A stretch of DNA of 64,000 nucleotides from Duganella sp. BuS-21 (GTDB taxonomy: Bacteria; Pseudomonadota; Gammaproteobacteria; Burkholderiales; Burkholderiaceae_D): positions 2,666,001-2,730,000 of the forward strand of contig CP097466.1 of assembly GCA_041874725.1 (NCBI GenBank), in the 5' to 3' direction. Shown here one piece after another: positions 1-64,000 of this stretch. The number at the start of each line of letters is the position of its first letter. The stretch's first letter is position 1. The notes under the pieces were generated by a model. It was given only the letters and a program-made list of their open reading frames with translations, was not told the DNA's origin and ran no database searches. The position numbers were made by a program, and so were the translations under genes.

Positions 1-1188
1 CAGTGTGGCGTTGAACATCATCAGGAAGGCCGGCACTTGGCCGTATTCGGCGCTGCTGGTTTCCATGCGTTGGTTGGCGTTCACCACCAACGCCTGCTGC
101 GCCATGTGCTTGGTGTAGAAGTGGCTATCGTCGGCGCTGGCCTGCAGCGTTTCCAGCATGGCGATGCCGTTCGAGGCGTTGCCCTGCAGGCGCCCGCTGG
201 CGATGGCGTAGCGGATCGACAGCGCCTGCGTGCGCCTGGCTGCGAAGTGGAACACGCCGATGCTGGCGCCGACGATCAATACGCTGATACTGGTCAGCAG
301 CACGTCGTAGGTCAGCATCACGGCCACGAAGAAGAAGGCCAGGCCGCCGTTGATCAGGGCCCGCGCCAGATCGCCCGACACCACCTTGGCCACCGACTCG
401 TTCAAGCCCAGGCGCGAGGCCACCTCGCCCGGCGCGCGCTGGGAAAAGTACAGCACCGGAAGGTGCAGGATGTGCCAAAAATAACGCCCGGTCGCCGCCA
501 GCGCCAACTTGTACTGCAGTCGCAGCAGGTGCGCGCCTTGCAGCCACGCCAGCGCCGCCTCCAGCAACGTGGCCAGCAGCAGGCCGAGCAGGATGGGCAG
601 GAACCAGCCCATCTGGCCGTCGATCAGGATACGGTCGACGAACAGGCGGGTGAACACCGGGATCACCATGCCCGGCACCACCATCAACAGGCCGGCCAGC
701 GCGGCGAACAGCAAGGCCGGGCGGTCGCTGGCCATGCGCGCCAGCATACCCTTGAGCAGGCCGCCGCTGCCGCCGCCTTTCTTGAATTCGGGGCCGGGCT
801 CGAAGGTCAGCACCACGCCGGTGAAGGCGGCGGCGAAGTCCTCGGCCTGCACCTGGCGGTGGCCGGTGGCCGGATCGTTCAGGTGTACCATGCCATCGGC
901 AAAGCCTTCCACCACCACGAAGTGGTTGAAGTTCCAGAACACCATGAACGGCGCTTCCAGCTTGGGCAGCTCGGTGGCCTCGGTGCTCCAGGCGGTGGCC
1001 TGCATGCCGAAGCTGCGCGCAGCGCGCAGCAGGTTGCTGACCTTGGCGCCGTCGCGGCCGACGCCGCAGCGCACGCGCAGCTGTTCCAGCGGTTCGTGGC
1101 GGCCGTGGTAGCCGAGGATGATGGCCAGCGCGGCGGCGCCGCATTCCAGCGACTCCATCTGCATCACGGTTGGTGTGCGGGCCACCAT
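1..1188 (-). CDS. NHLP-type peptidase/permease ABC exporter (N-terminal part, cut by window edge)
   Basis: This is the first 396 residues of a bacteriocin/peptide exporter that cleaves a leader peptide and pumps the product across the inner membrane. The N-terminal C39 peptidase domain (about residues 5-135) shows the motif QMESLECGAAAL, with Cys16 as the likely nucleophile, and a later NHFVVVEGF stretch that supplies the histidine. A hydrophobic ABC membrane domain follows from about residue 155. The ATP-binding domain lies beyond the left edge. The ATG at 1188 is one base from the stop of the adaptor gene, so the two are co-transcribed. By resemblance this is the peptidase-bearing transporter of NHLP/NHLM systems. 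No precursor peptide gene is visible in the window. Confidence 0.85.
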   Translation of the reverse strand, partial: MVARTPTVMQMESLECGAAALAIILGYHGRHEPLEQLRVRCGVGRDGAKVSNLLRAARSFGMQATAWSTEATELPKLEAPFMVFWNFNHFVVVEGFADGMVHLNDPATGHRQVQAEDFAAAFTGVVLTFEPGPEFKKGGGSGGLLKGMLARMASDRPALLFAALAGLLMVVPGMVIPVFTRLFVDRILIDGQMGWFLPILLGLLLATLLEAALAWLQGAHLLRLQYKLALAATGRYFWHILHLPVLYFSQRAPGEVASRLGLNESVAKVVSGDLARALINGGLAFFFVAVMLTYDVLLTSISVLIVGASIGVFHFAARRTQALSIRYAIASGRLQGNASNGIAMLETLQASADDSHFYTKHMAQQALVVNANQRMETSSAEYGQVPAFLMMFNATL

Positions 1189-1189
1189 T

Positions 1190-2443
1190 TCAGTGCACCC
1201 CCAGCAGTTTTTTCAGCAGCGGCCAGGCCAGCGCGATCGGGCGCTGCTCGCGCACCACGATCTCGGCGTTGCACATCGAGCCCGAGCGCACTTCCGGCGG
1301 CTGGCGGGCGGCGCCGGACCACGCATAGTTGCCGTCGCCGCGCCGCACCAGCGTGGCCTGGACCTGGGTGGCGACGCCATCGCCGGCCAGTTCGCGCACC
1401 ACGTCTGGATTGTTCAGGCGCTGGTTGATCGCCTCGCGGCTGGCGGGGAAGGCCGAGACGTCGGCGATGCTGGCGCGTATGAATCCGAACTCCTGGCGCT
1501 TGACGTTGGTCGGCGTGATCTCGGCGCTCATGCCGCTTTGCAGCAGCTTGCCGTCGGCGGCGCGCACGAAGATCAGCGCGGCCAGCGGCGGCATGCCGTC
1601 GGCGCTGGCGCCGGTGCGCTCGATGGCGACGATGGGCGCGCCGGGCTGCAAGGCCTGGCCGTTGCGCGTCTTGACCTCGATCACGGTGCCGGCGTGCGGG
1701 GAGCGGATCTGCATCAGGATTTCGCGCTGGTTTTGCAGCAGCTTGACTTCGCGTTCCGCTTCCGCCACCTGCAGCGATTGCTGGCGTGATTCCGAATTCA
1801 GCATGCGCTGGTCTTCCTGCTGCTGGAAATCGAGCTGCCTGGCGCGGCTGTGCAGAGCCGCCTGTTCGACCTGCAGCTTGTCGACCTGGTCCTGGGCGTT
1901 GAGCAGGGCCTGGCGCGTGGACAGGCCTTGCTCGAACAGCTTTTGCTGTCCCTGCAAGCGTTGGCCGGCCAGTTGCAAACGCTGTTCCAGGGTGGCCAGG
2001 CGCTCGGCCACGGTGGCTTGCTCGCTGCCGGCGTTGCCGCGTCCGAGCTGGCGGCTGCGGGCGATCATGGGCGCGGCGGCGGCGCTGCGCGCGCTCAGGT
2101 CGGCCAGCCGCGCCTCGGCCTTGCGCAAGCGGGTGTCGAATTCAGGACGGAGGACGGTGGCCAGCAACTGGCCGGCGACCACGCTATCGCCCGGGCGCAG
2201 CGACAAATCGCTGGCGCGGCCGTCGACGGCGCTGACCACATTGTCGATGCCTTGCGGCGCCAGCAGCAGGCAGCGGCCGCTGATGCGGGTATCGATCACG
2301 CCCAGCACTAGCCAGGCGCAACTGAGCAGCAGCAGGATGGCGGCGCCGGCGACAAATTGCCGCTTGGGGGGATGACTGACCGATGGCAGCACGTCCGCGC
2401 GGTCCGGCGAGATCAATCGCTCCAGGGACGGATTGCGGTTCAC
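1190..2443 (-). CDS. HlyD-family adaptor of NHLP-type exporter
   Basis: This 417-residue periplasmic adaptor (membrane fusion protein) would link the downstream C39/ABC exporter to the rest of the envelope. A short cytoplasmic tail ends in a proline/lysine stretch, a single membrane helix spans about residues 30-50, and a long Gln/Arg/Leu-rich coiled-coil hairpin fills about 100-240 between two biotinyl-lipoyl-like halves (for example HAGTVIEVKTRNGQAL). The start is a GTG at 2443. It sits 16 bases after the cyclic-nucleotide-binding gene and one base before the transporter, so the three form a tight operon. It resembles the NHLM secretion protein more than type I haemolysin HlyD, but that subfamily call is by eye. 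Confidence 0.85.
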   Translation of the reverse strand: MNRNPSLERLISPDRADVLPSVSHPPKRQFVAGAAILLLLSCAWLVLGVIDTRISGRCLLLAPQGIDNVVSAVDGRASDLSLRPGDSVVAGQLLATVLRPEFDTRLRKAEARLADLSARSAAAAPMIARSRQLGRGNAGSEQATVAERLATLEQRLQLAGQRLQGQQKLFEQGLSTRQALLNAQDQVDKLQVEQAALHSRARQLDFQQQEDQRMLNSESRQQSLQVAEAEREVKLLQNQREILMQIRSPHAGTVIEVKTRNGQALQPGAPIVAIERTGASADGMPPLAALIFVRAADGKLLQSGMSAEITPTNVKRQEFGFIRASIADVSAFPASREAINQRLNNPDVVRELAGDGVATQVQATLVRRGDGNYAWSGAARQPPEVRSGSMCNAEIVVREQRPIALAWPLLKKLLGVH

Positions 2444-2459
2444 GCTTGCGGGCTGGCGT

Positions 2460-3029
2460 TCAGCCGGCCAGGCGCTTCAACATGCGTTCAAAGCGCATGC
2501 TGGCCAGGTGCGCGCGTTCCAGCTGCGCTTCGCTGATCGCGGCCGGCGCCGATGGCGTTTGCTGGCCTTGGCCGAACAGGCCGGTGGTGTGGCGGATACG
2601 GGCCGACATGAAGGCGGCCAGGGCGCGGTAGAAGCGGGCGGCAAAGGGGGCGTCGGCGTCGAGCTTGTCGCGCAGGCGGGCGTGCGACACGCGCAGCACC
2701 GAAGCGCCCTCGTTGGCCAGCACCGAGGCGGTGGTGGCGGCCGGATCGACCAGCGACATTTCGCCGATCACTTCGCCGCAGTTGAGTTCCGTGAGGAGGT
2801 CGCCGTTGCAGGCGTGAACCGAGAAGGTGCCGTCGAGGACGAAGTAGATGCTGTCGACCATGCTGCCACAGGCGATCAGCTCGGCGCCGACCGGATAGCG
2901 CAGGCGGTCGCCGGAGTTGGCCAGCCATTCGACGTCTTCATCCAGCAGCTCGCTGAGGATGAAGAGCACTTTGCGCATGCGCGCCGGATCCGGCGCGATC
3001 AGTTGATCGACGGTGGAGGTTCTGTTCAC
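2460..3029 (-). CDS. Stand-alone cyclic-nucleotide-binding-domain protein
   Basis: This 189-residue protein is first in the exporter operon. Residues about 25-140 form a cNMP-binding (Crp-like) beta-barrel: GAELIACGSMVDSIYFVLDG, then a phosphate-binding-cassette-like segment GEVIGEMSLVDPAATTASV. No helix-turn-helix follows; the C-terminal 50 residues are helical and charged. It is therefore probably not a transcription factor but an accessory or regulatory part of the exporter, since cNMP domains are known to occur in NHLP export clusters. The GTG start at 3029 has only a weak purine-rich site upstream. Whether it binds cAMP, cGMP or c-di-GMP cannot be told; the cassette lacks the canonical arginine spacing of Crp. 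Confidence 0.75.
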   Translation of the reverse strand: MNRTSTVDQLIAPDPARMRKVLFILSELLDEDVEWLANSGDRLRYPVGAELIACGSMVDSIYFVLDGTFSVHACNGDLLTELNCGEVIGEMSLVDPAATTASVLANEGASVLRVSHARLRDKLDADAPFAARFYRALAAFMSARIRHTTGLFGQGQQTPSAPAAISEAQLERAHLASMRFERMLKRLAG

Positions 3030-3097
3030 GTGCTGCCCTAGTAGGAAAATGTTGTTTTTACTTTTACAAAGTATAAACTTTTTTCAACTAGAAAGAG

Positions 3098-3121
3098 CAA
3101 GATTATTGGCAAGATTATTGG
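3098..3121. repeat. Tandem 12-bp duplication across the fabI stop codon
   Basis: The unit CAAGATTATTGG occurs twice head to tail (3098-3109 and 3110-3121). The right copy contains the fabI stop codon (TTA at 3115-3117 on this strand), so the duplication copied the last codons of fabI into its 3' untranslated region without changing the protein. It looks like a replication-slippage event. Confidence 0.7.
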
Positions 3122-3906
3122 TAATCTTCCGCGTTCAGGCCCATCACGTGCGAGAAGCCGCCGTCGACGTAGGTGATTTCACCGGTGATGCCCGAGGCCA
3201 GGTCCGACAGCAGGAAGGCGGCGGTATTGCCCACTTCTTCGATGGTGACGTTGCGGCGCAACGGCGCGTGCGAGGCGGCAAAGCCCAGCAGCTTGCCGAA
3301 GTCCTTGATGCCGGAAGCGGCCAGGGTCTTGATCGGGCCGGCCGAAATGCCGTTCGAACGGATGCCGCGCTTGCCCAGGTTTTCCGCCAGGTAGCGTACC
3401 GAGGCTTCCAGCGAGGCTTTCGCCAGGCCCATGGTGTTGTAGTAAGGAATCGCGCGCACCGCGCCCAGGTAGGACAGGGTCAGCACCGACGAGCCTTCCT
3501 TCAGCAGCGGCAGGGCGGCCTTGGCCAGCGCCGGGAAGCTATAGGCCGAGATGTCGTGCGCCACGCGGAAGTTCTCGCGGGTCAGGCCGTCCAGGAACTC
3601 GCCGGCGATGGCTTCGCGCGGCGCAAAGCCGATTGCGTGCACCAGGCCGTCCAGCTGCGACCAGCTCTGGCCCAGGTCGGCGAACAGCGCCTCGATCTGT
3701 TCGTCGCTGCCGACGTCGCAGTCGAACACCAGCTTGCTGTCGAATTCGGCGGCGAATTCCGTGATGCGGTCTTTAAAACGTTCACCGACATAGGTGAAGG
3801 CCAGCTCGGCGCCTTCACGTTTGCAGGCTTGGGCGATGCCGTAAGCGATGGAACGGTTCGACAGCAAACCAGTGATGAGGATTTTTTTGCCTTGCAAGAA
3901 CGCCAT
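3115..3906 (-). CDS. fabI: Enoyl-[acyl-carrier-protein] reductase (NADH)
   Basis: FabI catalyses the last reduction of each fatty-acid elongation cycle and is the target of triclosan-type inhibitors. The 263-residue product has the SDR nucleotide-binding start [18 protein letters not shown] and the FabI catalytic set at the same positions as in Escherichia coli: Tyr146, Tyr156 and Lys163 (YYNTMGLAK). An open frame extends further upstream, but the ATG at 3906 has a GGAG site seven bases away and matches the usual FabI N-terminus, so the longer start was rejected. The gene stands alone, between the exporter operon and mltD. Confidence 0.97.
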
Positions 3907-4051
3907 AGGGACTCCGATTGCAGCTGCGCCGCCCAGCCGGCTCGATGAGCGGGCGGGCGGCGTCAGTGGGTTGTTTTTTGTTAGTGGACGAGACTTGCTC
4001 GACACGCAAGACCAAGATTGTAGGACGTGTGGGCCGCGACTGCAACCTTTG

Positions 4052-5464
4052 TCAATGATTGGTCTTGCGCTGGGACTTGGATTTGGCGGCGTCACGCGGC
4101 ACGCGCGCCTTGACCAGGGCGACCGGACCGGATTTCTCCGATTTGCCGGCCTTGGCCTGCTGCTTGGCCTGCTTATAGCGCGGATTGGCCTTGGTGCTCA
4201 CGGCGCGCTCGGCTTCGTACTCCATGGTGGCGTTGTTAACCACTTCGGATGGAATGTCGCGGCTGATCGAGGCCGACATCTTCGGCACCAGGATGGTGGA
4301 GCCGGCCTTGAGTACGGATTTTTGCGGAATGTTGTTGGCCTGGCGGATCACCTCGGGCGAAGTCTTGAAGCGCGCCGCCAGCGAACCGATGCTTTCACGC
4401 GCGCTGGTGATGCGGTGCGTGGTCCAGGTCGACAGCTCTTTGGTCCATTGCGACAGGTTCAAGTGGAATTTCTCGGCGTTTTCCTTCGGCAGCAGGATCT
4501 TGGTCTGCTCGTCGCCGATGATGACCGGGCGCTTGAACTGCGGATTCAGCGCCTTGAACTCGTCCACCGACAGCTCGGCCAGGTGGGCCGCCACGGTCAA
4601 GTCGATGTCGCTGGTCTTGTCGACCGCCGTGAAGTACGGTGAATTGTCGATGGCTGGCAGGCTCAGGCCGAACTGGGCCGGATTGGCGACGATGTTCTTG
4701 ACCGCCTGCAGCTTGGGTACATAGTTGCGGGTTTCGGCCGGCATATTGTCGGCCAGGCTGTCGAAATCGGTCGGCTTGCCGGCGGCCTGGTTTTTCTTGA
4801 TGGCGCGCTGCACCGAGCCTTCGCCCCAGTTGTAGGCGGCCAGGGCCAGTTGCCAGTCGCCGAACATATCGTACAGGCGTTGCAGATAGGTCAGGGCGGC
4901 GTCGGTCGAGGCCAGCACGCCACGGCGCTCGTCCTTGAAGGAATCCTGTTTCAGATTGAAGTCGCGCCCGGTGCCGGGCACGAATTGCCACATGCCGGCC
5001 GCGTTGGCGCTCGACAGGGCGTTCGGGTTGAAGGCCGATTCAATAAAGGGCAGCAGCGCCAGTTCGGTCGGCATGCCGCGTTTTTCCAGTTCCGAGACCA
5101 CGTGGAACAGGTACAGCGAGGCGCGCGCGGTGGTGCGGGCGATGTAGTCGGGACGGGTGGCGTACCAGGTCGCGTGCTTGGTGACCAGGTCATTGCTGAC
5201 ATCGGGAATCGCGTAGCCGCTACGGATGCGGCCCCAGACGTCTTTTTCGCGGAATGCCTCGTCATCGGCCGCTTTGGCCGGTTTGGCAATTTTCAGGGAG
5301 GTGACGTCGGGAATCGGAGACTTCGGCAGGGGGGAGAGGGCGGCGGTGGTCGCCGGCAGGCCCGGCGCTTCGTCGTGCGCCTGGGCCAGCACCGGCGCTA
5401 GTAGCGCTAACAGTGCCGCCAAAGGCGCGGCAAATACTGCAGATTTGGGAATTCGTGTTTGCAT
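4052..5464 (-). CDS. mltD: Membrane-bound lytic murein transglycosylase D
   Basis: This 470-residue periplasmic enzyme cleaves peptidoglycan glycan strands, producing 1,6-anhydro-muropeptides. A signal peptide (about 1-28, ending AQAHDE) precedes an SLT domain at about 100-260. The catalytic glutamate is Glu142 in [11 protein letters not shown], followed by [12 protein letters not shown] and the [13 protein letters not shown] segment. One LysM-like repeat is recognisable near 350-395 ([17 protein letters not shown] to ILVPKM), and the C-terminal tail is very basic (Lys/Arg/Ala). No lipobox is visible, so it may be soluble or signal-anchored rather than a lipoprotein. It has its own promoter and is transcribed away from the DUF1415 gene. 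Confidence 0.93.
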
Positions 5465-5520
5465 AGTTTTCCATGGTTGGCGACAAGAAACAATCGCGTT
5501 GGACTATGAATTAAACGTGG

Positions 5521-5549
5521 AGTGTACGAAGCTCACCGGAGGGAGTCAA
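5521..5549 (-). promoter_or_regulatory. Sigma70-type promoter for mltD
   Basis: Read on the minus strand this is TTGACT (5549-5544), 17 bases, then TACACT (5526-5521), about 57 bases before the mltD ATG. A short palindrome TGTCACCTCAGTGACA lies just upstream of the -35 (5556-5571) and could be a regulator site. Confidence 0.6.
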
Positions 5550-5693
5550 GGAATATGTCACCTCAGTGACAAATTCTTATATGCAACAATTCCCGATAAA
5601 TAAGCGTCAGATCGCGGCAAAATGCCGGAAGTAGTCGCTCGCCGCAAGAGTGCGTACAATCCTGTTTTTGTGTAGTGATTGAGGAAGTGCAAT

Positions 5694-6251
5694 ATGAGTA
5701 GTCCCGCCATCGACCGCGACGTGGTCATCGCCGACACCGTCCATTGGATGGAGAAGGCCGTTATCGGCCTGAACCTGTGCCCGTTCGCCAAGGCCGTGCA
5801 CGTCAAAAAACAGGTGCGCTATGTGGTCAGCGAGGCGGAAACGCCGGAAGAGCTGCTGGAAAAGCTGATGGAAGAGCTGCAGTACCTGGCCGACGCCGAT
5901 GCCGAAAAGGTCGACACCACGCTGCTGATCCACCCGAACGTGCTGACCGATTTCTTCGACTACAACGAATTCCTGGACGTGGCCGACGCCGCGCTGGAAG
6001 ACCTGGGCCTGGACGGCTTCCTGCAGGTGGCCAGCTTCCATCCGAAATACCAGTTCGCCGACACCGATGAAAACGACATCGGCAACTACACCAACCGCTC
6101 GCCGTATCCGACCCTGCACATCCTGCGCGAGGACAGCATCGACCGCGCGGTCGAGGCGATACCCGAGGCGGCGGAGATTTTCGAGAAGAACATCGAGAAG
6201 CTGGAGCAGCTCGGCCATGCCGGCTGGGACCAAGCCATGGAGAAGCCATGA
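5694..6251 (+). CDS. DUF1415 family protein
   Basis: This 185-residue soluble protein of unknown function begins with IADTVHWMEKAVIGLNLCPFAKA, the signature start of DUF1415, and has no signal peptide or membrane segment. The Cys in NLCPFAK and the HPNVLTDFFDYNEFL and FHPKYQFA stretches are the family landmarks. The ATG at 5694 has a GAGGAA site seven bases upstream. Its stop overlaps the start of the DUF1289 gene (ATGA), so the two are translationally coupled; such pairing suggests a shared but unknown role. Confidence 0.85.
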   Translation: MSSPAIDRDVVIADTVHWMEKAVIGLNLCPFAKAVHVKKQVRYVVSEAETPEELLEKLMEELQYLADADAEKVDTTLLIHPNVLTDFFDYNEFLDVADAALEDLGLDGFLQVASFHPKYQFADTDENDIGNYTNRSPYPTLHILREDSIDRAVEAIPEAAEIFEKNIEKLEQLGHAGWDQAMEKP

Positions 6252-6436
6252 GCGACGTGCCGGTCCGCCCGGACACGCCGTGCGTGGCGGTGTGCTCGAC
6301 CACTTTTGATGAGATCTGCCGTGGTTGCGGCAGATCCGTGGTCGAGGTGGCGCATTGGGTGTCGATGTCTGCCGAACAGAAGGAACTGGTCTGGCAGCGC
6401 ATCCTGGCGCAGGGCTACCCGCGCCGCAATACCTGA
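6248..6436 (+). CDS. DUF1289 family small protein
   Basis: A 62-residue protein with the DUF1289 pattern: paired cysteines in TPCVAVCSTTFDEICRGCGR, then WVSMSAEQKELVWQRI. The four cysteines look able to bind a metal, though no function is established. It overlaps the DUF1415 gene by four bases and is followed at once by a REP-like element. Confidence 0.85.
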   Translation: MSDVPVRPDTPCVAVCSTTFDEICRGCGRSVVEVAHWVSMSAEQKELVWQRILAQGYPRRNT

Positions 6437-6463
6437 CGTCGGGACAATAGACGTTGGAATAAA

Positions 6464-6535
6464 CGTCGTTCCCGCGAAAGCGGGAATCCATGCTGAGCTC
6501 GCGTTCTATGGGTCCCCGCATGCGCGAGGACGACG
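6464..6535. repeat. REP-like palindromic element, copy 1
   Basis: The outer ends are inverted (CGTCGT ... ACGACG). Inside are two hairpins: TTCCCGC-GAAA-GCGGGAA, and a mirrored, degenerate second half beginning TATGGGTCCCCGC. It sits between the stop codons of two convergent genes. Related copies are at 16479-16559 and 41206-41285. Confidence 0.75.
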
Positions 6536-6538
6536 GAA

Positions 6539-7048
6539 TCAATAGCTGCCGATAAAATCCTTCTTGCCGACTTCCAGGCCGTTGTGGCGCAGGATGTCGT
6601 AGGCCGTGGTGGCGTGGAAGTAGAAGTGCGGCAGCGCGTAGTGGAACAGATAGGTCTGGCCCACGAAATGCTTGGTCTTCTCGCCGCTGCCGGTGGTGAT
6701 GGCGCGCGCCTCGCTGCCTTCGATGTCGGCTTGCGGCACGCTGTCGATGTAGGCCAGGGTCTTGGCAATGCGCGCCTTCAGGTCGGCAAACGATACTTCC
6801 TTGTCTTCATAAGACGGCACTTCCTGGCCGCCCAGGCGTGCGGCTGCGCCCTTGGCGAAATCGCAGGCGATCTGGATCTGGCGCGTGAACGGCAGCATGT
6901 CCGGGAATAAACGGTATTGCAGCAGCGCGGCCGGGTCGATTTTCTTGTCGGCGGCGTGCGCTTCGGCCTTGTCCAGGATGGCGTTCAGGCTATTCAGGAT
7001 CTGCTTGAACACAGGAATGGAGGCGGAGTACATGGAGAAGGTGGTCAT
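6539..7048 (-). CDS. DUF1993 family protein
   Basis: A 169-residue soluble protein matching the DUF1993 pattern: an N-terminal helix (YSASIPVFKQILNSLNAILDKA), LFPDMLPFTRQIQIACDFAKG, and a histidine-containing C-terminal part (LPHFYFHATTAYDILRHNG). Proteins of this type resemble the DinB-like four-helix fold, but no activity is established. The ATG at 7048 has GGAA upstream. It is convergent with the DUF1289 gene. Confidence 0.85.
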   Translation of the reverse strand: MTTFSMYSASIPVFKQILNSLNAILDKAEAHAADKKIDPAALLQYRLFPDMLPFTRQIQIACDFAKGAAARLGGQEVPSYEDKEVSFADLKARIAKTLAYIDSVPQADIEGSEARAITTGSGEKTKHFVGQTYLFHYALPHFYFHATTAYDILRHNGLEVGKKDFIGSY

Positions 7049-7205
7049 GGCGGTTCCTATGTGTGGGGAAAAGAGCCGCGATCATAGCTCGTCGGCAGGA
7101 TTTTTGCTTGTGCTGGCACTTTTCCCGCATGTTTACGGGCATAATTCCCATCAAGTAACAACTCCGAATCAATGATGCCAATTAATCACTACGCTGTGCT
7201 GGTGC

Positions 7206-10200
7206 ATGACTAGTACTCTCTACAAACGCACGCGTGCCCGCCTGAGCGCGCTGTACGGGCTATCCATCTATGGCGCGCTGTTGCTGGTGGTGTTTGGCGG
7301 ACTCGTCATTCCGGCCATCATCGGCAGCTATCTGCTGATCGGCGTGCACGAGCAGCAGTCGGCGCGCGTCGCCCTGAATGAGTCCCTGCAACGCAATGCC
7401 GACATCCTGGCCCTGGGCATGCAGGAATCGCTGTGGAATATGAACGCCGAGTCGGCCCATTCGCTGGTCGAGTCGGTGATGCGCGACCGCTCGGTGCTGC
7501 AGGTACAGGTGGTCGGCCAGGCCGACACCCAGTTCATGCATGTGCAGTCGCCGCGCGTGGCCAGCGGCACCGTCTACCGCGCCGAGCGCGAGATCCTGGT
7601 GCGCGGCGAGCGCATCGGCCGCATCATGGTCGAGATGGACGACGCCCGCAATCAGCAGGAGCTGCGCGAGAAGCAGCTGTCCTATGTCTTCGTGCTGGCG
7701 GCGCAGCTGATGGTGTCGCTGCTGCTGATCGTGCTGTTCCTGAACGCGCGCCTGATCAAGCCGCTGCGCAAGCTGATGCGCTTCTCCGACCGCCTCTCGC
7801 ATGGCGACTTCGAAACCCGCCTCGACGTCACCGGCAGCGATGAGCTGGGCCGCCTGGCGCAGCAGCTGGAACAGATGCGGGTGGCGATCAAGCGCCTGTT
7901 CGAAGACATCGGCCAGCGCGAAGAGCGTTTCCGCACCATCGTGACGCAGGTGCCGGGCGCGGTGTTCCGTTTCCGCCCGGACGGCCCGATCGACTTCGTC
8001 TCGGACACCATCGAAGACATCTCCGGCTACTCGGCCGCGCAGTTCATGCGCAGCACCACCCACTCGTGGACCAATTTGATCGCGCCGGAAGACCGCAAGA
8101 AGCAGCGCCGTGTGATCGGCCAGGCCATTCAGGACGGCCAGTCCTACGAAATCGAATACCGCATCCTCGACGCCTCCGGCGCCGAACGCTGGGTGCAGGA
8201 GAACGGCCAGCCGCAGCCGCCGGACGGCGGGCGCGACGCGCCTTGGGTCGACGGCATCATCTCCGACATCAGCCAGCGCAAGCACAATGAAATGCGCATC
8301 GAGGCGCTGCTGGCCGAACAAAGTGCGATTCTGGACAACGTGATGTTCGGCGTGATGTTCGTGCGCCACCGTTCCATCGTCTCGGTCAACCGCCGCTGCG
8401 AAGAATTGTTCGGTTACGAGCCCGGCGACATGACGGGCGCTTCGACCTCGATCCTGTTCCTGAATACTTTCGACTTTGAATCGTCGGGCGCGCGCCAGTA
8501 TCCGTCGCTGTCGGACGGCGATTACTTCAACGAAGAGCGCCAGTACCGGCGCAAGGATGGCAGCGTGTTCTGGTGCCTGGTCAGCGGCTATGCGCTTGAC
8601 CGCAGCCGCGCCAACGAGGGCAGCATCTGGGTGTTCGCCGACATCACCGAACGCAAGGAAGCGGAAGAGAAACTGCGCCTGTCGGCCACTGTGATCGAGC
8701 ACATCGCCGACGGCGTGGTGGTGCTGGACGCGCAGGGCACCATCGTGGCCGTCAACCCGGCCTTTACCCTGATCACCGGCTATCGCGAAGAGGAAGCCAT
8801 CGGCAAGGACCGCACGTTGACGCGTTCCGGCCGCCAGGACGCCGACTTCTACGACGACATGTGGCGGACGCAGCTCGAACAGGGCTTCTGGCGCGGCGAG
8901 TTGTGGAACCTGCGCAAGAACGGCGAGCTGTATCTGGAATTCCTGACCGTGAGCGCGGTGCGCGATACCAGCGGCGCCACCACCCACTACGTGGGCGTGT
9001 TCAGCGACATCACCAAGGCCAAGGAGTCGCAGGAAAAGCTGGACCACCTGGCCCACCACGATCCGCTGACTGCGCTGCCGAACCGCCTGCTATTCCACGA
9101 CCGCCTGCAGCATGCGCTGCAGCGCGCCTCGCGCGACGGCGAACAATTGGCGCTGCTGTTCATCGACCTTGACCGCTTCAAGAACGTCAACGACACGCTG
9201 GGCCATCACATCGGCGACGAGCTGCTCAAGCAGGTGGCCAAGGCGCTGCAGGACCGCCTGCGCGAAGGCGACACGCTGGCCCGTCTGGGCGGCGATGAAT
9301 TCATCGTGCTGCTGGAGGATATCGAGAACCAGTTCGGCGCCAGCCAGGTCGCGGAAAAGCTGGTGCAGATGTTCGAGGAGCCGTTCATGGTGGCCGGGCA
9401 CGAGCTGTTCGTCACTTGCAGCGTGGGCATCTCGCTGTTCCCGGACGACGCCTCGGACCTGAATATGCTGATCCGCAACGCCGACGTCGCCATGTACCAG
9501 GCCAAGGCGCGCGGCCGCAACGGCTACAGCTTCTACGCGCCGTCGATGACGGGCGAGGGCGTCGAGCGCCTGCGCCTGGAGACCTTCCTGCGCCGCTCGA
9601 TCGAGAAGGACGAAATCTTCCTCAACTACCAGCCGCAGGTGGAAATCGACACCGGCCGCCTGATCGGCGTGGAGGCGCTGGTGCGCTGGAACCATCCGGA
9701 ACTGGGCCTGGTGCCGCCGATCCGCTTCATCCCGCTGGCCGAGGACACGGGCTTCATCAACCAGCTGGGCAAGTGGGTGCTGCACGAAGCCTGCCGCCAG
9801 ATGGTGCGCTGGGAGGAGGCCGGCCTGCACGTGCCGAAGATCGCCGTCAACCTGTCGGCCAAGCAGTTCGAGCGCGGCTCGATCGTCAACATGGTGGCCG
9901 ACATTCTGCACGACACCGGACTGGCGCCGCAGCGATTGCAGCTGGAAGTGACCGAGTCGGTGATTATGAATACCGGCGACGCCCTGGTCTTCATCAACGA
10001 CCTGCACTCGATCGGCGTGGCGCTGGCGATCGACGATTTCGGCACCGGCTATTCCTCGTTGGCCTACCTGAAGCAGCTGCCGGTGGAGACGCTGAAGATC
10101 GACCGTTCCTTCATCAAGGACATTTCGACCGACGTCAACGACGAAGCGATTGCGATTGCGATCATCCAGCTGGGCAAGAGCATGAACCTGTCGGTGATCG

Positions 10201-10325
10201 CAGAAGGCGTGGAGACCGAAGAGCAGGCAGCCTTCCTGCTGCGTCACGGCTGCAACCTGGCGCAAGGCTATTTCTACAGCCGCCCGGTGTCGGCGGATGA
10301 TATGCTGGAACGCTGGAAAAAATAA
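7206..10325 (+). CDS. Membrane-anchored PAS/GGDEF/EAL c-di-GMP signalling protein
   Basis: The 1039-residue product is a sensor that makes and/or degrades the second messenger c-di-GMP. Order of parts: membrane helix at about 17-46, periplasmic sensor region, second membrane helix at about 157-180, HAMP linker to about 232, three PAS domains (about 240-360, 375-490, 493-615), GGDEF domain (about 620-785) with an intact GGDEF at 695-699, and EAL domain (about 800-1035) with the EAL motif at 823 (GVEALVRWNH) and the DDFGTGYSSL loop. Both catalytic signatures are intact, so it may be bifunctional. Ribosome-site quality at 7206 is poor. The gene is monocistronic. Confidence 0.93.
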   Translation: MTSTLYKRTRARLSALYGLSIYGALLLVVFGGLVIPAIIGSYLLIGVHEQQSARVALNESLQRNADILALGMQESLWNMNAESAHSLVESVMRDRSVLQVQVVGQADTQFMHVQSPRVASGTVYRAEREILVRGERIGRIMVEMDDARNQQELREKQLSYVFVLAAQLMVSLLLIVLFLNARLIKPLRKLMRFSDRLSHGDFETRLDVTGSDELGRLAQQLEQMRVAIKRLFEDIGQREERFRTIVTQVPGAVFRFRPDGPIDFVSDTIEDISGYSAAQFMRSTTHSWTNLIAPEDRKKQRRVIGQAIQDGQSYEIEYRILDASGAERWVQENGQPQPPDGGRDAPWVDGIISDISQRKHNEMRIEALLAEQSAILDNVMFGVMFVRHRSIVSVNRRCEELFGYEPGDMTGASTSILFLNTFDFESSGARQYPSLSDGDYFNEERQYRRKDGSVFWCLVSGYALDRSRANEGSIWVFADITERKEAEEKLRLSATVIEHIADGVVVLDAQGTIVAVNPAFTLITGYREEEAIGKDRTLTRSGRQDADFYDDMWRTQLEQGFWRGELWNLRKNGELYLEFLTVSAVRDTSGATTHYVGVFSDITKAKESQEKLDHLAHHDPLTALPNRLLFHDRLQHALQRASRDGEQLALLFIDLDRFKNVNDTLGHHIGDELLKQVAKALQDRLREGDTLARLGGDEFIVLLEDIENQFGASQVAEKLVQMFEEPFMVAGHELFVTCSVGISLFPDDASDLNMLIRNADVAMYQAKARGRNGYSFYAPSMTGEGVERLRLETFLRRSIEKDEIFLNYQPQVEIDTGRLIGVEALVRWNHPELGLVPPIRFIPLAEDTGFINQLGKWVLHEACRQMVRWEEAGLHVPKIAVNLSAKQFERGSIVNMVADILHDTGLAPQRLQLEVTESVIMNTGDALVFINDLHSIGVALAIDDFGTGYSSLAYLKQLPVETLKIDRSFIKDISTDVNDEAIAIAIIQLGKSMNLSVIAEGVETEEQAAFLLRHGCNLAQGYFYSRPVSADDMLERWKK

Positions 10326-10404
10326 GGTGTGGCCTGAAGGGGTTGATGTTGCTTGCCGCTTTAAAAGCAGGCGGCACCAACCCAACCCGCACACCGCTGC
10401 GGCC

Positions 10405-10432
10405 AGGGTCAGACCCTGCGAGGTCTGACCCT
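10405..10432 (+). terminator. Hairpin downstream of the GGDEF/EAL gene
   Basis: A perfect 11-base stem (AGGGTCAGACC / GGTCTGACCCT) with a six-base loop is followed by a short T-rich run (TTTCGTT), about 80 bases after the stop codon. It could terminate transcription. The stem core GGGTCAG is shared with the long palindrome at 36762, so it may instead belong to a repeat family. Confidence 0.5.
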
Positions 10433-10439
10433 TTCGTTA

Positions 10440-10496
10440 GGGGTGCTTTGAAGCACGGCTGTTGAAGCGCCAACGAGTATGCGGCATGAGCACCCC
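10440..10496. repeat. Inverted repeat upstream of the molybdopterin hydroxylase gene
   Basis: Eight-base arms GGGGTGCT (10440-10447) and AGCACCCC (10489-10496) enclose 41 bases. Together with the hairpin at 10405 and an imperfect inverted repeat near 10340-10385 (GGGTTG ... CAACCC around GCCGC ... GCGGC), it makes the 218-base gap 10326-10543 almost entirely palindromic. No gene is seen there. Confidence 0.5.
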
Positions 10497-10543
10497 CGGC
10501 GTGTAGCATCAAAAATAAAAACATTCGTCATTGGAGACTATTC

Positions 10544-12820
10544 ATGCAGGGAGCGAAAAGTACATCGCGCCGCCGCTTCATCCTGGGCGGCCTGGCGGTC
10601 AGCGGCGCCTTGGTGGTTGGCTGGGGCGTGGCGCCGCCGCGCCAGCGCCTGAACGGATCGCACCCGCTGCCGATGGGCGGCGACGGTGTGGCCTTGAACG
10701 GCTGGGTGGGCATCCACCCGGACGGCAGCGTCAGCGTGGCCATGCCGCGCAGCGAAATGGGGCAGGGCGTGTACACGGCCTTGCCGATGCTGGTGGCGGA
10801 GGAAATGGACGTGCCGCTGTCGCAAGTGCGGGTGGTGCAAGCGCCGATCGATAAAATTTTCGGCAACATCGCCATGCTGCAGGACGGGCTGCCGTTCCAT
10901 CCCGATGATACGGGCCGCCTGAAAAGCACGGTCAGCTGGGTGGTGGGCAAGGTCGCGCGCGAGCTGGGGCTGATCATCACCGGCGGTTCGTCGAGCGTGA
11001 AAGACGCGTGGCAACCGATGCGCGAAGCCGGCGCCACGGCGCGCGCCATGCTGGTGGCCGCTGCCGCCGCCGAATGGAAGGCGCGCGCGGAAGACTGCCG
11101 CACCGAGGATGGCCACGTGATCCACGCCGACGGCCGCCGTCTGGCATATGGTGCGCTGGCTGCCAAGGCGGTGCAGGCCAAGCCGGGCGAGGTGCGTCTG
11201 AAATCGCCGCAGGACTTCAAGCTGATAGGCCGTCCGCAGGCGCGCCGCGATACGCCGTCCAAGGTCAACGGCACCGCCATTTTCGGCATCGACGTGCGGC
11301 CGCTGGACATGTTGTACGCGGCGGTGCGCATGTCGCCGGTGATCGGCGGCTCGGTCGGCAGCGTCGACAGCGCGGCCGCGCTGAAGATGCCCGGCGTGGT
11401 CAAGCTGGTGGACTATGCGGGCGCGCTGCCGGAGAAAACCGGCGCCGGCGCCGGCGTCGCGGTCATCGCCAAGAGCTACTGGCAGGCCAGACAGGCCGCG
11501 CTGGCGCTGGTGATTCAATGGAACGACGGCCCGCTGGCGGGCCTGTCGAGCGCCGCCATCTATGCCGATTTCGCGGCCAGGCTGGATGCGGAAGACGGCT
11601 TCGCCTACTACAAGGCGGGCGACATGGACGCGGTGGAAGGCAAGGCCGCCGGCGTGGCCAAGACCGTGAAGGCCGAATACCGCGCGCCATATCTGGCGCA
11701 TGCGGCCATGGAGCCGGTCAACTGTACTGCGCAGGTCAAGGACGGCAAGGTGCACCTGTGGGCGCCGACGCAGTCGCCTGGCTTCGCGGTGGACGTGGCG
11801 GCCAAGGTGGGCGGCGTGTCGGCCGACGACGTGGTGCTGACGGTGACCATGCTGGGCGGCGGCTTCGGCCGGCGGCTCGACGTGGACATGGTGGCCCAGG
11901 TGGTGGCCATCGCCAAGCAGGCGGATGGCTATCCGGTGCAGCTGATCTGGTCGCGCGAGGACGATACCACGCACGACGTCTACCGCCCGGCATCGCTGGC
12001 GCGTTTCAGCGCCACGCTGGACGCTGCGGGCACGGTGCTCGGCTACGACAACAAATCGGCCAGCGGCGCGATCTCGCACCAATTCTTCAAGCGCAATCTC
12101 GGCCTGCCGCCGGGCGGCCCGGACAAGACCACGGCCGAAGGCGAATTCGACATGCAGTACCACTTCGCCAACCAACGCATCCGCCATGTGATCGTGGACA
12201 GTGCGGTGCCGCTGGGCTACTGGCGTTCGGTGGGCCACTCGCACAATGCGTTCTTCAAAGAGAGCTTCATCGACGAACTGGCGCATGCGGCGGGCAAGGA
12301 CAGCGTGGTATTCCGCCGCGAACTGCTGGCGCAGCATCCACGTCACCTGGCGGTGCTGAACGCGGCGGTGGCCAAGGCCGGCGCGGCGCCGGAGGGCAGG
12401 GCGCATGGCGTGGCGCTGCATCAATCGTTCGGCACCATCGTCGCGCAGGTGGCGGAGGTGTCGGTGGAAGGCGCCGAGATCCGCGTGCACCGCGTGGTGT
12501 GCGCGGTCGACTGCGGGCTGGCGGTTAATCCGAATACGATTGCGCAGCAGGCGGAATCGGGCGTCGTGTTCGGCTTATCGGCGGCGTTGTACGGCGCGGT
12601 CACGATCAAGGATGGCAAGGTCGAGCAAAGCAACTTCCACGACTACGCGGTGCTGCGGCTGAACCAGGCGCCGGAAGTGGAAACCATCATCCTGCCAAGC
12701 GCGGCGCATCCCGAAGGCATGGGCGAGCCGGCGACGCCGCCGATCGCCCCGGCGGTCGCCAACGCCGTCTTCAAACTCACCGGCCAACGCCTGCGCAGCC
12801 TGCCGCTAAGCTTGGCCTAG
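10544..12820 (+). CDS. Molybdopterin-binding large subunit of a xanthine-oxidase-family hydroxylase (IorB-like)
   Basis: This 758-residue periplasmic oxidoreductase resembles the beta subunit of isoquinoline 1-oxidoreductase and related aldehyde dehydrogenases. It starts with a Tat signal (SRRRFILGG, then a hydrophobic stretch), as expected for a protein exported with its molybdenum cofactor. Cofactor-binding features include PRSEMGQGVYTALPMLVAEE and LGGGFGRRLDVDMVAQ. The substrate is unknown. The small two-[2Fe-2S] partner subunit normally encoded next door is absent. The ATG has GGAG nine bases upstream. Its last 15 bases overlap the convergent thioredoxin-like gene. Confidence 0.88.
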   Translation: MQGAKSTSRRRFILGGLAVSGALVVGWGVAPPRQRLNGSHPLPMGGDGVALNGWVGIHPDGSVSVAMPRSEMGQGVYTALPMLVAEEMDVPLSQVRVVQAPIDKIFGNIAMLQDGLPFHPDDTGRLKSTVSWVVGKVARELGLIITGGSSSVKDAWQPMREAGATARAMLVAAAAAEWKARAEDCRTEDGHVIHADGRRLAYGALAAKAVQAKPGEVRLKSPQDFKLIGRPQARRDTPSKVNGTAIFGIDVRPLDMLYAAVRMSPVIGGSVGSVDSAAALKMPGVVKLVDYAGALPEKTGAGAGVAVIAKSYWQARQAALALVIQWNDGPLAGLSSAAIYADFAARLDAEDGFAYYKAGDMDAVEGKAAGVAKTVKAEYRAPYLAHAAMEPVNCTAQVKDGKVHLWAPTQSPGFAVDVAAKVGGVSADDVVLTVTMLGGGFGRRLDVDMVAQVVAIAKQADGYPVQLIWSREDDTTHDVYRPASLARFSATLDAAGTVLGYDNKSASGAISHQFFKRNLGLPPGGPDKTTAEGEFDMQYHFANQRIRHVIVDSAVPLGYWRSVGHSHNAFFKESFIDELAHAAGKDSVVFRRELLAQHPRHLAVLNAAVAKAGAAPEGRAHGVALHQSFGTIVAQVAEVSVEGAEIRVHRVVCAVDCGLAVNPNTIAQQAESGVVFGLSAALYGAVTIKDGKVEQSNFHDYAVLRLNQAPEVETIILPSAAHPEGMGEPATPPIAPAVANAVFKLTGQRLRSLPLSLA

Positions 12821-13228
12821 CAGGGTGCGCAGGTTGCAGTCGCGTTGCCACTGGGCGCGTTCTTTGCTGTTGGTGATGAGCGCCTGCAGCTCTTGATCGC
12901 TTTGCGCGGACGTCGATTGCACCAGGCGGTGGGCGATGCCGGCATCCGGCAGCATGGTGCCGAAGAACGCCACCAGCTCGTGATGCTGGATCAGCAGGGT
13001 CGGGAAGTTTTCCACGTCCAGGTCGCCGACCACGTCAGCATGGTCTTCAATGTCGATCCAGACGAAGAATTTGTCCAGATGACGCGCCGCCACTTCGTCG
13101 AAGGTGGCGCGGTAGGTGGCGCAGGTGCCGCACCAGGCGGCGCACAGGCAGGCGACGATCCAGCGGTCGCCGGCCACGGCGGCGGCGATCTCTTCACGGT
13201 TCTCGAAATTCAGGGTCAGGCTGGCCAT
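12806..13228 (-). CDS. Thioredoxin-family protein
   Basis: A 140-residue cytoplasmic protein with a thioredoxin fold: WIVACLCAAWCGTCATYRATF carries the CxxC pair (WCGTC), and the cis-proline segment is FPTLLI. The N-terminus has no signal peptide, unlike DsbE-type proteins. The C-terminal 40 residues (HRLVQSTSAQSDQELQAL onward) form helices not present in plain thioredoxin. Its end overlaps the 3' end of the convergent molybdopterin hydroxylase gene; its start is divergent from tsaB. Confidence 0.85.
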   Translation of the reverse strand: MASLTLNFENREEIAAAVAGDRWIVACLCAAWCGTCATYRATFDEVAARHLDKFFVWIDIEDHADVVGDLDVENFPTLLIQHHELVAFFGTMLPDAGIAHRLVQSTSAQSDQELQALITNSKERAQWQRDCNLRTLLGQA

Positions 13229-13322
13229 AGTCGGTTCTGCAAACAGCGCGCTGGGCGCTAAAGGCGTATTTTACCTCCCCGCGCGGGGTCGCGCCCGCCG
13301 GCCCGCCGGGTTAAAATACGGG

Positions 13323-14015
13323 ATGCCTATTATTCTTGCCATTGAAACCTCGTCCGAGACCGCTTCCTGCGCTTTGCTGCGGGGCGATGCCGTCATTAGC
13401 CGCCTGTCGAGCGGCGTGCGTACCCATTCCCAGGCCGTGTTGCCGATGATTCAGGAGTTGCTGGCCGAGGCCGGCATCAGCCTGCAGGATTGCGATGCCG
13501 TCGCCTTCGGTTCAGGCCCCGGTTCGTTTACCGGCGTGCGCACCGCCTGCGGCGTGGCCCAGGGCCTGGCCTTCGGTGGCAAGCTACCGGCCGTGCCGGT
13601 AGTGACCTTGGATGCGATGGCGCTGGCCTGCCATCAGCAACACGGCGCCGACGAGGTGCTGGTGATGCTCGATGCGCGCATGGGCGAAGTCTATTGGGCG
13701 CAGTACCGGTTCGAGAACGGTGCGCCGGTGGCGGTGCTGCCGGCGGTGTTGTCGGCACCTGCCGACGTGCGTCCGCAGGGCTCGCCGGTGGCGTGCGGCA
13801 ATGGTTTATCGGCGTATGCCGAGGCCTTCCCGGCCGGCGGCTTTGCCGAGGTAATGCCGCATGCGGAGCAGGTGGCGCAGTTGGCGGCCATCGCTTTTGC
13901 CGCCGGCCAGACCGTCACGGCCGCCGAGGCGCAGCCGCTGTATCTGCGCAACAAGGTCGCCTACACGCAGGCCGAGCGCCGTGAGATGACCGCCGCCAAG
14001 GAAGCCGGGGCATGA
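13323..14015 (+). CDS. tsaB: tRNA threonylcarbamoyladenosine biosynthesis protein TsaB
   Basis: TsaB is the scaffold partner of TsaD in making t6A at position 37 of ANN-decoding tRNAs. The 230-residue product has the ASKHA-fold start ILAIETSSETASCALL, the H36-like HSQAVLPMI segment and SGPGSFTGVRTACGVAQGLA, which together are diagnostic. No clear Shine-Dalgarno precedes the ATG at 13323; a TAAAAT box lies only 6-11 bases upstream, so a very short leader is possible. The stop overlaps rimI by four bases (ATGA). Confidence 0.95.
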   Translation: MPIILAIETSSETASCALLRGDAVISRLSSGVRTHSQAVLPMIQELLAEAGISLQDCDAVAFGSGPGSFTGVRTACGVAQGLAFGGKLPAVPVVTLDAMALACHQQHGADEVLVMLDARMGEVYWAQYRFENGAPVAVLPAVLSAPADVRPQGSPVACGNGLSAYAEAFPAGGFAEVMPHAEQVAQLAAIAFAAGQTVTAAEAQPLYLRNKVAYTQAERREMTAAKEAGA

Positions 14016-14485
14016 TCGCGCCGGTGTGGGATTTGGCGCGGCTCAATTACGAGCCGATGCACAAGACCGACCTGGAACAGGTGCTGGCGCTGGAGGAGAG
14101 CGTGTATCCGCATCCCTGGTCCATGGCCAATTTTGTCGATTCGCTCAACAGCAATTACGAAGCCTGGGTGCTGCGCGACCGCGATGGCGAGTTGCTCGGC
14201 TATTTCCTGCTGATGGCGGTGGTCGACGAGTCGCATTTGCTGAATGTGGCGGTGTCTGCCAGCAAGCAGGGACAGGGCTTGGGGCGTTTCCTGTTGAACC
14301 AGGCGGTAGCCTGTTCGCGCGGCCTGGGCATGGAGTCGGTGTTGCTGGAGGTTCGGCCGTCGAATACGCGGGCGCTGAAGATTTATGAGCGCTATGGATT
14401 TAAACAGATCGGCCGGCGCAAGGGTTATTACCCGGCGGCGGAAGGGCAACGCGAGGACGCTATTGTGATGCGGTTTGGCTTATGA
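14012..14485 (+). CDS. rimI: Ribosomal protein S18 alanine N-acetyltransferase
   Basis: This 157-residue GNAT acetyltransferase acetylates the N-terminal alanine of ribosomal protein S18. The acetyl-CoA loop appears as SKQGQGLGRFLLNQAV and the C-terminal signature as RPSNTRALKIYERYGFKQIG, ending in YYPAAEGQREDAIVM. It is coupled by four-base overlaps to tsaB upstream and to the glycosylase-like gene downstream, the usual tsaB-rimI arrangement. Confidence 0.94.
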   Translation: MIAPVWDLARLNYEPMHKTDLEQVLALEESVYPHPWSMANFVDSLNSNYEAWVLRDRDGELLGYFLLMAVVDESHLLNVAVSASKQGQGLGRFLLNQAVACSRGLGMESVLLEVRPSNTRALKIYERYGFKQIGRRKGYYPAAEGQREDAIVMRFGL

Positions 14486-15543
14486 ACCGGAGTACCGTGT
14501 TCCTGCAGGAGATGGGCATAGGCGTGCAATGGAAGTTGCGCAATGGCGTGGCGGACGTGGCCGGCGAGGAGGGCGCGACGGCGGACGCCGAGGCGCCGGA
14601 TACCTTCGTTTCGGCAGTGCAGGCGCTGGCCGATGGCTGGCCGGTGGCCGAGGCGCTACCAGCCGCTCCGTCCGCACCAGTCGCACCTGCCGCCGCGCGC
14701 CCGGATGCTCCGCCAGCCGCACCGGCTGCCGCACCTCGCACGCCGGCGCCGACGGCGGCCCCGGCTGCTGCTGCGGCCGGGGACGACGCCATGGCCTGGT
14801 TCGACAACGCGCCGACACCGCCGCCGTCCGCCGCGCCTGCGCGCCCTGCATCGCGTCCATCGGCCTCTGCCGCCGCACCACGCGCGCCGGCAGCCGAAGA
14901 GGCCGTTGCCGAGGGCGAATCGACGTCCTGGTTCGACGACGCGCCGGCCCCGGCACGCGCGGCGCCCGTCAGCGACGCAGCCATCGCCGTCATGGACTGG
15001 CCTACCTTGAAGGCCGCCGTTTCCACCTGTACCCGCTGCGACCTGTGCGCCACGCGCCGCAACGCCGTCAACGGCCGTGGTCCCGAGCAGGCGCGCTGGA
15101 TCGCCTTCAGCGGCGCACCATCGCGTCTTGATGACAGGGACGCACAAGCCGTCGCCGGTGAGGCCGGCCAACTGCTGCACAATATGCTGAAAGCCATCGA
15201 CCTTCAGCCCGATACCGACGTCTACATCACCAACGTGGTCAAGTGCCGCCCGGCGACGCCCGACGGCGCCGACCGCGCACCGACCGCCGAGGAAGTGGTC
15301 GCCTGCCGTCCCTACCTGGAGCGTGAATTGGTGCTGACCGGCGCCACCATGGCAATGACCTTCGGCCAGATGGCCGCGAAGGGCCTGATGATGGGCCCGG
15401 CCGCGCGCGGCAAGGTGATGCACTACGGCGCCGCCCAGCTGCCGGTGGTGGCCAGCTACCACCCTGAAGATCTGCTGCGCAAGCCGGAAGACAAAGCCAA
15501 GGCCTGGGCCGACCTTTGCTTGGCGAAAGCCAGCCATGCCTGA
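14482..15543 (+). CDS. Uracil-DNA glycosylase family 4-like protein with a HolD (psi)-like N-terminus
   Basis: A 353-residue protein in three parts. Residues 1-25 (STVFLQEMGIGVQWKLRNG) resemble the short N-terminal motif of the DNA polymerase III psi subunit (LQQLGITQW in E. coli HolD). Residues 30-165 are an Ala/Pro-rich linker. From about 170 on it resembles an iron-sulfur uracil-DNA glycosylase of family 4, with Cys183/Cys186, Cys255 and Cys275 in the right contexts (CTRCDLC, VVKCRP, VACRPYL) and a SYHPEDLL motif with His327. The usual catalytic GEAPG motif is altered to FSGAPSRLDD near 209-218, so glycosylase activity is doubtful. rimI is next to holD in E. coli, which supports the psi reading. 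Confidence 0.75.
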   Translation: MNRSTVFLQEMGIGVQWKLRNGVADVAGEEGATADAEAPDTFVSAVQALADGWPVAEALPAAPSAPVAPAAARPDAPPAAPAAAPRTPAPTAAPAAAAAGDDAMAWFDNAPTPPPSAAPARPASRPSASAAAPRAPAAEEAVAEGESTSWFDDAPAPARAAPVSDAAIAVMDWPTLKAAVSTCTRCDLCATRRNAVNGRGPEQARWIAFSGAPSRLDDRDAQAVAGEAGQLLHNMLKAIDLQPDTDVYITNVVKCRPATPDGADRAPTAEEVVACRPYLERELVLTGATMAMTFGQMAAKGLMMGPAARGKVMHYGAAQLPVVASYHPEDLLRKPEDKAKAWADLCLAKASHA

Positions 15544-16474
15544 CCAGTCGCCCGGCAGCTATCAAGCCCTGTTTGAAAGCCGCTGGCCGCATCTGAGCAA
15601 CCCGCACGTGCGGGCGCTGGCCTGGCTGCTGGACGCGCCCGACCTGCTTGATCCTGTCGCGCCGCACTGGCAAGGCCGCATCGCCTCGCTGGGCCCGATG
15701 CCGCAGGCCAGCGCCGACTGGCTGGCCGCGCTTGAACGCGATCCAGCCCCGCTGGCGGCCGCGCTCGGCGACAAGCACTATTCGCGCCTCGGCCTCTACG
15801 CTGAAAAGCTGATGGCCTTCTACTTCGCCGAACACGGCCAGTTGCATGCCCATGGCCTGCAAGTACGCGCCGACCGCACCGACACCATCGGCGAATTCGA
15901 TTTCCTGCTGCGCGTAGGCGCGGACCTGGTACACATCGAATTCGCCACCAAGTTCTACTTGCTCGACGCCAACGCCACCGGTGCCGACTTCAACGGCCTG
16001 ATCGGCCCCAACCTGGCCGATACGCTGGGCGCCAAGATGCGCAAGATTTTCGACAAGCAGCTGTCGCTGGCCGACCATCCGGCCGCCCGCGCCTTGCTGC
16101 CGCAGCCGGTGGCGCGCGCGCAGGCGTTGGTCAAGGGCTGGCTGTTCTATCCGGACGGCGTGCCGCCCATGCCAGGCATCTCGCAGCCGCATTGCCATGG
16201 CTTCTGGATGACGCAGGCGCAGGCCGCCGGCCTGCCGGAGCAGCAGTACGCCATCATGCCGCGCCTGCAATGGCTGGCGCCGCTCAAGACCGACACCGGC
16301 ATCGACAAGGCCGAACTGTTGACCGCATTGCACGATGCCGCCGCGCCAGTCATGGTGGCGGCACTGCAAAGTGTAGGGGAGTATCTGGTGGAGGAGCGCC
16401 GGGGCTTCGTGGTGCCCGACAGCTGGCGTGAACAGGCCGCGCAGCGCCGCCACGAGGGCGTGCTGCCTGCGTGA
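15536..16474 (+). CDS. DUF1853 family protein
   Basis: A 312-residue soluble protein of unknown function. The start YQALFESRWPHLSNPHVRALAWLL and the central GEFDFLLRVGADLVHIEFATKFYL, which looks like a PD-(D/E)XK nuclease-type core (E/D ... E-x-A-x-K), match DUF1853. It overlaps the upstream glycosylase-like gene by eight bases and is the last gene of the tsaB-rimI operon before a REP-like element. Confidence 0.85.
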   Translation: MPDQSPGSYQALFESRWPHLSNPHVRALAWLLDAPDLLDPVAPHWQGRIASLGPMPQASADWLAALERDPAPLAAALGDKHYSRLGLYAEKLMAFYFAEHGQLHAHGLQVRADRTDTIGEFDFLLRVGADLVHIEFATKFYLLDANATGADFNGLIGPNLADTLGAKMRKIFDKQLSLADHPAARALLPQPVARAQALVKGWLFYPDGVPPMPGISQPHCHGFWMTQAQAAGLPEQQYAIMPRLQWLAPLKTDTGIDKAELLTALHDAAAPVMVAALQSVGEYLVEERRGFVVPDSWREQAAQRRHEGVLPA

Positions 16475-16478
16475 ACCT

Positions 16479-16559
16479 CGTCGTTCCCGCGCACGCGGGA
16501 ACCCATAGAAAGTTGGTGCCGCAGACGCCGTATGGATTCCCGCTTGCGCGGGCATGACG
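16479..16559. repeat. REP-like palindromic element, copy 2
   Basis: The left half CGTCGTTCCCGCG-CAC-GCGGGAAC folds on itself. After CCATA and a spacer comes a mirrored half starting TATGGATTCCCGC and ending CATGACG. It fills the gap between two convergent genes (DUF1853 and lplT), exactly as copies 1 and 3 do. Confidence 0.8.
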
Positions 16560-16566
16560 GTGGGGG

Positions 16567-17829
16567 TTAGTGCTTGGCCTCGCCGATCAGGCTGATCGAA
16601 TCGAACTCGCGCTGGTTCGCCAGGTGCCGGCGCAGGATGTACAACATAGTGCCCGCCAGGAACAAGCCGAACAGCACGATGATGATGTTCAGGTTCAAGT
16701 GGGCGCGCAGCATCAGCGAGTACACCGCCAGCATGGTCAGGATCGACAGGTTTTCATTGAAATTCTGCACCGCGATCGAGTGACCCGCGCTCATCAGCAC
16801 GTGGCCGCGATGCTGCAGCAGCGCATTCATCGGCACCAGGAAGAAGCCACCCAGCAGGCCGACCAGAATCAGCAGCGGATAGGCCAGCGTCAGCGATTGC
16901 ACCAGCGGCATCAGCATGACGATCACGCCCATGGCGATACCGACCGGAATCACCGACAGCGACTTGCGCAGCGTGATGCAGCGCGCCGAAATAATCGCGC
17001 CCACTGCCACGCCGATCGCCACCACGCCCACCAGGCTGGTGGACTGCTCATACGACAGCTTCAGGGTCCGGTTGGCCCATTCCAGCACGATGAATTGCAA
17101 GGTTTGCGCCGCGCCCCAGAACAGGGTGGTCACGCCCAGCGAAATCTGACCCAGCTTGTCTTTCCACAGCATGCCGAAGCAGTTGGCGAAGTCGCTGATC
17201 AGGCGGATCGGGTTGCGCTCCTGGTGGCCGTAGACGCAGCCGGTGTCCGGGATGCGGGTATTGAACAGCGCCGCCAGCATATAGATACCCACCACCACGC
17301 ACAGCGCGGCCTGGGTCGGGGTTTCGATGCCGGTATCGATCACCGGCATGTCGAAGCCCAGCAGGAAGCCCGAGACCCGGCCGCCCACCAGCGCGCCGCC
17401 CATCACCGTGCCGAAGATAATCGACAGCACGGTCAAGCCTTCAACCCAGCCATTGGCGGCCACGAGTTTTTCGGCAGGCAGTAATTCTGTCAGGATGCCG
17501 TACTTGGCCGGCGAGTACACCGCCGCGCCGAAACCGACGATGGCGTAGGCCATCAAAGGATGCACGTGGGCGAATATCAGCAGACAGCCACCAACCTTGA
17601 TCAGGTTGGAAATGAACATAACCTTGCCTTTGGGCATCGAATCTGCGAACGCACCGACAAACGCCGCCAACAGCACATAAAAGAGCGTAAACGACAGCTT
17701 CAGGAGCGGAGTGACCCATCCTGGCGATTGCATATTTATCAGTAAGTCAATCGCAACAAACAGCAGCGCGTTATCCGCCAACGACGAAAAGAACTGCGCT
17801 GCCATGATGGTATAGAAACCACGATTCAT
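16567..17829 (-). CDS. lplT: Lysophospholipid transporter (MFS)
   Basis: LplT flips lysophosphatidylethanolamine and lysophosphatidylglycerol into the cytoplasm for re-acylation. The 420-residue protein has about 12 membrane helices and begins MNRGFYTIMAAQFFSSLADNAL, close to the usual LplT start. It includes VGFGAAVYSPAKYGILTELLP, another family landmark. In enterobacteria it is coupled or fused to the acyltransferase Aas; no aas lies next to it here. It is divergent from alr, with 130 bases between the starts. Confidence 0.9.
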   Translation of the reverse strand: MNRGFYTIMAAQFFSSLADNALLFVAIDLLINMQSPGWVTPLLKLSFTLFYVLLAAFVGAFADSMPKGKVMFISNLIKVGGCLLIFAHVHPLMAYAIVGFGAAVYSPAKYGILTELLPAEKLVAANGWVEGLTVLSIIFGTVMGGALVGGRVSGFLLGFDMPVIDTGIETPTQAALCVVVGIYMLAALFNTRIPDTGCVYGHQERNPIRLISDFANCFGMLWKDKLGQISLGVTTLFWGAAQTLQFIVLEWANRTLKLSYEQSTSLVGVVAIGVAVGAIISARCITLRKSLSVIPVGIAMGVIVMLMPLVQSLTLAYPLLILVGLLGGFFLVPMNALLQHRGHVLMSAGHSIAVQNFNENLSILTMLAVYSLMLRAHLNLNIIIVLFGLFLAGTMLYILRRHLANQREFDSISLIGEAKH

Positions 17830-17959
17830 TCTGGGATAGCCTGAAAACTTATCTGGCTTGCTTTATACCATGCTTTGATCGTATCCCCAAGAATTGAGCA
17901 GTGCGCCCGGGCGCGGGCGCGGTAAAATGGCGGCTTCGTTTATTGATCTGAAATGACGT

Positions 17960-19054
17960 ATGCCTAGGCCTATCCTCGCAACCATTCACATTGACTCCAT
18001 GAAGCATAACTTGGCCATGGCCAAGGCAAAATCGCCGGGCGCCAAGGCCTGGGGCGTGCTCAAGGCGAACGGCTATGGCCACGGACTGGAACGCGCGATG
18101 CGCGGTTTTGCCGATGCCGACGGCCTGGCGCTGATCGAAGTCGACAACGCCGTCAAGCTGCGCGAACTGGGTTGGAAGAAGCCGATTCTCTTATTGGAAG
18201 GTTTCTTCGGTCCGGCCGATTTGCACACCATGGCCGGCTACCAACTGCAAGCCGCCGTCCATTGCAAGGAGCAGTTGGAATGGCTGGAAGCGGAGGCAGC
18301 GCAATTGACGGCGCGCGGCATCCGCTTCGACCTGCACCTGAAAATGAACACCGGCATGAACCGGCTCGGCTTCATGCCGGACGCCTACGCGGCCGCCCAT
18401 GCGCGCCTGCGCGCGATTTCCTGCGTCGGCAGCATCACGCTGATGACGCACTTCGCCAACGCCGACGATGTCGACCATCCGCTGCTGCCGATTACCGAGC
18501 AGATCCGCCGCTTCGAGCTGGGCGCGGCCGGCTTGCCGGGCCAGCGTAGCTTGTCGAACTCGGCCGGCGTGCTGCTGCACCACGCGCATCTGCAAAACGA
18601 CTGGGTGCGTCCCGGCATCATGCTGTACGGCGGCACGCCGGGCGGCGCCTCCGCCGAAGCCTTCGGCCTGCAACCGACCATGACTCTGAGCAGTGAGCTG
18701 ATCGGCGTGCAGGATATCGCCGCCGGCGACGTGGTGGGCTATGGCAGCCGTTTCCAGGCCGATGGCCCGATGCGCATCGGCGTGGTGGCCTGCGGCTATG
18801 CCGACGGTTACCCGCGCGTGGCGCCGCTGGGCACGCCGGTGCTGGTCGATGGCGTGCGCACCCGCCTGGTCGGGCGCGTATCGATGGACATGCTGACGGT
18901 GGACCTGACGGACTTGCCGCAGGCCCGCATCGGCAGCCGGGTGGTGCTGTGGGGGCAGGGCTTGCCGATCGATGAGGTGGCCGAGTCGGCCGGTACCATC
19001 GGCTACGAGCTGATGTGCGCGCTGACGCAGCGCGTGCCGGTGGTCGAAGGCTAA
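17960..19054 (+). CDS. alr: Alanine racemase
   Basis: This PLP enzyme interconverts L- and D-alanine for peptidoglycan. The 364-residue product has the PLP lysine Lys35 in VLKANGYGHG, the second catalytic tyrosine near 261 (GYGSRF) and the C-terminal VSMDMLTVDLT motif. Its stop is 16 bases before radA, so the two are probably co-transcribed, as in related betaproteobacteria. Confidence 0.96.
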   Translation: MPRPILATIHIDSMKHNLAMAKAKSPGAKAWGVLKANGYGHGLERAMRGFADADGLALIEVDNAVKLRELGWKKPILLLEGFFGPADLHTMAGYQLQAAVHCKEQLEWLEAEAAQLTARGIRFDLHLKMNTGMNRLGFMPDAYAAAHARLRAISCVGSITLMTHFANADDVDHPLLPITEQIRRFELGAAGLPGQRSLSNSAGVLLHHAHLQNDWVRPGIMLYGGTPGGASAEAFGLQPTMTLSSELIGVQDIAAGDVVGYGSRFQADGPMRIGVVACGYADGYPRVAPLGTPVLVDGVRTRLVGRVSMDMLTVDLTDLPQARIGSRVVLWGQGLPIDEVAESAGTIGYELMCALTQRVPVVEG

Positions 19055-19070
19055 ATAGAGGATTTCATAC

Positions 19071-20447
19071 GTGGCAAAGGCAAAAACCAACTATACCTGC
19101 ACCGAATGCGGCGGCATGGCCACCAAGTGGACCGGCCAGTGCGCGTCGTGCCAGCAGTGGAACACGATGGTCGAGACGGCGATCGAGAGCGGCGGCAATA
19201 ACCGCTATTCGCAGCCGGCGCACATGGCGCTGGCGCAGACCGCGCCGGTGTTGTCGCTCAATGATATCGATGCGATCGACGTGCCGCGCTTCGGCACCGG
19301 CATCGAGGAATTCGACCGCGTGCTGGGCGGCGGCCTGGTGGGCGGTGGTGTGGTGTTGATCGGCGGCGATCCCGGCATCGGCAAATCGACGTTGCTGTTG
19401 CAAGCGCTGGCCAATATTTCGCACATGAAGAAGGTGCTGTACGTGTCCGGCGAGGAATCGGGCGCGCAGATCGCCTTGCGTGCCAAGCGCCTGGCGATCG
19501 ATGCTCGCGATTTGAAATTGCAGGCCGAGATCCAGCTGGAGAAGATCCTGGCCACGCTGGCCGACCTCAAGCCGGAAGTGGCGGTGATCGACTCGATCCA
19601 GACCGTGTATTCCGATGCCCTGAGTTCGGCGCCCGGTTCGGTGGCCCAGGTGCGCGAATGCGCGGCCCAGCTGACCCGCGCCGCCAAGCAGACCGGCGTG
19701 ACCATCATCCTGGTCGGCCACGTGACCAAGGAAGGCGCGCTGGCCGGTCCGCGCGTGCTGGAGCACATTGTCGATACCGTGCTGTATTTCGAGGGCGACA
19801 ACCATTCCAGCTTCCGCCTGGTGCGGGCCATCAAGAACCGTTTCGGCGCGGTCAACGAGCTGGGCGTGTTTGCCATGACCGAGAAGGGCTTGAAGGGGGT
19901 GTCCAATCCGTCGGCCCTGTTCCTGTCGCAGCATGACAATCAGGTGCCCGGTTCCTGCGTGATGGTGACGCAGGAGGGCACGCGGCCGCTGCTGGTGGAA
20001 ATCCAGGCGCTGGTCGACGCCAGCCACCAGCCCAACGCGCGCCGCCTGTCGGTCGGCCTGGAGCAGAATCGCCTGGCGATGTTGCTGGCGGTGCTGCACC
20101 GCCACGCCGGCATCGCCGCCTTCGATCAGGACGTGTTCATCAACGCCGTGGGCGGCGTCAAGATCACCGAGCCGGCGGCCGACCTGGCGGTGCTACTTGC
20201 CATTAATTCATCTATGCGCAACAAGCCATTGCCGCGCGGTTTCGTGGTGTTTGGCGAGGTGGGCCTGGCCGGCGAGATCCGCCCGGCGCCGCGCGGGCAG
20301 GAGCGTTTGCGCGAGGCGGCCAAGCTGGGCTTCTCGATCGCCATGATTCCGAGTTCGAATGCGCCCAAGCAGCCGATCGAGGGGATGACCATCATCTGTG
20401 TTGATCGAATCGATGATGCCTTCAATAAGCTGCGCGAAATCCAATAA
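19071..20447 (+). CDS. radA: DNA repair protein RadA
   Basis: RadA is a RecA-like helicase that processes recombination intermediates by branch migration. The 458-residue protein has an N-terminal C4 zinc finger (Cys10, Cys13, Cys24, Cys27), Walker A GGDPGIGKST with Lys105, the RadA-specific KNRFG motif near 254, and a C-terminal Lon-like domain (RPAPRGQERLREAAKLGF). The start is GTG with AGAGGA upstream. Confidence 0.96.
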   Translation: MAKAKTNYTCTECGGMATKWTGQCASCQQWNTMVETAIESGGNNRYSQPAHMALAQTAPVLSLNDIDAIDVPRFGTGIEEFDRVLGGGLVGGGVVLIGGDPGIGKSTLLLQALANISHMKKVLYVSGEESGAQIALRAKRLAIDARDLKLQAEIQLEKILATLADLKPEVAVIDSIQTVYSDALSSAPGSVAQVRECAAQLTRAAKQTGVTIILVGHVTKEGALAGPRVLEHIVDTVLYFEGDNHSSFRLVRAIKNRFGAVNELGVFAMTEKGLKGVSNPSALFLSQHDNQVPGSCVMVTQEGTRPLLVEIQALVDASHQPNARRLSVGLEQNRLAMLLAVLHRHAGIAAFDQDVFINAVGGVKITEPAADLAVLLAINSSMRNKPLPRGFVVFGEVGLAGEIRPAPRGQERLREAAKLGFSIAMIPSSNAPKQPIEGMTIICVDRIDDAFNKLREIQ

Positions 20448-20510
20448 CGTTGTATTGTTACGTGTTGTAATCGGTAATAGTGCAAATTGCGTAACTAAGA
20501 GGATAAGAAA

Positions 20511-20834
20511 GTGTTAGTCGATCAAAGGTCAGGAGCGGCGCGCAAGATTTTGCGTTCCAAAGCAGTCGTGGTGATGGATGGCATATCGCCGAAGCAGGGG
20601 CGGACGCTGGATCTGAACGCGAGCGGAGTGTCGATCACGTTGGACCACAAACTGGCGGCAGGCGATCTCGGCATGGTGTCGTTCGAGCTGTTCGTTGAGG
20701 GCAAGGCGCAGGTCGTCAGTTGCCAGTCGCGTGTGAACTACTGCATTTTCAGCGGCGACCATTTCAAGATCGGATTCCAGTTCATGAATCCCGATCTGGC
20801 CAGCATGGCCACCATCAATAAATACCTGCGTTGA
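20511..20834 (+). CDS. PilZ-domain protein
   Basis: A 107-residue single-domain protein resembling PilZ, the c-di-GMP receptor domain. The D/NxSxxG motif is DLNASGVSI at about 40-48, preceded by an arginine-bearing segment (RKILRSKAVV) that would supply the RxxxR ligands. The GTG start at 20511 has AGAGGATAAG upstream. Its last 20 bases overlap the end of the convergent citrate-synthase-like gene. Confidence 0.8.
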   Translation: MLVDQRSGAARKILRSKAVVVMDGISPKQGRTLDLNASGVSITLDHKLAAGDLGMVSFELFVEGKAQVVSCQSRVNYCIFSGDHFKIGFQFMNPDLASMATINKYLR

Positions 20835-22062
20835 TGATTTCGGCGGGCCCGGTGTAGCGGGCTCGCGGGCGAATCAGGCGGTTGGCTTGCACTTGCTCCA
20901 GGGCGTGTGCGAGCCAGCCGACGCAGCGACCCACGGCAAACAATACAAACGGTGCCTCTTGCGGCAGGCCGCAGTGCGCCGTCAGCAAGGCGAGGGCGTA
21001 GTCGATATTCGGCAGTTCGCCGGCCTGGCGTTCGGCGGCGACGGCCAGTGCTTCATATGGTTGAATTTTCGGTAGCGTTTTGAGCAGGGCCAGGGCGCGC
21101 GGATCGCCGTCGCGATAGAGCGGGTGGCCGAAGGCGGGCAGCGGACGCGCGCCGGCCAGCCAGTGGCGTACGGCGTCGTCGGCGTTGCTGGCGTTGGCTT
21201 GGGCGATCAACTGGGCGAACTGCGCCGCCGCGCCGCCGTGCAGTGGGCCGGTGAGCGTGGTGAAGCCGGCCAGCATGCCGGCTGCCAGCGAGGCGCCGGT
21301 GGAGATGGCGACGCGGGCGGCGAAGGTGGAGGCGTTCAGTTCGTTGTCGGCCATCAGGACCAGGGCGCGGCGGATCAGGTCTTCATGCGCCTCGGCGCGC
21401 CAGGCGCGGGCCAGGCGGGCGCTGATGCTGCCGCCGGCAGGCGCGGCAGGCGCCGCAGGTGCGGCAGGTGCCGCAGGCGTGGCGCGCGCAGCCTCGGCGT
21501 CCACGCCGCAGCTGCCCGTCATAGCGTCCACCAGGGAGTCGAGGATGCGGGCGGCCTCTGCGCGCAAATCGTCCGGTGCGCGGCCCAGCGATGGCTGGTC
21601 GACAGCGCTGCGTCGAGCGAGCGCAAGCAGCCCGGCCGCCAGGGCACTGCCCGGCGCCTCGTCGCCGGGCTGGCGTGGCAGCCTGCTGCTGGGCCACAAA
21701 GCGGCTGCCTGGGCGGCGTCGCACTGCCACAGCAAGGCGGCAACCTCTTCAAGACTGGCGCTGTCGGCCAGCCTGGCGGCGTCGTGGCCCCGGTACAGCA
21801 GCTTGCCGTTGGACGCGGTGGAGATCGACGACGCCAGCACCGGCTCGCCATACTGCATCGTCTCGCTGGAGACGATTTCCACCTTGCGCCGCCCGTTGGC
21901 CCGGCGCGCCATGCGCAACACGTCATCGCCGTGATACAGGCTGCGGCGCGGATCGTCGCCATCGGGCTTGGCGCGGATCTTGCCCCGGCTGACATTGGCG
22001 TACAACGTCTGCGGACGAACGTTGAGCACATTAAGCGCTTCTGCGGCGGTCATCCACACCAT
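20815..22062 (-). CDS. Citrate synthase-family protein with an N-terminal helix-turn-helix
   Basis: A 415-residue fusion. Residues 1-55 (WMTAAEALNVLNVRPQTLYANV ... DDVLRM) look like an excisionase/MerR-type winged helix. From about 65 on it is a citrate synthase fold with the active-site histidines in GPLHGGAAAQF and FGHPLYRDGDPRA. The middle of the domain holds an Ala-Pro repeat near residue 200. The ATG at 22062 is preferred over the in-frame GTG at 22068 because GGAAG lies six bases before it. It is divergent from a CoA-transferase gene, and the two may act together on an acyl-CoA. The substrate is not known, and true TCA-cycle citrate synthase is unlikely. Confidence 0.82.
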   Translation of the reverse strand: MVWMTAAEALNVLNVRPQTLYANVSRGKIRAKPDGDDPRRSLYHGDDVLRMARRANGRRKVEIVSSETMQYGEPVLASSISTASNGKLLYRGHDAARLADSASLEEVAALLWQCDAAQAAALWPSSRLPRQPGDEAPGSALAAGLLALARRSAVDQPSLGRAPDDLRAEAARILDSLVDAMTGSCGVDAEAARATPAAPAAPAAPAAPAGGSISARLARAWRAEAHEDLIRRALVLMADNELNASTFAARVAISTGASLAAGMLAGFTTLTGPLHGGAAAQFAQLIAQANASNADDAVRHWLAGARPLPAFGHPLYRDGDPRALALLKTLPKIQPYEALAVAAERQAGELPNIDYALALLTAHCGLPQEAPFVLFAVGRCVGWLAHALEQVQANRLIRPRARYTGPAEIINAGIY

Positions 22063-22155
22063 TTCCACTTCCTATGTTGACACTTCAAGTCAAGATTGAC
22101 GCGCGCTTGCCGGCAGTCCTAAGCTGCGACCAAGCATAACTGATCGGGAGTCGAC

Positions 22156-23550
22156 ATGTCTCATTCTCTGCTGAACGCCGTCTGGCCGGCGCTGAGCCTG
22201 CCCACATCGGCGCTGGATACGGTGCTGCTTGTCGGCGAAGGCGAGCTGCCATCCCACTTCGCCGTTACCGACCTGGCCGTTGCCTCCATCGGCGCGGCGG
22301 CGCTGGCGGTGCAGCAGTTGATGGTGGCGCAGGGCGCCGCGCCATCGCCAGTCAGCATAGACCGGCGGCTGGCCTCCATGTGGTTCAGTCGCTCGATCCA
22401 GCCGCTGGGCTGGGAACTGCCGCCGCTGTGGGACGCCATCGCCGGCGACTACCCGACCGCCGATGGCTGGATGCGCCTGCACACCAACGCTCCGCATCAC
22501 CGCAAGGCCGCGCTGGCTGCCTTGGGTTGCGCCGAAGACCGCGCAACAGTGGCGCGTGCTGTCGCCGCATGGCCTGGATTGGTGCTGGAAGAGGCGGTGA
22601 TCGCGCAGGGCGGCTGCGCGGCGCTGATGCGCTCGATGGCCGAATGGCAAGCGCATCCGCAAGGCCGCGCCGTCGCCGCCGAACCGCTGATCGCCTTCGC
22701 AACCGTCGCCAGCGTCGCTGCGTCGCCGTGGCGGTGGACGGCCGGCCGCCCGCTGGGCGGACTGAAAGTGCTGGACCTGACGCGCGTGCTGGCCGGCCCC
22801 GTCGCCACGCGCTTCCTCGCCGGCTACGGCGCCAACGTCCTGCGCATCGATCCGCCCGGCTGGAACGAACCCGGCGTCGTCCCGGAAGTCACGCTCGGCA
22901 AACGCTGCGCGCGGCTCGACCTGACACAGCCCGCCGACCGCGTCATCTTCGACAAGCTGCTGGCCGAAGCAGACGTGCTGGTGCACGGCTACGGCCCGGC
23001 CGCGCTGGAACGGCTGGGCTACGGTGTAGCATTCCGCCGCCAGCTCAACCCCGCGCTGATCGACGTCGCACTGGACGCCTATGGCTGGACCGGCCCGCAA
23101 TCCGGCCGTCGCGGCTTCGACAGCCTGGTGCAAATGAGCTGCGGCATCGCGCAGCACGGCATGACAATGCAAGGCGCCGACAAGCCGGTTCCGCTGCCGG
23201 TCCAAGCGCTCGACCACGCCACCGGCTACCTGATCGCCGCGGCCGTGGTGCGCGCATTGATCGCCCGCCTGGCGGAAGGCCAGGCACTCACGGCCCGACT
23301 CTCGCTGGCCCGCACCGCCACATTGCTGACGGACTCCTTGCCGGCACCGGGCCGCAGCAGCACCTCGCTGGCGTCCGCCACCGAAGAGGATTACGCGCCA
23401 GCGCGGGAGCACACCGAATGGGGCCCGGCACGCCGGCTTCTTCCACCAGCCGCCATCGACGGCGCACCGATGTCCTGGGCGCGACCAGCATCGAGCCTCG
23501 GCGCGACCGTCGCCAACTGGCGGCCGGCACGGGCAATCTCCACGGATTGA
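22156..23550 (+). CDS. Family III CoA-transferase (CaiB/BaiF type)
   Basis: A 464-residue enzyme predicted to move CoA between organic acids. The catalytic core starts at about residue 195 with LGGLKVLDLTRVLAGPVATRFLAGYGANVLRID, the standard family III opening; the usual catalytic aspartate is not pinned down by eye. The first 190 residues are a second, degenerate domain, as seen in long CaiB-like proteins. The ATG follows CGGGAG. It is divergently transcribed from the citrate-synthase-like gene with 93 bases between starts, which suggests shared control. Confidence 0.82.
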   Translation: MSHSLLNAVWPALSLPTSALDTVLLVGEGELPSHFAVTDLAVASIGAAALAVQQLMVAQGAAPSPVSIDRRLASMWFSRSIQPLGWELPPLWDAIAGDYPTADGWMRLHTNAPHHRKAALAALGCAEDRATVARAVAAWPGLVLEEAVIAQGGCAALMRSMAEWQAHPQGRAVAAEPLIAFATVASVAASPWRWTAGRPLGGLKVLDLTRVLAGPVATRFLAGYGANVLRIDPPGWNEPGVVPEVTLGKRCARLDLTQPADRVIFDKLLAEADVLVHGYGPAALERLGYGVAFRRQLNPALIDVALDAYGWTGPQSGRRGFDSLVQMSCGIAQHGMTMQGADKPVPLPVQALDHATGYLIAAAVVRALIARLAEGQALTARLSLARTATLLTDSLPAPGRSSTSLASATEEDYAPAREHTEWGPARRLLPPAAIDGAPMSWARPASSLGATVANWRPARAISTD

Positions 23551-23630
23551 AGGACGAATCCGGCCTTGTTTCCGGTTTTGCCGCCAGTGGGAATGTTATA
23601 TACTCAGTAATCACCAAAAGGAATTGGATC

Positions 23631-25025
23631 ATGGTTACTTCCAGTATAGGCTCTACCGGCAACAGCTCCACCAGCTCGCAGGTATCGACGGACGTGTACA
23701 ACCGCGTCCAGCAGACCATGGCATCGCAGACCAGCGCCGCCGCCAAGCTCAACGCGTCCATTACCAAGGACCAGACCAAGCTGTCCGCGCTCGGCCAGCT
23801 GCAAAGCGCGCTGGCCAACTTCCAGCAGATCGCCGCCGGCCTGACCGGTAGCGGCCTGAGCACGAGCGCGGCCAGTTCCGTCAAGACCGTGCTGACCGCC
23901 ACCTCCACCGGCGCGGCCAAGGCCGGCACCTATGCCATCGACGTCAAGCAGCTGGCCAAGGGCCAGTTCCTGACCAGCGAAGAATTCACCACCGGCGCCG
24001 ACGGCAAGGTGGGCGCCGGCGCCGCCACCACCATCAAGATCGATTTCGGCGCCACCGGCGGCGACAAGGGCTTTATTAGCAATGGCACGGCCGGCAGCAA
24101 GAGCGTGACCATCGACGGCAGCAACAACACGCCGGCCGGCATCGCCGCAGCCTTCAAGGCTGCCGGCGTGGATGTCACGTTTGTGAAGGGCGACGACGGC
24201 CAGTATTCGCTGTCCATCGCCGGCCAGCCGGGCGCCGCCAACAGCATGCGCATCAGCGTCAGCGGCGACGCCACGCTGAAGAACCTGCTGGCCTTTGATC
24301 CGAACGGCACGCAAAAACTCAAGCAGACCAGCGCCGCGATGGACGCCATCCTCACGGTGGATGGCAAGGAAATCAAAAGCACCGGCAACGTCATCAAGGA
24401 CAGCGCCATTGGCGGCGCCACGCTGAATCTGGTCGCGGCCGGCAAGAGCGAGGTGACCGTCGCCGCCGGTTCCAGCCAGATCGGCGACAACCTGAAAGCC
24501 TTCGCCGCCGCCTACAACGACCTCAACGCCAAGCTGCAGAAGCTGCAGAAGGGCGAGCTGAAGTCCGACACGGCGCTGAACCAGGCCATCAGCCAGATGA
24601 GCATGCTGCTGAAAACCGGCGGTGGCACGGTGTCCGTCACCAAGCTGGCCGAGGCCGGCCTGAGCATGGACAAGGACGGCAACGTGGTGCTGGACGATAA
24701 AAAGCTGCAAGCGGCGCTGAGCGCCGACTCGTCCGCCATCGCCAAGCTGTTCACCACCGACGACAAGCGCGGCATTGCCGACCTGCTATCGTCCAAGGCG
24801 TCGTCGCTGACCTCGAGCAACAGTCTGCTGACCAGGGAAGCCGCGCTGACCAACAATGAAATCACCAGCCTCAACACGAAGAAGGCCAGCATGACCAAGG
24901 CGCTGACGGCCCAGGCCAACGCCCTGGCCGCCCTCTACAGCGCCCAGGCCCAGACCGGCGCCGGCAGCGCCCTCAACGGCCTCGGCGGCAAAGGTACCGG
25001 CACCCTGTTCGACATGCTGGGCTGA
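23631..25025 (+). CDS. fliD: Flagellar filament capping protein
   Basis: FliD forms the cap under which flagellin subunits fold at the filament tip. The 464-residue protein is Ala/Ser/Thr/Lys-rich with no aromatic-rich core. It has the FliD N-terminal region (SALGQLQSALANFQQIAAGL, then VKQLAKGQFL) and a C-terminal region with the long helices (LGDNLKAFAAAYNDLN-like and LLTREAALTNNEITSLNTKKASM). The frame is open far upstream, but ATG 23631 has AAAAGGA and fits the family. A possible -10 TATACT lies at 23600. No fliC, flaG, fliS or other flagellar genes are adjacent, which is unusual. Confidence 0.88.
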   Translation: MVTSSIGSTGNSSTSSQVSTDVYNRVQQTMASQTSAAAKLNASITKDQTKLSALGQLQSALANFQQIAAGLTGSGLSTSAASSVKTVLTATSTGAAKAGTYAIDVKQLAKGQFLTSEEFTTGADGKVGAGAATTIKIDFGATGGDKGFISNGTAGSKSVTIDGSNNTPAGIAAAFKAAGVDVTFVKGDDGQYSLSIAGQPGAANSMRISVSGDATLKNLLAFDPNGTQKLKQTSAAMDAILTVDGKEIKSTGNVIKDSAIGGATLNLVAAGKSEVTVAAGSSQIGDNLKAFAAAYNDLNAKLQKLQKGELKSDTALNQAISQMSMLLKTGGGTVSVTKLAEAGLSMDKDGNVVLDDKKLQAALSADSSAIAKLFTTDDKRGIADLLSSKASSLTSSNSLLTREAALTNNEITSLNTKKASMTKALTAQANALAALYSAQAQTGAGSALNGLGGKGTGTLFDMLG

Positions 25026-25117
25026 TTTGGGGCGCTAATTCTACGGAACTCCTTGCATCCGGACGGGCTATGCCCGATCATCACGGCTTGTGTGTGTATC
25101 CCATTTTCGGAGGTGTT

Positions 25118-26215
25118 ATGGCAGGGAAGTTCGTTGCTGCGGTGCTGGCCGCTGGCTTGATGGCTGGTGCGGCGCAGGCGCAAGAGGAAAAAGTTCTCAA
25201 TATTTATAACTGGTCGGACTATATCGCCGACGATACGGTGAAGAATTTTGAGAAAGAGACCGGCATCAAGGTCCGCTATGACCTTTTCGATAACAACGAA
25301 ATCCTGAACTCCAAATTGGTGGCCGGTAAGTCGGGCTATGACATCGTGGTGCCGGGCGTCGCCTGGGCGCGTTTGCAAATGGATGGCAAGTTGCTGCGCA
25401 AGCTCGATAAGTCCAAGCTGCCCAACCTGAAGAACCTGGACCCGGAAATCCAGGCCAAGCTGGCCAAGATCGATCCGGGCAATGAATACCTGGTCGACTG
25501 GATGTGGGGCTATACCACGGTCGGCATCAACGTCAACAAGGTCAAGGCCGCGCTGGGCGACCTGCCGATGCCGGACAATGCCTGGGACCTGGTGTTCAAT
25601 CCGAAATACGCGGCCAAGCTGAAATCGTGCGGTGTGTCCTTCCTCGATTCGCCGTCGGAAGTGCTGCCGGCCGCGCTGATCTATGCCGGCAAGCCGGCCT
25701 ACTCGAAGAGCGCCGCCGACTACGCGGAAGCGGCCAAGGTGCTGCAGTCCATCCGTCCTTACGTGACGCTGTTCAGCTCGTCGGGCTACATCAACGACCT
25801 GGCCAACGGCGCGGTGTGCGTGGCGCTGGGCTGGTCGGGCGACATCAACATCGCCCGCCAACGCGCGATCGACGCCAAGAAGGGCAACCTGATCGAAGCG
25901 CTGGTGCCGAAGACCTCGGCGCCGCTGATGTTCGACACCATGGCCATTCCAGCCGATGCGCCGCACCCGAACAATGCCCACCTGTGGATGAACTACATCA
26001 TGCGTCCAGAAGTGCATGCGAGCCTGACCAACAAGGTGTTTTACGCCAATCCGAATGCGGCCAGCGTCAAGTTTGTGCGCAAGGATATCGCTACCAACAA
26101 GACCGTGTTCCTGTCGGACGAAGACAAGAAGCGCATGACCGCACCCGAGGCGTTGCCGGCCGATATCCGCCGCAACATCACCCGCATCTACACCAAGTTC
26201 AAGACCGGCGTGTAA
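25118..26215 (+). CDS. potF: Polyamine (putrescine) ABC transporter substrate-binding protein
   Basis: A 365-residue periplasmic binding protein with a signal peptide (cut near AQAQEE) and the PotF/PotD start VLNIYNWSDYIADDTVKNFEKETGIKV. WSDY and the later LGWSGDINIARQRA stretch are typical polyamine contacts. The ATG at 25118 follows CGGAGG. PotG/H/I transport genes are not adjacent, so it must use a permease encoded elsewhere. A stable hairpin follows the gene. Confidence 0.9.
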   Translation: MAGKFVAAVLAAGLMAGAAQAQEEKVLNIYNWSDYIADDTVKNFEKETGIKVRYDLFDNNEILNSKLVAGKSGYDIVVPGVAWARLQMDGKLLRKLDKSKLPNLKNLDPEIQAKLAKIDPGNEYLVDWMWGYTTVGINVNKVKAALGDLPMPDNAWDLVFNPKYAAKLKSCGVSFLDSPSEVLPAALIYAGKPAYSKSAADYAEAAKVLQSIRPYVTLFSSSGYINDLANGAVCVALGWSGDINIARQRAIDAKKGNLIEALVPKTSAPLMFDTMAIPADAPHPNNAHLWMNYIMRPEVHASLTNKVFYANPNAASVKFVRKDIATNKTVFLSDEDKKRMTAPEALPADIRRNITRIYTKFKTGV

Positions 26216-26234
26216 GCGGAGCCGTAAACGATGA

Positions 26235-26280
26235 ACGGCGCGAGAGGCGTGGTCCTGGTGGGACACGCCGCTGGCGCCGT
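26235..26280. terminator. Stem-loop between potF and a convergent small gene
   Basis: Outer arms ACGGCGC / GCGCCGT and inner arms GGCGTG / CACGCC (with TCC/GGG pairing further in) give a long GC-rich hairpin. No T-run follows on either side. It lies between convergent ends and may act as a bidirectional stop or mRNA stabiliser. Confidence 0.45.
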
Positions 26281-26301
26281 AGGCTTCTGTGAAGCTGTGT
26301 G

Positions 26302-26421
26302 CTATTCGTGATAGCGGTCGATGAGCTTTTGTTTACTGCCACGCATTTCCTGCATCAGTTCGTAAACAACCAGGGCGATCATTCCTCCGAAAATCCCCAT
26401 AGTGAGCAAGGTGAACATCAT
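26302..26421 (-). CDS. Small membrane protein, 39 residues, function unknown
   Basis: A short open frame starts ATG-ATG after GGGGGGAGACC and ends in TAG. The product has an N-terminal membrane helix (about residues 3-21, FTLLTMGIFGGMIALVVY) and a charged C-terminal tail (EMRGSKQKLIDRYHE), the layout of single-pass regulatory small proteins. A possible promoter TTGTAA-16-TACAGT precedes it on the minus strand. It is 61 bases downstream of sixA on the same strand, so it could also be read from the ppk1-sixA transcript. I do not recognise the family; codon conservation would be the test. Confidence 0.55.
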   Translation of the reverse strand: MMFTLLTMGIFGGMIALVVYELMQEMRGSKQKLIDRYHE

Positions 26422-26482
26422 GATGGTCTCCCCCCAATAGTTGATACAATTAAACTGTAGCAGACGCCAACGACTTTACAAG

Positions 26483-26950
26483 CTATTTAACCACCAGGTC
26501 CGCCGCCATCACGGCTTTCAGGTACGCACTCATGGGATCGCCCGGATCGCGCTGCGCAAACCACCACGCGCTGGCCTTGCGGATATCCCATTCCAGATCG
26601 TCGCCCGTCATCAGCAGCGAGGCCACTTGTCCCAGCGTCGGCTGATGCCCCACCACCAGCACTGAATCCTTGTTGCCCGGCCAGTTGACGGCCTTCAGCA
26701 CGTCGGCCGGATCGGCACCCGGCGCCAGGTCGGTGTGGATCTTGAACTTGCGGCCCAGCGCTTCCACCGTCTGCAAGGTGCGCACGGCGGGGCTGGAGAG
26801 GATCTTGCAGCTGTCGGGCAGCTGCGAGTTGAGCCATTGACCCATGCGGCGCGCCTGCTTCTGGCCCTTGACGGTCAGCGCACGTTCCAGATCGGTCATG
26901 CCGGGCGCCGCTTCTTCGGCCTCGGCATGTCGCCATAAAATCAGATCCAT
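26483..26950 (-). CDS. sixA: Phosphohistidine phosphatase SixA
   Basis: SixA removes phosphate from histidine in phosphotransfer proteins such as EI-Ntr/HPr-type carriers. The 155-residue histidine phosphatase has the RHG-like motif at its start (LILWRHAEAE, His8), arginine in LSSPAVRTLQTVEAL, and the second histidine in VVGHQPTLG. It starts two bases after the ppk1 stop, so it is co-transcribed with ppk1 and should follow its phosphate control. Confidence 0.92.
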   Translation of the reverse strand: MDLILWRHAEAEEAAPGMTDLERALTVKGQKQARRMGQWLNSQLPDSCKILSSPAVRTLQTVEALGRKFKIHTDLAPGADPADVLKAVNWPGNKDSVLVVGHQPTLGQVASLLMTGDDLEWDIRKASAWWFAQRDPGDPMSAYLKAVMAADLVVK

Positions 26951-26952
26951 GC

Positions 26953-29049
26953 TTATTCTCCCAGGTGTGCGTTGGGTGTGCCCAAAGTCTCCATCAGGTG
27001 CTGCTGTGCGTTGAAGCTGACTTGCTTGCCGCGTGGCCGGCGCCGCTGGTAGCGGCCGTCCGATTCCAGCTCCCAGGCATTGGTGTTGTCCTTCAAGTAC
27101 GGGCTCAGACCCTCGGCCATCACCCGCCGCTTGAGCGCCTTGTCCAGAATCGGGAAGGCCACTTCGATGCGGCGGAACAGGTTGCGGCTCATCCAGTCGG
27201 CGCTGGCCAGATAGGTGTCGTGCGCCAGGTCGTTGCGGAAGTAGTAGATGCGGCTGTGTTCGAGGAAGCGGCCGATCACCGAGCGCACTTTGATGTTTTC
27301 CGACAGCCCCGGCACGCCCGGCTTGAGCATGCAGGCGCCGCGCACGATCAGGTCGATCTTGACGCCATCCTTCGACGCCGCATACAGCGCGCGGATCACC
27401 GATTCGTCCACCAGCGCGTTGATTTTAACAATAATCCGTCCCGCACGTCCGCTGCGCGCAATCTTCGCTTCGTTGCGGATGGCCTTGATAATTTCGTTGT
27501 GCAGCGCGAATGGCGCCAGCCACAAATGGGTGAGCCGGTGCGGCTTGGTCAGGCTGGTCAGATGGATGAACACCTCGTTGACTTCCTGGGCGATGCCGGG
27601 ATGGCAGGTCAGCAGGCCGAAGTCGGTGTAGAACTTGGTGGTGGTCGGATGGTAGTTGCCGGTGCCGAGGTGGGCGTAGTAGCGCAGCTTGCCTTCCTCG
27701 CGGCGGATCACCAGCGCCACCTTGGCATGCGTCTTCAGGCCGACCACGCCGTACACCACCTGGGCGCCGGCCTGTTCCAGCTTGTCGGCCCAGTTGATGT
27801 TGGCTTCCTCGTCGAAGCGCGCCTTCAGCTCCACGATGACGGTGACTTCCTTGCCGGCGCGGGCCGCCAGAATCAGCGATTCCATCAAGTCCGAATTCAT
27901 GCCGGTGCGGTAGATGGTCTGCTTGATCGCCACCACCGACGGATCGTGCGCGGCGCTGCGGATGAAGTCGATCACGGTCTGGAACGACTGGTAGGGGTGG
28001 TGCAGCAAGATATCGTTTTCACTCAGCGCCGCGAAAATGTCGCTGTTGCCGGGTTTTTGCGCGAAGCCGGGGAAGAAGGGCGTGAAGCGCAGCGCCGGAT
28101 TGTCGACGTGGTCCATGATCTCGTTCAGGCGCACCAGGTTGACCGGGCCGTTGACCGCGTACAGCCGGCTTTGGTGCAGGCCGAACTGGTCGAGCAGGAA
28201 CTGCGACAGCTCCGGCGGGCAGTTCTTGGCCACCTCCAGCCGCACCGAGGCGCCGAATTGGCGCCCGGCCAGCTCGCCCTTGAGGGCCTGGCGCAGGTTT
28301 TTCACTTCGTCCTCGTCCACCCACAGGTCGCTGTCGCGGGTGACGCGGAACTGCGAATAGCCGAGCACTTCGCGGCTGGCGAACAGGTCCGAGATGTGGG
28401 CGTGGATCACGGACGACAGCAGGCAGAAGGAAATGCCGCCGCTCTTCGACAACTCGTCGGGTAGCCGGATTACGCGCGGCAGCACGCGCGGTGCCTTGAC
28501 GATGGCGATGCCGGTGCCGCGCCCGAAGGCATCCTTGCCGCCCAGCTGGACGATGAAGTTCAGGCTCTTGTTGACCACCTGCGGGAACGGGTGGGCCGGA
28601 TCGAGGCCGATCGGCGTCAGCAGCGGCCGCACCTCGGTGTCGAAGTAGTCCTTGACCCAGGCGCGCTGCGCCTCGTTGCGTTCGTTGTGGCGCACCAGGT
28701 GGATGCCGTTGGCGGCCATCTCCGGCAGGATTTCGTTGTTGAGGATTTCATATTGATGCGCCACCAGCAGGTGGCACTCATTGCTGATGCGCGAGAGCGT
28801 GGCGACCAGGGCAGGGTGGGTGGCCAGCGAACCGTCGGCCGCGCCGGCCGCCAGCAGGCTGGCCACGCGCACTTCAAAGAATTCATCGAGGTTGCTGCTG
28901 GCGATGCACAGGTAGCGCAGCCGTTCTAATAAAGGAATGCTTTTGTCTTCTGCCTGCGCCAATACGCGGCGGTTGAACATCAGTTGCGACAGCTCCCGGT
29001 CGAGGAAGGCCGAGTTCTTGTTTACTTCAGCATGCAAGTCAGGCTTCAT
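26953..29049 (-). CDS. ppk1: Polyphosphate kinase 1
   Basis: PPK1 reversibly polymerises the gamma-phosphate of ATP into polyphosphate. The 698-residue protein shows the N-terminal domain (FLDRELSQLMFNRRVLAQAED), the LLHHPYQSF segment, and the phosphohistidine regions LKTHAKVALVIRRE and YYAHLGTGNYHPTTTKFYTDFGLLT. An open frame runs further upstream; the ATG at 29049 fits family N-termini best, with an alternative at 29079. Both lie downstream of the PHO-box promoter. It is divergent from pstS and leads the ppk1-sixA operon. Confidence 0.95.
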   Translation of the reverse strand: MKPDLHAEVNKNSAFLDRELSQLMFNRRVLAQAEDKSIPLLERLRYLCIASSNLDEFFEVRVASLLAAGAADGSLATHPALVATLSRISNECHLLVAHQYEILNNEILPEMAANGIHLVRHNERNEAQRAWVKDYFDTEVRPLLTPIGLDPAHPFPQVVNKSLNFIVQLGGKDAFGRGTGIAIVKAPRVLPRVIRLPDELSKSGGISFCLLSSVIHAHISDLFASREVLGYSQFRVTRDSDLWVDEDEVKNLRQALKGELAGRQFGASVRLEVAKNCPPELSQFLLDQFGLHQSRLYAVNGPVNLVRLNEIMDHVDNPALRFTPFFPGFAQKPGNSDIFAALSENDILLHHPYQSFQTVIDFIRSAAHDPSVVAIKQTIYRTGMNSDLMESLILAARAGKEVTVIVELKARFDEEANINWADKLEQAGAQVVYGVVGLKTHAKVALVIRREEGKLRYYAHLGTGNYHPTTTKFYTDFGLLTCHPGIAQEVNEVFIHLTSLTKPHRLTHLWLAPFALHNEIIKAIRNEAKIARSGRAGRIIVKINALVDESVIRALYAASKDGVKIDLIVRGACMLKPGVPGLSENIKVRSVIGRFLEHSRIYYFRNDLAHDTYLASADWMSRNLFRRIEVAFPILDKALKRRVMAEGLSPYLKDNTNAWELESDGRYQRRRPRGKQVSFNAQQHLMETLGTPNAHLGE

Positions 29050-29110
29050 GTCTTTTTTATCACTTTGCAGGTATCTCATTCTAACGTGTTTGTAGAAGAA
29101 TGATTGCAAC

Positions 29111-29144
29111 AGTGTAAAGATCAAATATGACAGCTTTGTGACAA
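29111..29144 (-). promoter_or_regulatory. PHO box and -10 element for ppk1-sixA
   Basis: On the minus strand the 18-base site 29144-29127 reads as two PhoB half-sites, TGTCAC and TGTCAT, 11 bases apart. A -10 element TACACT (29116-29111) follows after a 10-base gap, the spacing expected when PhoB replaces a -35. This predicts induction of ppk1 and sixA in phosphate starvation. Confidence 0.75.
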
Positions 29145-29236
29145 AGCCTGTCATAAATGCCGTCCGATTATGACAAAGGGATGACGCTACAGAGGGGGAA
29201 TGCGCCCTCCAAGGCCATTTTTGAAATATTTTGGCC

Positions 29237-29270
29237 ATGTCATAAAGCTGTCATATTCGACCGCTAGACT
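29237..29270 (+). promoter_or_regulatory. PHO box and -10 element for the pst operon
   Basis: The site 29237-29254 reads ATGTCATAAAGCTGTCAT, two TGTCAT half-sites 11 bases apart, an almost exact match to the PhoB consensus. TAGACT (29265-29270) follows after 10 bases as the -10. Another TGTCAT half-site lies nearer the gene at 29287. Confidence 0.85.
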
Positions 29271-29307
29271 GCGCAGCATCCTAACCTGTCATAACAAAGG
29301 ACTTGAA

Positions 29308-30354
29308 ATGCGACTGAAACAATTGATCTCCTCCCTGGTGCTTGGCGCAGCGGCTGTAATGGCCTTCTCGTCGGCCGCTCACGCCGCCGATATGACCGGC
29401 GCCGGCGCAACCTTCCCTTACCCGATCTACGCCAAGTGGGCCGAGTCGTACAAAGCCGCAACCGGCAACGGCCTGAACTACCAGTCCGTCGGTTCGGGCG
29501 CAGGCATCAAGCAGATCAAAGCCAAGACCGTCGACTTCGGCGCATCGGACATGCCACTGGCAGCCGCCGACCTGGACGCTGAAGGCCTGATGCAATTCCC
29601 GGCCATCATGGGCGGCGTTGTGACCGTGGTTAACCTGGACGGTATCACCCCAGGCCAGCTGAAACTGACCGGCCCCGTGGTTGCCGACATCTACCTGGGC
29701 AAAGTCACCAAGTGGAACGACGCCGCCATCGCCGCGCTGAACCCAGGCGTGAAACTGCCAGCCGACGACATCACCGTGGTACACCGCGCCGACGGTTCGG
29801 GCACCTCCTTCCTGTTCACCGACTTCCTGTCGAAAACCAGCCCTGAGTTCAAGACCAAGATCGGCGCTTCGACCGCTGTGAAATGGGTGGTTGGTGTCGG
29901 CGGTAAAGGCAACGAAGGCGTCGCCGCCAACGTGCAGCGTATCAAAGGTTCGATCGGCTACGTCGAGTGGGCTTACGCCAAAAAGAACAAAATGTCGCAC
30001 ACCCAGCTGAAAAACAAGGACGGCAACTTCATGCAGCCGGACGACGAGTTCTTCAAAGCTGCCGCCGCCAACGCCGAGTGGACCAAGACCCCAGGCTTCG
30101 GCGTGGTGCTGACCGACCAGGCTGGCAAAAACTCGTGGCCGATCACCGGCGTGTCGTTCATCCTGATGCACAAAGCACAGGCTGACGCCACCAAGGGCAA
30201 GGAAGTCGTGAAGTTCTTCGAGTGGGCCTTCAAAAACGGCGGCGCCGCTGCCACCGAACTGGACTACGTACCGCTGCCGGCATCGGTCATCAAGCTGGTC
30301 CAGGATTCCTGGAAAGCCAACCTGAAAGACACTTCGGGCAAGGCCATCTACTAA
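29308..30354 (+). CDS. pstS: Phosphate ABC transporter substrate-binding protein
   Basis: PstS captures phosphate in the periplasm for the PstCAB importer. The 348-residue protein has a signal peptide (cut after SSAAHA) and the PstS landmarks TGAGATFPYPIYAKW, VGSGAGIKQI, VDFGASDMPL and HRADGSGTSFLFTDFLSK, which supply the phosphate contacts. The ATG has AAAGGA upstream. Many lysines come as AAA and prolines as CCA, unlike neighbouring genes, which is typical of a highly expressed protein. It leads the pstSCAB-phoU-phoB-phoR block. Confidence 0.97.
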   Translation: MRLKQLISSLVLGAAAVMAFSSAAHAADMTGAGATFPYPIYAKWAESYKAATGNGLNYQSVGSGAGIKQIKAKTVDFGASDMPLAAADLDAEGLMQFPAIMGGVVTVVNLDGITPGQLKLTGPVVADIYLGKVTKWNDAAIAALNPGVKLPADDITVVHRADGSGTSFLFTDFLSKTSPEFKTKIGASTAVKWVVGVGGKGNEGVAANVQRIKGSIGYVEWAYAKKNKMSHTQLKNKDGNFMQPDDEFFKAAAANAEWTKTPGFGVVLTDQAGKNSWPITGVSFILMHKAQADATKGKEVVKFFEWAFKNGGAAATELDYVPLPASVIKLVQDSWKANLKDTSGKAIY

Positions 30355-30367
30355 TCCGGACTTCCCT

Positions 30368-30432
30368 TCGCCGCCAGGCAGCGCGGCGGCGAGGGGGTTA
30401 GCCTGCGGCGCCCACCCGGACACCGCAGGCTA
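30368..30432 (+). promoter_or_regulatory. Two stem-loops in the pstS-pstC gap
   Basis: The first stem is TCGCCGCC / GGCGGCGA (30368-30375, 30385-30392). The second is TAGCCTGCGG / CCGCAGGCTA (30399-30408, 30423-30432). Neither has a T-run. They lie within the operon and may protect pstS mRNA or reduce read-through to pstC, giving more binding protein than permease. Confidence 0.5.
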
Positions 30433-30455
30433 GCTTACATCCACCGAGAAAAAAT

Positions 30456-31502
30456 ATGAGCGCAGATATCACTTCCACGCCACTATCCAAGCAAGAGCCA
30501 GCCATGCACATCAACACCGCGCAAGCGACCGCCGCAGAACAGGCGGCAACGCAGGCCATGCTCCGCACCATGCGTAATCAGCGCATCCAGGATTTCATCT
30601 TCCACAAGACCACCATGATCTTCGCGCTGTCGGTGCTGGCGGTGCTGATGGGGATTATCTTTTCGTTGATGGTCGGCGCCTGGCCGGCGTTCAAGGAGTT
30701 CGGCCCGGCCTTTATCACCACCGTCGAGTGGGATCCGGTCAACGACAAATACGGCGCCATGATCGCCATCGTCGGCACCCTGGTCACCTCCGGCATCGCG
30801 CTGCTGATCGCCTTCCCGGTGTCGTTCGGCATCGCGCTGTTCCTGACCGAGATCTGCCCGGCCGGCCTGCGCCGTCCGCTGGGCACGGCGGTCGAGCTGC
30901 TGGCCGGCGTGCCGTCGATTATCTACGGCATGTGGGGCTTGTTCGTGTTTGCGCCGCTGTTTGGCGACTACGTCCAGCCTTTCCTGAAACAGACGATCGG
31001 CCAACTGCCGCTGATCGGCCAGTTCTTCAGCGGCCCGACCATGGGCATCGGCATCCTGACCGCCGCCCTGATCCTGGCCGTGATGATCATCCCGTTCATC
31101 TCCTCGGTGATGCGCGACGTGTTCGAGATCGTGCCGGCCGTGCTGAAGGAATCGGCCTACGGCCTGGGCTGCACCCGCTGGGAAGTGGTGCGCAAGATCG
31201 TGCTGCCTTACACCAAGACCGGCGTGGTCGGCGGCGTCATGCTGGGCCTGGGCCGCGCGCTCGGCGAAACCATGGCGGTCACCTTCGTGATCGGCAACGC
31301 CAACAAGCTGTCGTGGTCCTTGTTCGCGGCCGGCAACTCGATCGCCTCCACCCTGGCCAACGAATTCGCCGAATCGGACACCGTGCTGCACACCTCGTCG
31401 CTGTTCGCGCTGGCCCTGATTCTGTTCGTGATCACCTTTATCGTTCTGTCCGCCGCCAAGCTGATGCTGGCCGGCATGTCTCGCAAGGAAGGCGTCAAAT
31501 AA
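30456..31502 (+). CDS. pstC: Phosphate ABC transporter permease PstC
   Basis: A 348-residue inner-membrane subunit of the high-affinity phosphate importer. A cytoplasmic N-terminal tail of about 50 residues precedes six membrane helices. The ABC-permease loop near the C-terminal third reads [29 protein letters not shown], with [17 protein letters not shown] after it, both typical of PstC. Its stop overlaps the pstA start by one base (TAATG). Confidence 0.96.
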
Positions 31503-32374
31503 TGAGCGCAACTCTGGAAAAAGCCGCGATGAATCCGGTGTATCGCAAGCGTCTGCTGACGCACCGCATCGGCATCGCGTTGTCGGTCGCTGCAATGTCG
31601 GTCGGTCTGCTGGTGCTGGCCTGGATTCTGTTCACCCTGATCATCAAGGGCTTCGGCGCGCTGAGCATCGACATGTTCACGCAAACCACACCGGCCCCGG
31701 GCAGCGAAGGCGGCGGTCTGCTGAACGCCATCTTCGGCAGCTTCATGATCGTCGGCCTGTCGACCCTGATCTCGACCCCGATCGGCATCCTGGCCGGCAT
31801 CTACCTGGCCGAATACGGCGAAGAAAACAAGGTGGCTGCGGTGACCCGCTTCGTCACCGACATCATGCTGTCGGCGCCGTCGATCGTGATCGGCATGTTC
31901 GTGTGGGCCATGTACGTGGCCACCACCAGGCACTACTCGGGCTACGCCGGCTCCATCGCGCTGGCCCTGATCGCCATCCCGGTGGTGGTGCGCACCACCG
32001 ACAATATGCTGCGCCTGGTGCCCAATAGCCTGCTGGAAGCGGCCTTCGCCCTCGGCGCGCCGCGCTGGAAAGTCGCCATGTTGGTGCGCCTGCGCGCCGT
32101 CAAGGCTGGCGTCATCACCGGCGTGCTGCTGGCCGTGGCCCGCGTCTCCGGCGAAACCGCGCCGCTGCTGTTCACCGCGCTGAACAACCAGTTCTTCAGC
32201 GCCGACATGAACGCGCCGATGGCCAACCTGCCGGTGGTGATCTACGGCTTCGCCATGAGCCCTTACGACAACTGGCGCGACCTGGCATGGGGCGGCGCGC
32301 TGCTCGTGACCTTCAGCGTGCTGGCACTGAACGTGATCGCCCGCACCGTGTTTGCCCAAAAAGCCCCGAACTAA
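31502..32374 (+). CDS. pstA: Phosphate ABC transporter permease PstA
   Basis: The second membrane subunit, 290 residues with six predicted helices. Landmarks are GIYLAEYGEENKVAAVTRF, the SAPSIVIGMFVW segment and the ABC loop EAAFALGAPRWKVAMLVRL, followed by ARVSGETAPLLFTA. It is coupled to pstC by a one-base overlap and followed 21 bases later by pstB. Confidence 0.96.
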   Translation: MSATLEKAAMNPVYRKRLLTHRIGIALSVAAMSVGLLVLAWILFTLIIKGFGALSIDMFTQTTPAPGSEGGGLLNAIFGSFMIVGLSTLISTPIGILAGIYLAEYGEENKVAAVTRFVTDIMLSAPSIVIGMFVWAMYVATTRHYSGYAGSIALALIAIPVVVRTTDNMLRLVPNSLLEAAFALGAPRWKVAMLVRLRAVKAGVITGVLLAVARVSGETAPLLFTALNNQFFSADMNAPMANLPVVIYGFAMSPYDNWRDLAWGGALLVTFSVLALNVIARTVFAQKAPN

Positions 32375-32395
32375 TTTATAAAGCGAATCCATCAC

Positions 32396-33196
32396 ATGAA
32401 TACGCAACTGAGCCAAGAGAATGTTATCGCCATGAACGGCAAACGCACCACCATCGAAATTTCCGGCCTGAACTTCTTCTACGGTAAGACCCAGAGCCTG
32501 CACAACGTCAACCTGAACGTCCATGAGAAGCAGGTGACGGCCTTTATCGGCCCGTCGGGCTGCGGCAAGTCGACCCTGCTGCGCACGCTGAACCGCATGT
32601 ACGATCTGTACCCAGGCCAGCGCGCCGAAGGTTCGATCATGTACCGCGGCCGCAATATCCTCGACGACGGCCAGGATCTGAACATGCTGCGCGCCAAGGT
32701 CGGCATGGTGTTCCAGAAGCCGACGCCGTTCCCGATGTCGATCTACGACAACATCGCCTTCGGCGTGCGCCTGTATGAAGACCTGTCGAAGGGCGAAATG
32801 GACGAGCGCGTGGAATGGGCGCTGAAGAAGGCCGCGCTGTGGGGCGAGGTCAAGGACAAGCTGACCAAGAGCGGCCTGTCGCTGTCGGGCGGCCAGCAAC
32901 AGCGTTTGTGCATCGCGCGCGGCGTGGCGGTGAAACCGGACGTGCTGCTGCTGGACGAGCCGACCTCGGCGCTGGACCCGATCTCGACGTCCAAGGTGGA
33001 AGAGCTGATCAGCGAGCTGAAACAGGACTACACCATCGCCATCGTCACCCACAATATGCAGCAGGCCGCGCGTTGCTCGGACTACACCGCCTATATGTAC
33101 CTGGGCGAGCTGGTGGAATTCGGCGAGACCGACCAGATTTTCATGAATCCGGCACGCAAGGAAACCCAGGACTACATCACCGGCCGTTTCGGCTGA
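32396..33196 (+). CDS. pstB: Phosphate ABC transporter ATP-binding protein PstB
   Basis: The 266-residue ATPase drives phosphate import and is part of the PhoR signalling complex. Walker A is GPSGCGKST with Lys58, the signature is LSGGQQQRL, and Walker B is [13 protein letters not shown]. The PstB-specific stretch [13 protein letters not shown] is present. A second in-frame ATG at 32432 is also possible. Confidence 0.97.
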
Positions 33197-33233
33197 TCCC
33201 CCTTATAATATCGAAATGTAAATGGAGCGCAGC

Positions 33234-33944
33234 ATGATCGGTGAGCATTCATCCAAGCAGTACGACAACGAACTGGAAGCCATCCGCAGCAAAGTGCTGC
33301 TGATGGGCGGCATCGTCGAGACCCAGTTCCTCGACGCCATGACCTGTTTCCGTATCGGCAACTCCGAGCGCGCCGACCGCGTGATGCGCGAGGACGACAC
33401 GGTCAACCAGCTGGAAGTGTCGCTGGACGACGCCTGCAGCCACCTGATCGTGCGCCGCCAGCCGGCCGCCAACGACCTGCGCACCATCATGGCCACCATC
33501 AAGGTGATCACCGATCTGGAGCGCATCGGCGACGAAGCCACCAAGATCGCCCGCACCGCCAAGCAGCTGCACGCGCGCGGCGCGGTGACCGTGAACCACT
33601 ATGAAATGGTGCGCGGCATCGCCAACAACACCAGCGATCTGCTGCACGACGCGCTGGACGCTTTTGCCCGCAACGACGGCAAGCAGGCGCTGCAACTGAT
33701 CGCCCAGGACGCCGTGATCGACCACGAGTTCCGCTCGATCATGCGCAATCTGATCACTTTCATGATGGAAGACCCGCGCACGATTTCGGCCGCGCTGGAT
33801 ACGCTGTGGGTGGCCAAGGCCATCGAGCGCATCGGCGACCACGCCAAGAATATCGCGGAATACGTGATCTATGTGGTGGAAGGCCGCGACATCCGTCACA
33901 CCAAACTCCCCATGCTGGAAGAACAGCCTGAACAAGCCGAGTAA
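33234..33944 (+). CDS. phoU: Phosphate signalling complex protein PhoU
   Basis: PhoU links the state of the Pst importer to PhoR, keeping the Pho regulon off when phosphate is plentiful. The 236-residue protein has two three-helix repeats with the metal-binding E/DxxxD motifs (ITDLERIGDEATKIA and KAIERIGDHAKNIAEYVIY). The ATG at 33234 has GGAG seven bases upstream; the ATG at 33222 overlaps that site and is less likely. Confidence 0.96.
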   Translation: MIGEHSSKQYDNELEAIRSKVLLMGGIVETQFLDAMTCFRIGNSERADRVMREDDTVNQLEVSLDDACSHLIVRRQPAANDLRTIMATIKVITDLERIGDEATKIARTAKQLHARGAVTVNHYEMVRGIANNTSDLLHDALDAFARNDGKQALQLIAQDAVIDHEFRSIMRNLITFMMEDPRTISAALDTLWVAKAIERIGDHAKNIAEYVIYVVEGRDIRHTKLPMLEEQPEQAE

Positions 33945-33955
33945 ATAAACGATAA

Positions 33956-34648
<693 letters not shown>

Positions 34649-34655
34649 GTTTCAC

Positions 34656-35969
34656 ATGAATCCTAAACTGGTGTTCTGGGTGCCTGCCGCGCTGCGCACC
34701 GCCATCATCCTGGCGGCGTGCGCGGTCGGAGGCTGGATCTTCGGCTGGGTCAACGGCCTGATCCTGGCGTTGCTGGCCATGATGGCGCTGGTGTTCACCC
34801 AGCTGTCATATCTGTATCAGCTCAGCAACTGGATGGACGACCCGCAGAGCGCCAAGCTGCCGGACGGCTGGGGCGAATGGACCAACATCTTCTCGCGCCT
34901 GTACCGCATGCGGCGCGAGGACGAAAAAAACCAGACCGAGCTGACCGAATGGCTGGCGCGCTTCCGCCAGGCCATGCACCTGCTGCCGGACGGCGTGGCC
35001 ATCATGGACGACGTGTTGTTCCTGGAGTGGTGCAATCCGGCCGCCGAGCAGCACCTGGGCCTGAGCAACGAGCGCGACAAGGGCATGCGCGTGACCAACC
35101 TGGTGCGCAATCCGGATTTCATGGATTACATCATCCTTGGCCGCTACGAGCAGCCGCTGACCATCAGCTTCCGCGAGCGCAAGCTGATCGTGCACATCAT
35201 TCCATTTGAAAACCGCCGCCAGATTCTGGTGACGCACGACGCCACCGAAACCGAGCGCATCGAGGAAATGCGGCGCGACTTCATCGCCAATGCGTCGCAC
35301 GAACTGCGCACGCCGCTGACGGTGATCGTCGGCTTCCTGGAAATCGCCGCGCAGGAAGGGCTGGACGCGGCCACGCGCTCCTCGCACCTGAAGCTGATGA
35401 CGGAGCAGGGCCACCGCATGCAGCACCTGATCGAGGACATGCTGACCTTGTCGCGCCTGGAGTCGGTGGATTACCCGATGCGGCCGGAGCCGATCGTGGT
35501 CAACCAGCTGATGGACCAGTTGCTGCGCGAGGCGCGGGCGCTGTCGGCCGGCAAGCACGAGATCACCATGGAAGTGTCCGGTCCAGATGTGTTGGGTTCG
35601 TATGATGAGCTGCACAGCGCCTTCGGCAACCTGGCCTCGAACGCCGTGCGTTACACGCCGGCGGGTGGCAAGATCCACCTGGTCTGGAAAGAATTCGAGA
35701 ACGGCATCAAATTCATGGTGGAAGATACCGGCATCGGCATCAGCCCCGAGCACATTTCGCGCTTGACCGAGCGTTTCTACCGCGTCGACAAGAGCCGCTC
35801 ACGCGAAACGCAGGGTACCGGCCTGGGGCTGGCCATCGTCAAACACGTGCTGCTGCGCCACGGCAGCACACTGCAGATCAAATCCGAAGCGGGCAAGGGC
35901 AGCACCTTCATCGTCTGCATGCCGAAGACGGCGGTGGTGGAGCAGCAGCCGGAGCTGCTGGCCGGTTAA
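34656..35969 (+). CDS. phoR: Phosphate regulon sensor histidine kinase PhoR
   Basis: A 437-residue membrane kinase that phosphorylates PhoB. Two N-terminal membrane helices (about 10-55) lie close together with almost no periplasmic loop, as is usual for PhoR. A PAS-like domain covers about 95-200, then DHp with His215 in NASHELRTPL, and the ATPase domain with N (FGNLASNAVRYTP), G1 (DTGIGIS) and G2 (GTGLGLAIVKH) boxes. The ATG at 34656 is chosen over a longer open frame because it directly follows the phoB stop. Its end overlaps the convergent DUF3597 gene by four bases. Confidence 0.95.
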   Translation: MNPKLVFWVPAALRTAIILAACAVGGWIFGWVNGLILALLAMMALVFTQLSYLYQLSNWMDDPQSAKLPDGWGEWTNIFSRLYRMRREDEKNQTELTEWLARFRQAMHLLPDGVAIMDDVLFLEWCNPAAEQHLGLSNERDKGMRVTNLVRNPDFMDYIILGRYEQPLTISFRERKLIVHIIPFENRRQILVTHDATETERIEEMRRDFIANASHELRTPLTVIVGFLEIAAQEGLDAATRSSHLKLMTEQGHRMQHLIEDMLTLSRLESVDYPMRPEPIVVNQLMDQLLREARALSAGKHEITMEVSGPDVLGSYDELHSAFGNLASNAVRYTPAGGKIHLVWKEFENGIKFMVEDTGIGISPEHISRLTERFYRVDKSRSRETQGTGLGLAIVKHVLLRHGSTLQIKSEAGKGSTFIVCMPKTAVVEQQPELLAG

Positions 35970-36370
35970 TCCTTCAGGTCGGCGGGCACTTTGCCGCCGT
36001 TCTGCGCCAGCTTGGTCATCACCTGGCGGTGCAGCCAGATATTCATGCTGGCGGAATTCTCCATGTCGCCGGCATAGTGCAGCTCCTGCGCCAGCTCCTT
36101 GCGCGACTGCAGACTGCTATCCAGATCCAGCAGCTTCAACAGATCCACGATCGACGTGCGCCAGTTCAGTGGCTGGCCGGCCTGCTTGGCCTTGTCGTTG
36201 AGGATGCTTTCGACATCCACATCGGTCAGCTGCACGGCGGCAGGTTCGACGACCGGCGCGGTCGGCGCCGGTCCGGGCGCTGTCGGCACGGTAGTTCCCT
36301 GCGGCGCTTGCGCTACCGCCGGATGCGATGGCGGGAAAATCTTGTGGAAGATGTTGCTGAGCATACCCAT
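35966..36370 (-). CDS. DUF3597 family protein
   Basis: A 134-residue protein with the DUF3597 layout: a start MGMLSNIFHKIFP, a Pro/Ala/Thr-rich linker (about 15-45), then a conserved domain with DVESILNDKAKQAGQPLNWRT, SIVDLLKLLDLDSSLQSRKELA and NIWLHRQVMTKLAQNGGKVP. No signal peptide is seen. The family resembles LysM/BON-associated small proteins in length but has no established role. The neighbouring 100-residue gene upstream is probably co-transcribed. Confidence 0.85.
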   Translation of the reverse strand: MGMLSNIFHKIFPPSHPAVAQAPQGTTVPTAPGPAPTAPVVEPAAVQLTDVDVESILNDKAKQAGQPLNWRTSIVDLLKLLDLDSSLQSRKELAQELHYAGDMENSASMNIWLHRQVMTKLAQNGGKVPADLKD

Positions 36371-36380
36371 AGTGATTCCT

Positions 36381-36683
36381 TTACTTGCTTGAGGCGCGCG
36401 CCAGCTCGCCGTTGAAAAATTCTGTCACGCGATCGACCATGCCGGGCGCATGTTGCTCGGCGGTGGCGGCGATTTCCTCCACTTGCACGGGCGTGATGTG
36501 CTCGGTCTGCTCGGGCGTCACATGCGGATGGGTTTCCGTGCCGAAGTCGCCGATGCTGGCGGCCAGCGATGCGGCCATCTCGTGGCTGACCTTGCTCAAA
36601 AGACGGTTGACGATGTCGGCCCGTTGCTCCGGACTGCTGAGCAAAAACAATTGGCTAATGGTGTGGTCGGTGGTTGCGGACAT
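36381..36683 (-). CDS. Hypothetical protein, 100 residues
   Basis: I do not recognise the family. The product is soluble and acidic (HVTPEQTEHITPVQVEEIAATAEQ) with predicted helices throughout and no cysteines. Its C-terminal part (HAPGMVDRVTEFF) suggests a small bundle. The ATG at 36683 has AGGAGC seven bases upstream and codon usage matches the neighbours, so it is likely real. It ends 10 bases before the DUF3597 gene. Confidence 0.7.
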   Translation of the reverse strand: MSATTDHTISQLFLLSSPEQRADIVNRLLSKVSHEMAASLAASIGDFGTETHPHVTPEQTEHITPVQVEEIAATAEQHAPGMVDRVTEFFNGELARASSK

Positions 36684-36761
36684 ATTTGCTCCTGGTTGCG
36701 ATGGAACCAAGTTAACGCGCCACCCACCGCAGGTCTGTACGCCCTCTAACGCTCTCATGCT

Positions 36762-36827
36762 TCGGGGTCAGTTCCGACATTCGGACATTTCGCGCGCGAA
36801 ATGTCCGAATGTCGGAACTGACCCCGA
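36762..36827. repeat. Perfect 66-bp palindrome
   Basis: The sequence is fully self-complementary around 36794/36795 (centre CGCG|CGCG) with no loop. Each 33-base arm contains GGGGTCAG at its outer end and ACATTCGGACATTTCGCG at its inner end. It lies three bases beyond the stop codon of the AI-2E transporter gene and could form a cruciform in DNA or a long RNA hairpin. No T-run follows. Confidence 0.9.
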
Positions 36828-36829
36828 CT

Positions 36830-38698
36830 CTAGAGCATGGCTTGCTGGCAGCTGTGGACGGCGTCTTCGTAGGAGCGGGAGACGTGGTCTGCGGTGGGGA
36901 AGACGCAGGTTTTGAGGTCGGGATTGTCGAACGGACTCGGGAGCAGCAAGGCGAATTGCTTGGCGTGCGGCAGCCGTTCGCGCACACCCGCCAGCATCGC
37001 CGTCATCTGCTCGCAGTCGTTGAGCGGATCGACGCTGATCAGCACTACGATGGCCACCAGCTCCGGCGAAGCGCCTGGCGGTGGTTCGTCCTCCAGCTCG
37101 TCCAGATTGCGGCTGCGGGCATCGATTTTTTGCTCGCGCAGGATGCGTACCAGGATTTCCGTCGCCAGTTCCGCGTACTGCGTGCCGATGCCGATGCTCA
37201 GCACCACGCTGCCCTTCGGCACGTCGAACGAGCCTTGCCATTCGCCGGTGTCGGAGATGCGCTGCGCGCGCAGCTGCCGGCCGATGCCGCCGCCCGCCAG
37301 CACGCTGCTGCGCTTGCGCTTTTTCCACCACTTCGGATTGCCGCTCAATGCTTCAATCACGGCGATGATGGAGCTGGTGACTTTTTCTTCTTCATCCGGT
37401 GTGATGGCGCGGTCTTTCAGGTCGAAATTGGCCAGGTGCAGGGCCGGCAGCAGCACGCCGTCGCAATACTCGGCCAGCGATTTGTGCTGCATGTAGCGCT
37501 TGGCGCTGGTGATCATTTCGTGCGCGTCGCCCGACAGCGCACGCTGGTAGAAGTTTTGCGGCATGGTCAGCGCCGGCAGTTCGCCGAACATGATTTCCAG
37601 TACCTTGAGGGCGCGGATGTAGCGGCCCGCCACCACCAGGCATAAGGTCAGCGGCGTCGACAGCACCAAGCCCACCGGTCCCCAGATCCAGCTCCAGAAG
37701 ATGGCCGACACCACCACCGACAGCGGCGACAGCCCGGTGGTGTGCCCGTACAGTTTCGGCTCGATGGTCTGGGCGACGATGATTTCCACCGCCAGGAACA
37801 GGCCCAGCGTCATCAGCGCCAGCGACCAGCCGGGATCGACCGCCGCCGCCAGCAGGGTGGCGCAGAACGCCGCCATCCACACGCCGACGTAGGGAATGAA
37901 GCGCAGCACGGCCGTCATCGTGCCCCACAGCAGCGCCTGGCCCAGGCCCATCAGGCTCAGGCCCAGCCACACGGCCAGGCCGGTGGCGAGGTTGACCAGG
38001 AATTGCGAGATGAAGAAACGCGACAGCCGCTCGCCGGCGTCGTTGACGGCGATGGTGGTGGCGCGCAGGTCGCCGCCGCCGGCCAGCCGGATGAAGCGGT
38101 CGCGCAGCGATTCATGTTCGAGCAGCACGAAAATCAGCACCACGAAGACGATCCCGGCCACCTCCAGCGGCGGCCACACGGAGGCGACGATTTTGCTCAG
38201 CAACTGGAACGGTTTCAGCGCCGGCTCGTGGATTTCCACCAGCACCGGCGTCTTGACGCTGCCGTCGCCCAGCCGCACCGGCTGCGCTTCGCCCGGCGCA
38301 TCGGACGTGAAGTGTTCGATCAGCTCGCCGGCCGGCCCGCCGATGCTGCCCAGCGTGCCGCGCGTGAGCGCGTCCAGCGCCTCGACCTTGGCGGCGATGG
38401 TGTCCTGGTACTTGGGCAGGCTGGCGCCCATGGCGCCGACCTGCTGCACGATCACGGCGCCGATGGCCAGCAGCGTCACCGTCACCACCAGCACGCCGGT
38501 GCAGACCGAGACGGTCTGTCCCAGGCCGAGCCGCCGCAGGGCGCGCACGAAGGGCGCGATCAGGAAGCTGAAGAAGAACGCCAGCGTGATCGGAATCAGC
38601 ACGTCGCGCCCGAAGTAGAGCAGCGCGAGCACCGTGGCGGTGCCGACCAGGCCGGTAACGGCCCCGGGTAAAGTGCGGGAAGTAAGCGAGTCAGACAC
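36830..38698 (-). CDS. AI-2E/PerM family transporter with a long soluble C-terminal domain
   Basis: A 622-residue protein. Residues about 10-345 are the AI-2E exporter family fold, with eight or so membrane helices and landmarks such as FIPYVGVWMAAF and GLSPLSVVVSAIFW-SWIWGP. Known members move autoinducer-2 or ions, but specificity is uncertain. About 270 residues follow that typical members lack; this part is soluble and ends with a Rossmann-like pattern (VAIVVLISVDPLND ... FALLLPSPF). The GTG at 38698 overlaps the CPBP stop by eight bases (GTGTCTGA) and is preferred over an ATG at 38728 that would overlap further. Confidence 0.8.
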   Translation of the reverse strand: MSDSLTSRTLPGAVTGLVGTATVLALLYFGRDVLIPITLAFFFSFLIAPFVRALRRLGLGQTVSVCTGVLVVTVTLLAIGAVIVQQVGAMGASLPKYQDTIAAKVEALDALTRGTLGSIGGPAGELIEHFTSDAPGEAQPVRLGDGSVKTPVLVEIHEPALKPFQLLSKIVASVWPPLEVAGIVFVVLIFVLLEHESLRDRFIRLAGGGDLRATTIAVNDAGERLSRFFISQFLVNLATGLAVWLGLSLMGLGQALLWGTMTAVLRFIPYVGVWMAAFCATLLAAAVDPGWSLALMTLGLFLAVEIIVAQTIEPKLYGHTTGLSPLSVVVSAIFWSWIWGPVGLVLSTPLTLCLVVAGRYIRALKVLEIMFGELPALTMPQNFYQRALSGDAHEMITSAKRYMQHKSLAEYCDGVLLPALHLANFDLKDRAITPDEEEKVTSSIIAVIEALSGNPKWWKKRKRSSVLAGGGIGRQLRAQRISDTGEWQGSFDVPKGSVVLSIGIGTQYAELATEILVRILREQKIDARSRNLDELEDEPPPGASPELVAIVVLISVDPLNDCEQMTAMLAGVRERLPHAKQFALLLPSPFDNPDLKTCVFPTADHVSRSYEDAVHSCQQAML

Positions 38699-39560
38699 CG
38701 GGTAACCTGGCAGGATAAGTGAAACCAATGAAGTGCACCGTGTTCAGCACCATGTGGACCGCCATGGCGGCCTCGATGCGTTGGGTGCGCTGGTAGGCGA
38801 TGGCGTAGCCGAGACCGGCGATGGTGGCGAGTATGCCATACCGCAGCCCGCCCCCCACGTGCGCCGCGCCGAACAGCAGCGCCGATACCGCCACCGCCAG
38901 CCACGACCCCCAGCGCATACGGGCCAGCGCCGTCGCCAGCCGCGCCTGCAGCAAGCCACGGAAGAAGGCTTCCTCCGCCACCACGCTGAACAACAGGTTG
39001 ACGGCGATGAACATCAGGGTCTGCTGCGGCAGCTTGAGATCGACGCCGACCAGGCCTGCGAAGACGGCAAACCCCAGCGTCGCGGCTATGGTGATCAGCA
39101 GTACCGGCACGGTGCGCTTCAGCACTGCGCCCAGTTCAGCCCAGGTCCCGACCCGCCGGCAGAGCAGGGCCAGCAGGATGAGGCCGACCGCGCCCTTGTC
39201 GAAATTGGCGTACTGGGTGAATGGGGCGGCGCCTTCGGACAGTACCACCCGGTCCAGCAGCAGCGGATTGTGGAAGCCGGGCAGCTTGTGCATGGCCAGC
39301 GCCAGGGCCAGCACGCCGGTCAGCAGGCCGCAGCCCGCCCGCATCCAGGCGCGCGGTGCGCTAGCGGCGCCATAGGCTGCGGCGGCCAGCACCAGCAAGG
39401 CGCCGATCGCCGGTGGAGCGAGCACGCCGCCCACCAGTCCCCACGCCAGTGCCATCACAAAAAACAGCAGCCACGGCGGCATGTAGCGCCGGCCCGGCGG
39501 CGTCCACACGGCAGCGATGGCGATGGCAAGGAGGAGGAAGGCGGGGAGTTGGGGTGTCAT
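38691..39560 (-). CDS. CPBP-family intramembrane metalloprotease
   Basis: A 289-residue protein with about eight membrane helices and the CPBP (CAAX protease and bacteriocin-processing) motifs: EEAFFRG, FGAAH and HMVLNTVHF, which provide the Glu and His zinc ligands. The natural substrate is unknown; family members include Rce1-like proteases and bacteriocin self-immunity proteins. It is translationally coupled to the AI-2E transporter gene downstream. Confidence 0.88.
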   Translation of the reverse strand: MTPQLPAFLLLAIAIAAVWTPPGRRYMPPWLLFFVMALAWGLVGGVLAPPAIGALLVLAAAAYGAASAPRAWMRAGCGLLTGVLALALAMHKLPGFHNPLLLDRVVLSEGAAPFTQYANFDKGAVGLILLALLCRRVGTWAELGAVLKRTVPVLLITIAATLGFAVFAGLVGVDLKLPQQTLMFIAVNLLFSVVAEEAFFRGLLQARLATALARMRWGSWLAVAVSALLFGAAHVGGGLRYGILATIAGLGYAIAYQRTQRIEAAMAVHMVLNTVHFIGFTYPARLPGV

Positions 39561-39603
39561 TGATTCAAACGTGAGGCTTTCGGCAATGATACCCCAAGGC
39601 AGC

Positions 39604-40389
39604 TTAGAACTTGTAGATCAACGCGGTCATGACCATGGGCGTGGTCTTGCGCTTGGTGAGCGGGCTGTCGGCGGCGTCCGAGGTCAGGCGGCTGACGCCG
39701 ACCAGGCTGCGCACCGACCAGCTGCTGTCAATGACGTGGTTCCAGTTCAGTCCGGCCGTGAGGTTTTCGAAGCCGGCCTTGGCCGTGTAGCGCTGGTAGC
39801 CCGAGGCGGCGCTTTGCGCGGAGGTCACGCCGAAGTAGGTCTGGTTGTGCTTTCTGTCGCCGTAGACGGCCGAGACGCCCCAGCCGATCTGGTCGCCGGC
39901 GTCGCTGTACAGCGGCGCACCGGCACTGAAAATGTAGGTGGCGCCGTATTCGCGGTGGCTCAGGTTCTGCTTGGTGGTCAGGCCGAGGCCGACCGTGCCC
40001 AGCTGGTAGCCGACGCTCAGCACGGCCTGCGCCGCGCCTTCGATTTCTCCCATGCCTTTGAGCGCGTCCGATCCGGAAAAGCGGTTTTTCCGGTGGTCTT
40101 CGCGGCCGCCGTCATAGCCCAGCGCCGCGCTGAGCTTGAAGTCGCCCACGGCCGTTTCGTAGCCGATGCCGCGCTGCGTGCTGAGGAACACGCCGTTGGC
40201 GTAAGTCCTTTCCAGGAAGGGCAGCGGCAGCACCCGGCTCTTGTCGGCGCCGGCGTATTCGGGGATGTAGGCGAGGCCGACGCCGGCCATGAGGCTGTCG
40301 CCGGCGGCGGGCTTGGCGTCGTCGGCGGCGAAGCTTTTGCCGCTGAAGGCGCAGAGGGAAAGCAGGGTGAGGGCGAGGGCTTGGCGCAT
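39604..40389 (-). CDS. MipA/OmpV family outer-membrane protein
   Basis: A 261-residue beta-barrel. A signal peptide (cut near SFAADD) is followed by GLAYIPEYAGADKSRVLPLP, the family's opening, and alternating strands up to a C-terminal phenylalanine (LIYKF). MipA proteins scaffold murein enzymes or act as porins; which applies here is not clear. A much longer frame is open upstream, but the signal peptide and GGAAC site fix the start at 40389. It is divergent from the GST gene. Confidence 0.88.
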   Translation of the reverse strand: MRQALALTLLSLCAFSGKSFAADDAKPAAGDSLMAGVGLAYIPEYAGADKSRVLPLPFLERTYANGVFLSTQRGIGYETAVGDFKLSAALGYDGGREDHRKNRFSGSDALKGMGEIEGAAQAVLSVGYQLGTVGLGLTTKQNLSHREYGATYIFSAGAPLYSDAGDQIGWGVSAVYGDRKHNQTYFGVTSAQSAASGYQRYTAKAGFENLTAGLNWNHVIDSSWSVRSLVGVSRLTSDAADSPLTKRKTTPMVMTALIYKF

Positions 40390-40539
40390 GGGTGGGTTCC
40401 GTTCAGTGGTCCGCCGGCGCATGATTGCCCGGCTTAAGACCGCGAGAGTTTCCCAGCATTCAAGATGTGCCGCTATCGCCGTTGCTGAAGTATCATGTGC
40501 TGAATTCTTTGGTATCGCCTGACGCACTCTGGAGCCGCT

Positions 40540-41202
40540 ATGTCCCTGACTTTGTACTACCATCCCCTGGCCTCGTTCTGCCACAAGGTGCTGATTGCGC
40601 TGTACGAAAGCGGCGTCGATTTCGAGAAGCGCATCATCAATCTGGGTGAAGAGGCCGACCGCGCGGAATTGCAGGCCATCTGGCCGCTGTGCAAATTCCC
40701 GGTGCTGCGCGATCACGCCAGGGTGCGCGATGTGCCCGAAACGTCGATCATCATCGAGTATCTGGACCGCTACTATCCGGGCGCGCAGCCGATGCTTCCG
40801 GCCGACTGGGACGATGCGCTGGACGTGCGCCTGTGGGACCGCTTCTTCGATAATTATGTGCAGGAGCCGATGCAGACCATCGTCAACGCCCATCTGACCG
40901 GCCTGAGCTGCGACCAGACCAAAGAGCGTACCAAGCTCAAGACGGCTTACAAAATGATCGAAAAGCGCATGAGCACACGCAGCTGGATTTGCGGCGAGGC
41001 CTTCAGCCTGGCCGACTGCGCGGCGGCGCCTGCCTTGTTCTACGCCGCCACGCTGTTGCCGTTTCCTGAGGAATATCACCACCTGCAGAACTACTTCGAG
41101 CGCCTGGTCACCCGTCCCTCGGTCAAGCAGGTGTTGGATGAGTCCAAGCCGTTTTTCTCGATGTATCCCTTCGCCGCCGATATTCCCGAACGCTTTCTTT
41201 AA
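40540..41202 (+). CDS. Glutathione S-transferase family protein
   Basis: A 220-residue cytosolic protein. The thioredoxin-like N-terminal domain starts LTLYYHPLASFCHKVLIALYE and holds the cis-proline KFPVLRD and the ETSIIIEYLD motif that contacts glutathione. The C-terminal helical domain contains WICGEAFSLADCAAAPALF, the usual folding motif. The substrate is unknown. GGAG lies nine bases before the ATG. Confidence 0.9.
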   Translation: MSLTLYYHPLASFCHKVLIALYESGVDFEKRIINLGEEADRAELQAIWPLCKFPVLRDHARVRDVPETSIIIEYLDRYYPGAQPMLPADWDDALDVRLWDRFFDNYVQEPMQTIVNAHLTGLSCDQTKERTKLKTAYKMIEKRMSTRSWICGEAFSLADCAAAPALFYAATLLPFPEEYHHLQNYFERLVTRPSVKQVLDESKPFFSMYPFAADIPERFL

Positions 41203-41205
41203 GCC

Positions 41206-41285
41206 CGTCGTTCCTGCGCGAGCGGCAACCCATACTTCGCCGCCAGCCACGCGGCCTATGGATTCCCGACTGCGCTGGACTGACG
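41206..41285. repeat. REP-like palindromic element, copy 3 (degenerate)
   Basis: It begins CGTCGTTCCTGCGCGAGCGGCAACCCATA and has the mirrored half TATGGATTCCCGAC ... TGACG, the same order as copy 2 with several substitutions. It occupies the gap between the convergent GST and phasin genes. For the ends compare 6464-6535 and 16479-16559. Confidence 0.7.
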
Positions 41286-41289
41286 GGGG

Positions 41290-41778
41290 TTAATTCTGGT
41301 TGCCTTCAGGTGCGCTTTGTACCGAGGCCGCCTGAGGGAAGGCCTGGTTCTGGGCGGCGATGTTGGCAAAGCGGCTGGCTTCATCGATCTGCTTGCCGGC
41401 CACCTTGCGGCCCGCATCGGCCAGCTCGGTGGCGGTGCGCGTCGCCTGTGGCACCCGTTCTTGCGCGATCTGGCTGATCTCCGCCTGGAAGTCGGTGGCG
41501 ACTTGGGCCACTTGCTGCTGGTAGGCCTGCAGCTTTTGCAGCAGCGTAGCGGCTTGCTGCTGCGAAGCGTCGGCGCGGCGCTCGTCTGGCGGCGTCAGCA
41601 GGGAATTGCGCATCGCGGCGGTCGATTCTTCCAGCACATCGCGGCTGAACTGAAGATTGACCTCGGCCAGTTGGCGCAGCGAGCGCAGCACTGACTGGCT
41701 CAGGTCGGTGTAGTAATCTATGCGGGCTTGCGCATGGTTTCGGGCTGCCGGGGACAGCGTTTCCACAAACGAGTTCAT
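41290..41778 (-). CDS. Phasin-family protein
   Basis: A 162-residue, all-helical, amphipathic protein. It matches small phasins, which coat polyhydroxyalkanoate granules: NHAQARIDYYTDLSQSVL, QLAEVNLQFSRDVLEEST, and a long Gln/Ala-rich coiled coil. The ATG at 41778 has AGGAG ten bases upstream. No PHA synthesis genes are in the window, so the granule role is by family only. Confidence 0.8.
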   Translation of the reverse strand: MNSFVETLSPAARNHAQARIDYYTDLSQSVLRSLRQLAEVNLQFSRDVLEESTAAMRNSLLTPPDERRADASQQQAATLLQKLQAYQQQVAQVATDFQAEISQIAQERVPQATRTATELADAGRKVAGKQIDEASRFANIAAQNQAFPQAASVQSAPEGNQN

Positions 41779-41806
41779 AAGCGTGCTCCTGTTGAAATGA
41801 GAGGCC

Positions 41807-41845
41807 AAAAACGAAAAGAGGACGGACGATTTGGCCTGTCGTCCG
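41807..41845 (-). terminator. Rho-independent terminator of the M24 peptidase gene
   Basis: Read on the minus strand: stem CGGACGA / TCGTCCG around a nine-base loop, then a T-rich tail (TCCTCTTTTCGTTTTT). It lies about 68 bases after the M24 stop codon and just upstream of the phasin gene. Confidence 0.7.
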
Positions 41846-41912
41846 CCCCCATATCATCGCGCATGTGAGCGCTTTATGGCACTCCAGAGCTTGCTGGAAT
41901 TATTTGTTTTCC

Positions 41913-43235
41913 CTACTCAATGGATGGCGCCGGCCGTGGCAGGAGGAACAGCGATTTCTGCCGGCCGTTGATGTAACGCACGCCGCTTGCATCAAAGAAG
42001 GCATCCTCCTCCAGCATGATGCGCACCGGCTCTTTCCAGCCCGGAATGGTGGTGGCCGCGTTCAGTTCGATCGAGTAGGCGGTGTTGAGGCGCAGCTGGT
42101 CGTCGCCGCTGCCCGGCACGCCGCCCTGCATGTCCCACATGCCGATGGCCGGCCCGGCCGCGTGGCCGTGGTAGCCGATCGGGTGGGTGTAGATGGTCGG
42201 GGTGATGCCTTCGGCCTTGGCCTGCTTGAGCGACTCGGCCAGCACCTGGTTGCCGCTGCGGCCCTGTTGGAAGTGGGAGGTCAGGATGTCCTGCAGGCGG
42301 TTGGCGCTGGCCAGGGCCTTGACCAGCTCGGCCGGCGCGGCGGTTTCGCCCGGCTTCAGCACGTAGGCGTGTTGCTGGATGTCGGTGTTCAGGCGCAGGT
42401 AGGTGATGCCGATGTCGACGTGCAGCAGGTCGCCCGCCAGGATGACCTCGGCATCGGCCAGGCCTTTGCCGGCACGCTGGATTTCCACCGACGGATGGAA
42501 CCAGGTGTCGTAGCCGAGGTCGCGGATCTTCTGGCGGAACCACCACACCACGTCGTCCGTGGTGGTGATGCCGGGCGTGATGACGCGCTCGGAAAATCCT
42601 TCTTCGATGATTTTGTGGGTGGCGTTCACCAGTTGCGGGTAGAGCTGCATTTCGCGCGCGGTCCGGGTTTCCAGCCAGCGCACGGCCAGCGGCTCGGCCG
42701 ACACCACGCGGCGTTTCAGTTCGGCCGGCAGGGCGGCCAGCAGTTCGGTGTAGTCGGTGTGGTCGACGCCGTCGGCATGGCCGAAATGGGTGGAGGTGTT
42801 GAGTGCGATCTTGGCCGGGTTGCGCTGCTTGATGATATCCACCAGCGCGTCCCACTGGTTGGGGAATTTCTTCATGTCCCAGGCGGCGGTGATGCTCTTG
42901 CCGACGTTGTAGCGCGCCACGGCCAGGCGTTCCACCTTGCCGGTTTTGGCGTCGCGGTGGAACACCAGCACCGTGCGGCGGCGCGCGTTCAGCCATTCGG
43001 CCGGCAGCATGGTTTTCAGCACCGGGTCTTCATTGTATTCACGCGAGACCACCACCCACATGTCGATGCCGGTTTGTTCCATCATGCCGGGCAGCAGGGC
43101 GTCGAAGCGTTCGACCAGCAGCTGGTTGACGACAGTGGCCTGGTCGCGCACCGACAGCACTTGTGCTGAAACGAGGGCTGGGGCACTTGCCGCCAGGATC
43201 AGGATCAGGGAGAGGGCGAGGAGAAATTTTTTCAT
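41913..43235 (-). CDS. Secreted M24-family metallopeptidase (Xaa-Pro aminopeptidase-like)
   Basis: A 440-residue periplasmic protein with a signal peptide (MKKFLLALSLILILAAS..., cut near VSAQ). The C-terminal pita-bread domain (about 190-430) has DLLHVDIGITYLRLNTD for the first metal aspartates, HPIGYHGHAAGP for the histidine, and glutamates near IELNAATT and MLEEDAFF. The N-terminal part is a creatinase-like domain. An open frame extends upstream, but the signal peptide fixes the start at 43235. It is divergent from the hydrolase gene. Confidence 0.88.
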   Translation of the reverse strand: MKKFLLALSLILILAASAPALVSAQVLSVRDQATVVNQLLVERFDALLPGMMEQTGIDMWVVVSREYNEDPVLKTMLPAEWLNARRRTVLVFHRDAKTGKVERLAVARYNVGKSITAAWDMKKFPNQWDALVDIIKQRNPAKIALNTSTHFGHADGVDHTDYTELLAALPAELKRRVVSAEPLAVRWLETRTAREMQLYPQLVNATHKIIEEGFSERVITPGITTTDDVVWWFRQKIRDLGYDTWFHPSVEIQRAGKGLADAEVILAGDLLHVDIGITYLRLNTDIQQHAYVLKPGETAAPAELVKALASANRLQDILTSHFQQGRSGNQVLAESLKQAKAEGITPTIYTHPIGYHGHAAGPAIGMWDMQGGVPGSGDDQLRLNTAYSIELNAATTIPGWKEPVRIMLEEDAFFDASGVRYINGRQKSLFLLPRPAPSIE

Positions 43236-43313
43236 CCGTAGATATTGATCCCCGATTTTGGCAATGTCAATCAACAATATTTATAATGCATGTTGCACAG
43301 CTAAGGAGAGAAC

Positions 43314-44102
43314 ATGGCAGCACCTTCGGTTTTTTATCTGCACGGCGGCCCGGCGCTCGGCCCGGTGTTCGAGCGCGCCCGTTTCCCGGACGCCGCCCAC
43401 GTTCATTGGTGGCATCAGCCGCTGGCCAAACCGTGCGCCACGCATCCGTATCAGGATCTGCTGGCGGCGGCGCTGGCTGAATTGCGCTGCGTGGCGGCCC
43501 AGGGCGGCGCGCCGGTGACGGTGATGGCCAGCTCCTTCGGCGCGCATCTGGCGGTGCATCTGGCACGCCATGCGCCGGAGCTGATCAAAGATGTCGTGCT
43601 GCTGGCGCCGACCTACAATCCAGAGGACGCCGCGCTGCGCCTGGCGCGTCGCGCTTTCCGCGTGCACACCGACCACGCGCATGCCGGCAAGCTGGCCACG
43701 GCGCTGGCGATGTATGAGGACGATCCGGGTCGCCCGCGCTTCTGGGACGTGTTCGGCGCGCTGTCGCTGCTGCCGGATGTGACGGAGCTGTATTTCGGCC
43801 CGAGCGCCGGCCCGGACGCGGCGCGTTCGTTTGCGGAGTTGATCCAGCAGCCGGGCGCCTTCGATGGTCCGACCTCGGTGGCGACCTCGGACGATTTTTC
43901 GGCGCAGGACCATACGCCGGCGCGCAGTCCCTACACCGGCCCGGTGTCGGTGCTGTTCGGCGCCTACGATCCGATGATCGCCGCCGACAAGGACCGCGAG
44001 CTGTGGGCGCAGGTGTTCCCGCAGGCCGGTTTCTTCCAGGTCGAAACCGGCCACTTCCCGTTGCTGGAGCTGACGCTGGAGCAGTGCCTGGCGCCGGCCT
44101 GA
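43314..44102 (+). CDS. Alpha/beta-hydrolase family protein
   Basis: A 262-residue protein with an alpha/beta-hydrolase core: an HGGPALG oxyanion-type loop near residue 10, the nucleophile elbow VMASSFGAHLAV (Ser in SSFGA), an aspartate in FGAYDPMIAAD, and histidine in VETGHFPLLE. The substrate is unknown. It ends one base before the stop of the convergent sugar permease gene. Because it faces the other way from the GalNAc operon, it is probably not part of it. Confidence 0.82.
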   Translation: MAAPSVFYLHGGPALGPVFERARFPDAAHVHWWHQPLAKPCATHPYQDLLAAALAELRCVAAQGGAPVTVMASSFGAHLAVHLARHAPELIKDVVLLAPTYNPEDAALRLARRAFRVHTDHAHAGKLATALAMYEDDPGRPRFWDVFGALSLLPDVTELYFGPSAGPDAARSFAELIQQPGAFDGPTSVATSDDFSAQDHTPARSPYTGPVSVLFGAYDPMIAADKDRELWAQVFPQAGFFQVETGHFPLLELTLEQCLAPA

Positions 44103-45884
44103 TTATTTGCCGGCGAAGCGCGCTTCGATTTCTTCCAGCGTCTTGCCCTTGGTTTCGGGCAGCAGGAAGGCGGCGGTGAGGAAGTACAGCAGCGTGGCGC
44201 CGGCCCACCAGAAGAACATGGTGGCGTAGCCGTACTGGCCGACGGTCGGCAGGAAGGTGGCGGCGATCATGGTCGAGACGAATTGATTGACCAGCAGCGC
44301 GATGCTCATGCCGTTGGAGCGGATGCGGGTCGGCATCAGCTCCGACAGCGCCAGCCACACGCAGACACCGGGACCGACGGCGAAGCCGGCCACGAACAGC
44401 GCCATCGCCAGCGCCACTTGCCAGCCGTGCGTGGTGGATGGCACGGCGGCGATGTCGGCGCGCTCGATGCGCAGCGGTGCGTCGGCGCCTTCGGCCGGAT
44501 CGGCGAAGGGATTCAGGTGTAGCTGGCGGAAGAAGACGCCGATCACGCTGTCCGGCTGCACGGTGTCTTCACGGCTCATCTTCAGCAGCGGCAGGGCGGC
44601 GTCGTCGCTGCGGCGCGTTTGCACGTTGGTGAACGGGCCGTAGGAGTAGGCCACGGTCAGCTGCTGCGGTGCGTTGTTGGCGGCGCCGAAGGATTTCAGG
44701 GTGTCGGCGTCCAGACGCAGCGCCAGGCTATCGGCTTGGACGTGGGATTGCAGTTGCGGACGCACGTCGCGCTGTTCGCCTTCGGCGCTGCGGAACAGTA
44801 GGCCGGCCGCCAGCAGGGCGGCGACGATACAGCCGGTGCCCAACATCAGCAGGAACTTGCGGCCCTTGCGGTCGACCAGCACCACGGCGACGATGGTCAT
44901 CAGGGCGTTCAGGACTTTCAGCGCGACGTCGCCGGCGTTGGCGGTGGCGCCGGGCAGGCCGGCCTGGTTCAGGATGTTGACCACGTAGGCCAGCACGGAG
45001 TTGATGCCGGTGGCCTGGTTCAGCGCCAGGATCAGGCAGGCCAGCAGGAAGGGCAGCATGTAGCGGCGGCTGAGCAGCGGATCGACGGCGCGCGGTGCGG
45101 CGGAGCCGGAGGCGGGAGCGGAGGCGGCAGGCAGTGCCTTCAGGATCTCGCGCAGCTCGTCCTCCGCTTCGGCGGCGGGACGGGTTTGCAGCAGGGCGAT
45201 GCGGGCTTCTTCGATGCGGCCACGGCGCGCCAGCCAGCGCGGCGACTCGGCCAGCAGCAGCGCGCCGGCGCTGAACACCACGCCCGGGGTCAAACACCAC
45301 CAGAAGATGCTGCGCCACGCATGATCCTTGGCCGCAAACACCGCTGCCGCACGTTCGCCTTCGGCCAGGTGCTGCGCCGCCACGGTGGCGCTTTCCACCG
45401 AGTGCGCCTGCATCAAGCCGATCACCGCCGCCGCCACCAGGCCGATGGTCAACAGCAGCTGGAACAAGGCCGCGCCGCGGCCGCGATGACGCGCATGCAG
45501 GCACTCGGCCAGGTAGAGCGGCACGATCACGCCGATCAAGCCGCCGCTCACGCCTTGCAGCAGGCGGCCCAGCAGCAGCGGCGTGTAGCCGTCGGCCAGC
45601 GCGATCAATGGAATACTGAGCGTGAACAGCACGCCGGACAACACCATCGCCCAACGACGGCCGATCCAGTCGGCCAGCGCACCGGCGAACAGCGAAGACA
45701 GCACGGAACCCAGCAGCACCGCCGCCACGATGAAACTCAATTGTTGTGCACTCAAGCGCCAGGCCACCGACGCGGTGGATTCCAGATAAGGCAGCGCGCC
45801 GGCGATGATGCCCACGTCGATCCCGTAAAGCAGTCCACCCATCCCTGCAATGAACAATAAGTATCCCATGGCGCGTGCTTGCAT
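44103..45884 (-). CDS. Sugar-porter MFS permease, probably for GalNAc
   Basis: A 593-residue, 12-helix permease of the sugar porter family: DVGIIAGALPYL, DWIGRRWAM, LAESPRWLARRGR and the C-terminal PETKGKTLEEIE are signature motifs. Between the helices that follow DRKGRKFLLM and precede the GPGVCVWLALSELMPTRIR segment there is an unusual insert of about 110 polar residues. The gene is last in the agaS-agaK-kbaZ-agaR-agaA operon, 11 bases after agaA, so the likely cargo is N-acetylgalactosamine released in the periplasm. That substrate is inferred from position only. Confidence 0.85.
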   Translation of the reverse strand: MQARAMGYLLFIAGMGGLLYGIDVGIIAGALPYLESTASVAWRLSAQQLSFIVAAVLLGSVLSSLFAGALADWIGRRWAMVLSGVLFTLSIPLIALADGYTPLLLGRLLQGVSGGLIGVIVPLYLAECLHARHRGRGAALFQLLLTIGLVAAAVIGLMQAHSVESATVAAQHLAEGERAAAVFAAKDHAWRSIFWWCLTPGVVFSAGALLLAESPRWLARRGRIEEARIALLQTRPAAEAEDELREILKALPAASAPASGSAAPRAVDPLLSRRYMLPFLLACLILALNQATGINSVLAYVVNILNQAGLPGATANAGDVALKVLNALMTIVAVVLVDRKGRKFLLMLGTGCIVAALLAAGLLFRSAEGEQRDVRPQLQSHVQADSLALRLDADTLKSFGAANNAPQQLTVAYSYGPFTNVQTRRSDDAALPLLKMSREDTVQPDSVIGVFFRQLHLNPFADPAEGADAPLRIERADIAAVPSTTHGWQVALAMALFVAGFAVGPGVCVWLALSELMPTRIRSNGMSIALLVNQFVSTMIAATFLPTVGQYGYATMFFWWAGATLLYFLTAAFLLPETKGKTLEEIEARFAGK

Positions 45885-45895
45885 CGAGTCTCCGG

Positions 45896-47002
45896 CTAGT
45901 TGGTGGTTAGGTCGATGGCTTCACCTTCAACGAAGACGGCCACCGGTTGTAATTCTGCGTTGAGCACCACAATGTCCGCCCAGGCGCCCGGCGCCAGGCG
46001 ACCGCGCTCGGTCTCGCCCAGGTAGTCGGCGGGATAGAGCGATAAACGGTTCGAGGCGTCGGCCAGCTCCAGCCCGAGGCCGACGAAGTTGCGCAGCGCC
46101 TGGTCCATGGTCAGCACACTGCCGGCCAGCGAGCCGGTGGCGAGACGCACGCAGCCCAGGCATTTGTAGACGCGCTGGCTGCCGAGGCCATACTCGCCGT
46201 CCGGCATGCCGGTGGCCGAGGTAGCGTCGGTGACGCCGTACAGGCGCGGAATCGCGCGCAGGGCGGCGCGGATCGCGCCCGGCTGCACGTGCTGCAGGTC
46301 GGGAATGATTTCCGCGTATTCCGCATGCGCCAGCGCTGCGCCGACGATGCCGGGCTTGTAGTGATTGAGGCCCGTCATGCCGTTGAACAGATGCGTGAAA
46401 CCGGCCGCGCCGGCTTCCAGCGCGGCCACGCCGTCTTCATAGCTGCCGTTGCTGTGGCCGACCTGCACGCGGATGCCCAGCGCATTCAGCTCCGGGATCA
46501 GCGCCAGGTGGCCGTTGACTTCCGTCGCCAGCGTCATGACGCGGATCGGCGCCAGTTCGTGATAGCTGTTGACCAGGTCCATGCTGCCCACCGCGATTGC
46601 GTCCGCCGGCTGCGCGCCCAGGCGGTGGATGCTGAGGAACGGACCTTCCAGGTGCACGCCCAGCATGCGCGCGGCGCCGGCCGGACGCTGCGCGACGCCG
46701 GGCGCCAGGCCGCGCAAGGCGCGCCGGATGGAGTTGTCGGTGGCGGTCATGGTGGTGCCCAGCATGGCGGTGGTGCCGTGCCTGGCGTGCGCGCGCGCCA
46801 CCGTGACGCCGGCGTCGCCGCCCTGCATGATGTCGACGCCGGCCGCGCCGTGCACGTGCAGGTCGACAAAGCCGGGCAGGATGGTCAGGGTGTGGTCCGC
46901 GCCCTGGTCTTCGCTGATGTCGAGGATACGTCCGCTTTGTTGGTCGAAGGTGATGCGGCCGTTGATCCAGCCGGCCGGGGTGAGTATGCGTCCAGTCAGC
47001 AT
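45896..47002 (-). CDS. agaA: N-acetylgalactosamine/N-acetylglucosamine-6-phosphate deacetylase
   Basis: This amidohydrolase removes acetate from the 6-phosphorylated amino sugar. The 368-residue product has HVHGAAGVDIM (metal histidines), HLEGPFLS (metal glutamate), VQVGHSNGSYED, HLFNGMTGLNHYKPG and DATSATGMPDGEY. By sequence alone NagA and AgaA are hard to separate; the setting with agaS, kbaZ and agaK indicates GalNAc-6-phosphate. The ATG at 47002 has GGA ten bases upstream and lies four bases after agaR. Confidence 0.9.
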   Translation of the reverse strand: MLTGRILTPAGWINGRITFDQQSGRILDISEDQGADHTLTILPGFVDLHVHGAAGVDIMQGGDAGVTVARAHARHGTTAMLGTTMTATDNSIRRALRGLAPGVAQRPAGAARMLGVHLEGPFLSIHRLGAQPADAIAVGSMDLVNSYHELAPIRVMTLATEVNGHLALIPELNALGIRVQVGHSNGSYEDGVAALEAGAAGFTHLFNGMTGLNHYKPGIVGAALAHAEYAEIIPDLQHVQPGAIRAALRAIPRLYGVTDATSATGMPDGEYGLGSQRVYKCLGCVRLATGSLAGSVLTMDQALRNFVGLGLELADASNRLSLYPADYLGETERGRLAPGAWADIVVLNAELQPVAVFVEGEAIDLTTN

Positions 47003-47006
47003 GGGG

Positions 47007-47774
47007 TCATTCCGCAATCAAAAGCTCGATGCCGGCTTCCAGCAGGCCGTCGCGGTATTCCGGGCTGATGCCGGCGTCGGTGACCACGGTGTGTACGCGG
47101 TCCAGCTGGACGATGCGGTGCAGGCTCACGCGGCCGAACTTGGAAGCGTCGGTCAGCACGATGATCTTTTTGGCCCGCTCCACCATCTTATGATTCAGGC
47201 TGGCTTCCGCCTCGTGATGGGTGGTGACGCCGAACTGCAAATCGAAACCATCGACGCCGAGGAACAGCTTGTCGAAGCTGTAGGCCTGCAGGCAGGCTTC
47301 GGCCTGCGTGCCCTGAATCGACAGCGACTGCTTGCGCAGCAGGCCGCCGGTCATGATCAGGTCCACGCCCGGCGCGTCGGCCAGCTCCCAGGCGATATTC
47401 AGGCCGTTGGTCATGACGGTGATGTTCTGCGCTTCGCGCAGGTGGCGCGCCAGCGAGATGGTGGTGGTGCCGGAATCGATGATGATGTTATCGCCCGGCT
47501 GCACCATGCGCGCGGCATAGGCGCCGATGCGCGCCTTTTGCTCGTGGTTGATGGCGTCCTTTTGCGGCACCGTGTGTTCGGTCGGCGGCGTGCGCGCCAG
47601 CGTGGCGCCGCCGTGGCTGCGCGTGGCCAGGCCCTGGGATTCCAGCGCACTGAGGTCGCTGCGGATGGTCACCGCTGAAACGCCCAGCTGGTCCACCAGT
47701 TCGTTGACCTGAACCGAGCCCTGTTGGGTGAGCGCCTGCAAAATGGTGGCGCGGCGTTGACTGGTATGTCGCAT
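47007..47774 (-). CDS. agaR: DeoR-family repressor of the GalNAc locus
   Basis: A 255-residue DeoR/GlpR-type regulator. The N-terminal winged helix (RRATILQALTQQGSVQVNEL, then VSAVTIRSDLSALESQGLATRSHGGA) binds DNA; the C-terminal DeoRC domain (IIDSGTTTISLARHL, then DKLFLGVDGFDLQFGVTTHHEAEASLN) senses a sugar phosphate. Its place within the aga operon and the seven CTTTC boxes between the two arms of the locus identify it as AgaR. The likely inducer is GalNAc-6-P or GalN-6-P, by analogy. Confidence 0.9.
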   Translation of the reverse strand: MRHTSQRRATILQALTQQGSVQVNELVDQLGVSAVTIRSDLSALESQGLATRSHGGATLARTPPTEHTVPQKDAINHEQKARIGAYAARMVQPGDNIIIDSGTTTISLARHLREAQNITVMTNGLNIAWELADAPGVDLIMTGGLLRKQSLSIQGTQAEACLQAYSFDKLFLGVDGFDLQFGVTTHHEAEASLNHKMVERAKKIIVLTDASKFGRVSLHRIVQLDRVHTVVTDAGISPEYRDGLLEAGIELLIAE

Positions 47775-47806
47775 GGCTGTGCTGATAATCTGTCAAAAAT
47801 GGCAGC

Positions 47807-49150
47807 TTAACAGATCGCGGCGGCGCTGCCAGCCGGTTCCGTGCCAACTTCGGCGGCGTTATGGTTGCAGGCGCGCGCGTATTGCGCCAGCAGGCGGCCG
47901 ATCTTGTGTTCGAGCAGGGCGTTGGCCTTGGCGGTCAGCTGGCCCTGCAGCACTTCCAGGTACTGTTCCGGCAGGTGTTGGCTCAGCAGCGACAGCGGAA
48001 TCTCCAATGCATCCAGGTTGGCGACCAGCTTGTCCACTGCAGCGACCACCGGCGCTTCGCCCCAGTAGTAGCGGCAGCGGTCGCTCAGGCCATAGCGGCG
48101 CAGCAGGCGCTGTTCGGCGCTGGTGCCGGGATAGTGTTTGGCCCAGTGCCTCGGCTGCGCCAGCATGGTTTCGTCGAGCACCTGCATCAGGCGCGAGGCC
48201 TGGCCGGCGGCGACCAGTTCCTGCTCGATCTGGCACAGCGCCACAAAGCCTTCGCGCAGGGCGAAGGTGGCGGCCGGGCCGACCTTGAGGATGGCGAAGT
48301 GGTCGCGCACCATCTGGTGCAGCGCGGTTTCGCGCTGGTAGTCGGTGGAGTGGGCCTCAAACACGATGCCGGGCTGGCCGGCCACGAATTCGGACAGCGT
48401 GGCCGCCTGCGCCGCGTCGTAGTGCTGGATGTGGGTGTGATCGAAGTCCACGCCCGGCTGCACCACCATGGCGATCACGCGGCGCCAGGCGCCGTGCAGC
48501 TTGTGCTCCATGAAGGCCTTGCGGTGCACGTCCAGTGTGCGGTGCGCGGCATCCGGCGAGGTGGGGGCGCCGGCTTGCGCCAGATTGGCCTCACCGCCCG
48601 GAATCGGCACTTCGGTGCCGATTACGTACACCGGCGGCGGCAGGCCGGCCTGCTGCGCCGCTGCTTCGGCGACGAGGCACAGGCGCGCCGAACGCGCGGC
48701 GATGGTTTCGTCGCTCAGGATTTGCGGATCGTCGGCGCAGCGCATGCTGCAATCGAGATGGATCTTGTGGAAGCCGGCCGCCGCGTAGGCGGCGATCAGG
48801 GTTTCCGCGTGCGCCATGGCGGTGGCCGCGTCCAGTCCCTGCCAGGTGTTGGGACCGAGGTGGTCGCCGCCCAGTACCAGCCGCTCCAGCGGAAAGCCCT
48901 GTTCGCGCGCCAGCGCCTGCACGCTGTCGACGAACTGCGGCGGCGTCATGCCGGTGTAGCCGCCGAACTGGTCGACCTGGTTCGATGTGGCCTCGACCAG
49001 CAGCACCGTGTCGTAGGTGGTGGCGACGCGCATGGCGGCGCGCAGCACGCTCGGGTGGCTGCAGCACACGCTATACAAGCCGGTGGCCTCGCCACGGCGG
49101 TGCGCGGCGATGATTTGCTGGACGGGGGACAGGGAATCGGTGGTCTTCAT
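47807..49150 (-). CDS. kbaZ: Tagatose-bisphosphate aldolase non-catalytic subunit / AgaZ-type protein
   Basis: A 447-residue protein of the GatZ/KbaZ/AgaZ family, recognisable from SVCCSHPSVLRAAM, LVEATSNQVDQFGGYTGMTPPQF, GGDHLGPNTWQ and HLDCSMRCADDP. In enteric bacteria the family stabilises the class II tagatose-1,6-bisphosphate aldolase; a tagatose-6-phosphate kinase role has also been considered for AgaZ. The catalytic aldolase subunit and a classical tagatose-6-P kinase are missing here. The ATG overlaps the agaK stop by four bases. Confidence 0.9.
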   Translation of the reverse strand: MKTTDSLSPVQQIIAAHRRGEATGLYSVCCSHPSVLRAAMRVATTYDTVLLVEATSNQVDQFGGYTGMTPPQFVDSVQALAREQGFPLERLVLGGDHLGPNTWQGLDAATAMAHAETLIAAYAAAGFHKIHLDCSMRCADDPQILSDETIAARSARLCLVAEAAAQQAGLPPPVYVIGTEVPIPGGEANLAQAGAPTSPDAAHRTLDVHRKAFMEHKLHGAWRRVIAMVVQPGVDFDHTHIQHYDAAQAATLSEFVAGQPGIVFEAHSTDYQRETALHQMVRDHFAILKVGPAATFALREGFVALCQIEQELVAAGQASRLMQVLDETMLAQPRHWAKHYPGTSAEQRLLRRYGLSDRCRYYWGEAPVVAAVDKLVANLDALEIPLSLLSQHLPEQYLEVLQGQLTAKANALLEHKIGRLLAQYARACNHNAAEVGTEPAGSAAAIC

Positions 49151-50097
49151 GGTCGGTCGCTTAGTTGTTGACGGGCGAGGAGGGCTGCGCCGCGCGCGCC
49201 GCCGGCATCGCCGAAGGTTGGCGGCAGCACGGGCGGCGTGCGCACGCCGGAGAACAGGTGGCGGCTCATCGCCGCCGGCAGTTTTTCATACAGGTGCGCC
49301 AGCTGCGACAGGCCGCCGCCCAGCACGATGGCGTGCGGGTCGAGCGTGATCACCAGGGTGGCCAGCGCGTGCGCCAGCAGGTCGAGGTGCACGTCCAGCG
49401 TGCGCTGCGCGATGGCGTTGCCGCCTTGTGCGCGTGCGACGATGGCCAGCGGCGTTTCGTCGCCGGCGCCGAAGTGGCGGTACATCTGCTGCATGCCGGG
49501 GCCGGAGACGTAGCGCTCCAGGCAGCCGTGCCGGCCGCACGGACAGTCGATCAGCGGCAGGCCGTGCGACGCCAGCAGCGAAGCGGCCAGCGGCCAGTGG
49601 CCCCATTCGCCGGCCACGCCGTTGGAGCCGCGCATCAGGCGGCCGTTGACGCAGTAGCCGCCGCCGGCGCCGGTGCCGATGATGGCGCCGAACATGGTGG
49701 CCATGCCGTCGGCCGCGCCGCCCTGCGCTTCGGACAGCGCGAAGCACTGGCAGTCGTTGCCGACGGCGAGCGGGCGTTGCAGGGCTTCTTCCAGCGATTG
49801 CACCACCAGGCGGCCGTTCAGCGCCGGCACGTTGGAGCTGACCTGGCGGCCGGTGACGCTGTCGATCACGCCCGGCAGCCCGATGCCGACCGGCGCGCGC
49901 AGGCCCAGTGCATCGTCGGCGCGCAGGATCAGGCCCTGCATGGCGGCGATGAAGCCGGCGAAGTCGGTGCCCGGCGTGGCGATGCGTTCGCGGTGGACTT
50001 CGCGCAGTTGCGCGCCATCTTCGGCGTAGGCCACCAGCTCGATCTTGGTGCCGCCGATGTCGATGCCGTGGTAGCCGCGCTGCTTAGAATTCGTCAT
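49147..50097 (-). CDS. agaK: ROK-family kinase, probable GalNAc kinase
   Basis: A 316-residue sugar kinase. The ATP-phosphate loop is GIDIGGTKIELVAY; the ROK zinc motif is CPCGRHGCLERYVSGPG; and GTGAGGGYCVNGRLMRGSNGVAGEWGHW carries the catalytic region. Its position between agaS and kbaZ and the presence of a permease that does not phosphorylate its cargo indicate that it makes GalNAc-6-phosphate, as AgaK does in Shewanella. It overlaps agaS by 14 bases and kbaZ by four. Confidence 0.88.
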   Translation of the reverse strand: MTNSKQRGYHGIDIGGTKIELVAYAEDGAQLREVHRERIATPGTDFAGFIAAMQGLILRADDALGLRAPVGIGLPGVIDSVTGRQVSSNVPALNGRLVVQSLEEALQRPLAVGNDCQCFALSEAQGGAADGMATMFGAIIGTGAGGGYCVNGRLMRGSNGVAGEWGHWPLAASLLASHGLPLIDCPCGRHGCLERYVSGPGMQQMYRHFGAGDETPLAIVARAQGGNAIAQRTLDVHLDLLAHALATLVITLDPHAIVLGGGLSQLAHLYEKLPAAMSRHLFSGVRTPPVLPPTFGDAGGARGAALLARQQLSDRP

Positions 50098-51220
50098 GGC
50101 GATAGATGGTGACGCCTTGAACCACGCGGTTCACGATGCCGCCCGTGAAAGGGTTGTCGGGACGCAGCTGCAGTTGCGCCGACTGGTGCAGCGCGTACTG
50201 CTGCGCCATCAGCAGCCACAGAGGCGCCAGCCAGGCGTCCGGCCACGATGGCGTGTCGATGCCGAAGTCGCCGCCGGCGCCGATGGTCAGTACGCGCGCG
50301 GCCACCTGGTCGCGGCGCAGTTCTTCCAGCAGATCGTGTTCGTAGCGGCGCGACAGCGGGTCGGCGCTGCGGAACAGCAGCACCAGCGTGTCGTGCGTGA
50401 CGGCCGCTTTCGGGCCGTGGCGGAAACCGAGTGCGCTGTTCGCCATCGTCATCACGCTGCCGGCGGTCAGTTCCATGATCTTCAGCGCGGCTTCCTTGGC
50501 CAGCCCTTCCAGCGGGCCGCTGCCCAGGTAGATCACGCGCGAGACGCGCAGCGTCGCCAGTTCGGCCACCGGCGCGGCCCATTGCGCCGATGCCTGTTCG
50601 CCGATGTCGGCCAGGGTGTTCAAGCGCCCCGGTTCGAAGTCCGGGTCCAGCACGGCCAGCGCCGCCAGCAGCATGCAGGTGAAGCTGCTGGTCATGGCGA
50701 AGCCGCGGTCGCAACTGGCGGCCGGCATCAGCAGGTTGAGCGTCGCTTCGTCGTCCACGCTTTGCGTGGCGAGCGCGCCGTCCGGATTGCAGGTGATGTT
50801 GAGGAAGCGCGCATGCGGCACCAGGTCGCGCACCAGCTGCACGGCGGCCGTGCTTTCAGGGCTGTTGCCGCTGCGGGCGAACGACACCAGCAAGGTCGGA
50901 CCGCCGTTTTCCAGATACAGGGCAGGGTGGGTCAACAGGCTGGTGGTCGAAATGGCGCGCACCTGGCAGGGCCACGCGGCGTTGATTTCGTCCGCGATGA
51001 TTTCGCCGACATAGGCCGAGCTGCCGGCGCCGGTGAGAATCACGCGCAAGTGCGGGTCGCGCAGTTTGTCGCCGAGGAAGTCGGCGATGCGGCTTTGCTC
51101 GGCACTCAGCTGCGCCGCCAGCGCGCGCCACAGGGCGGGTTGGTGGGCGATTTCTTCTGCGGTATCGAGGCCGCCGATATCGCGCCAGTCGGTGGTCTTA
51201 CGCTGGAATAAGGTAGTCAT
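50084..51220 (-). CDS. agaS: GalN-6-phosphate deaminase/isomerase AgaS (SIS domains)
   Basis: AgaS converts galactosamine-6-phosphate to tagatose-6-phosphate plus ammonia. The 378-residue protein has two SIS domains: VILTGAGSSAYVGEIIADEI with SFARSGNSPESTAAV, and YLGSGPLEGLAKEAALKIMELTAG with GFRHGPKAAV. The start LFQRKTTDWRDIGGLDTAEEI is typical of AgaS. An open frame extends upstream but the ATG at 51220 fits the family. A CTTTCG box lies right before this ATG, so the repressor may also cover the translation start. First gene of the catabolic arm. Confidence 0.9.
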   Translation of the reverse strand: MTTLFQRKTTDWRDIGGLDTAEEIAHQPALWRALAAQLSAEQSRIADFLGDKLRDPHLRVILTGAGSSAYVGEIIADEINAAWPCQVRAISTTSLLTHPALYLENGGPTLLVSFARSGNSPESTAAVQLVRDLVPHARFLNITCNPDGALATQSVDDEATLNLLMPAASCDRGFAMTSSFTCMLLAALAVLDPDFEPGRLNTLADIGEQASAQWAAPVAELATLRVSRVIYLGSGPLEGLAKEAALKIMELTAGSVMTMANSALGFRHGPKAAVTHDTLVLLFRSADPLSRRYEHDLLEELRRDQVAARVLTIGAGGDFGIDTPSWPDAWLAPLWLLMAQQYALHQSAQLQLRPDNPFTGGIVNRVVQGVTIYRHDEF

Positions 51221-51251
51221 CGAAAGATCTTTTATGTTGAATGTCAGGCAA

Positions 51252-51280
51252 AGAGTAAAGTTTAATTTTCGAAAAGTCAA
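51252..51280 (-). promoter_or_regulatory. Sigma70-type promoter of the agaS arm
   Basis: On the minus strand: TTGACT (51280-51275), 17 bases, TACTCT (51257-51252). An AgaR-type box lies five bases before the -35 and another about 25 bases after the -10. Confidence 0.65.
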
Positions 51281-51424
51281 ATACGAAAGTAAAAAGAAAG
51301 ATTGTCCGGCAGCGACATCGGGACTGATGTGTCACTTTTGCCACGTAAACGAAAGTTTGTTGTTCGGTCAACCACTGATTCGAAAGGTTTTACGGATTTT
51401 TTTGAATTATCTTCTTTCTTTTTA

Positions 51425-51453
51425 TTGACCTTACTTACTTTTATTTCTAGAGT
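51425..51453 (+). promoter_or_regulatory. Sigma70-type promoter of the GH31 arm
   Basis: TTGACC (51425-51430), 17 bases, TAGAGT (51448-51453). An AgaR-type box ends seven bases before the -35 and another begins 21 bases after the -10, mirroring the agaS promoter. Confidence 0.65.
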
Positions 51454-51493
51454 AAATGCATCGCAACGAAGTTTCTTTCGAAATCAAGGTCAT

Positions 51494-54400
51494 ATGAAAC
51501 AAGTTCTAACGATCACAGCCTTGCTCGCCAGCACGCCTTTGCTGGCCGCCCCGATCGGCAACCTGCGCTCCATTACCCCGGCTGCGGACCAGCAGTGGCA
51601 GCTGGTGACCGACACCGGCGCCCAGATACAGCTTAGTCTTCCGCGCGCCGATGTGTTGCATATCTGGGCCGGTCCCAAGTCCGGCCTGACCGGCGCCGGC
51701 GACAAGGCCGCGCCAATTGTGGTGGCGACGCCGGCGGCCACGGTGGAGCACAGCATCAGCGAGCAGGCCGACCATATCCTGATTCGCACGCCGGCCCTTA
51801 TCCTGCGCATCGACCGCAAGCCGCTGCGTTTCAGCCTGTTCCGCGCCGGCGACGCGCAGCCGCTGTGGCGCGAGGTGCAGCCGCTGGAGCTGGGCGACAA
51901 GCAAAGCGTGCAGACCCTGTCGAGCGACAAGGGCGAGCGCTTCTTCGGCGGCGGGCAGCAGAACGGCCGCTATGAATTCAAGGGCAAGCAGCTGCAGGTA
52001 TCGTACTCCGGTGGCTGGGAAGAGGGCGACCGTCCGAGTCCTGCACCGTTCCTCATGAGCTCACGCGGCTGGGGCATGTTGCGTAATACCTGGTCCGATG
52101 GTAGTTATGACCTGCGCCAGAACGATCAGATCTCGCTGGAACATGACGAGGCGCGCTTCGATGCCTACTACTTCGTCGGCAAGGACGTGCGCGATGTATT
52201 GGCGCGCTACACCGAGTGGACCGGCCGCGCGCGCATGCTGCCGCGCTGGGCGCTGGAGTACGGCGATGCCGATTGCTACAACGATGGCGACAACGTCAAG
52301 AAGCCTGGCACTGTGCCGAAAGGCTGGAGCGACGGCCCGACCGGCAAGACGCCGGACGTGGTGGAGTCGGTGGCGCGCAAGTATCGCGAGCACGATATGC
52401 CGGGTGGCTGGATTTTGCCGAACGACGGCTACGGCTGCAGCTACACGGCGCTGCCTGAAACGGTGCAGGGCCTGGCGAAGTATGGCTTCCGCACCGGCCT
52501 GTGGACCGAGAACGGCGTTGAGAAAATGGCGTGGGAAGTGGGCACCGCCGGCACCCGCGCGCAGAAGCTGGATGTGGCGTGGACCGGCAAGGGCTATCAG
52601 TTCTCGCTGGATGCGAACAAGTCGGCGTATGACGGCATTTTGAATCATTCCGAAGGCCGTCCGTTCATCTGGACCGTGATGGGCTGGGCGGGTACGCAGC
52701 GCTACGCCGTCACCTGGACCGGCGATCAGAGCGCCAGCTGGGACTATATCCGTTGGCACGTGCCGACCTTGATTGGTTCCGGCTTGTCCGGCCAGGCGTA
52801 TGCCACCGGCGATGTGGATGCGATCTTCGGCGGAAGTCCGGAGACCTATACGCGCGATTTGCAGTGGAAGAGTTTTACGCCGGTGCTGATGGGGATGTCC
52901 GGCTGGGCGGCGGCGGAGCGCAAGCACCCATGGTGGTTTGCCGAGCCGTATGTGAGCATCAATCGCCGCTATCTGAAGTTGAAGATGCGCCTGACGCCAT
53001 ATATGTACACGCTGATGCGCGAGGCCGAACAAAGCGGTGCGCCGCTGGTGCGTGGGCTGATGTGGGATAACGCCGATGATCCGGCGGCTTATACCGAGGC
53101 TTACAAGTATCAATATCTGCTGGGACGCGATCTGCTGGTGGCGCCGGTGTATCGCAGCCAGGCGGTGAGCCAGGGCTGGCGGCGCGACATCCATCTGCCG
53201 CAGGGGCAATGGTTTGATTACTGGGATGGCCGGCAGGCCACGGCGGGCAAGGGCGGACGCGATATCGATCTGGCGGTGACGTTGGACAAGCTGCCGGTGT
53301 TTGTGCGCGCCGGTGCGATTCTGCCGATGTATCCGGAGATGCTGTACGACGGCGAGAAGCCGAAGGATGTGCTGACGCTGGACTTGTATCCGCAAGGTGC
53401 TTCCGAGTTCACGCTGTATGAGGACGACGGCAATACGCGGCGCTATCAGGAAGGTGCGTTCAGCCAGCAGGTGATTCGCATGAACGCGGCGGCTGGCGGC
53501 GTGCAGGTGGATGTTGAGCCGGTAGTGGGTAGCTACGACGGCCAGCCGCCGCGCCGCGCCTATGCACTGCGCATGTTGACGCGTCAGCGCCCGGCCGCCG
53601 TGAGCGTCGGCACCGCCGCCAATGCGGCCGTGCTGCCACCGCTGGCCGACCGCGCCGCGTTCGATGCGGCTGCCGAGGGCTGGTATTTCGACGCCGCCGA
53701 GCGTCTGGGCACGCTGCACGTCAAGACGGCGAGCCGGGACATTCGCCAGCCGCTGCGCTTCAGCGTGCAGGCAGCTCCCGCCGCCGCGCCGACCGCCATC
53801 GCCGTCGCCGACGACGCATTCCCGGCCGCGCCAGCGTTGGGCCGCGCCATTCCTGTCGACGCCATGATGGTGATGAACCGCCCATCCGAAGAAAGCGGCT
53901 ACCCGATTGAAAACGCCTTCGATAACAATCCCGCCACCTGGTTCCGCACCACGCGCAGCCCGGCAGTGCAGGGCGGGCCGCACGAATGGGTGATCGGCTT
54001 CACCGAGCGCCGCCTGATCGACGGCATCGAACTCGCGCCGCGCAACGACCAGCACTGGAAGAACGGCCAGATCCGCGACTACGAAATCTACATGGGCGAC
54101 AACAACGGCGACTGGGGCAAACCGATCAAGCGCGGCCAGCTGAAACTGGAGCAGGGCGTGCAGTCGATCAGCTTCCCGCCCGCCGTCGGCCGCCTGCTGC
54201 GCTTCCGCGTGTTGAGCACCCAGAATCCCGAAGGCGAGGCGGCGGCGACGACCGACCCGATGGTCACCGCAGCCGGCGCACCCGCAGCGCGCGCCTTCAA
54301 CGCCTCAGCCGCCAGCGAAGTGGCGCCGATCACGCTGTCCGCATTCCGCGTGATGGCCTACCAGCCGAAGGAAGGCCCGGAACAACAGCAATTCCTGTCC

Positions 54401-54808
54401 GACCTTGCCCTGCCGAAGAGCGTGGGCCGCGACAAGCCCGCACGCGGCAAGGAGATGCGCATGAACGGCCTGTGGTTCCGCAAGGGTCTCGGCGTAGGAC
54501 CGAACAGCCGCATCGACCTGCAACTGGCGGGCAACTGGAACCTGCTGCGCGCCGATCTGGGCGTGGACGACAGCTGCCGCACTGCCGGCGGCCTGCAGTT
54601 CCAGGTCTGGAGCGGCGAGCGCCTGCTGTACGACAGCGGCCTGATTACCGCACCGGCCGTGGTCAAGCCCGAGATCGACGTGCGCGGACTAAGCCAGATC
54701 AGCCTGCGCACCCTCGGCGCACGCGGTGCCAGGCCGGATCAGGTATGCGGCAACTGGGCCAATGCAGTCCTGCTGGGCACGGAGGGCAGTACCGTCAGCC
54801 CACGCTAA
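51494..54808 (+). CDS. Secreted GH31 glycosidase, probable alpha-N-acetylgalactosaminidase, with CBM32-like and NPCBM modules
   Basis: A 1104-residue exported enzyme. Parts: signal peptide (1-19), beta-sandwich to about 220 (RFFGGGQQNGRYEF), GH31 barrel about 225-600, C-terminal beta domains (about 605-700), an F5/8C (CBM32-like) module at about 790-905 (IENAFDNNPATWF), and an NPCBM/NEW2 module at about 935-1095. The segments GWAGTQRY and WTGDQSASWDYIRWH, with Asp411 as the likely acid/base, and GDVDAIFGGSPETYTRDLQW match the GH31 subgroup known for alpha-GalNAc-ase activity rather than alpha-glucosidases. Nucleophile candidates are Asp360 or Asp373. The start is fixed by the signal peptide and AAGG; an upstream in-frame extension covers the operators and was rejected. 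Confidence 0.85.
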   Translation: MKQVLTITALLASTPLLAAPIGNLRSITPAADQQWQLVTDTGAQIQLSLPRADVLHIWAGPKSGLTGAGDKAAPIVVATPAATVEHSISEQADHILIRTPALILRIDRKPLRFSLFRAGDAQPLWREVQPLELGDKQSVQTLSSDKGERFFGGGQQNGRYEFKGKQLQVSYSGGWEEGDRPSPAPFLMSSRGWGMLRNTWSDGSYDLRQNDQISLEHDEARFDAYYFVGKDVRDVLARYTEWTGRARMLPRWALEYGDADCYNDGDNVKKPGTVPKGWSDGPTGKTPDVVESVARKYREHDMPGGWILPNDGYGCSYTALPETVQGLAKYGFRTGLWTENGVEKMAWEVGTAGTRAQKLDVAWTGKGYQFSLDANKSAYDGILNHSEGRPFIWTVMGWAGTQRYAVTWTGDQSASWDYIRWHVPTLIGSGLSGQAYATGDVDAIFGGSPETYTRDLQWKSFTPVLMGMSGWAAAERKHPWWFAEPYVSINRRYLKLKMRLTPYMYTLMREAEQSGAPLVRGLMWDNADDPAAYTEAYKYQYLLGRDLLVAPVYRSQAVSQGWRRDIHLPQGQWFDYWDGRQATAGKGGRDIDLAVTLDKLPVFVRAGAILPMYPEMLYDGEKPKDVLTLDLYPQGASEFTLYEDDGNTRRYQEGAFSQQVIRMNAAAGGVQVDVEPVVGSYDGQPPRRAYALRMLTRQRPAAVSVGTAANAAVLPPLADRAAFDAAAEGWYFDAAERLGTLHVKTASRDIRQPLRFSVQAAPAAAPTAIAVADDAFPAAPALGRAIPVDAMMVMNRPSEESGYPIENAFDNNPATWFRTTRSPAVQGGPHEWVIGFTERRLIDGIELAPRNDQHWKNGQIRDYEIYMGDNNGDWGKPIKRGQLKLEQGVQSISFPPAVGRLLRFRVLSTQNPEGEAAATTDPMVTAAGAPAARAFNASAASEVAPITLSAFRVMAYQPKEGPEQQQFLSDLALPKSVGRDKPARGKEMRMNGLWFRKGLGVGPNSRIDLQLAGNWNLLRADLGVDDSCRTAGGLQFQVWSGERLLYDSGLITAPAVVKPEIDVRGLSQISLRTLGARGARPDQVCGNWANAVLLGTEGSTVSPR

Positions 54809-54827
54809 GCCAGACAAAGTTTTCACA

Positions 54828-54833
54828 CGAAAG
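54828..54833. promoter_or_regulatory. Single CTTTCG box before the TonB receptor gene
   Basis: CGAAAG lies in the 97-base gap between the GH31 and receptor genes, just ahead of a GC-rich hairpin (CCCTC-CC / GG-GAGGG, near 54837-54858). It could be a further AgaR contact, but a lone five-base core may be chance. Confidence 0.3.
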
Positions 54834-54905
54834 AGCCCCTCTCCGGACCGGGGAGGGACTGTTGCAGCCTCACGATAACAAACCATGTACAAAAGGGAGA
54901 GAACC

Positions 54906-57866
54906 ATGCAGATGAAAAAATTGGTAACCGCGATGATGGCGGCGGGTCTGGCTTCGGGCGCAATCGTAGCCAAAGCCGCCGAGGAAGCGGAAGACAAGAT
55001 CGTGCGCGTCGAGGTGACCGGTTCGAGCCTCAAGCGCATCAACGCTGAAACGGCGTCGCCGGTGCAGGTGATCGACGCCAAGCAGATCGAGAACATGGGC
55101 GCGCGCACGTTGCTGCAAGTGCTGGACAACCTGCCGGCGGCGCGTCCGGCGCAGCAGGACTTCCGCTCCATGTTCACCGGCTCGGACGGTGCTTCGCAGG
55201 CCAATCTGCGCGGCCTCGGTGCGCAAGGCACGCTGGTGCTGCTGAACGGACGCCGCCTGTCGTTCTACGGTGCCCCGGCCGGCTTCCAGACCATGTTCGT
55301 CAACATCGACGCGATTCCCGCCGCCGCCATCGAGCGCATGGAAATCCTGACCGACGGCGCCTCGGCGGTCTATGGTTCCGACGCGGTGGCCGGCGTGATC
55401 AACGTCATCACCAAGAAGAGCTTCCAGGGCCTGGAAGCGCGCGGCAACGCCGACTTCTCGCGCGACGTGAAATCCTACGGCGAACGCCAGGGCAGCTTGA
55501 TCTACGGCCATGGTGACTTGAACAGCGACGGCTACAACGTCTACGGCTCGGTCAACGTCTACCAGCGCGACCGCATCTCTTCCGCCGACACCTACCTGAA
55601 ACGTCCGGCTGCTTTCTACGACAACAATCCATCCTTCGTGCCGGGCTTCCGCGTCGGCACCGGCAGCGAGCCGGGTGTGGTCAATCCGGGCACCTTCTTC
55701 GTGTTCGACAAAGCCAACAACAATGCCCGCACCCAGCGCGCGGTGAAGGGTTGCAGCACCTCGATCACCGAGGCCTCGGGCACCCGCTGCGTGTGGAACT
55801 CGCTGCCGTATGCGCTCGACACCGGCCCGACCTCGGACCGCGTCACCGCCTTCCTGGCAGGTCGCGTGAAGCTGGGCGACGATCTGGAAGGGTTTGCCGA
55901 AACCGCGCTGACCCAGATCAAGCTGCGCGGCGAGAACGGCCCGCGCAGCTTCAACAGCGGCAGCACCAACAACTGGTTCGCCCGTAATACCGGCACCAAG
56001 CTGAATACCTTCGCCATTCCTTACCTGGGCCCGAACAACAGCTACCTGAAAGGCAAGCTCGATGCCGACATGGTGGCCAAGATGGGTGGCGCGGCGGGCC
56101 TTAACTACGTCATGCAGGACGCCACCGGTCACTTCGGCCAGACCAACAAGGACCAGAGTTATCGCGCCCTGGCCGGTCTGCGCGGCAGCATCGGCGGCGG
56201 CTGGGACTTTGAAACGGCGTTGAGCGTGGCGGGCAGCCATTCCACGCTGTACCAGACCATCAACATCAACACCGCCGGTTTCGCCAAGGCCTTCGGTCCG
56301 TTCACCACCGATCCGGTCACCGGCCGCAGCTATATCTCCGACAATCCGGCTTACAAGTTCGGCGAGATCAGCGAATCGAATGCCGCGCTGCTGCGCCAGG
56401 CCTATCCAACCTTCGACATCCAGTCGTGGACCAAGCTGATTACCTGGGACGGCAAGGTGGAAGGCACGCTGTTCAAGCTCGGCGAACGTGAAGTGCGCGC
56501 CGCCTTCGGCGCCAGCGTGATGCGCGAGAGCTTCTACACGCCCGGCAATCCCGACGCGGCCAACGGCCTGATTACGCAGCAGGGCGGCTCGTGGTTCGAC
56601 GGCCAGCGCAACATCGGCGCCGTGTTCGGCGAGGTGGTGGTGCCGCTGACCGACACGCTGGAGCTGAACGCCGCCGCGCGTCTCGACAAATATCCGCACT
56701 TCGACGCCAACCTGGCGCCGAAGGTCGGGGTGCAATGGCGCGCGCGGCCGGAGCTGATGGTGCGCGGCACGTACTCCGAAGGCTTCCGCGCGCCCAACCT
56801 GGCCGAATCGGGCAGCGGTGGCGTGTTTGCGCAGGTCGGCGGTATCCGCGACACCGTGCGCTGCGACGAAACCAATGCCATGGCGCGCCTGTTGATGAAG
56901 TCCGTCACGCCGGCCGAAGCGGAGCTGGGCAAGAACCTGTTGAACTCCAACTGCTCGACCACCGTCGGCGGCCTGACGCCGCCGAACCCGCAACTGCGTC
57001 CGGAAAAAGCCAAGATCTCCACCTTCGGCCTGGTGATGCAGCCGGTGAAGGACGTCAGCATTTCGCTCGACTACTGGTTCGTCTATCGCCGCAACGAGAT
57101 CGTGCGCCAGGACTTCAATGAGCTGTTCACGGAGCTGGTGGATAAATACGGTCCTGGCCTGTCCGGCACCAGCGCCGCCATCCGCAATCCGATCAGCGAC
57201 GCGGACCGGGGCAATATGGCGGCGGTGGCGGCCATGTGCAATAACGCGGCCAATGCTGCGGCTTGCGCCGGCGGCATTCCGGGCTACTCGGTCGGTAATA
57301 TCGGCGGCCTGATTAACTCCTACTCGAATCGTGGCCGCACGCTGCTCGACGGTTTCGATATCGATGCGCGCACCCGCTTCTCGCTGGGCGACATGGGGCG
57401 CCTGAATACCGGCATCTCGGCCACCATCCGCAAGCGCGAGACCTACAACAGCGAAGACGGCAGCGGCTTCACCGGCAACAACGTGGGTTATTACGATTCG
57501 CCGCGCATCCGCGCCACCTTCAATGCCGACTGGGCCTACCGCAATTTCGTCACCAGCCTGTTCGTCAACTACACCGGCAAGACCAAATGGGCCTACGGCG
57601 AGTGGGACACCGACAACGCGCCAGGCACTTGCATGGCGGCCGGCGTGGAGATGCCGAAAGACCTGTGCGGCGGCGCGCCTTCCTACACCACGGTCAACCT
57701 GGGCTTCAACTGGAAACCGATGAAGAACCTGGACCTGGGCCTGAACATCAAGAATGTGCTGAACAAGCGTCCTTACTACGATCCTAACGGCTGGGAAGGT
57801 TACAACCACAGCCAGAATCTGTTCGGCCGCCAGTACGCCTTCTCGGCCAGCTACAAGTTCTTCTGA
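54906..57866 (+). CDS. TonB-dependent outer-membrane receptor of the GalNAc locus
   Basis: A 986-residue receptor: signal peptide (about 1-25, cut near VAKAAEE), a TonB-box-like stretch IVRVEVTGSSLKR, plug domain (about 40-165; ANLRGLGAQGTLVLLNGRR and MEILTDGASAVYGSDAVAGVINVIT are typical), then a 22-strand barrel ending in phenylalanine (ASYKFF). Three cysteine pairs in loops may form disulfides. Placed between two alpha-GalNAc-ases, it is likely to take up GalNAc-containing oligosaccharides rather than a siderophore. The ATG at 54906 has GGGAGAG upstream. Confidence 0.9.
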   Translation: MQMKKLVTAMMAAGLASGAIVAKAAEEAEDKIVRVEVTGSSLKRINAETASPVQVIDAKQIENMGARTLLQVLDNLPAARPAQQDFRSMFTGSDGASQANLRGLGAQGTLVLLNGRRLSFYGAPAGFQTMFVNIDAIPAAAIERMEILTDGASAVYGSDAVAGVINVITKKSFQGLEARGNADFSRDVKSYGERQGSLIYGHGDLNSDGYNVYGSVNVYQRDRISSADTYLKRPAAFYDNNPSFVPGFRVGTGSEPGVVNPGTFFVFDKANNNARTQRAVKGCSTSITEASGTRCVWNSLPYALDTGPTSDRVTAFLAGRVKLGDDLEGFAETALTQIKLRGENGPRSFNSGSTNNWFARNTGTKLNTFAIPYLGPNNSYLKGKLDADMVAKMGGAAGLNYVMQDATGHFGQTNKDQSYRALAGLRGSIGGGWDFETALSVAGSHSTLYQTININTAGFAKAFGPFTTDPVTGRSYISDNPAYKFGEISESNAALLRQAYPTFDIQSWTKLITWDGKVEGTLFKLGEREVRAAFGASVMRESFYTPGNPDAANGLITQQGGSWFDGQRNIGAVFGEVVVPLTDTLELNAAARLDKYPHFDANLAPKVGVQWRARPELMVRGTYSEGFRAPNLAESGSGGVFAQVGGIRDTVRCDETNAMARLLMKSVTPAEAELGKNLLNSNCSTTVGGLTPPNPQLRPEKAKISTFGLVMQPVKDVSISLDYWFVYRRNEIVRQDFNELFTELVDKYGPGLSGTSAAIRNPISDADRGNMAAVAAMCNNAANAAACAGGIPGYSVGNIGGLINSYSNRGRTLLDGFDIDARTRFSLGDMGRLNTGISATIRKRETYNSEDGSGFTGNNVGYYDSPRIRATFNADWAYRNFVTSLFVNYTGKTKWAYGEWDTDNAPGTCMAAGVEMPKDLCGGAPSYTTVNLGFNWKPMKNLDLGLNIKNVLNKRPYYDPNGWEGYNHSQNLFGRQYAFSASYKFF

Positions 57867-57905
57867 TCCGCTACAATGAAACACAACCTCCGAGGTATAG
57901 AACTG

Positions 57906-59267
57906 ATGGACAAGCAATTTAATCGACGCGACTTCCTCGCCACCGGCGCGGCGCTGGCCGGCGGCTTGCTGCTGCCGAAGGCCTACGCCGCCACGCGCCA
58001 GCGGGTGCGTATCGGCTTGATCGGCACCGGCATGCGCGGCCAGGTGCTGCTGCAGGAGCTGCTGCGCCGCGACGACGTGGATCTGGTGGCGCTGTGCGAC
58101 ATCGAGCCCATCATGCTGGGCAAGGCGCTCAAGCAGGTGGAGAAGTTCAACAAGCCGAAGCCGAAGACCTTCGGCGAGGACCGCGATCCGCAGGCCTACA
58201 AGCGCATGCTGGACGCCGGCGCGCTGGATGGCGTGATCATCGCCACGCCGTGGGAATGGCATGCGCCGATGGCCATCGCCGCCATGCAGGCCAAGGTGGC
58301 GGTCGGCTGCGAAGTGGTGGCCGGCGTGACCTTGCAGGATCACTGGGATGTGCTGAACACCCAGCTGAAAACGCAGACGCCGTATATGCTGCTGGAGAAC
58401 GTGTGCTTCCGACGCGATGTGATGGCGGTGCTGCAGATGGTGCGCGCCGGCGTGTTCGGTGAGTTGGTGCACTTGCAGGGCGGCTACCAGCACGACCTGC
58501 GCGCGGTGAAGTTCAACAGCGGCGATCCGGCCAAGCCGTATGGCGGTGGCGTGGAGTATGGTGCCAAGGGCTGGTCGGAGGCGCGCTGGCGCACCGAGCA
58601 CTCGGTGCAGCGCAATGGCGAGCTGTATCCAAGCCACGGCATCGGGCCGTGTGCGATGTACACCAACATCAATCGCGGCAATCGCTTCACGCGCATCAAC
58701 GCCTTTGCCACCAAGGCGCGCGGCCTGCACGACTACGTGGTCAAGCAGGGCGGCGCTGGTCATCCGAATGCCAAGACCAGCTTCAAGCTGGGCGACGTGG
58801 TGACCACCACTTTGGCCTGCGAGAACGGCGAGACCATCATCCTGCAGCACGATACCTCGCTGCCGCGTCCTTATTCGTTGGGCTTCCGCGTGCAGGGTAC
58901 GGACGGCCTGTGGATGGATTTGAACCATTCCATTCATATCGAAGGCAAGAGCAAGCCGCACCAGTGGGACGACTTCCAGGCCTGGCAGGACAAGTACGAA
59001 CATCCGTTGTGGAAGAAGTATGCCAAGACGGCGGAGGGGGCTGGGCACGGCGGCATGGATTTCTTTGTGATCCATTCGTTCATCGAAGCGTTGAAGGCGC
59101 AGGCGCCGATGCCGATCGATATTTACGATGCGGTGAGCTGGAGCGCCATCACGCCGTTGTCGGAGCAGTCGATCGCGCAGAACTTCCAGACGCTGGACTT
59201 CCCTGACTTCACCAACGGCCAGTGGAAGACGCGCAAGCCGATCTTCGCTTTCGACGACCGCTATTAA
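57906..59267 (+). CDS. GH109 family alpha-N-acetylgalactosaminidase (NAD-dependent, Tat-exported)
   Basis: A 453-residue protein of the Gfo/Idh/MocA fold that closely follows GH109: GLIGTGMRGQVLL (NAD site, about 38-50), ATPWEWHAPMAIAAMQA, ENVCFRRDVMAVLQMVRAG, FGELVHLQGGYQHDLRAVKF, YPSHGIGP, INRGNRFTRINAFATKARGL and AEGAGHGGMDFFVIH. GH109 enzymes remove terminal alpha-GalNAc by a redox-assisted mechanism with bound NAD. The Tat signal NRRDFLATGAALAGG fits export of a protein folded around its cofactor. ATG 57906 has GAGG upstream; the alternative ATG at 57876 would add ten residues before the Tat motif. Confidence 0.9.
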   Translation: MDKQFNRRDFLATGAALAGGLLLPKAYAATRQRVRIGLIGTGMRGQVLLQELLRRDDVDLVALCDIEPIMLGKALKQVEKFNKPKPKTFGEDRDPQAYKRMLDAGALDGVIIATPWEWHAPMAIAAMQAKVAVGCEVVAGVTLQDHWDVLNTQLKTQTPYMLLENVCFRRDVMAVLQMVRAGVFGELVHLQGGYQHDLRAVKFNSGDPAKPYGGGVEYGAKGWSEARWRTEHSVQRNGELYPSHGIGPCAMYTNINRGNRFTRINAFATKARGLHDYVVKQGGAGHPNAKTSFKLGDVVTTTLACENGETIILQHDTSLPRPYSLGFRVQGTDGLWMDLNHSIHIEGKSKPHQWDDFQAWQDKYEHPLWKKYAKTAEGAGHGGMDFFVIHSFIEALKAQAPMPIDIYDAVSWSAITPLSEQSIAQNFQTLDFPDFTNGQWKTRKPIFAFDDRY

Positions 59268-59294
59268 ATAGTACGAGGATTAAATAGTACAAGG
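59263..59294. repeat. Tandem 16-bp duplication across the GH109 stop codon
   Basis: ATTAAATAGTACGAGG (59263-59278) is followed directly by ATTAAATAGTACAAGG (59279-59294), with one difference. The first copy contains the TAA stop of the GH109 gene. Confidence 0.8.
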
Positions 59295-59342
59295 CAGGGC
59301 GGTGTACAATCTGGAGGCTTAAATCAGCTTATACATCGCCCA

Positions 59343-60260
59343 ATGCTTTCACGCCGTCTTGTCTTAACGCTTCTCGCCGCAACCGCTATCGCCGGCTGCA
59401 AAACCGCTCCGGTGGTGGAAACCCCTGTGCTGCAGCCGCCTGTGGCCTTGCCGGAACCGCTGCCTCCCAAGAAAATCAAGATCGGCCTGGCCCTGGGCGG
59501 TGGTGCCGCGCGCGGCTTTGCGCACATCGGCGTGATCAAGGCGCTGGAGGCGCAGGGCATTTATCCGGACATTGTGGTCGGCACCAGCGCCGGCAGCGTG
59601 GTCGGCGCGCTGTACGCGGCCGGGAATACCGGCTTCCAGTTGCAAAAGCTGGCCATGGAGATGGATGAAGCGCAGATATCCGACTGGGCCGTGCCGCTGT
59701 TCCGCAAGAGCACCGGCGTGCTGAAAGGCGAGGCGCTGCAAACCTACGTGAATAAAGCCGTCGGCAACCAGCCGATGGAAAAGCTGAAGATTTCGTTCGG
59801 CGCGGTGGCGGCGGACCTCAAGGACGGCAAGCCTATCCTGTTCCAGCGCGGGAATACCGGCATGGCGGTGCGCGCCTCCTCGGCGGTGCCGGGCGTGTTC
59901 CAGCCGGTGACCATCAACGGCCACACTTATGTCGATGGCGGCCTGGTGGCGCCGGTGCCGGTGCGCTTTGCGCGCGACATGGGGGCCGACTTCGTCATCG
60001 CCGTCAACATCTCCACCCAGGCCGATGTGCAGGCCACGGTCAGCTCGCTGGACGTGATCATGCAGACCTTCAGCATCATGGGCCAGCGCATCAACGAATA
60101 TGAGCTGCGCGACGCCGACGTCGTGATTACGCCGCCGCTGGGTAAAATGGCCGGCAACGACTTCAACGGCCGCAACCAGGCCGTGCTGGCAGGCGAGCAG
60201 GCCGCCGCGCAGGTGATGGTGCAGATCAAACAGAAACTTGAAGCTAAACGCAAACCATAA
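59343..60260 (+). CDS. Patatin-like phospholipase lipoprotein
   Basis: A 305-residue putative serine lipase. A lipoprotein signal (LLAATAIAGC) places it in the envelope. The patatin motifs are intact: oxyanion loop LGGGAARGFAHIG, nucleophile Ser82 in GTSAGS, and the catalytic aspartate Asp198 in DGG. It resembles RssA-type proteins; the substrate is probably phospholipid but is not proven. Confidence 0.9.
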   Translation: MLSRRLVLTLLAATAIAGCKTAPVVETPVLQPPVALPEPLPPKKIKIGLALGGGAARGFAHIGVIKALEAQGIYPDIVVGTSAGSVVGALYAAGNTGFQLQKLAMEMDEAQISDWAVPLFRKSTGVLKGEALQTYVNKAVGNQPMEKLKISFGAVAADLKDGKPILFQRGNTGMAVRASSAVPGVFQPVTINGHTYVDGGLVAPVPVRFARDMGADFVIAVNISTQADVQATVSSLDVIMQTFSIMGQRINEYELRDADVVITPPLGKMAGNDFNGRNQAVLAGEQAAAQVMVQIKQKLEAKRKP

Positions 60261-60273
60261 CAAAGGAAGCACC

Positions 60274-60684
60274 ATGCAGAGCAAACCCTACCTGTCGCTT
60301 GCCGACGTCAAGAAAATCGCCGCCGCCGCCGAAGCGGAAGCCGCCGCCAACAACTGGCCGGTGGTCATCGCCATCGTCGACGACGGCGGCCACCTGCTGT
60401 GGTTACAGCGCCAGGACGGCGCCAATCCGCTGTCGTCGCACATCGCCCCTGCCAAGGCGCGCGTCTCGGCGCTGGGTCGGCGCGAATCGAAGCTGTATGA
60501 AGACATGATCAACAACGGCCGCACCGCGTTCCTGACCGCGCCGGCGCCGGTGGCGGACGGCATGCTGGAAGGCGGCGTACCGATCATCGTGGACGGCCAC
60601 ACCATCGGCGCCGTCGGCGTCTCGGGCGTGAAATCGAACGAAGATGCACAAATCGCCAAAGCCGGCATCGCCGCGCTGAACTAA
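60274..60684 (+). CDS. GlcG/HbpS-family protein (DUF336)
   Basis: A 136-residue single-domain protein. LADVKKIAAAAEAEAAANNW, VIAIVDDGGHLLWLQRQDGA and GGVPIIVDGHTIGAVGVSG are the standard marks of the family, which includes GlcG of the glycolate operon and the haem-binding HbpS. No signal peptide is visible. The ATG at 60274 has AAAGGAAG upstream. It lies 13 bases after the patatin-like gene and is probably co-transcribed with it. Confidence 0.9.
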   Translation: MQSKPYLSLADVKKIAAAAEAEAAANNWPVVIAIVDDGGHLLWLQRQDGANPLSSHIAPAKARVSALGRRESKLYEDMINNGRTAFLTAPAPVADGMLEGGVPIIVDGHTIGAVGVSGVKSNEDAQIAKAGIAALN

Positions 60685-60714
60685 AAAAGGGCTGCCGATG
60701 CAACGTCGGCGGCC

Positions 60715-60743
60715 TTGCCAAGCAGGGCGGATTTGGTTATAAT
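60715..60743 (+). promoter_or_regulatory. Strong sigma70-type promoter of carAB
   Basis: TTGCCA (60715-60720), exactly 17 bases, TATAAT (60738-60743, perfect -10). The predicted start near 60750 leaves a leader of about 155 bases before carA. No good leader-peptide gene is visible in it. Confidence 0.75.
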
Positions 60744-60817
60744 TCAAAGGTTTAGCCAAATCACATCTCTACCGTAGCGATTACCACTCACCCATCATCA
60801 ATCTGACCGAACTCCCC

Positions 60818-60878
60818 CGTGGCGCAGCGAAGCAATTCGTCGCCTGGGTCGCTTGACGGTCGTCTGACGTGGCGCAGC
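60818..60878 (+). repeat. Direct repeat in the carA leader
   Basis: CGTGGCGCAGC occurs at 60818-60828 and again at 60868-60878, 50 bases apart, inside the transcribed leader of carAB. Function unknown. Confidence 0.5.
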
Positions 60879-60904
60879 TACGGTAACTTTATCAGGAGTT
60901 GCCC

Positions 60905-62074
60905 TTGCCGCCATTTTTTTCTGGCCCCGCCGTTCCAGCCATACTGGCCCTCGCTGACGGAACCATTTTCAAAGGTTTTTCGATCGGCGCCGCCGGCCAT
61001 ACAACCGGTGAAGTGGTCTTCAACACTTCCATGACCGGCTATCAGGAAATCCTCACCGATCCTTCCTACAGCCGCCAGATCGTCACGCTGACGTATCCCC
61101 ACATCGGCAACTACGGCATCAACACCGAAGACGTCGAAGCCTCCAAAGTCCATGCAGCCGGTCTAATCATCCGTGACCTGCCGCTGATCGCTTCCAATTT
61201 CCGCTCCACCCAGTCGCTGGGCGATTACCTGAAGGCCGAGAACATCGTCGCCATCGCCGGTATCGACACCCGCAAGCTGACCCGCATACTGCGCGAAAAA
61301 GGTGCGCAGGGCGGCGCCATTCTCACCGGCACGCAAGGCAAGGAACCGTCGGTCGAGCAGGCGCTGGAACTGGCACGCTCGTTCCCTGGCCTGTCCGGCA
61401 TGGACCTGGCCAAGGTGGTCACCGTCAAGACCAGCTACGAGTTCACCGAAACCGAGTGGGCGCTCGGCGAAGGCTACGGCAAGCTGACTGCGGAAGGCAC
61501 CAAATTCCACGTCGTGGCCTACGACTTCGGCGTCAAGCGCAACATCCTGCGCATGCTGACCGCGCGCGGCTGCAAAGTCACTGTGGTGCCGGCGCAGACC
61601 AGCGCCGAGGAAGTGCTGGCCCTGAATCCGGACGGCGTATTCCTGTCGAACGGTCCCGGCGATCCGCAGCCTTGCGATTACGCGATCACCGCCGCCAAGG
61701 TCTTCATGGACAAGAAGGTTCCGCTGTTCGGCATCTGCCTCGGCCACCAGATCATGGGCCTGGCCTCCGGCGCCACCACCCTGAAGATGAAATTCGGCCA
61801 CCACGGCGCCAACCACCCGGTGCAGGACCTGGACAGCAAGAAGGTCATGATCACGTCGCAGAACCACGGTTTTGCGGTGGACCCGAACACGCTGCCGGCC
61901 AACTGCCGCGTAACCCACGTGTCGCTGTTCGACGGTTCGCTGCAGGGCTTTGCCCGCACCGACACGCCGGCGTTCTGCTTCCAGGGTCACCCTGAAGCAT
62001 CGCCTGGCCCGACTGACGTCGCTTACCTGTTTGACCGCTTCATCGGCCTGATGGAAGCTACGGAGAAAAAATAA
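60905..62074 (+). CDS. carA: Carbamoyl-phosphate synthase small subunit
   Basis: CarA hydrolyses glutamine and passes ammonia to CarB for carbamoyl phosphate, used in arginine and pyrimidine synthesis. The 389-residue protein has the N-terminal CPSase domain ([22 protein letters not shown]) and a class I amidotransferase domain with the Cys in FGICLGHQ and His/Glu in GHPEASPGP. There is no ATG at the start. TTG at 60905 is chosen because AGGAG ends seven bases before it; the TTG at 60899 directly abuts that site. Confidence 0.96.
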
Positions 62075-62075
62075 G

Positions 62076-64000
62076 ATGCCAAAACGTACAGACATTAAAA
62101 GTATTCTGATTATTGGCGCTGGCCCGATCATTATCGGCCAGGCCTGCGAGTTCGATTATTCCGGCGCCCAGGCCTGCAAGGCCCTGCGCGAAGAGGGTTA
62201 CAAAGTCATTCTGGTCAACAGCAACCCTGCGACCATCATGACCGACCCGGAAATGGCCGACGTCACCTACATCGAGCCGATCACCTGGCAAGTCGTAGAA
62301 AAAATCATCGCCACCGAAAAGCCGGACGCCATCCTGCCGACCATGGGCGGCCAGACCGCGCTGAACTGCGCGCTGGACCTGCATCGTCACGGCATTCTGG
62401 ACAAGTACAAGGTTGAGCTGATCGGCGCCACCCCGGAAGCCATCGACAAAGCCGAAGACCGCTCCAAGTTCAAGGACGCGATGACCAAGATCGGCCTGGG
62501 TTCGGCACGCTCGGGCGTGGCGCACTCGCTGGATGAAGCGTGGGCCGTGCAGAAGGATGTCGGCTTCCCGACCATCATTCGTCCATCGTTCACCATGGGC
62601 GGCAGCGGCGGCGGTATCGCCTACAACGAAGAAGAATTCGAAGCCATCTGCAAACGCGGCCTGGAAGCTTCGCCAACCAACGAGCTGCTGATTGAAGAAT
62701 CGCTGCTGGGTTGGAAAGAGTACGAGATGGAAGTAGTGCGCGACAAGGCGGACAACTGCATCATCATCTGCTCGATCGAAAATCTGGACCCAATGGGCGT
62801 GCACACCGGCGACTCGATCACTGTCGCTCCTGCGCAAACGCTGACCGACAAGGAATACCAGATCATGCGCAACGCCTCGCTGGCGGTGCTGCGTGAAATC
62901 GGCGTCGATACCGGCGGCTCCAACGTGCAGTTCTCGATCAACCCGAAAGACGGCCGCATGATCGTCATCGAGATGAACCCGCGCGTATCGCGTTCGTCGG
63001 CACTGGCCTCGAAAGCCACCGGCTTCCCGATCGCCAAGGTCGCTGCGAAACTGGCGGTGGGCTTCACCCTGGACGAACTGCGCAACGAGATCACCGGCGG
63101 CGCCACCCCGGCCTCGTTCGAGCCTTCGATCGACTATGTCGTGACCAAGATCCCGCGCTTCACCTTCGAGAAGTTCCCGACCGCCGACCATCACCTGACC
63201 ACCCAGATGAAATCCGTCGGCGAAGTGATGGCCATCGGCCGCACCTTCCAGGAATCGTTCCAGAAAGCCCTGCGCGGCCTGGAAGTGGGCGTGGATGGCC
63301 TGAACGAGAAAACCAAGGACCGCGAAAAGATCGAAGAGGAACTGGGCGAGCCGGGTCCTGAGCGCATCTGGTACGTGGGCGACGCCTTCGCGCAAGGCTT
63401 CACCATGGAAGAAGTGCACCAGCTGACCAAGATCGACCCATGGTTCCTGATCCAGATTAAAGAGATCGTCGACCTGGAACTGTGGATGGACACGCAGAAG
63501 CTGGAAGCGCTGGACAAGACCACGCTCTACAAGCTGAAACAGAAGGGCTTCTCGGATCGTCGCCTGGCCTTCCTGCTGCAAACCACGCCGGCCGAAGTAC
63601 GCAAGTACCGTCACGGCCTGGGCATCCGTCCGGTCTACAAACGGGTGGACACCTGCGCCGCGGAATTTGCGACCAACACCGCGTATATGTACTCGACCTA
63701 CGATGAAGAGTGCGAGTCGAATCCCACCGATAAGAAGAAGATCATGGTGCTGGGCGGTGGTCCTAACCGTATCGGCCAGGGTATCGAATTCGACTACTGC
63801 TGCGTACATGCGGCGCTGGCGATGCGCGAAGACGGCTACGAGACCATCATGGTCAACTGCAATCCAGAGACCGTGTCGACCGACTACGATACCTCGGATC
63901 GCCTGTACTTCGAATCGCTGACGCTGGAAGACGTGCTGGAAATCGTCGAACTGGAAAAACCGGTCGGCGTGATCGTGCAGTACGGCGGCCAGACCCCGTT
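62076..64000 (+). CDS. carB: Carbamoyl-phosphate synthase large subunit (cut by window edge)
   Basis: The first 641 residues of CarB. The N-terminal carboxyphosphate ATP-grasp unit shows [33 protein letters not shown] and [20 protein letters not shown]. The oligomerisation region follows, and the second Rossmann-like start [22 protein letters not shown] opens the carbamoyl-phosphate half, which runs off the right edge. The ATG is one base after the carA stop. Confidence 0.97.

What the first reader, a model, noticed from the sequence alone, without database searches (positions are those of the whole stretch)
44103..59267. A self-contained alpha-GalNAc utilisation locus in a betaproteobacterium
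Nine genes in two divergent arms form a logical path: TonB receptor, two alpha-GalNAc-ase-type hydrolases, MFS permease, ROK kinase, deacetylase, AgaS, KbaZ/AgaZ and an AgaR-type repressor. No beta-hexosaminidase or chitinase is present, so the target is probably terminal alpha-GalNAc, as in mucin-type O-glycans, A-type glycans or fungal galactosaminogalactan. GalNAc pathways of this kind are described in Shewanella and enteric bacteria; pairing one with TonB uptake and both GH31 and GH109 enzymes in an Oxalobacteraceae-like genome is, as far as I know, not well described.
Basis: partly seen in the sequence, partly recalled or inferred. Interest (0 to 1): 0.85.

Follow-up and report, generated by a model that had tools for sequence, protein, structure and literature searches.

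The report
Bacterial locus for eating alpha-GalNAc sugars
A betaproteobacterium carries a nine-gene kit for taking up and eating GalNAc, the sugar that starts mucus-type glycans; related bacteria carry the same kit, and published growth tests of one carrier fit it.

Summary
The nine genes are real and placed as described, and the alpha-GalNAc reading is well supported. GH31 is closest to the solved Enterococcus GH31 alpha-N-acetylgalactosaminidase and GH109 to the solved alpha-GalNAc-ase 2ixa. AgaR passes its cut-off, and seven CTTTC boxes lie in the promoter. All nine genes recur in 62 of 80 named relatives. One carrier, Rugamonas violacea CCM 8940, is published as GalNAc-positive and GlcNAc-negative and has one AgaS.

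Added here: (1) No tagatose-bisphosphate aldolase (AgaY) was recognised in this genome or in 35 others with the locus, so AgaZ probably acts as a tagatose-6-phosphate 4-epimerase. (2) A second, parallel aga core lies beside PL8 and GH88 genes. (3) 33 of 80 relatives add a DUF3472 protein related to the di-glutamate mucinase HC7, which points to truncated O-glycoproteins; none was found in this genome.

The parts have precedents, so this is a new variant of a known kind. No enzyme was assayed.

The parts
44103..45884 (-). Inner-membrane sugar permease (sugar porter MFS, AgaP-like), with an insertion of roughly 110 residues
   Evidence: TIGR00879 242.1 bits, over cut-off 237.8; Pfam Sugar_tr in two stretches; insert read
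45896..47017 (-). NagA-like GalNAc-6-phosphate deacetylase (AgaA)
   Evidence: TIGR00221 220.2 bits, just under cut-off 225.65; PDB matches are GlcNAc-6-P deacetylases; paralogue of a separate NagA, 61% identity
47007..47774 (-). AgaR repressor (DeoR family)
   Evidence: NF040755 AgaR 336.7 bits, cut-off 260
47807..49150 (-). AgaZ (PF08013); proposed tagatose-6-phosphate 4-epimerase
   Evidence: TIGR02810 591.4 bits, cut-off 568.8; all seven residues named for E. coli GatZ (C20, E44, D87, H88, E171, H257, K279) fall at those numbers in chain 2fiq and are identical here (alignment, counted by hand)
49147..50097 (-). ROK sugar kinase (AgaK)
   Evidence: PF00480; best PDB matches are N-acetylglucosamine kinases; below every NCBIfam cut-off
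50084..51220 (-). AgaS, galactosamine-6-phosphate deaminase/isomerase (SIS domains)
   Evidence: TIGR02815 407.9 bits, under cut-off 529.2; best PDB match 3c3j, 272 bits; start
51222..51493 (.). Divergent promoter with seven CTTTC/GAAAG boxes (candidate AgaR sites) at 51222, 51285, 51296, 51351, 51382, 51414, 51475
   Evidence: 7 against 1.36 expected, reached in 0 of 5000 shuffles; highest count among 272-base stretches taken every 10 bases through the window; 457 against 106.3 over 79 related loci
51494..54808 (+). GH31 alpha-N-acetylgalactosaminidase with signal-like N-terminus, F5/8-type C and NPCBM domains
   Evidence: Best PDB match 6m76, 375.7 bits; the Asp at codon 52571 aligns with the Asp changed to Asn or Ala in 7f7r/7f7q; domains
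54885..57866 (+). TonB-dependent outer-membrane receptor
   Evidence: PF00593 and PF07715
57876..59267 (+). GH109 N-acetylgalactosaminidase with Tat signal (start possibly 57906)
   Evidence: PF21252 283.5 bits and TAT_signal; 2ixa alpha-N-acetylgalactosaminidase 506 bits over 424 residues, GHGG motif kept; the only PF21252 match in the genome

Best explanation
This is an AgaR-controlled alpha-GalNAc utilisation locus. Small alpha-GalNAc-bearing glycans or glycopeptides, most likely truncated (Tn-type) O-glycoprotein fragments, enter through the TonB receptor. In the periplasm GH31 and Tat-exported GH109 release GalNAc, the MFS permease carries it inward, and AgaK, AgaA and AgaS turn it into GalNAc-6-P, GalN-6-P and tagatose-6-P. 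AgaZ then epimerises tagatose-6-P at C4 to fructose-6-P, so no tagatose-6-P kinase or tagatose-bisphosphate aldolase is needed. Shown by sequence: gene content, conservation, boxes, catalytic residues, no AgaY recognised. Supported by the published phenotype of a carrier: GalNAc use. Inferred: cell location, each enzyme's specificity, the epimerase step, the O-glycoprotein source.
For: GH31 matches the GH31 alpha-GalNAc-ase chains 6m76/7f7q/7f7r at 372-376 bits against 185 for the next distinct GH31, with the mutated Asp position kept. GH109 matches 2ixa at 506 bits. AgaR is over its cut-off, and CTTTC boxes are enriched here and in relatives. All nine genes in 62 of 80 loci. Phenotype: the 11 R. 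violacea strains are GalNAc+, GlcNAc-; type strain = L050, nine open genes, one AgaS at E<=1e-40. Separate nag genes (NagA over cut-off; NagB-II-like, under cut-off) exist elsewhere in the genome. No AgaY recognised: the one PF01116 protein of the genome is a fructose-bisphosphate aldolase (TIGR01521 594 bits, cut-off 496.35; tagatose aldolase model 212.4 against 443.55) beside pyruvate kinase and phosphoglycerate kinase genes. Of 35 other genomes with the locus, 26 have one such protein (each match 972-975 bases long, like the own one; not named one by one), 8 none and 1 a fragment under the cut-off. E. coli GatZ and KbaZ have fructose-6-P/tagatose-6-P C4 epimerase activity (PMC11907403, passages). 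O-glycoprotein link: DUF3472 in 33 of 80 relatives, related to HC7, a di-glutamate mucinase acting on Tn and T mucins, two glutamates invariant in the 20 aligned; B. theta GH31 acted on Tn-rich mucin.
Against: No enzyme here has been assayed. AgaS, AgaA and AgaK are below their specific model cut-offs, and AgaK and AgaA are nearest to GlcNAc enzymes in the PDB. Three of five Duganella strains were GalNAc-negative on Biolog (PMC12401772, passages) and Massilia antarctica strains were negative (PMC9028926, passages); their genotypes were not examined. The genome has a PF00365 phosphofructokinase that might phosphorylate tagatose-6-P; PfkB kinases and class I aldolases were not searched. This genome has no match to DUF3472 (a search whose controls also rang nowhere) or to M60 peptidase, so it would depend on fragments made by others, and 47 of 80 relatives also lack DUF3472 within the stretch held. 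GH109 enzymes can act on beta-GalNAc too (PMC10154618, passages).
Confidence: 0.75

Rival explanations
1. The route ends as in the textbook E. coli scheme: a general phosphofructokinase phosphorylates tagatose-6-P, and fructose-bisphosphate aldolase, helped by AgaZ as chaperone, cleaves tagatose-1,6-bisphosphate.
For: A PF00365 protein and a class II fructose-bisphosphate aldolase are in the genome; the NCBIfam name of AgaZ is non-catalytic aldolase subunit.
Against: No GatY/KbaY-type partner recognised in this genome or in 35 others with the locus; 8 of the 35 (Lysobacter, Vulcaniibacterium, Stenotrophomonas) have no class II aldolase match at all yet keep AgaZ in the operon. E. coli GatZ and KbaZ are active epimerases. 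Class I aldolases were not searched.
Confidence: 0.15
2. The locus mainly serves GlcNAc or mixed amino sugars; the GalNAc names follow from distant similarity.
For: AgaA and AgaK are nearest to GlcNAc-6-P deacetylases and GlcNAc kinases among solved structures; AgaA is 61% identical to the separate NagA.
Against: AgaR, AgaZ, GH31 and GH109 are GalNAc-side genes; a separate nag set exists; R. violacea is GlcNAc-negative and GalNAc-positive.
Confidence: 0.06
3. The natural source is not O-glycoprotein but another alpha-GalNAc polymer, such as fungal galactosaminogalactan, Pel, or bacterial surface glycans.
For: Two alpha-GalNAc-ases do not tell what GalNAc was attached to. GH109 in B. theta preferred blood group A.
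Against: No GH114 endo-galactosaminidase found (the family rang in 2 of 14 control genomes). The B. theta GH31 acted only on the mucin among three substrates tested, and a HC7-related DUF3472 is the commonest extra gene that I identified in relatives.
Confidence: 0.3

Closest known systems
Shewanella aga (GalNAc) pathway: agaP, omp-Aga, agaA-II, agaK, agaS (PMC2996990, passages; Leyn 2012 recalled, not held)
   Same: Kinase-plus-permease route instead of PTS, an outer-membrane protein, AgaS; AgaR boxes with CTTTC (recalled from Leyn 2012).
   Different: Here both GH31 and GH109 alpha-GalNAc-ases are built in and no AgaY was recognised; whether Shewanella loci hold these was not examined.
E. 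coli aga/gam cluster (content recalled)
   Same: AgaR, AgaZ, AgaS and a NagA-like deacetylase.
   Different: E. coli uses PTS transport and KbaY (recalled); here MFS plus ROK kinase, TonB receptor and hydrolases, no KbaY.
B. theta mucin locus BT4240-50 with BT3169-GH31 (PMC11992087, abstract and passages)
   Same: GH109 alpha-GalNAc-ase, outer-membrane import, MFS, GalNAc kinase; a GH31 acting on Tn-rich mucin in the same organism.
   Different: SusC/D pair, a different kinase type, GH2 and M60 peptidase there; GH31 lies outside that locus. Here one TonB receptor, no SusD, ROK kinase, full aga core in place.
PF08013 tagatose-6-phosphate 4-epimerases (Agrobacterium enzyme and E. coli GatZ/KbaZ, as told in PMC11907403)
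   Same: AgaZ keeps the residues listed for GatZ and stands without a GatY partner.
   Different: Here the upstream route is GalNAc; activity untested.

Membership tests
Proteobacterial aga (GalNAc) regulon | AgaR repressor | tested here: met
   NF040755 336.7 bits, cut-off 260
Proteobacterial aga (GalNAc) regulon | CTTTC boxes upstream of aga genes (motif recalled from Leyn 2012) | tested here: met
   7 against 1.36, 0 of 5000 shuffles; 66 of 79 related loci with at most 5 of 200 shuffles reaching the count
Proteobacterial aga (GalNAc) regulon | AgaS-family deaminase | tested here: inconclusive
   TIGR02815 is the best family but 407.9 bits is under the 529.2 cut-off; best PDB match is 3c3j
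Proteobacterial aga (GalNAc) regulon | GalNAc kinase and GalNAc-6-P deacetylase specificity | not testable with these tools
   Families fit; specificity needs assays
Proteobacterial aga (GalNAc) regulon | Tagatose-bisphosphate aldolase AgaY/KbaY (feature of the E. coli form, recalled) | tested here: not met
   One PF01116 protein in the genome, a fructose-bisphosphate aldolase; at most one per genome in 35 relatives
GH31 alpha-N-acetylgalactosaminidases (Nag31 type) | Closest to solved GH31 alpha-GalNAc-ase, mutated Asp position kept | tested here: met
GH31 alpha-N-acetylgalactosaminidases (Nag31 type) | Activity on alpha-GalNAc | not testable with these tools
   needs assay
GH109 | GH109 C-terminal domain and the histidine-glycine loop | tested here: met
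   PF21252 283.5 bits; loop aligned with 2ixa
PF08013 tagatose-6-P 4-epimerase | Metal and catalytic residues proposed for GatZ | tested here: met
   alignment to 2fiq against residues listed
PF08013 tagatose-6-P 4-epimerase | Epimerase activity | not testable with these tools
   needs assay
B. theta-type mucin utilisation locus | SusD partner of the outer-membrane receptor | tested here: not met
   No SusD family among the ten proteins scanned
B. theta-type mucin utilisation locus | Secreted mucinase (M60 or other) | tested here: inconclusive
   No M60 match in genome; no DUF3472 match, but that search had no positive control; DUF3472 present in 33 of 80 relatives

The most novel reading that the evidence does not exclude
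A widespread but unnamed proteobacterial system for eating Tn-type O-glycoproteins: a DUF5077-DUF3472 di-glutamate mucinase (in 33 of 80 relatives examined), TonB import of glycopeptides, periplasmic GH31 and GH109, and a short GalNAc route that ends at fructose-6-phosphate through AgaZ as a stand-alone C4 epimerase, against its name as an aldolase subunit. The core has a parallel copy wired to glycosaminoglycan breakdown, so one catabolic cassette serves two glycan sources.
Probability: 0.5. Interest if true: 0.65.

Novelty: new variant of a known kind. Interest (0 to 1): 0.52.

Why it matters
It gives a function to a locus whose GH31 carries only generic names in the named rows of the 120 listed (TIM-barrel, DUF5110 or NPCBM protein, glycosyl hydrolase, alpha-glucosidase) and which is found in Duganella, Rugamonas, Massilia, Janthinobacterium, Roseateles-group, Lysobacter and Stenotrophomonas genomes. 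It makes the role of AgaZ/GatZ/KbaZ directly testable in organisms with no recognised aldolase partner. It also ties DUF3472 to alpha-GalNAc utilisation, a lead for new mucin-cutting enzymes.
Full report
What is there. The window is part of a 6.49 Mb single-contig genome. Six minus-strand genes (44103-51220: permease, AgaA, AgaR, AgaZ, AgaK, AgaS) and three plus-strand genes (51494-59267: GH31, TonB receptor, GH109) diverge from one promoter. The GH31 is closest among named proteins to those of Rugamonas and Duganella (90% identity). AgaS matches at identical coordinates under two handles show that the genus group of this genome includes Duganella sp. CF402, Duganella radicis and Rugamonas aquatica, so the organism is a Duganella/Rugamonas-type member of the Oxalobacteraceae (inference).

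The hydrolases. The GH31 matches the Enterococcus-type GH31 alpha-GalNAc-ase chains at 372-376 bits over about 660 residues, twice the score of the next distinct GH31 in the PDB. The Asp changed to Asn and Ala in chains 7f7r and 7f7q is Asp here (codon at 52571). The protein also has F5/8-type C and NPCBM domains. The GH109 matches 2ixa over 424 residues and has a Tat signal; it is the only GH109 C-terminal domain found in the genome. In B. theta, the GH31 acted on de-sialylated mucin only, mainly Tn, while the GH109 preferred blood group A (PMC11992087, passages).

Regulation. Seven CTTTC/GAAAG boxes lie in the 272-base divergent region against 1.36 expected, reached in none of 5000 shuffles; no other 272-base stretch, taken every 10 bases through the window, holds more. 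Upstream of agaS in 79 relatives there are 457 boxes against 106.3 expected; 66 of 79 stand out singly (at most 5 of 200 shuffles), and two have fewer than three boxes. That CTTTC is the AgaR core is recalled from Leyn 2012.

Conservation. A scan with a GH31 alignment gave 225 relatives, of which the best 80 were kept, so the sample leans to close relatives. All nine genes were found in 62 of 80, and AgaR, Z, K, S and GH31 in 77 of 80; GH109 in 72, AgaA in 72, TonB in 70, MFS in 66. Some losses are stretch or contig ends, others replacements. Carriers span Duganella, Rugamonas, Massilia, Janthinobacterium, Roseateles/Paucibacter/Pelomonas, Lysobacter, Pseudoxanthomonas and Stenotrophomonas. 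Among 100 genomes (own included), 45 of the 60 of its genus have an AgaS at E<=1e-40 and 0 of 40 from other families do; 30 have the locus-1 type (66% identity or more), 8 a locus-2 type (51-56%) and 15 a third type (45-47%), some genomes having two types.

Phenotype. The 11 strains of Rugamonas violacea, type strain CCM 8940, used GalNAc and not GlcNAc on Biolog plates (PMC8552646, passages). Locus L050 comes from that type-strain assembly (JAEMNU), has all nine genes in open frames, and the genome has one AgaS. On the other side, three of five Duganella strains were GalNAc-negative (PMC12401772, passages) and Massilia antarctica was negative (PMC9028926, passages); I could not check their genotypes.

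The end of the route. The only PF01116 protein in the genome passes the fructose-bisphosphate aldolase model (594 bits, cut-off 496.35), fails the tagatose-bisphosphate one (212.4, cut-off 443.55), and sits beside pyruvate kinase and phosphoglycerate kinase genes. In 35 other genomes with the locus (35 of the 80, chosen by me for spread), 26 have one such protein, 8 none, 1 a fragment under the cut-off. The 26 were not named one by one; each match is 972-975 bases long, like the own one. The 8 are Lysobacter, Vulcaniibacterium and Stenotrophomonas. So no GatY-type partner for AgaZ was recognised in any of the 36. AgaZ keeps the seven residues named for E. coli GatZ, an enzyme shown to turn fructose-6-P into tagatose-6-P (PMC11907403, passages). 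A phosphofructokinase match is present in 34 of 36 genomes, so a kinase route is not excluded, and class I aldolases were not searched.

A second core. At about 2448.6-2455.7 kb of the genome lies the same order S-K-Z-R-A-P, 49-64% identical, next to a PL8 lyase, GH88, LacI and another TonB receptor. A similar neighbourhood was seen in the seven other type-2 genomes that I fetched (of nine known): PL8 in 6 of 7 (two at 40% identity), GH88 at least in part in 6 of 7 (L107 and L112 are one genome; L116 ends before GH88 would lie, L113 starts at a contig end). The own PL8 is nearer to a hyaluronate lyase model than to chondroitinase AC but under both cut-offs, so chondroitin is an inference from the GalNAc core.

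Verdict. What is added: the likely aldolase-free ending, the published phenotype, the parallel core and the mucinase link. The separate parts have precedents, so I rate it a new variant of a known kind.

Noticed in passing
L020 (genome 2438000-2457900), 1029-17653: Second aga core with the same gene order, beside PL8 lyase, GH88, LacI regulator and a TonB receptor; only two CTTTC boxes upstream of its agaS.
   Followed up: yes
L028:19376-20728 and 32 other related loci: DUF5077-DUF3472 protein related to the HC7 mucinase recurs in alpha-GalNAc loci; DUF3472 proteins are also reported in centipede venoms by transfer from bacteria (PMC7864903, passages).
   Followed up: partly
L028:16351-19386, L034, L044, L060 and others (26 of 80): Second TonB receptor type with a CarboxypepD_reg domain joins or replaces the main receptor.
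   Followed up: partly
window 44103-45884: The sugar permease carries a soluble-looking insertion of roughly 110 residues (about residues 367-480), function unknown; the locus-2 copy aligns over 572 residues.
   Followed up: no
L114 8.2 kb, L115 9.9 kb: Third AgaS type with AgaZ and an AgaR-like regulator; no match to the locus-2 kinase, deacetylase or permease in the stretch.
   Followed up: no
L101 (JAHREJ010000011.1): Record titled Bacillus subtilis holds a Stenotrophomonas-like copy of all nine genes: probably a mislabelled or contaminated assembly.
   Followed up: no
L022 (genome 1972000-1991000), 6618-11024: Separate nag set: NagA over cut-off, NagB-II-like protein (under cut-off) and sugar ABC transporter parts, next to each other.
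   Followed up: partly
window 59343-60260: Patatin-like phospholipase directly downstream of GH109; among the 80 loci it was matched only in Duganella and Rugamonas records and one Oxalobacteraceae record (AB_14).
   Followed up: no
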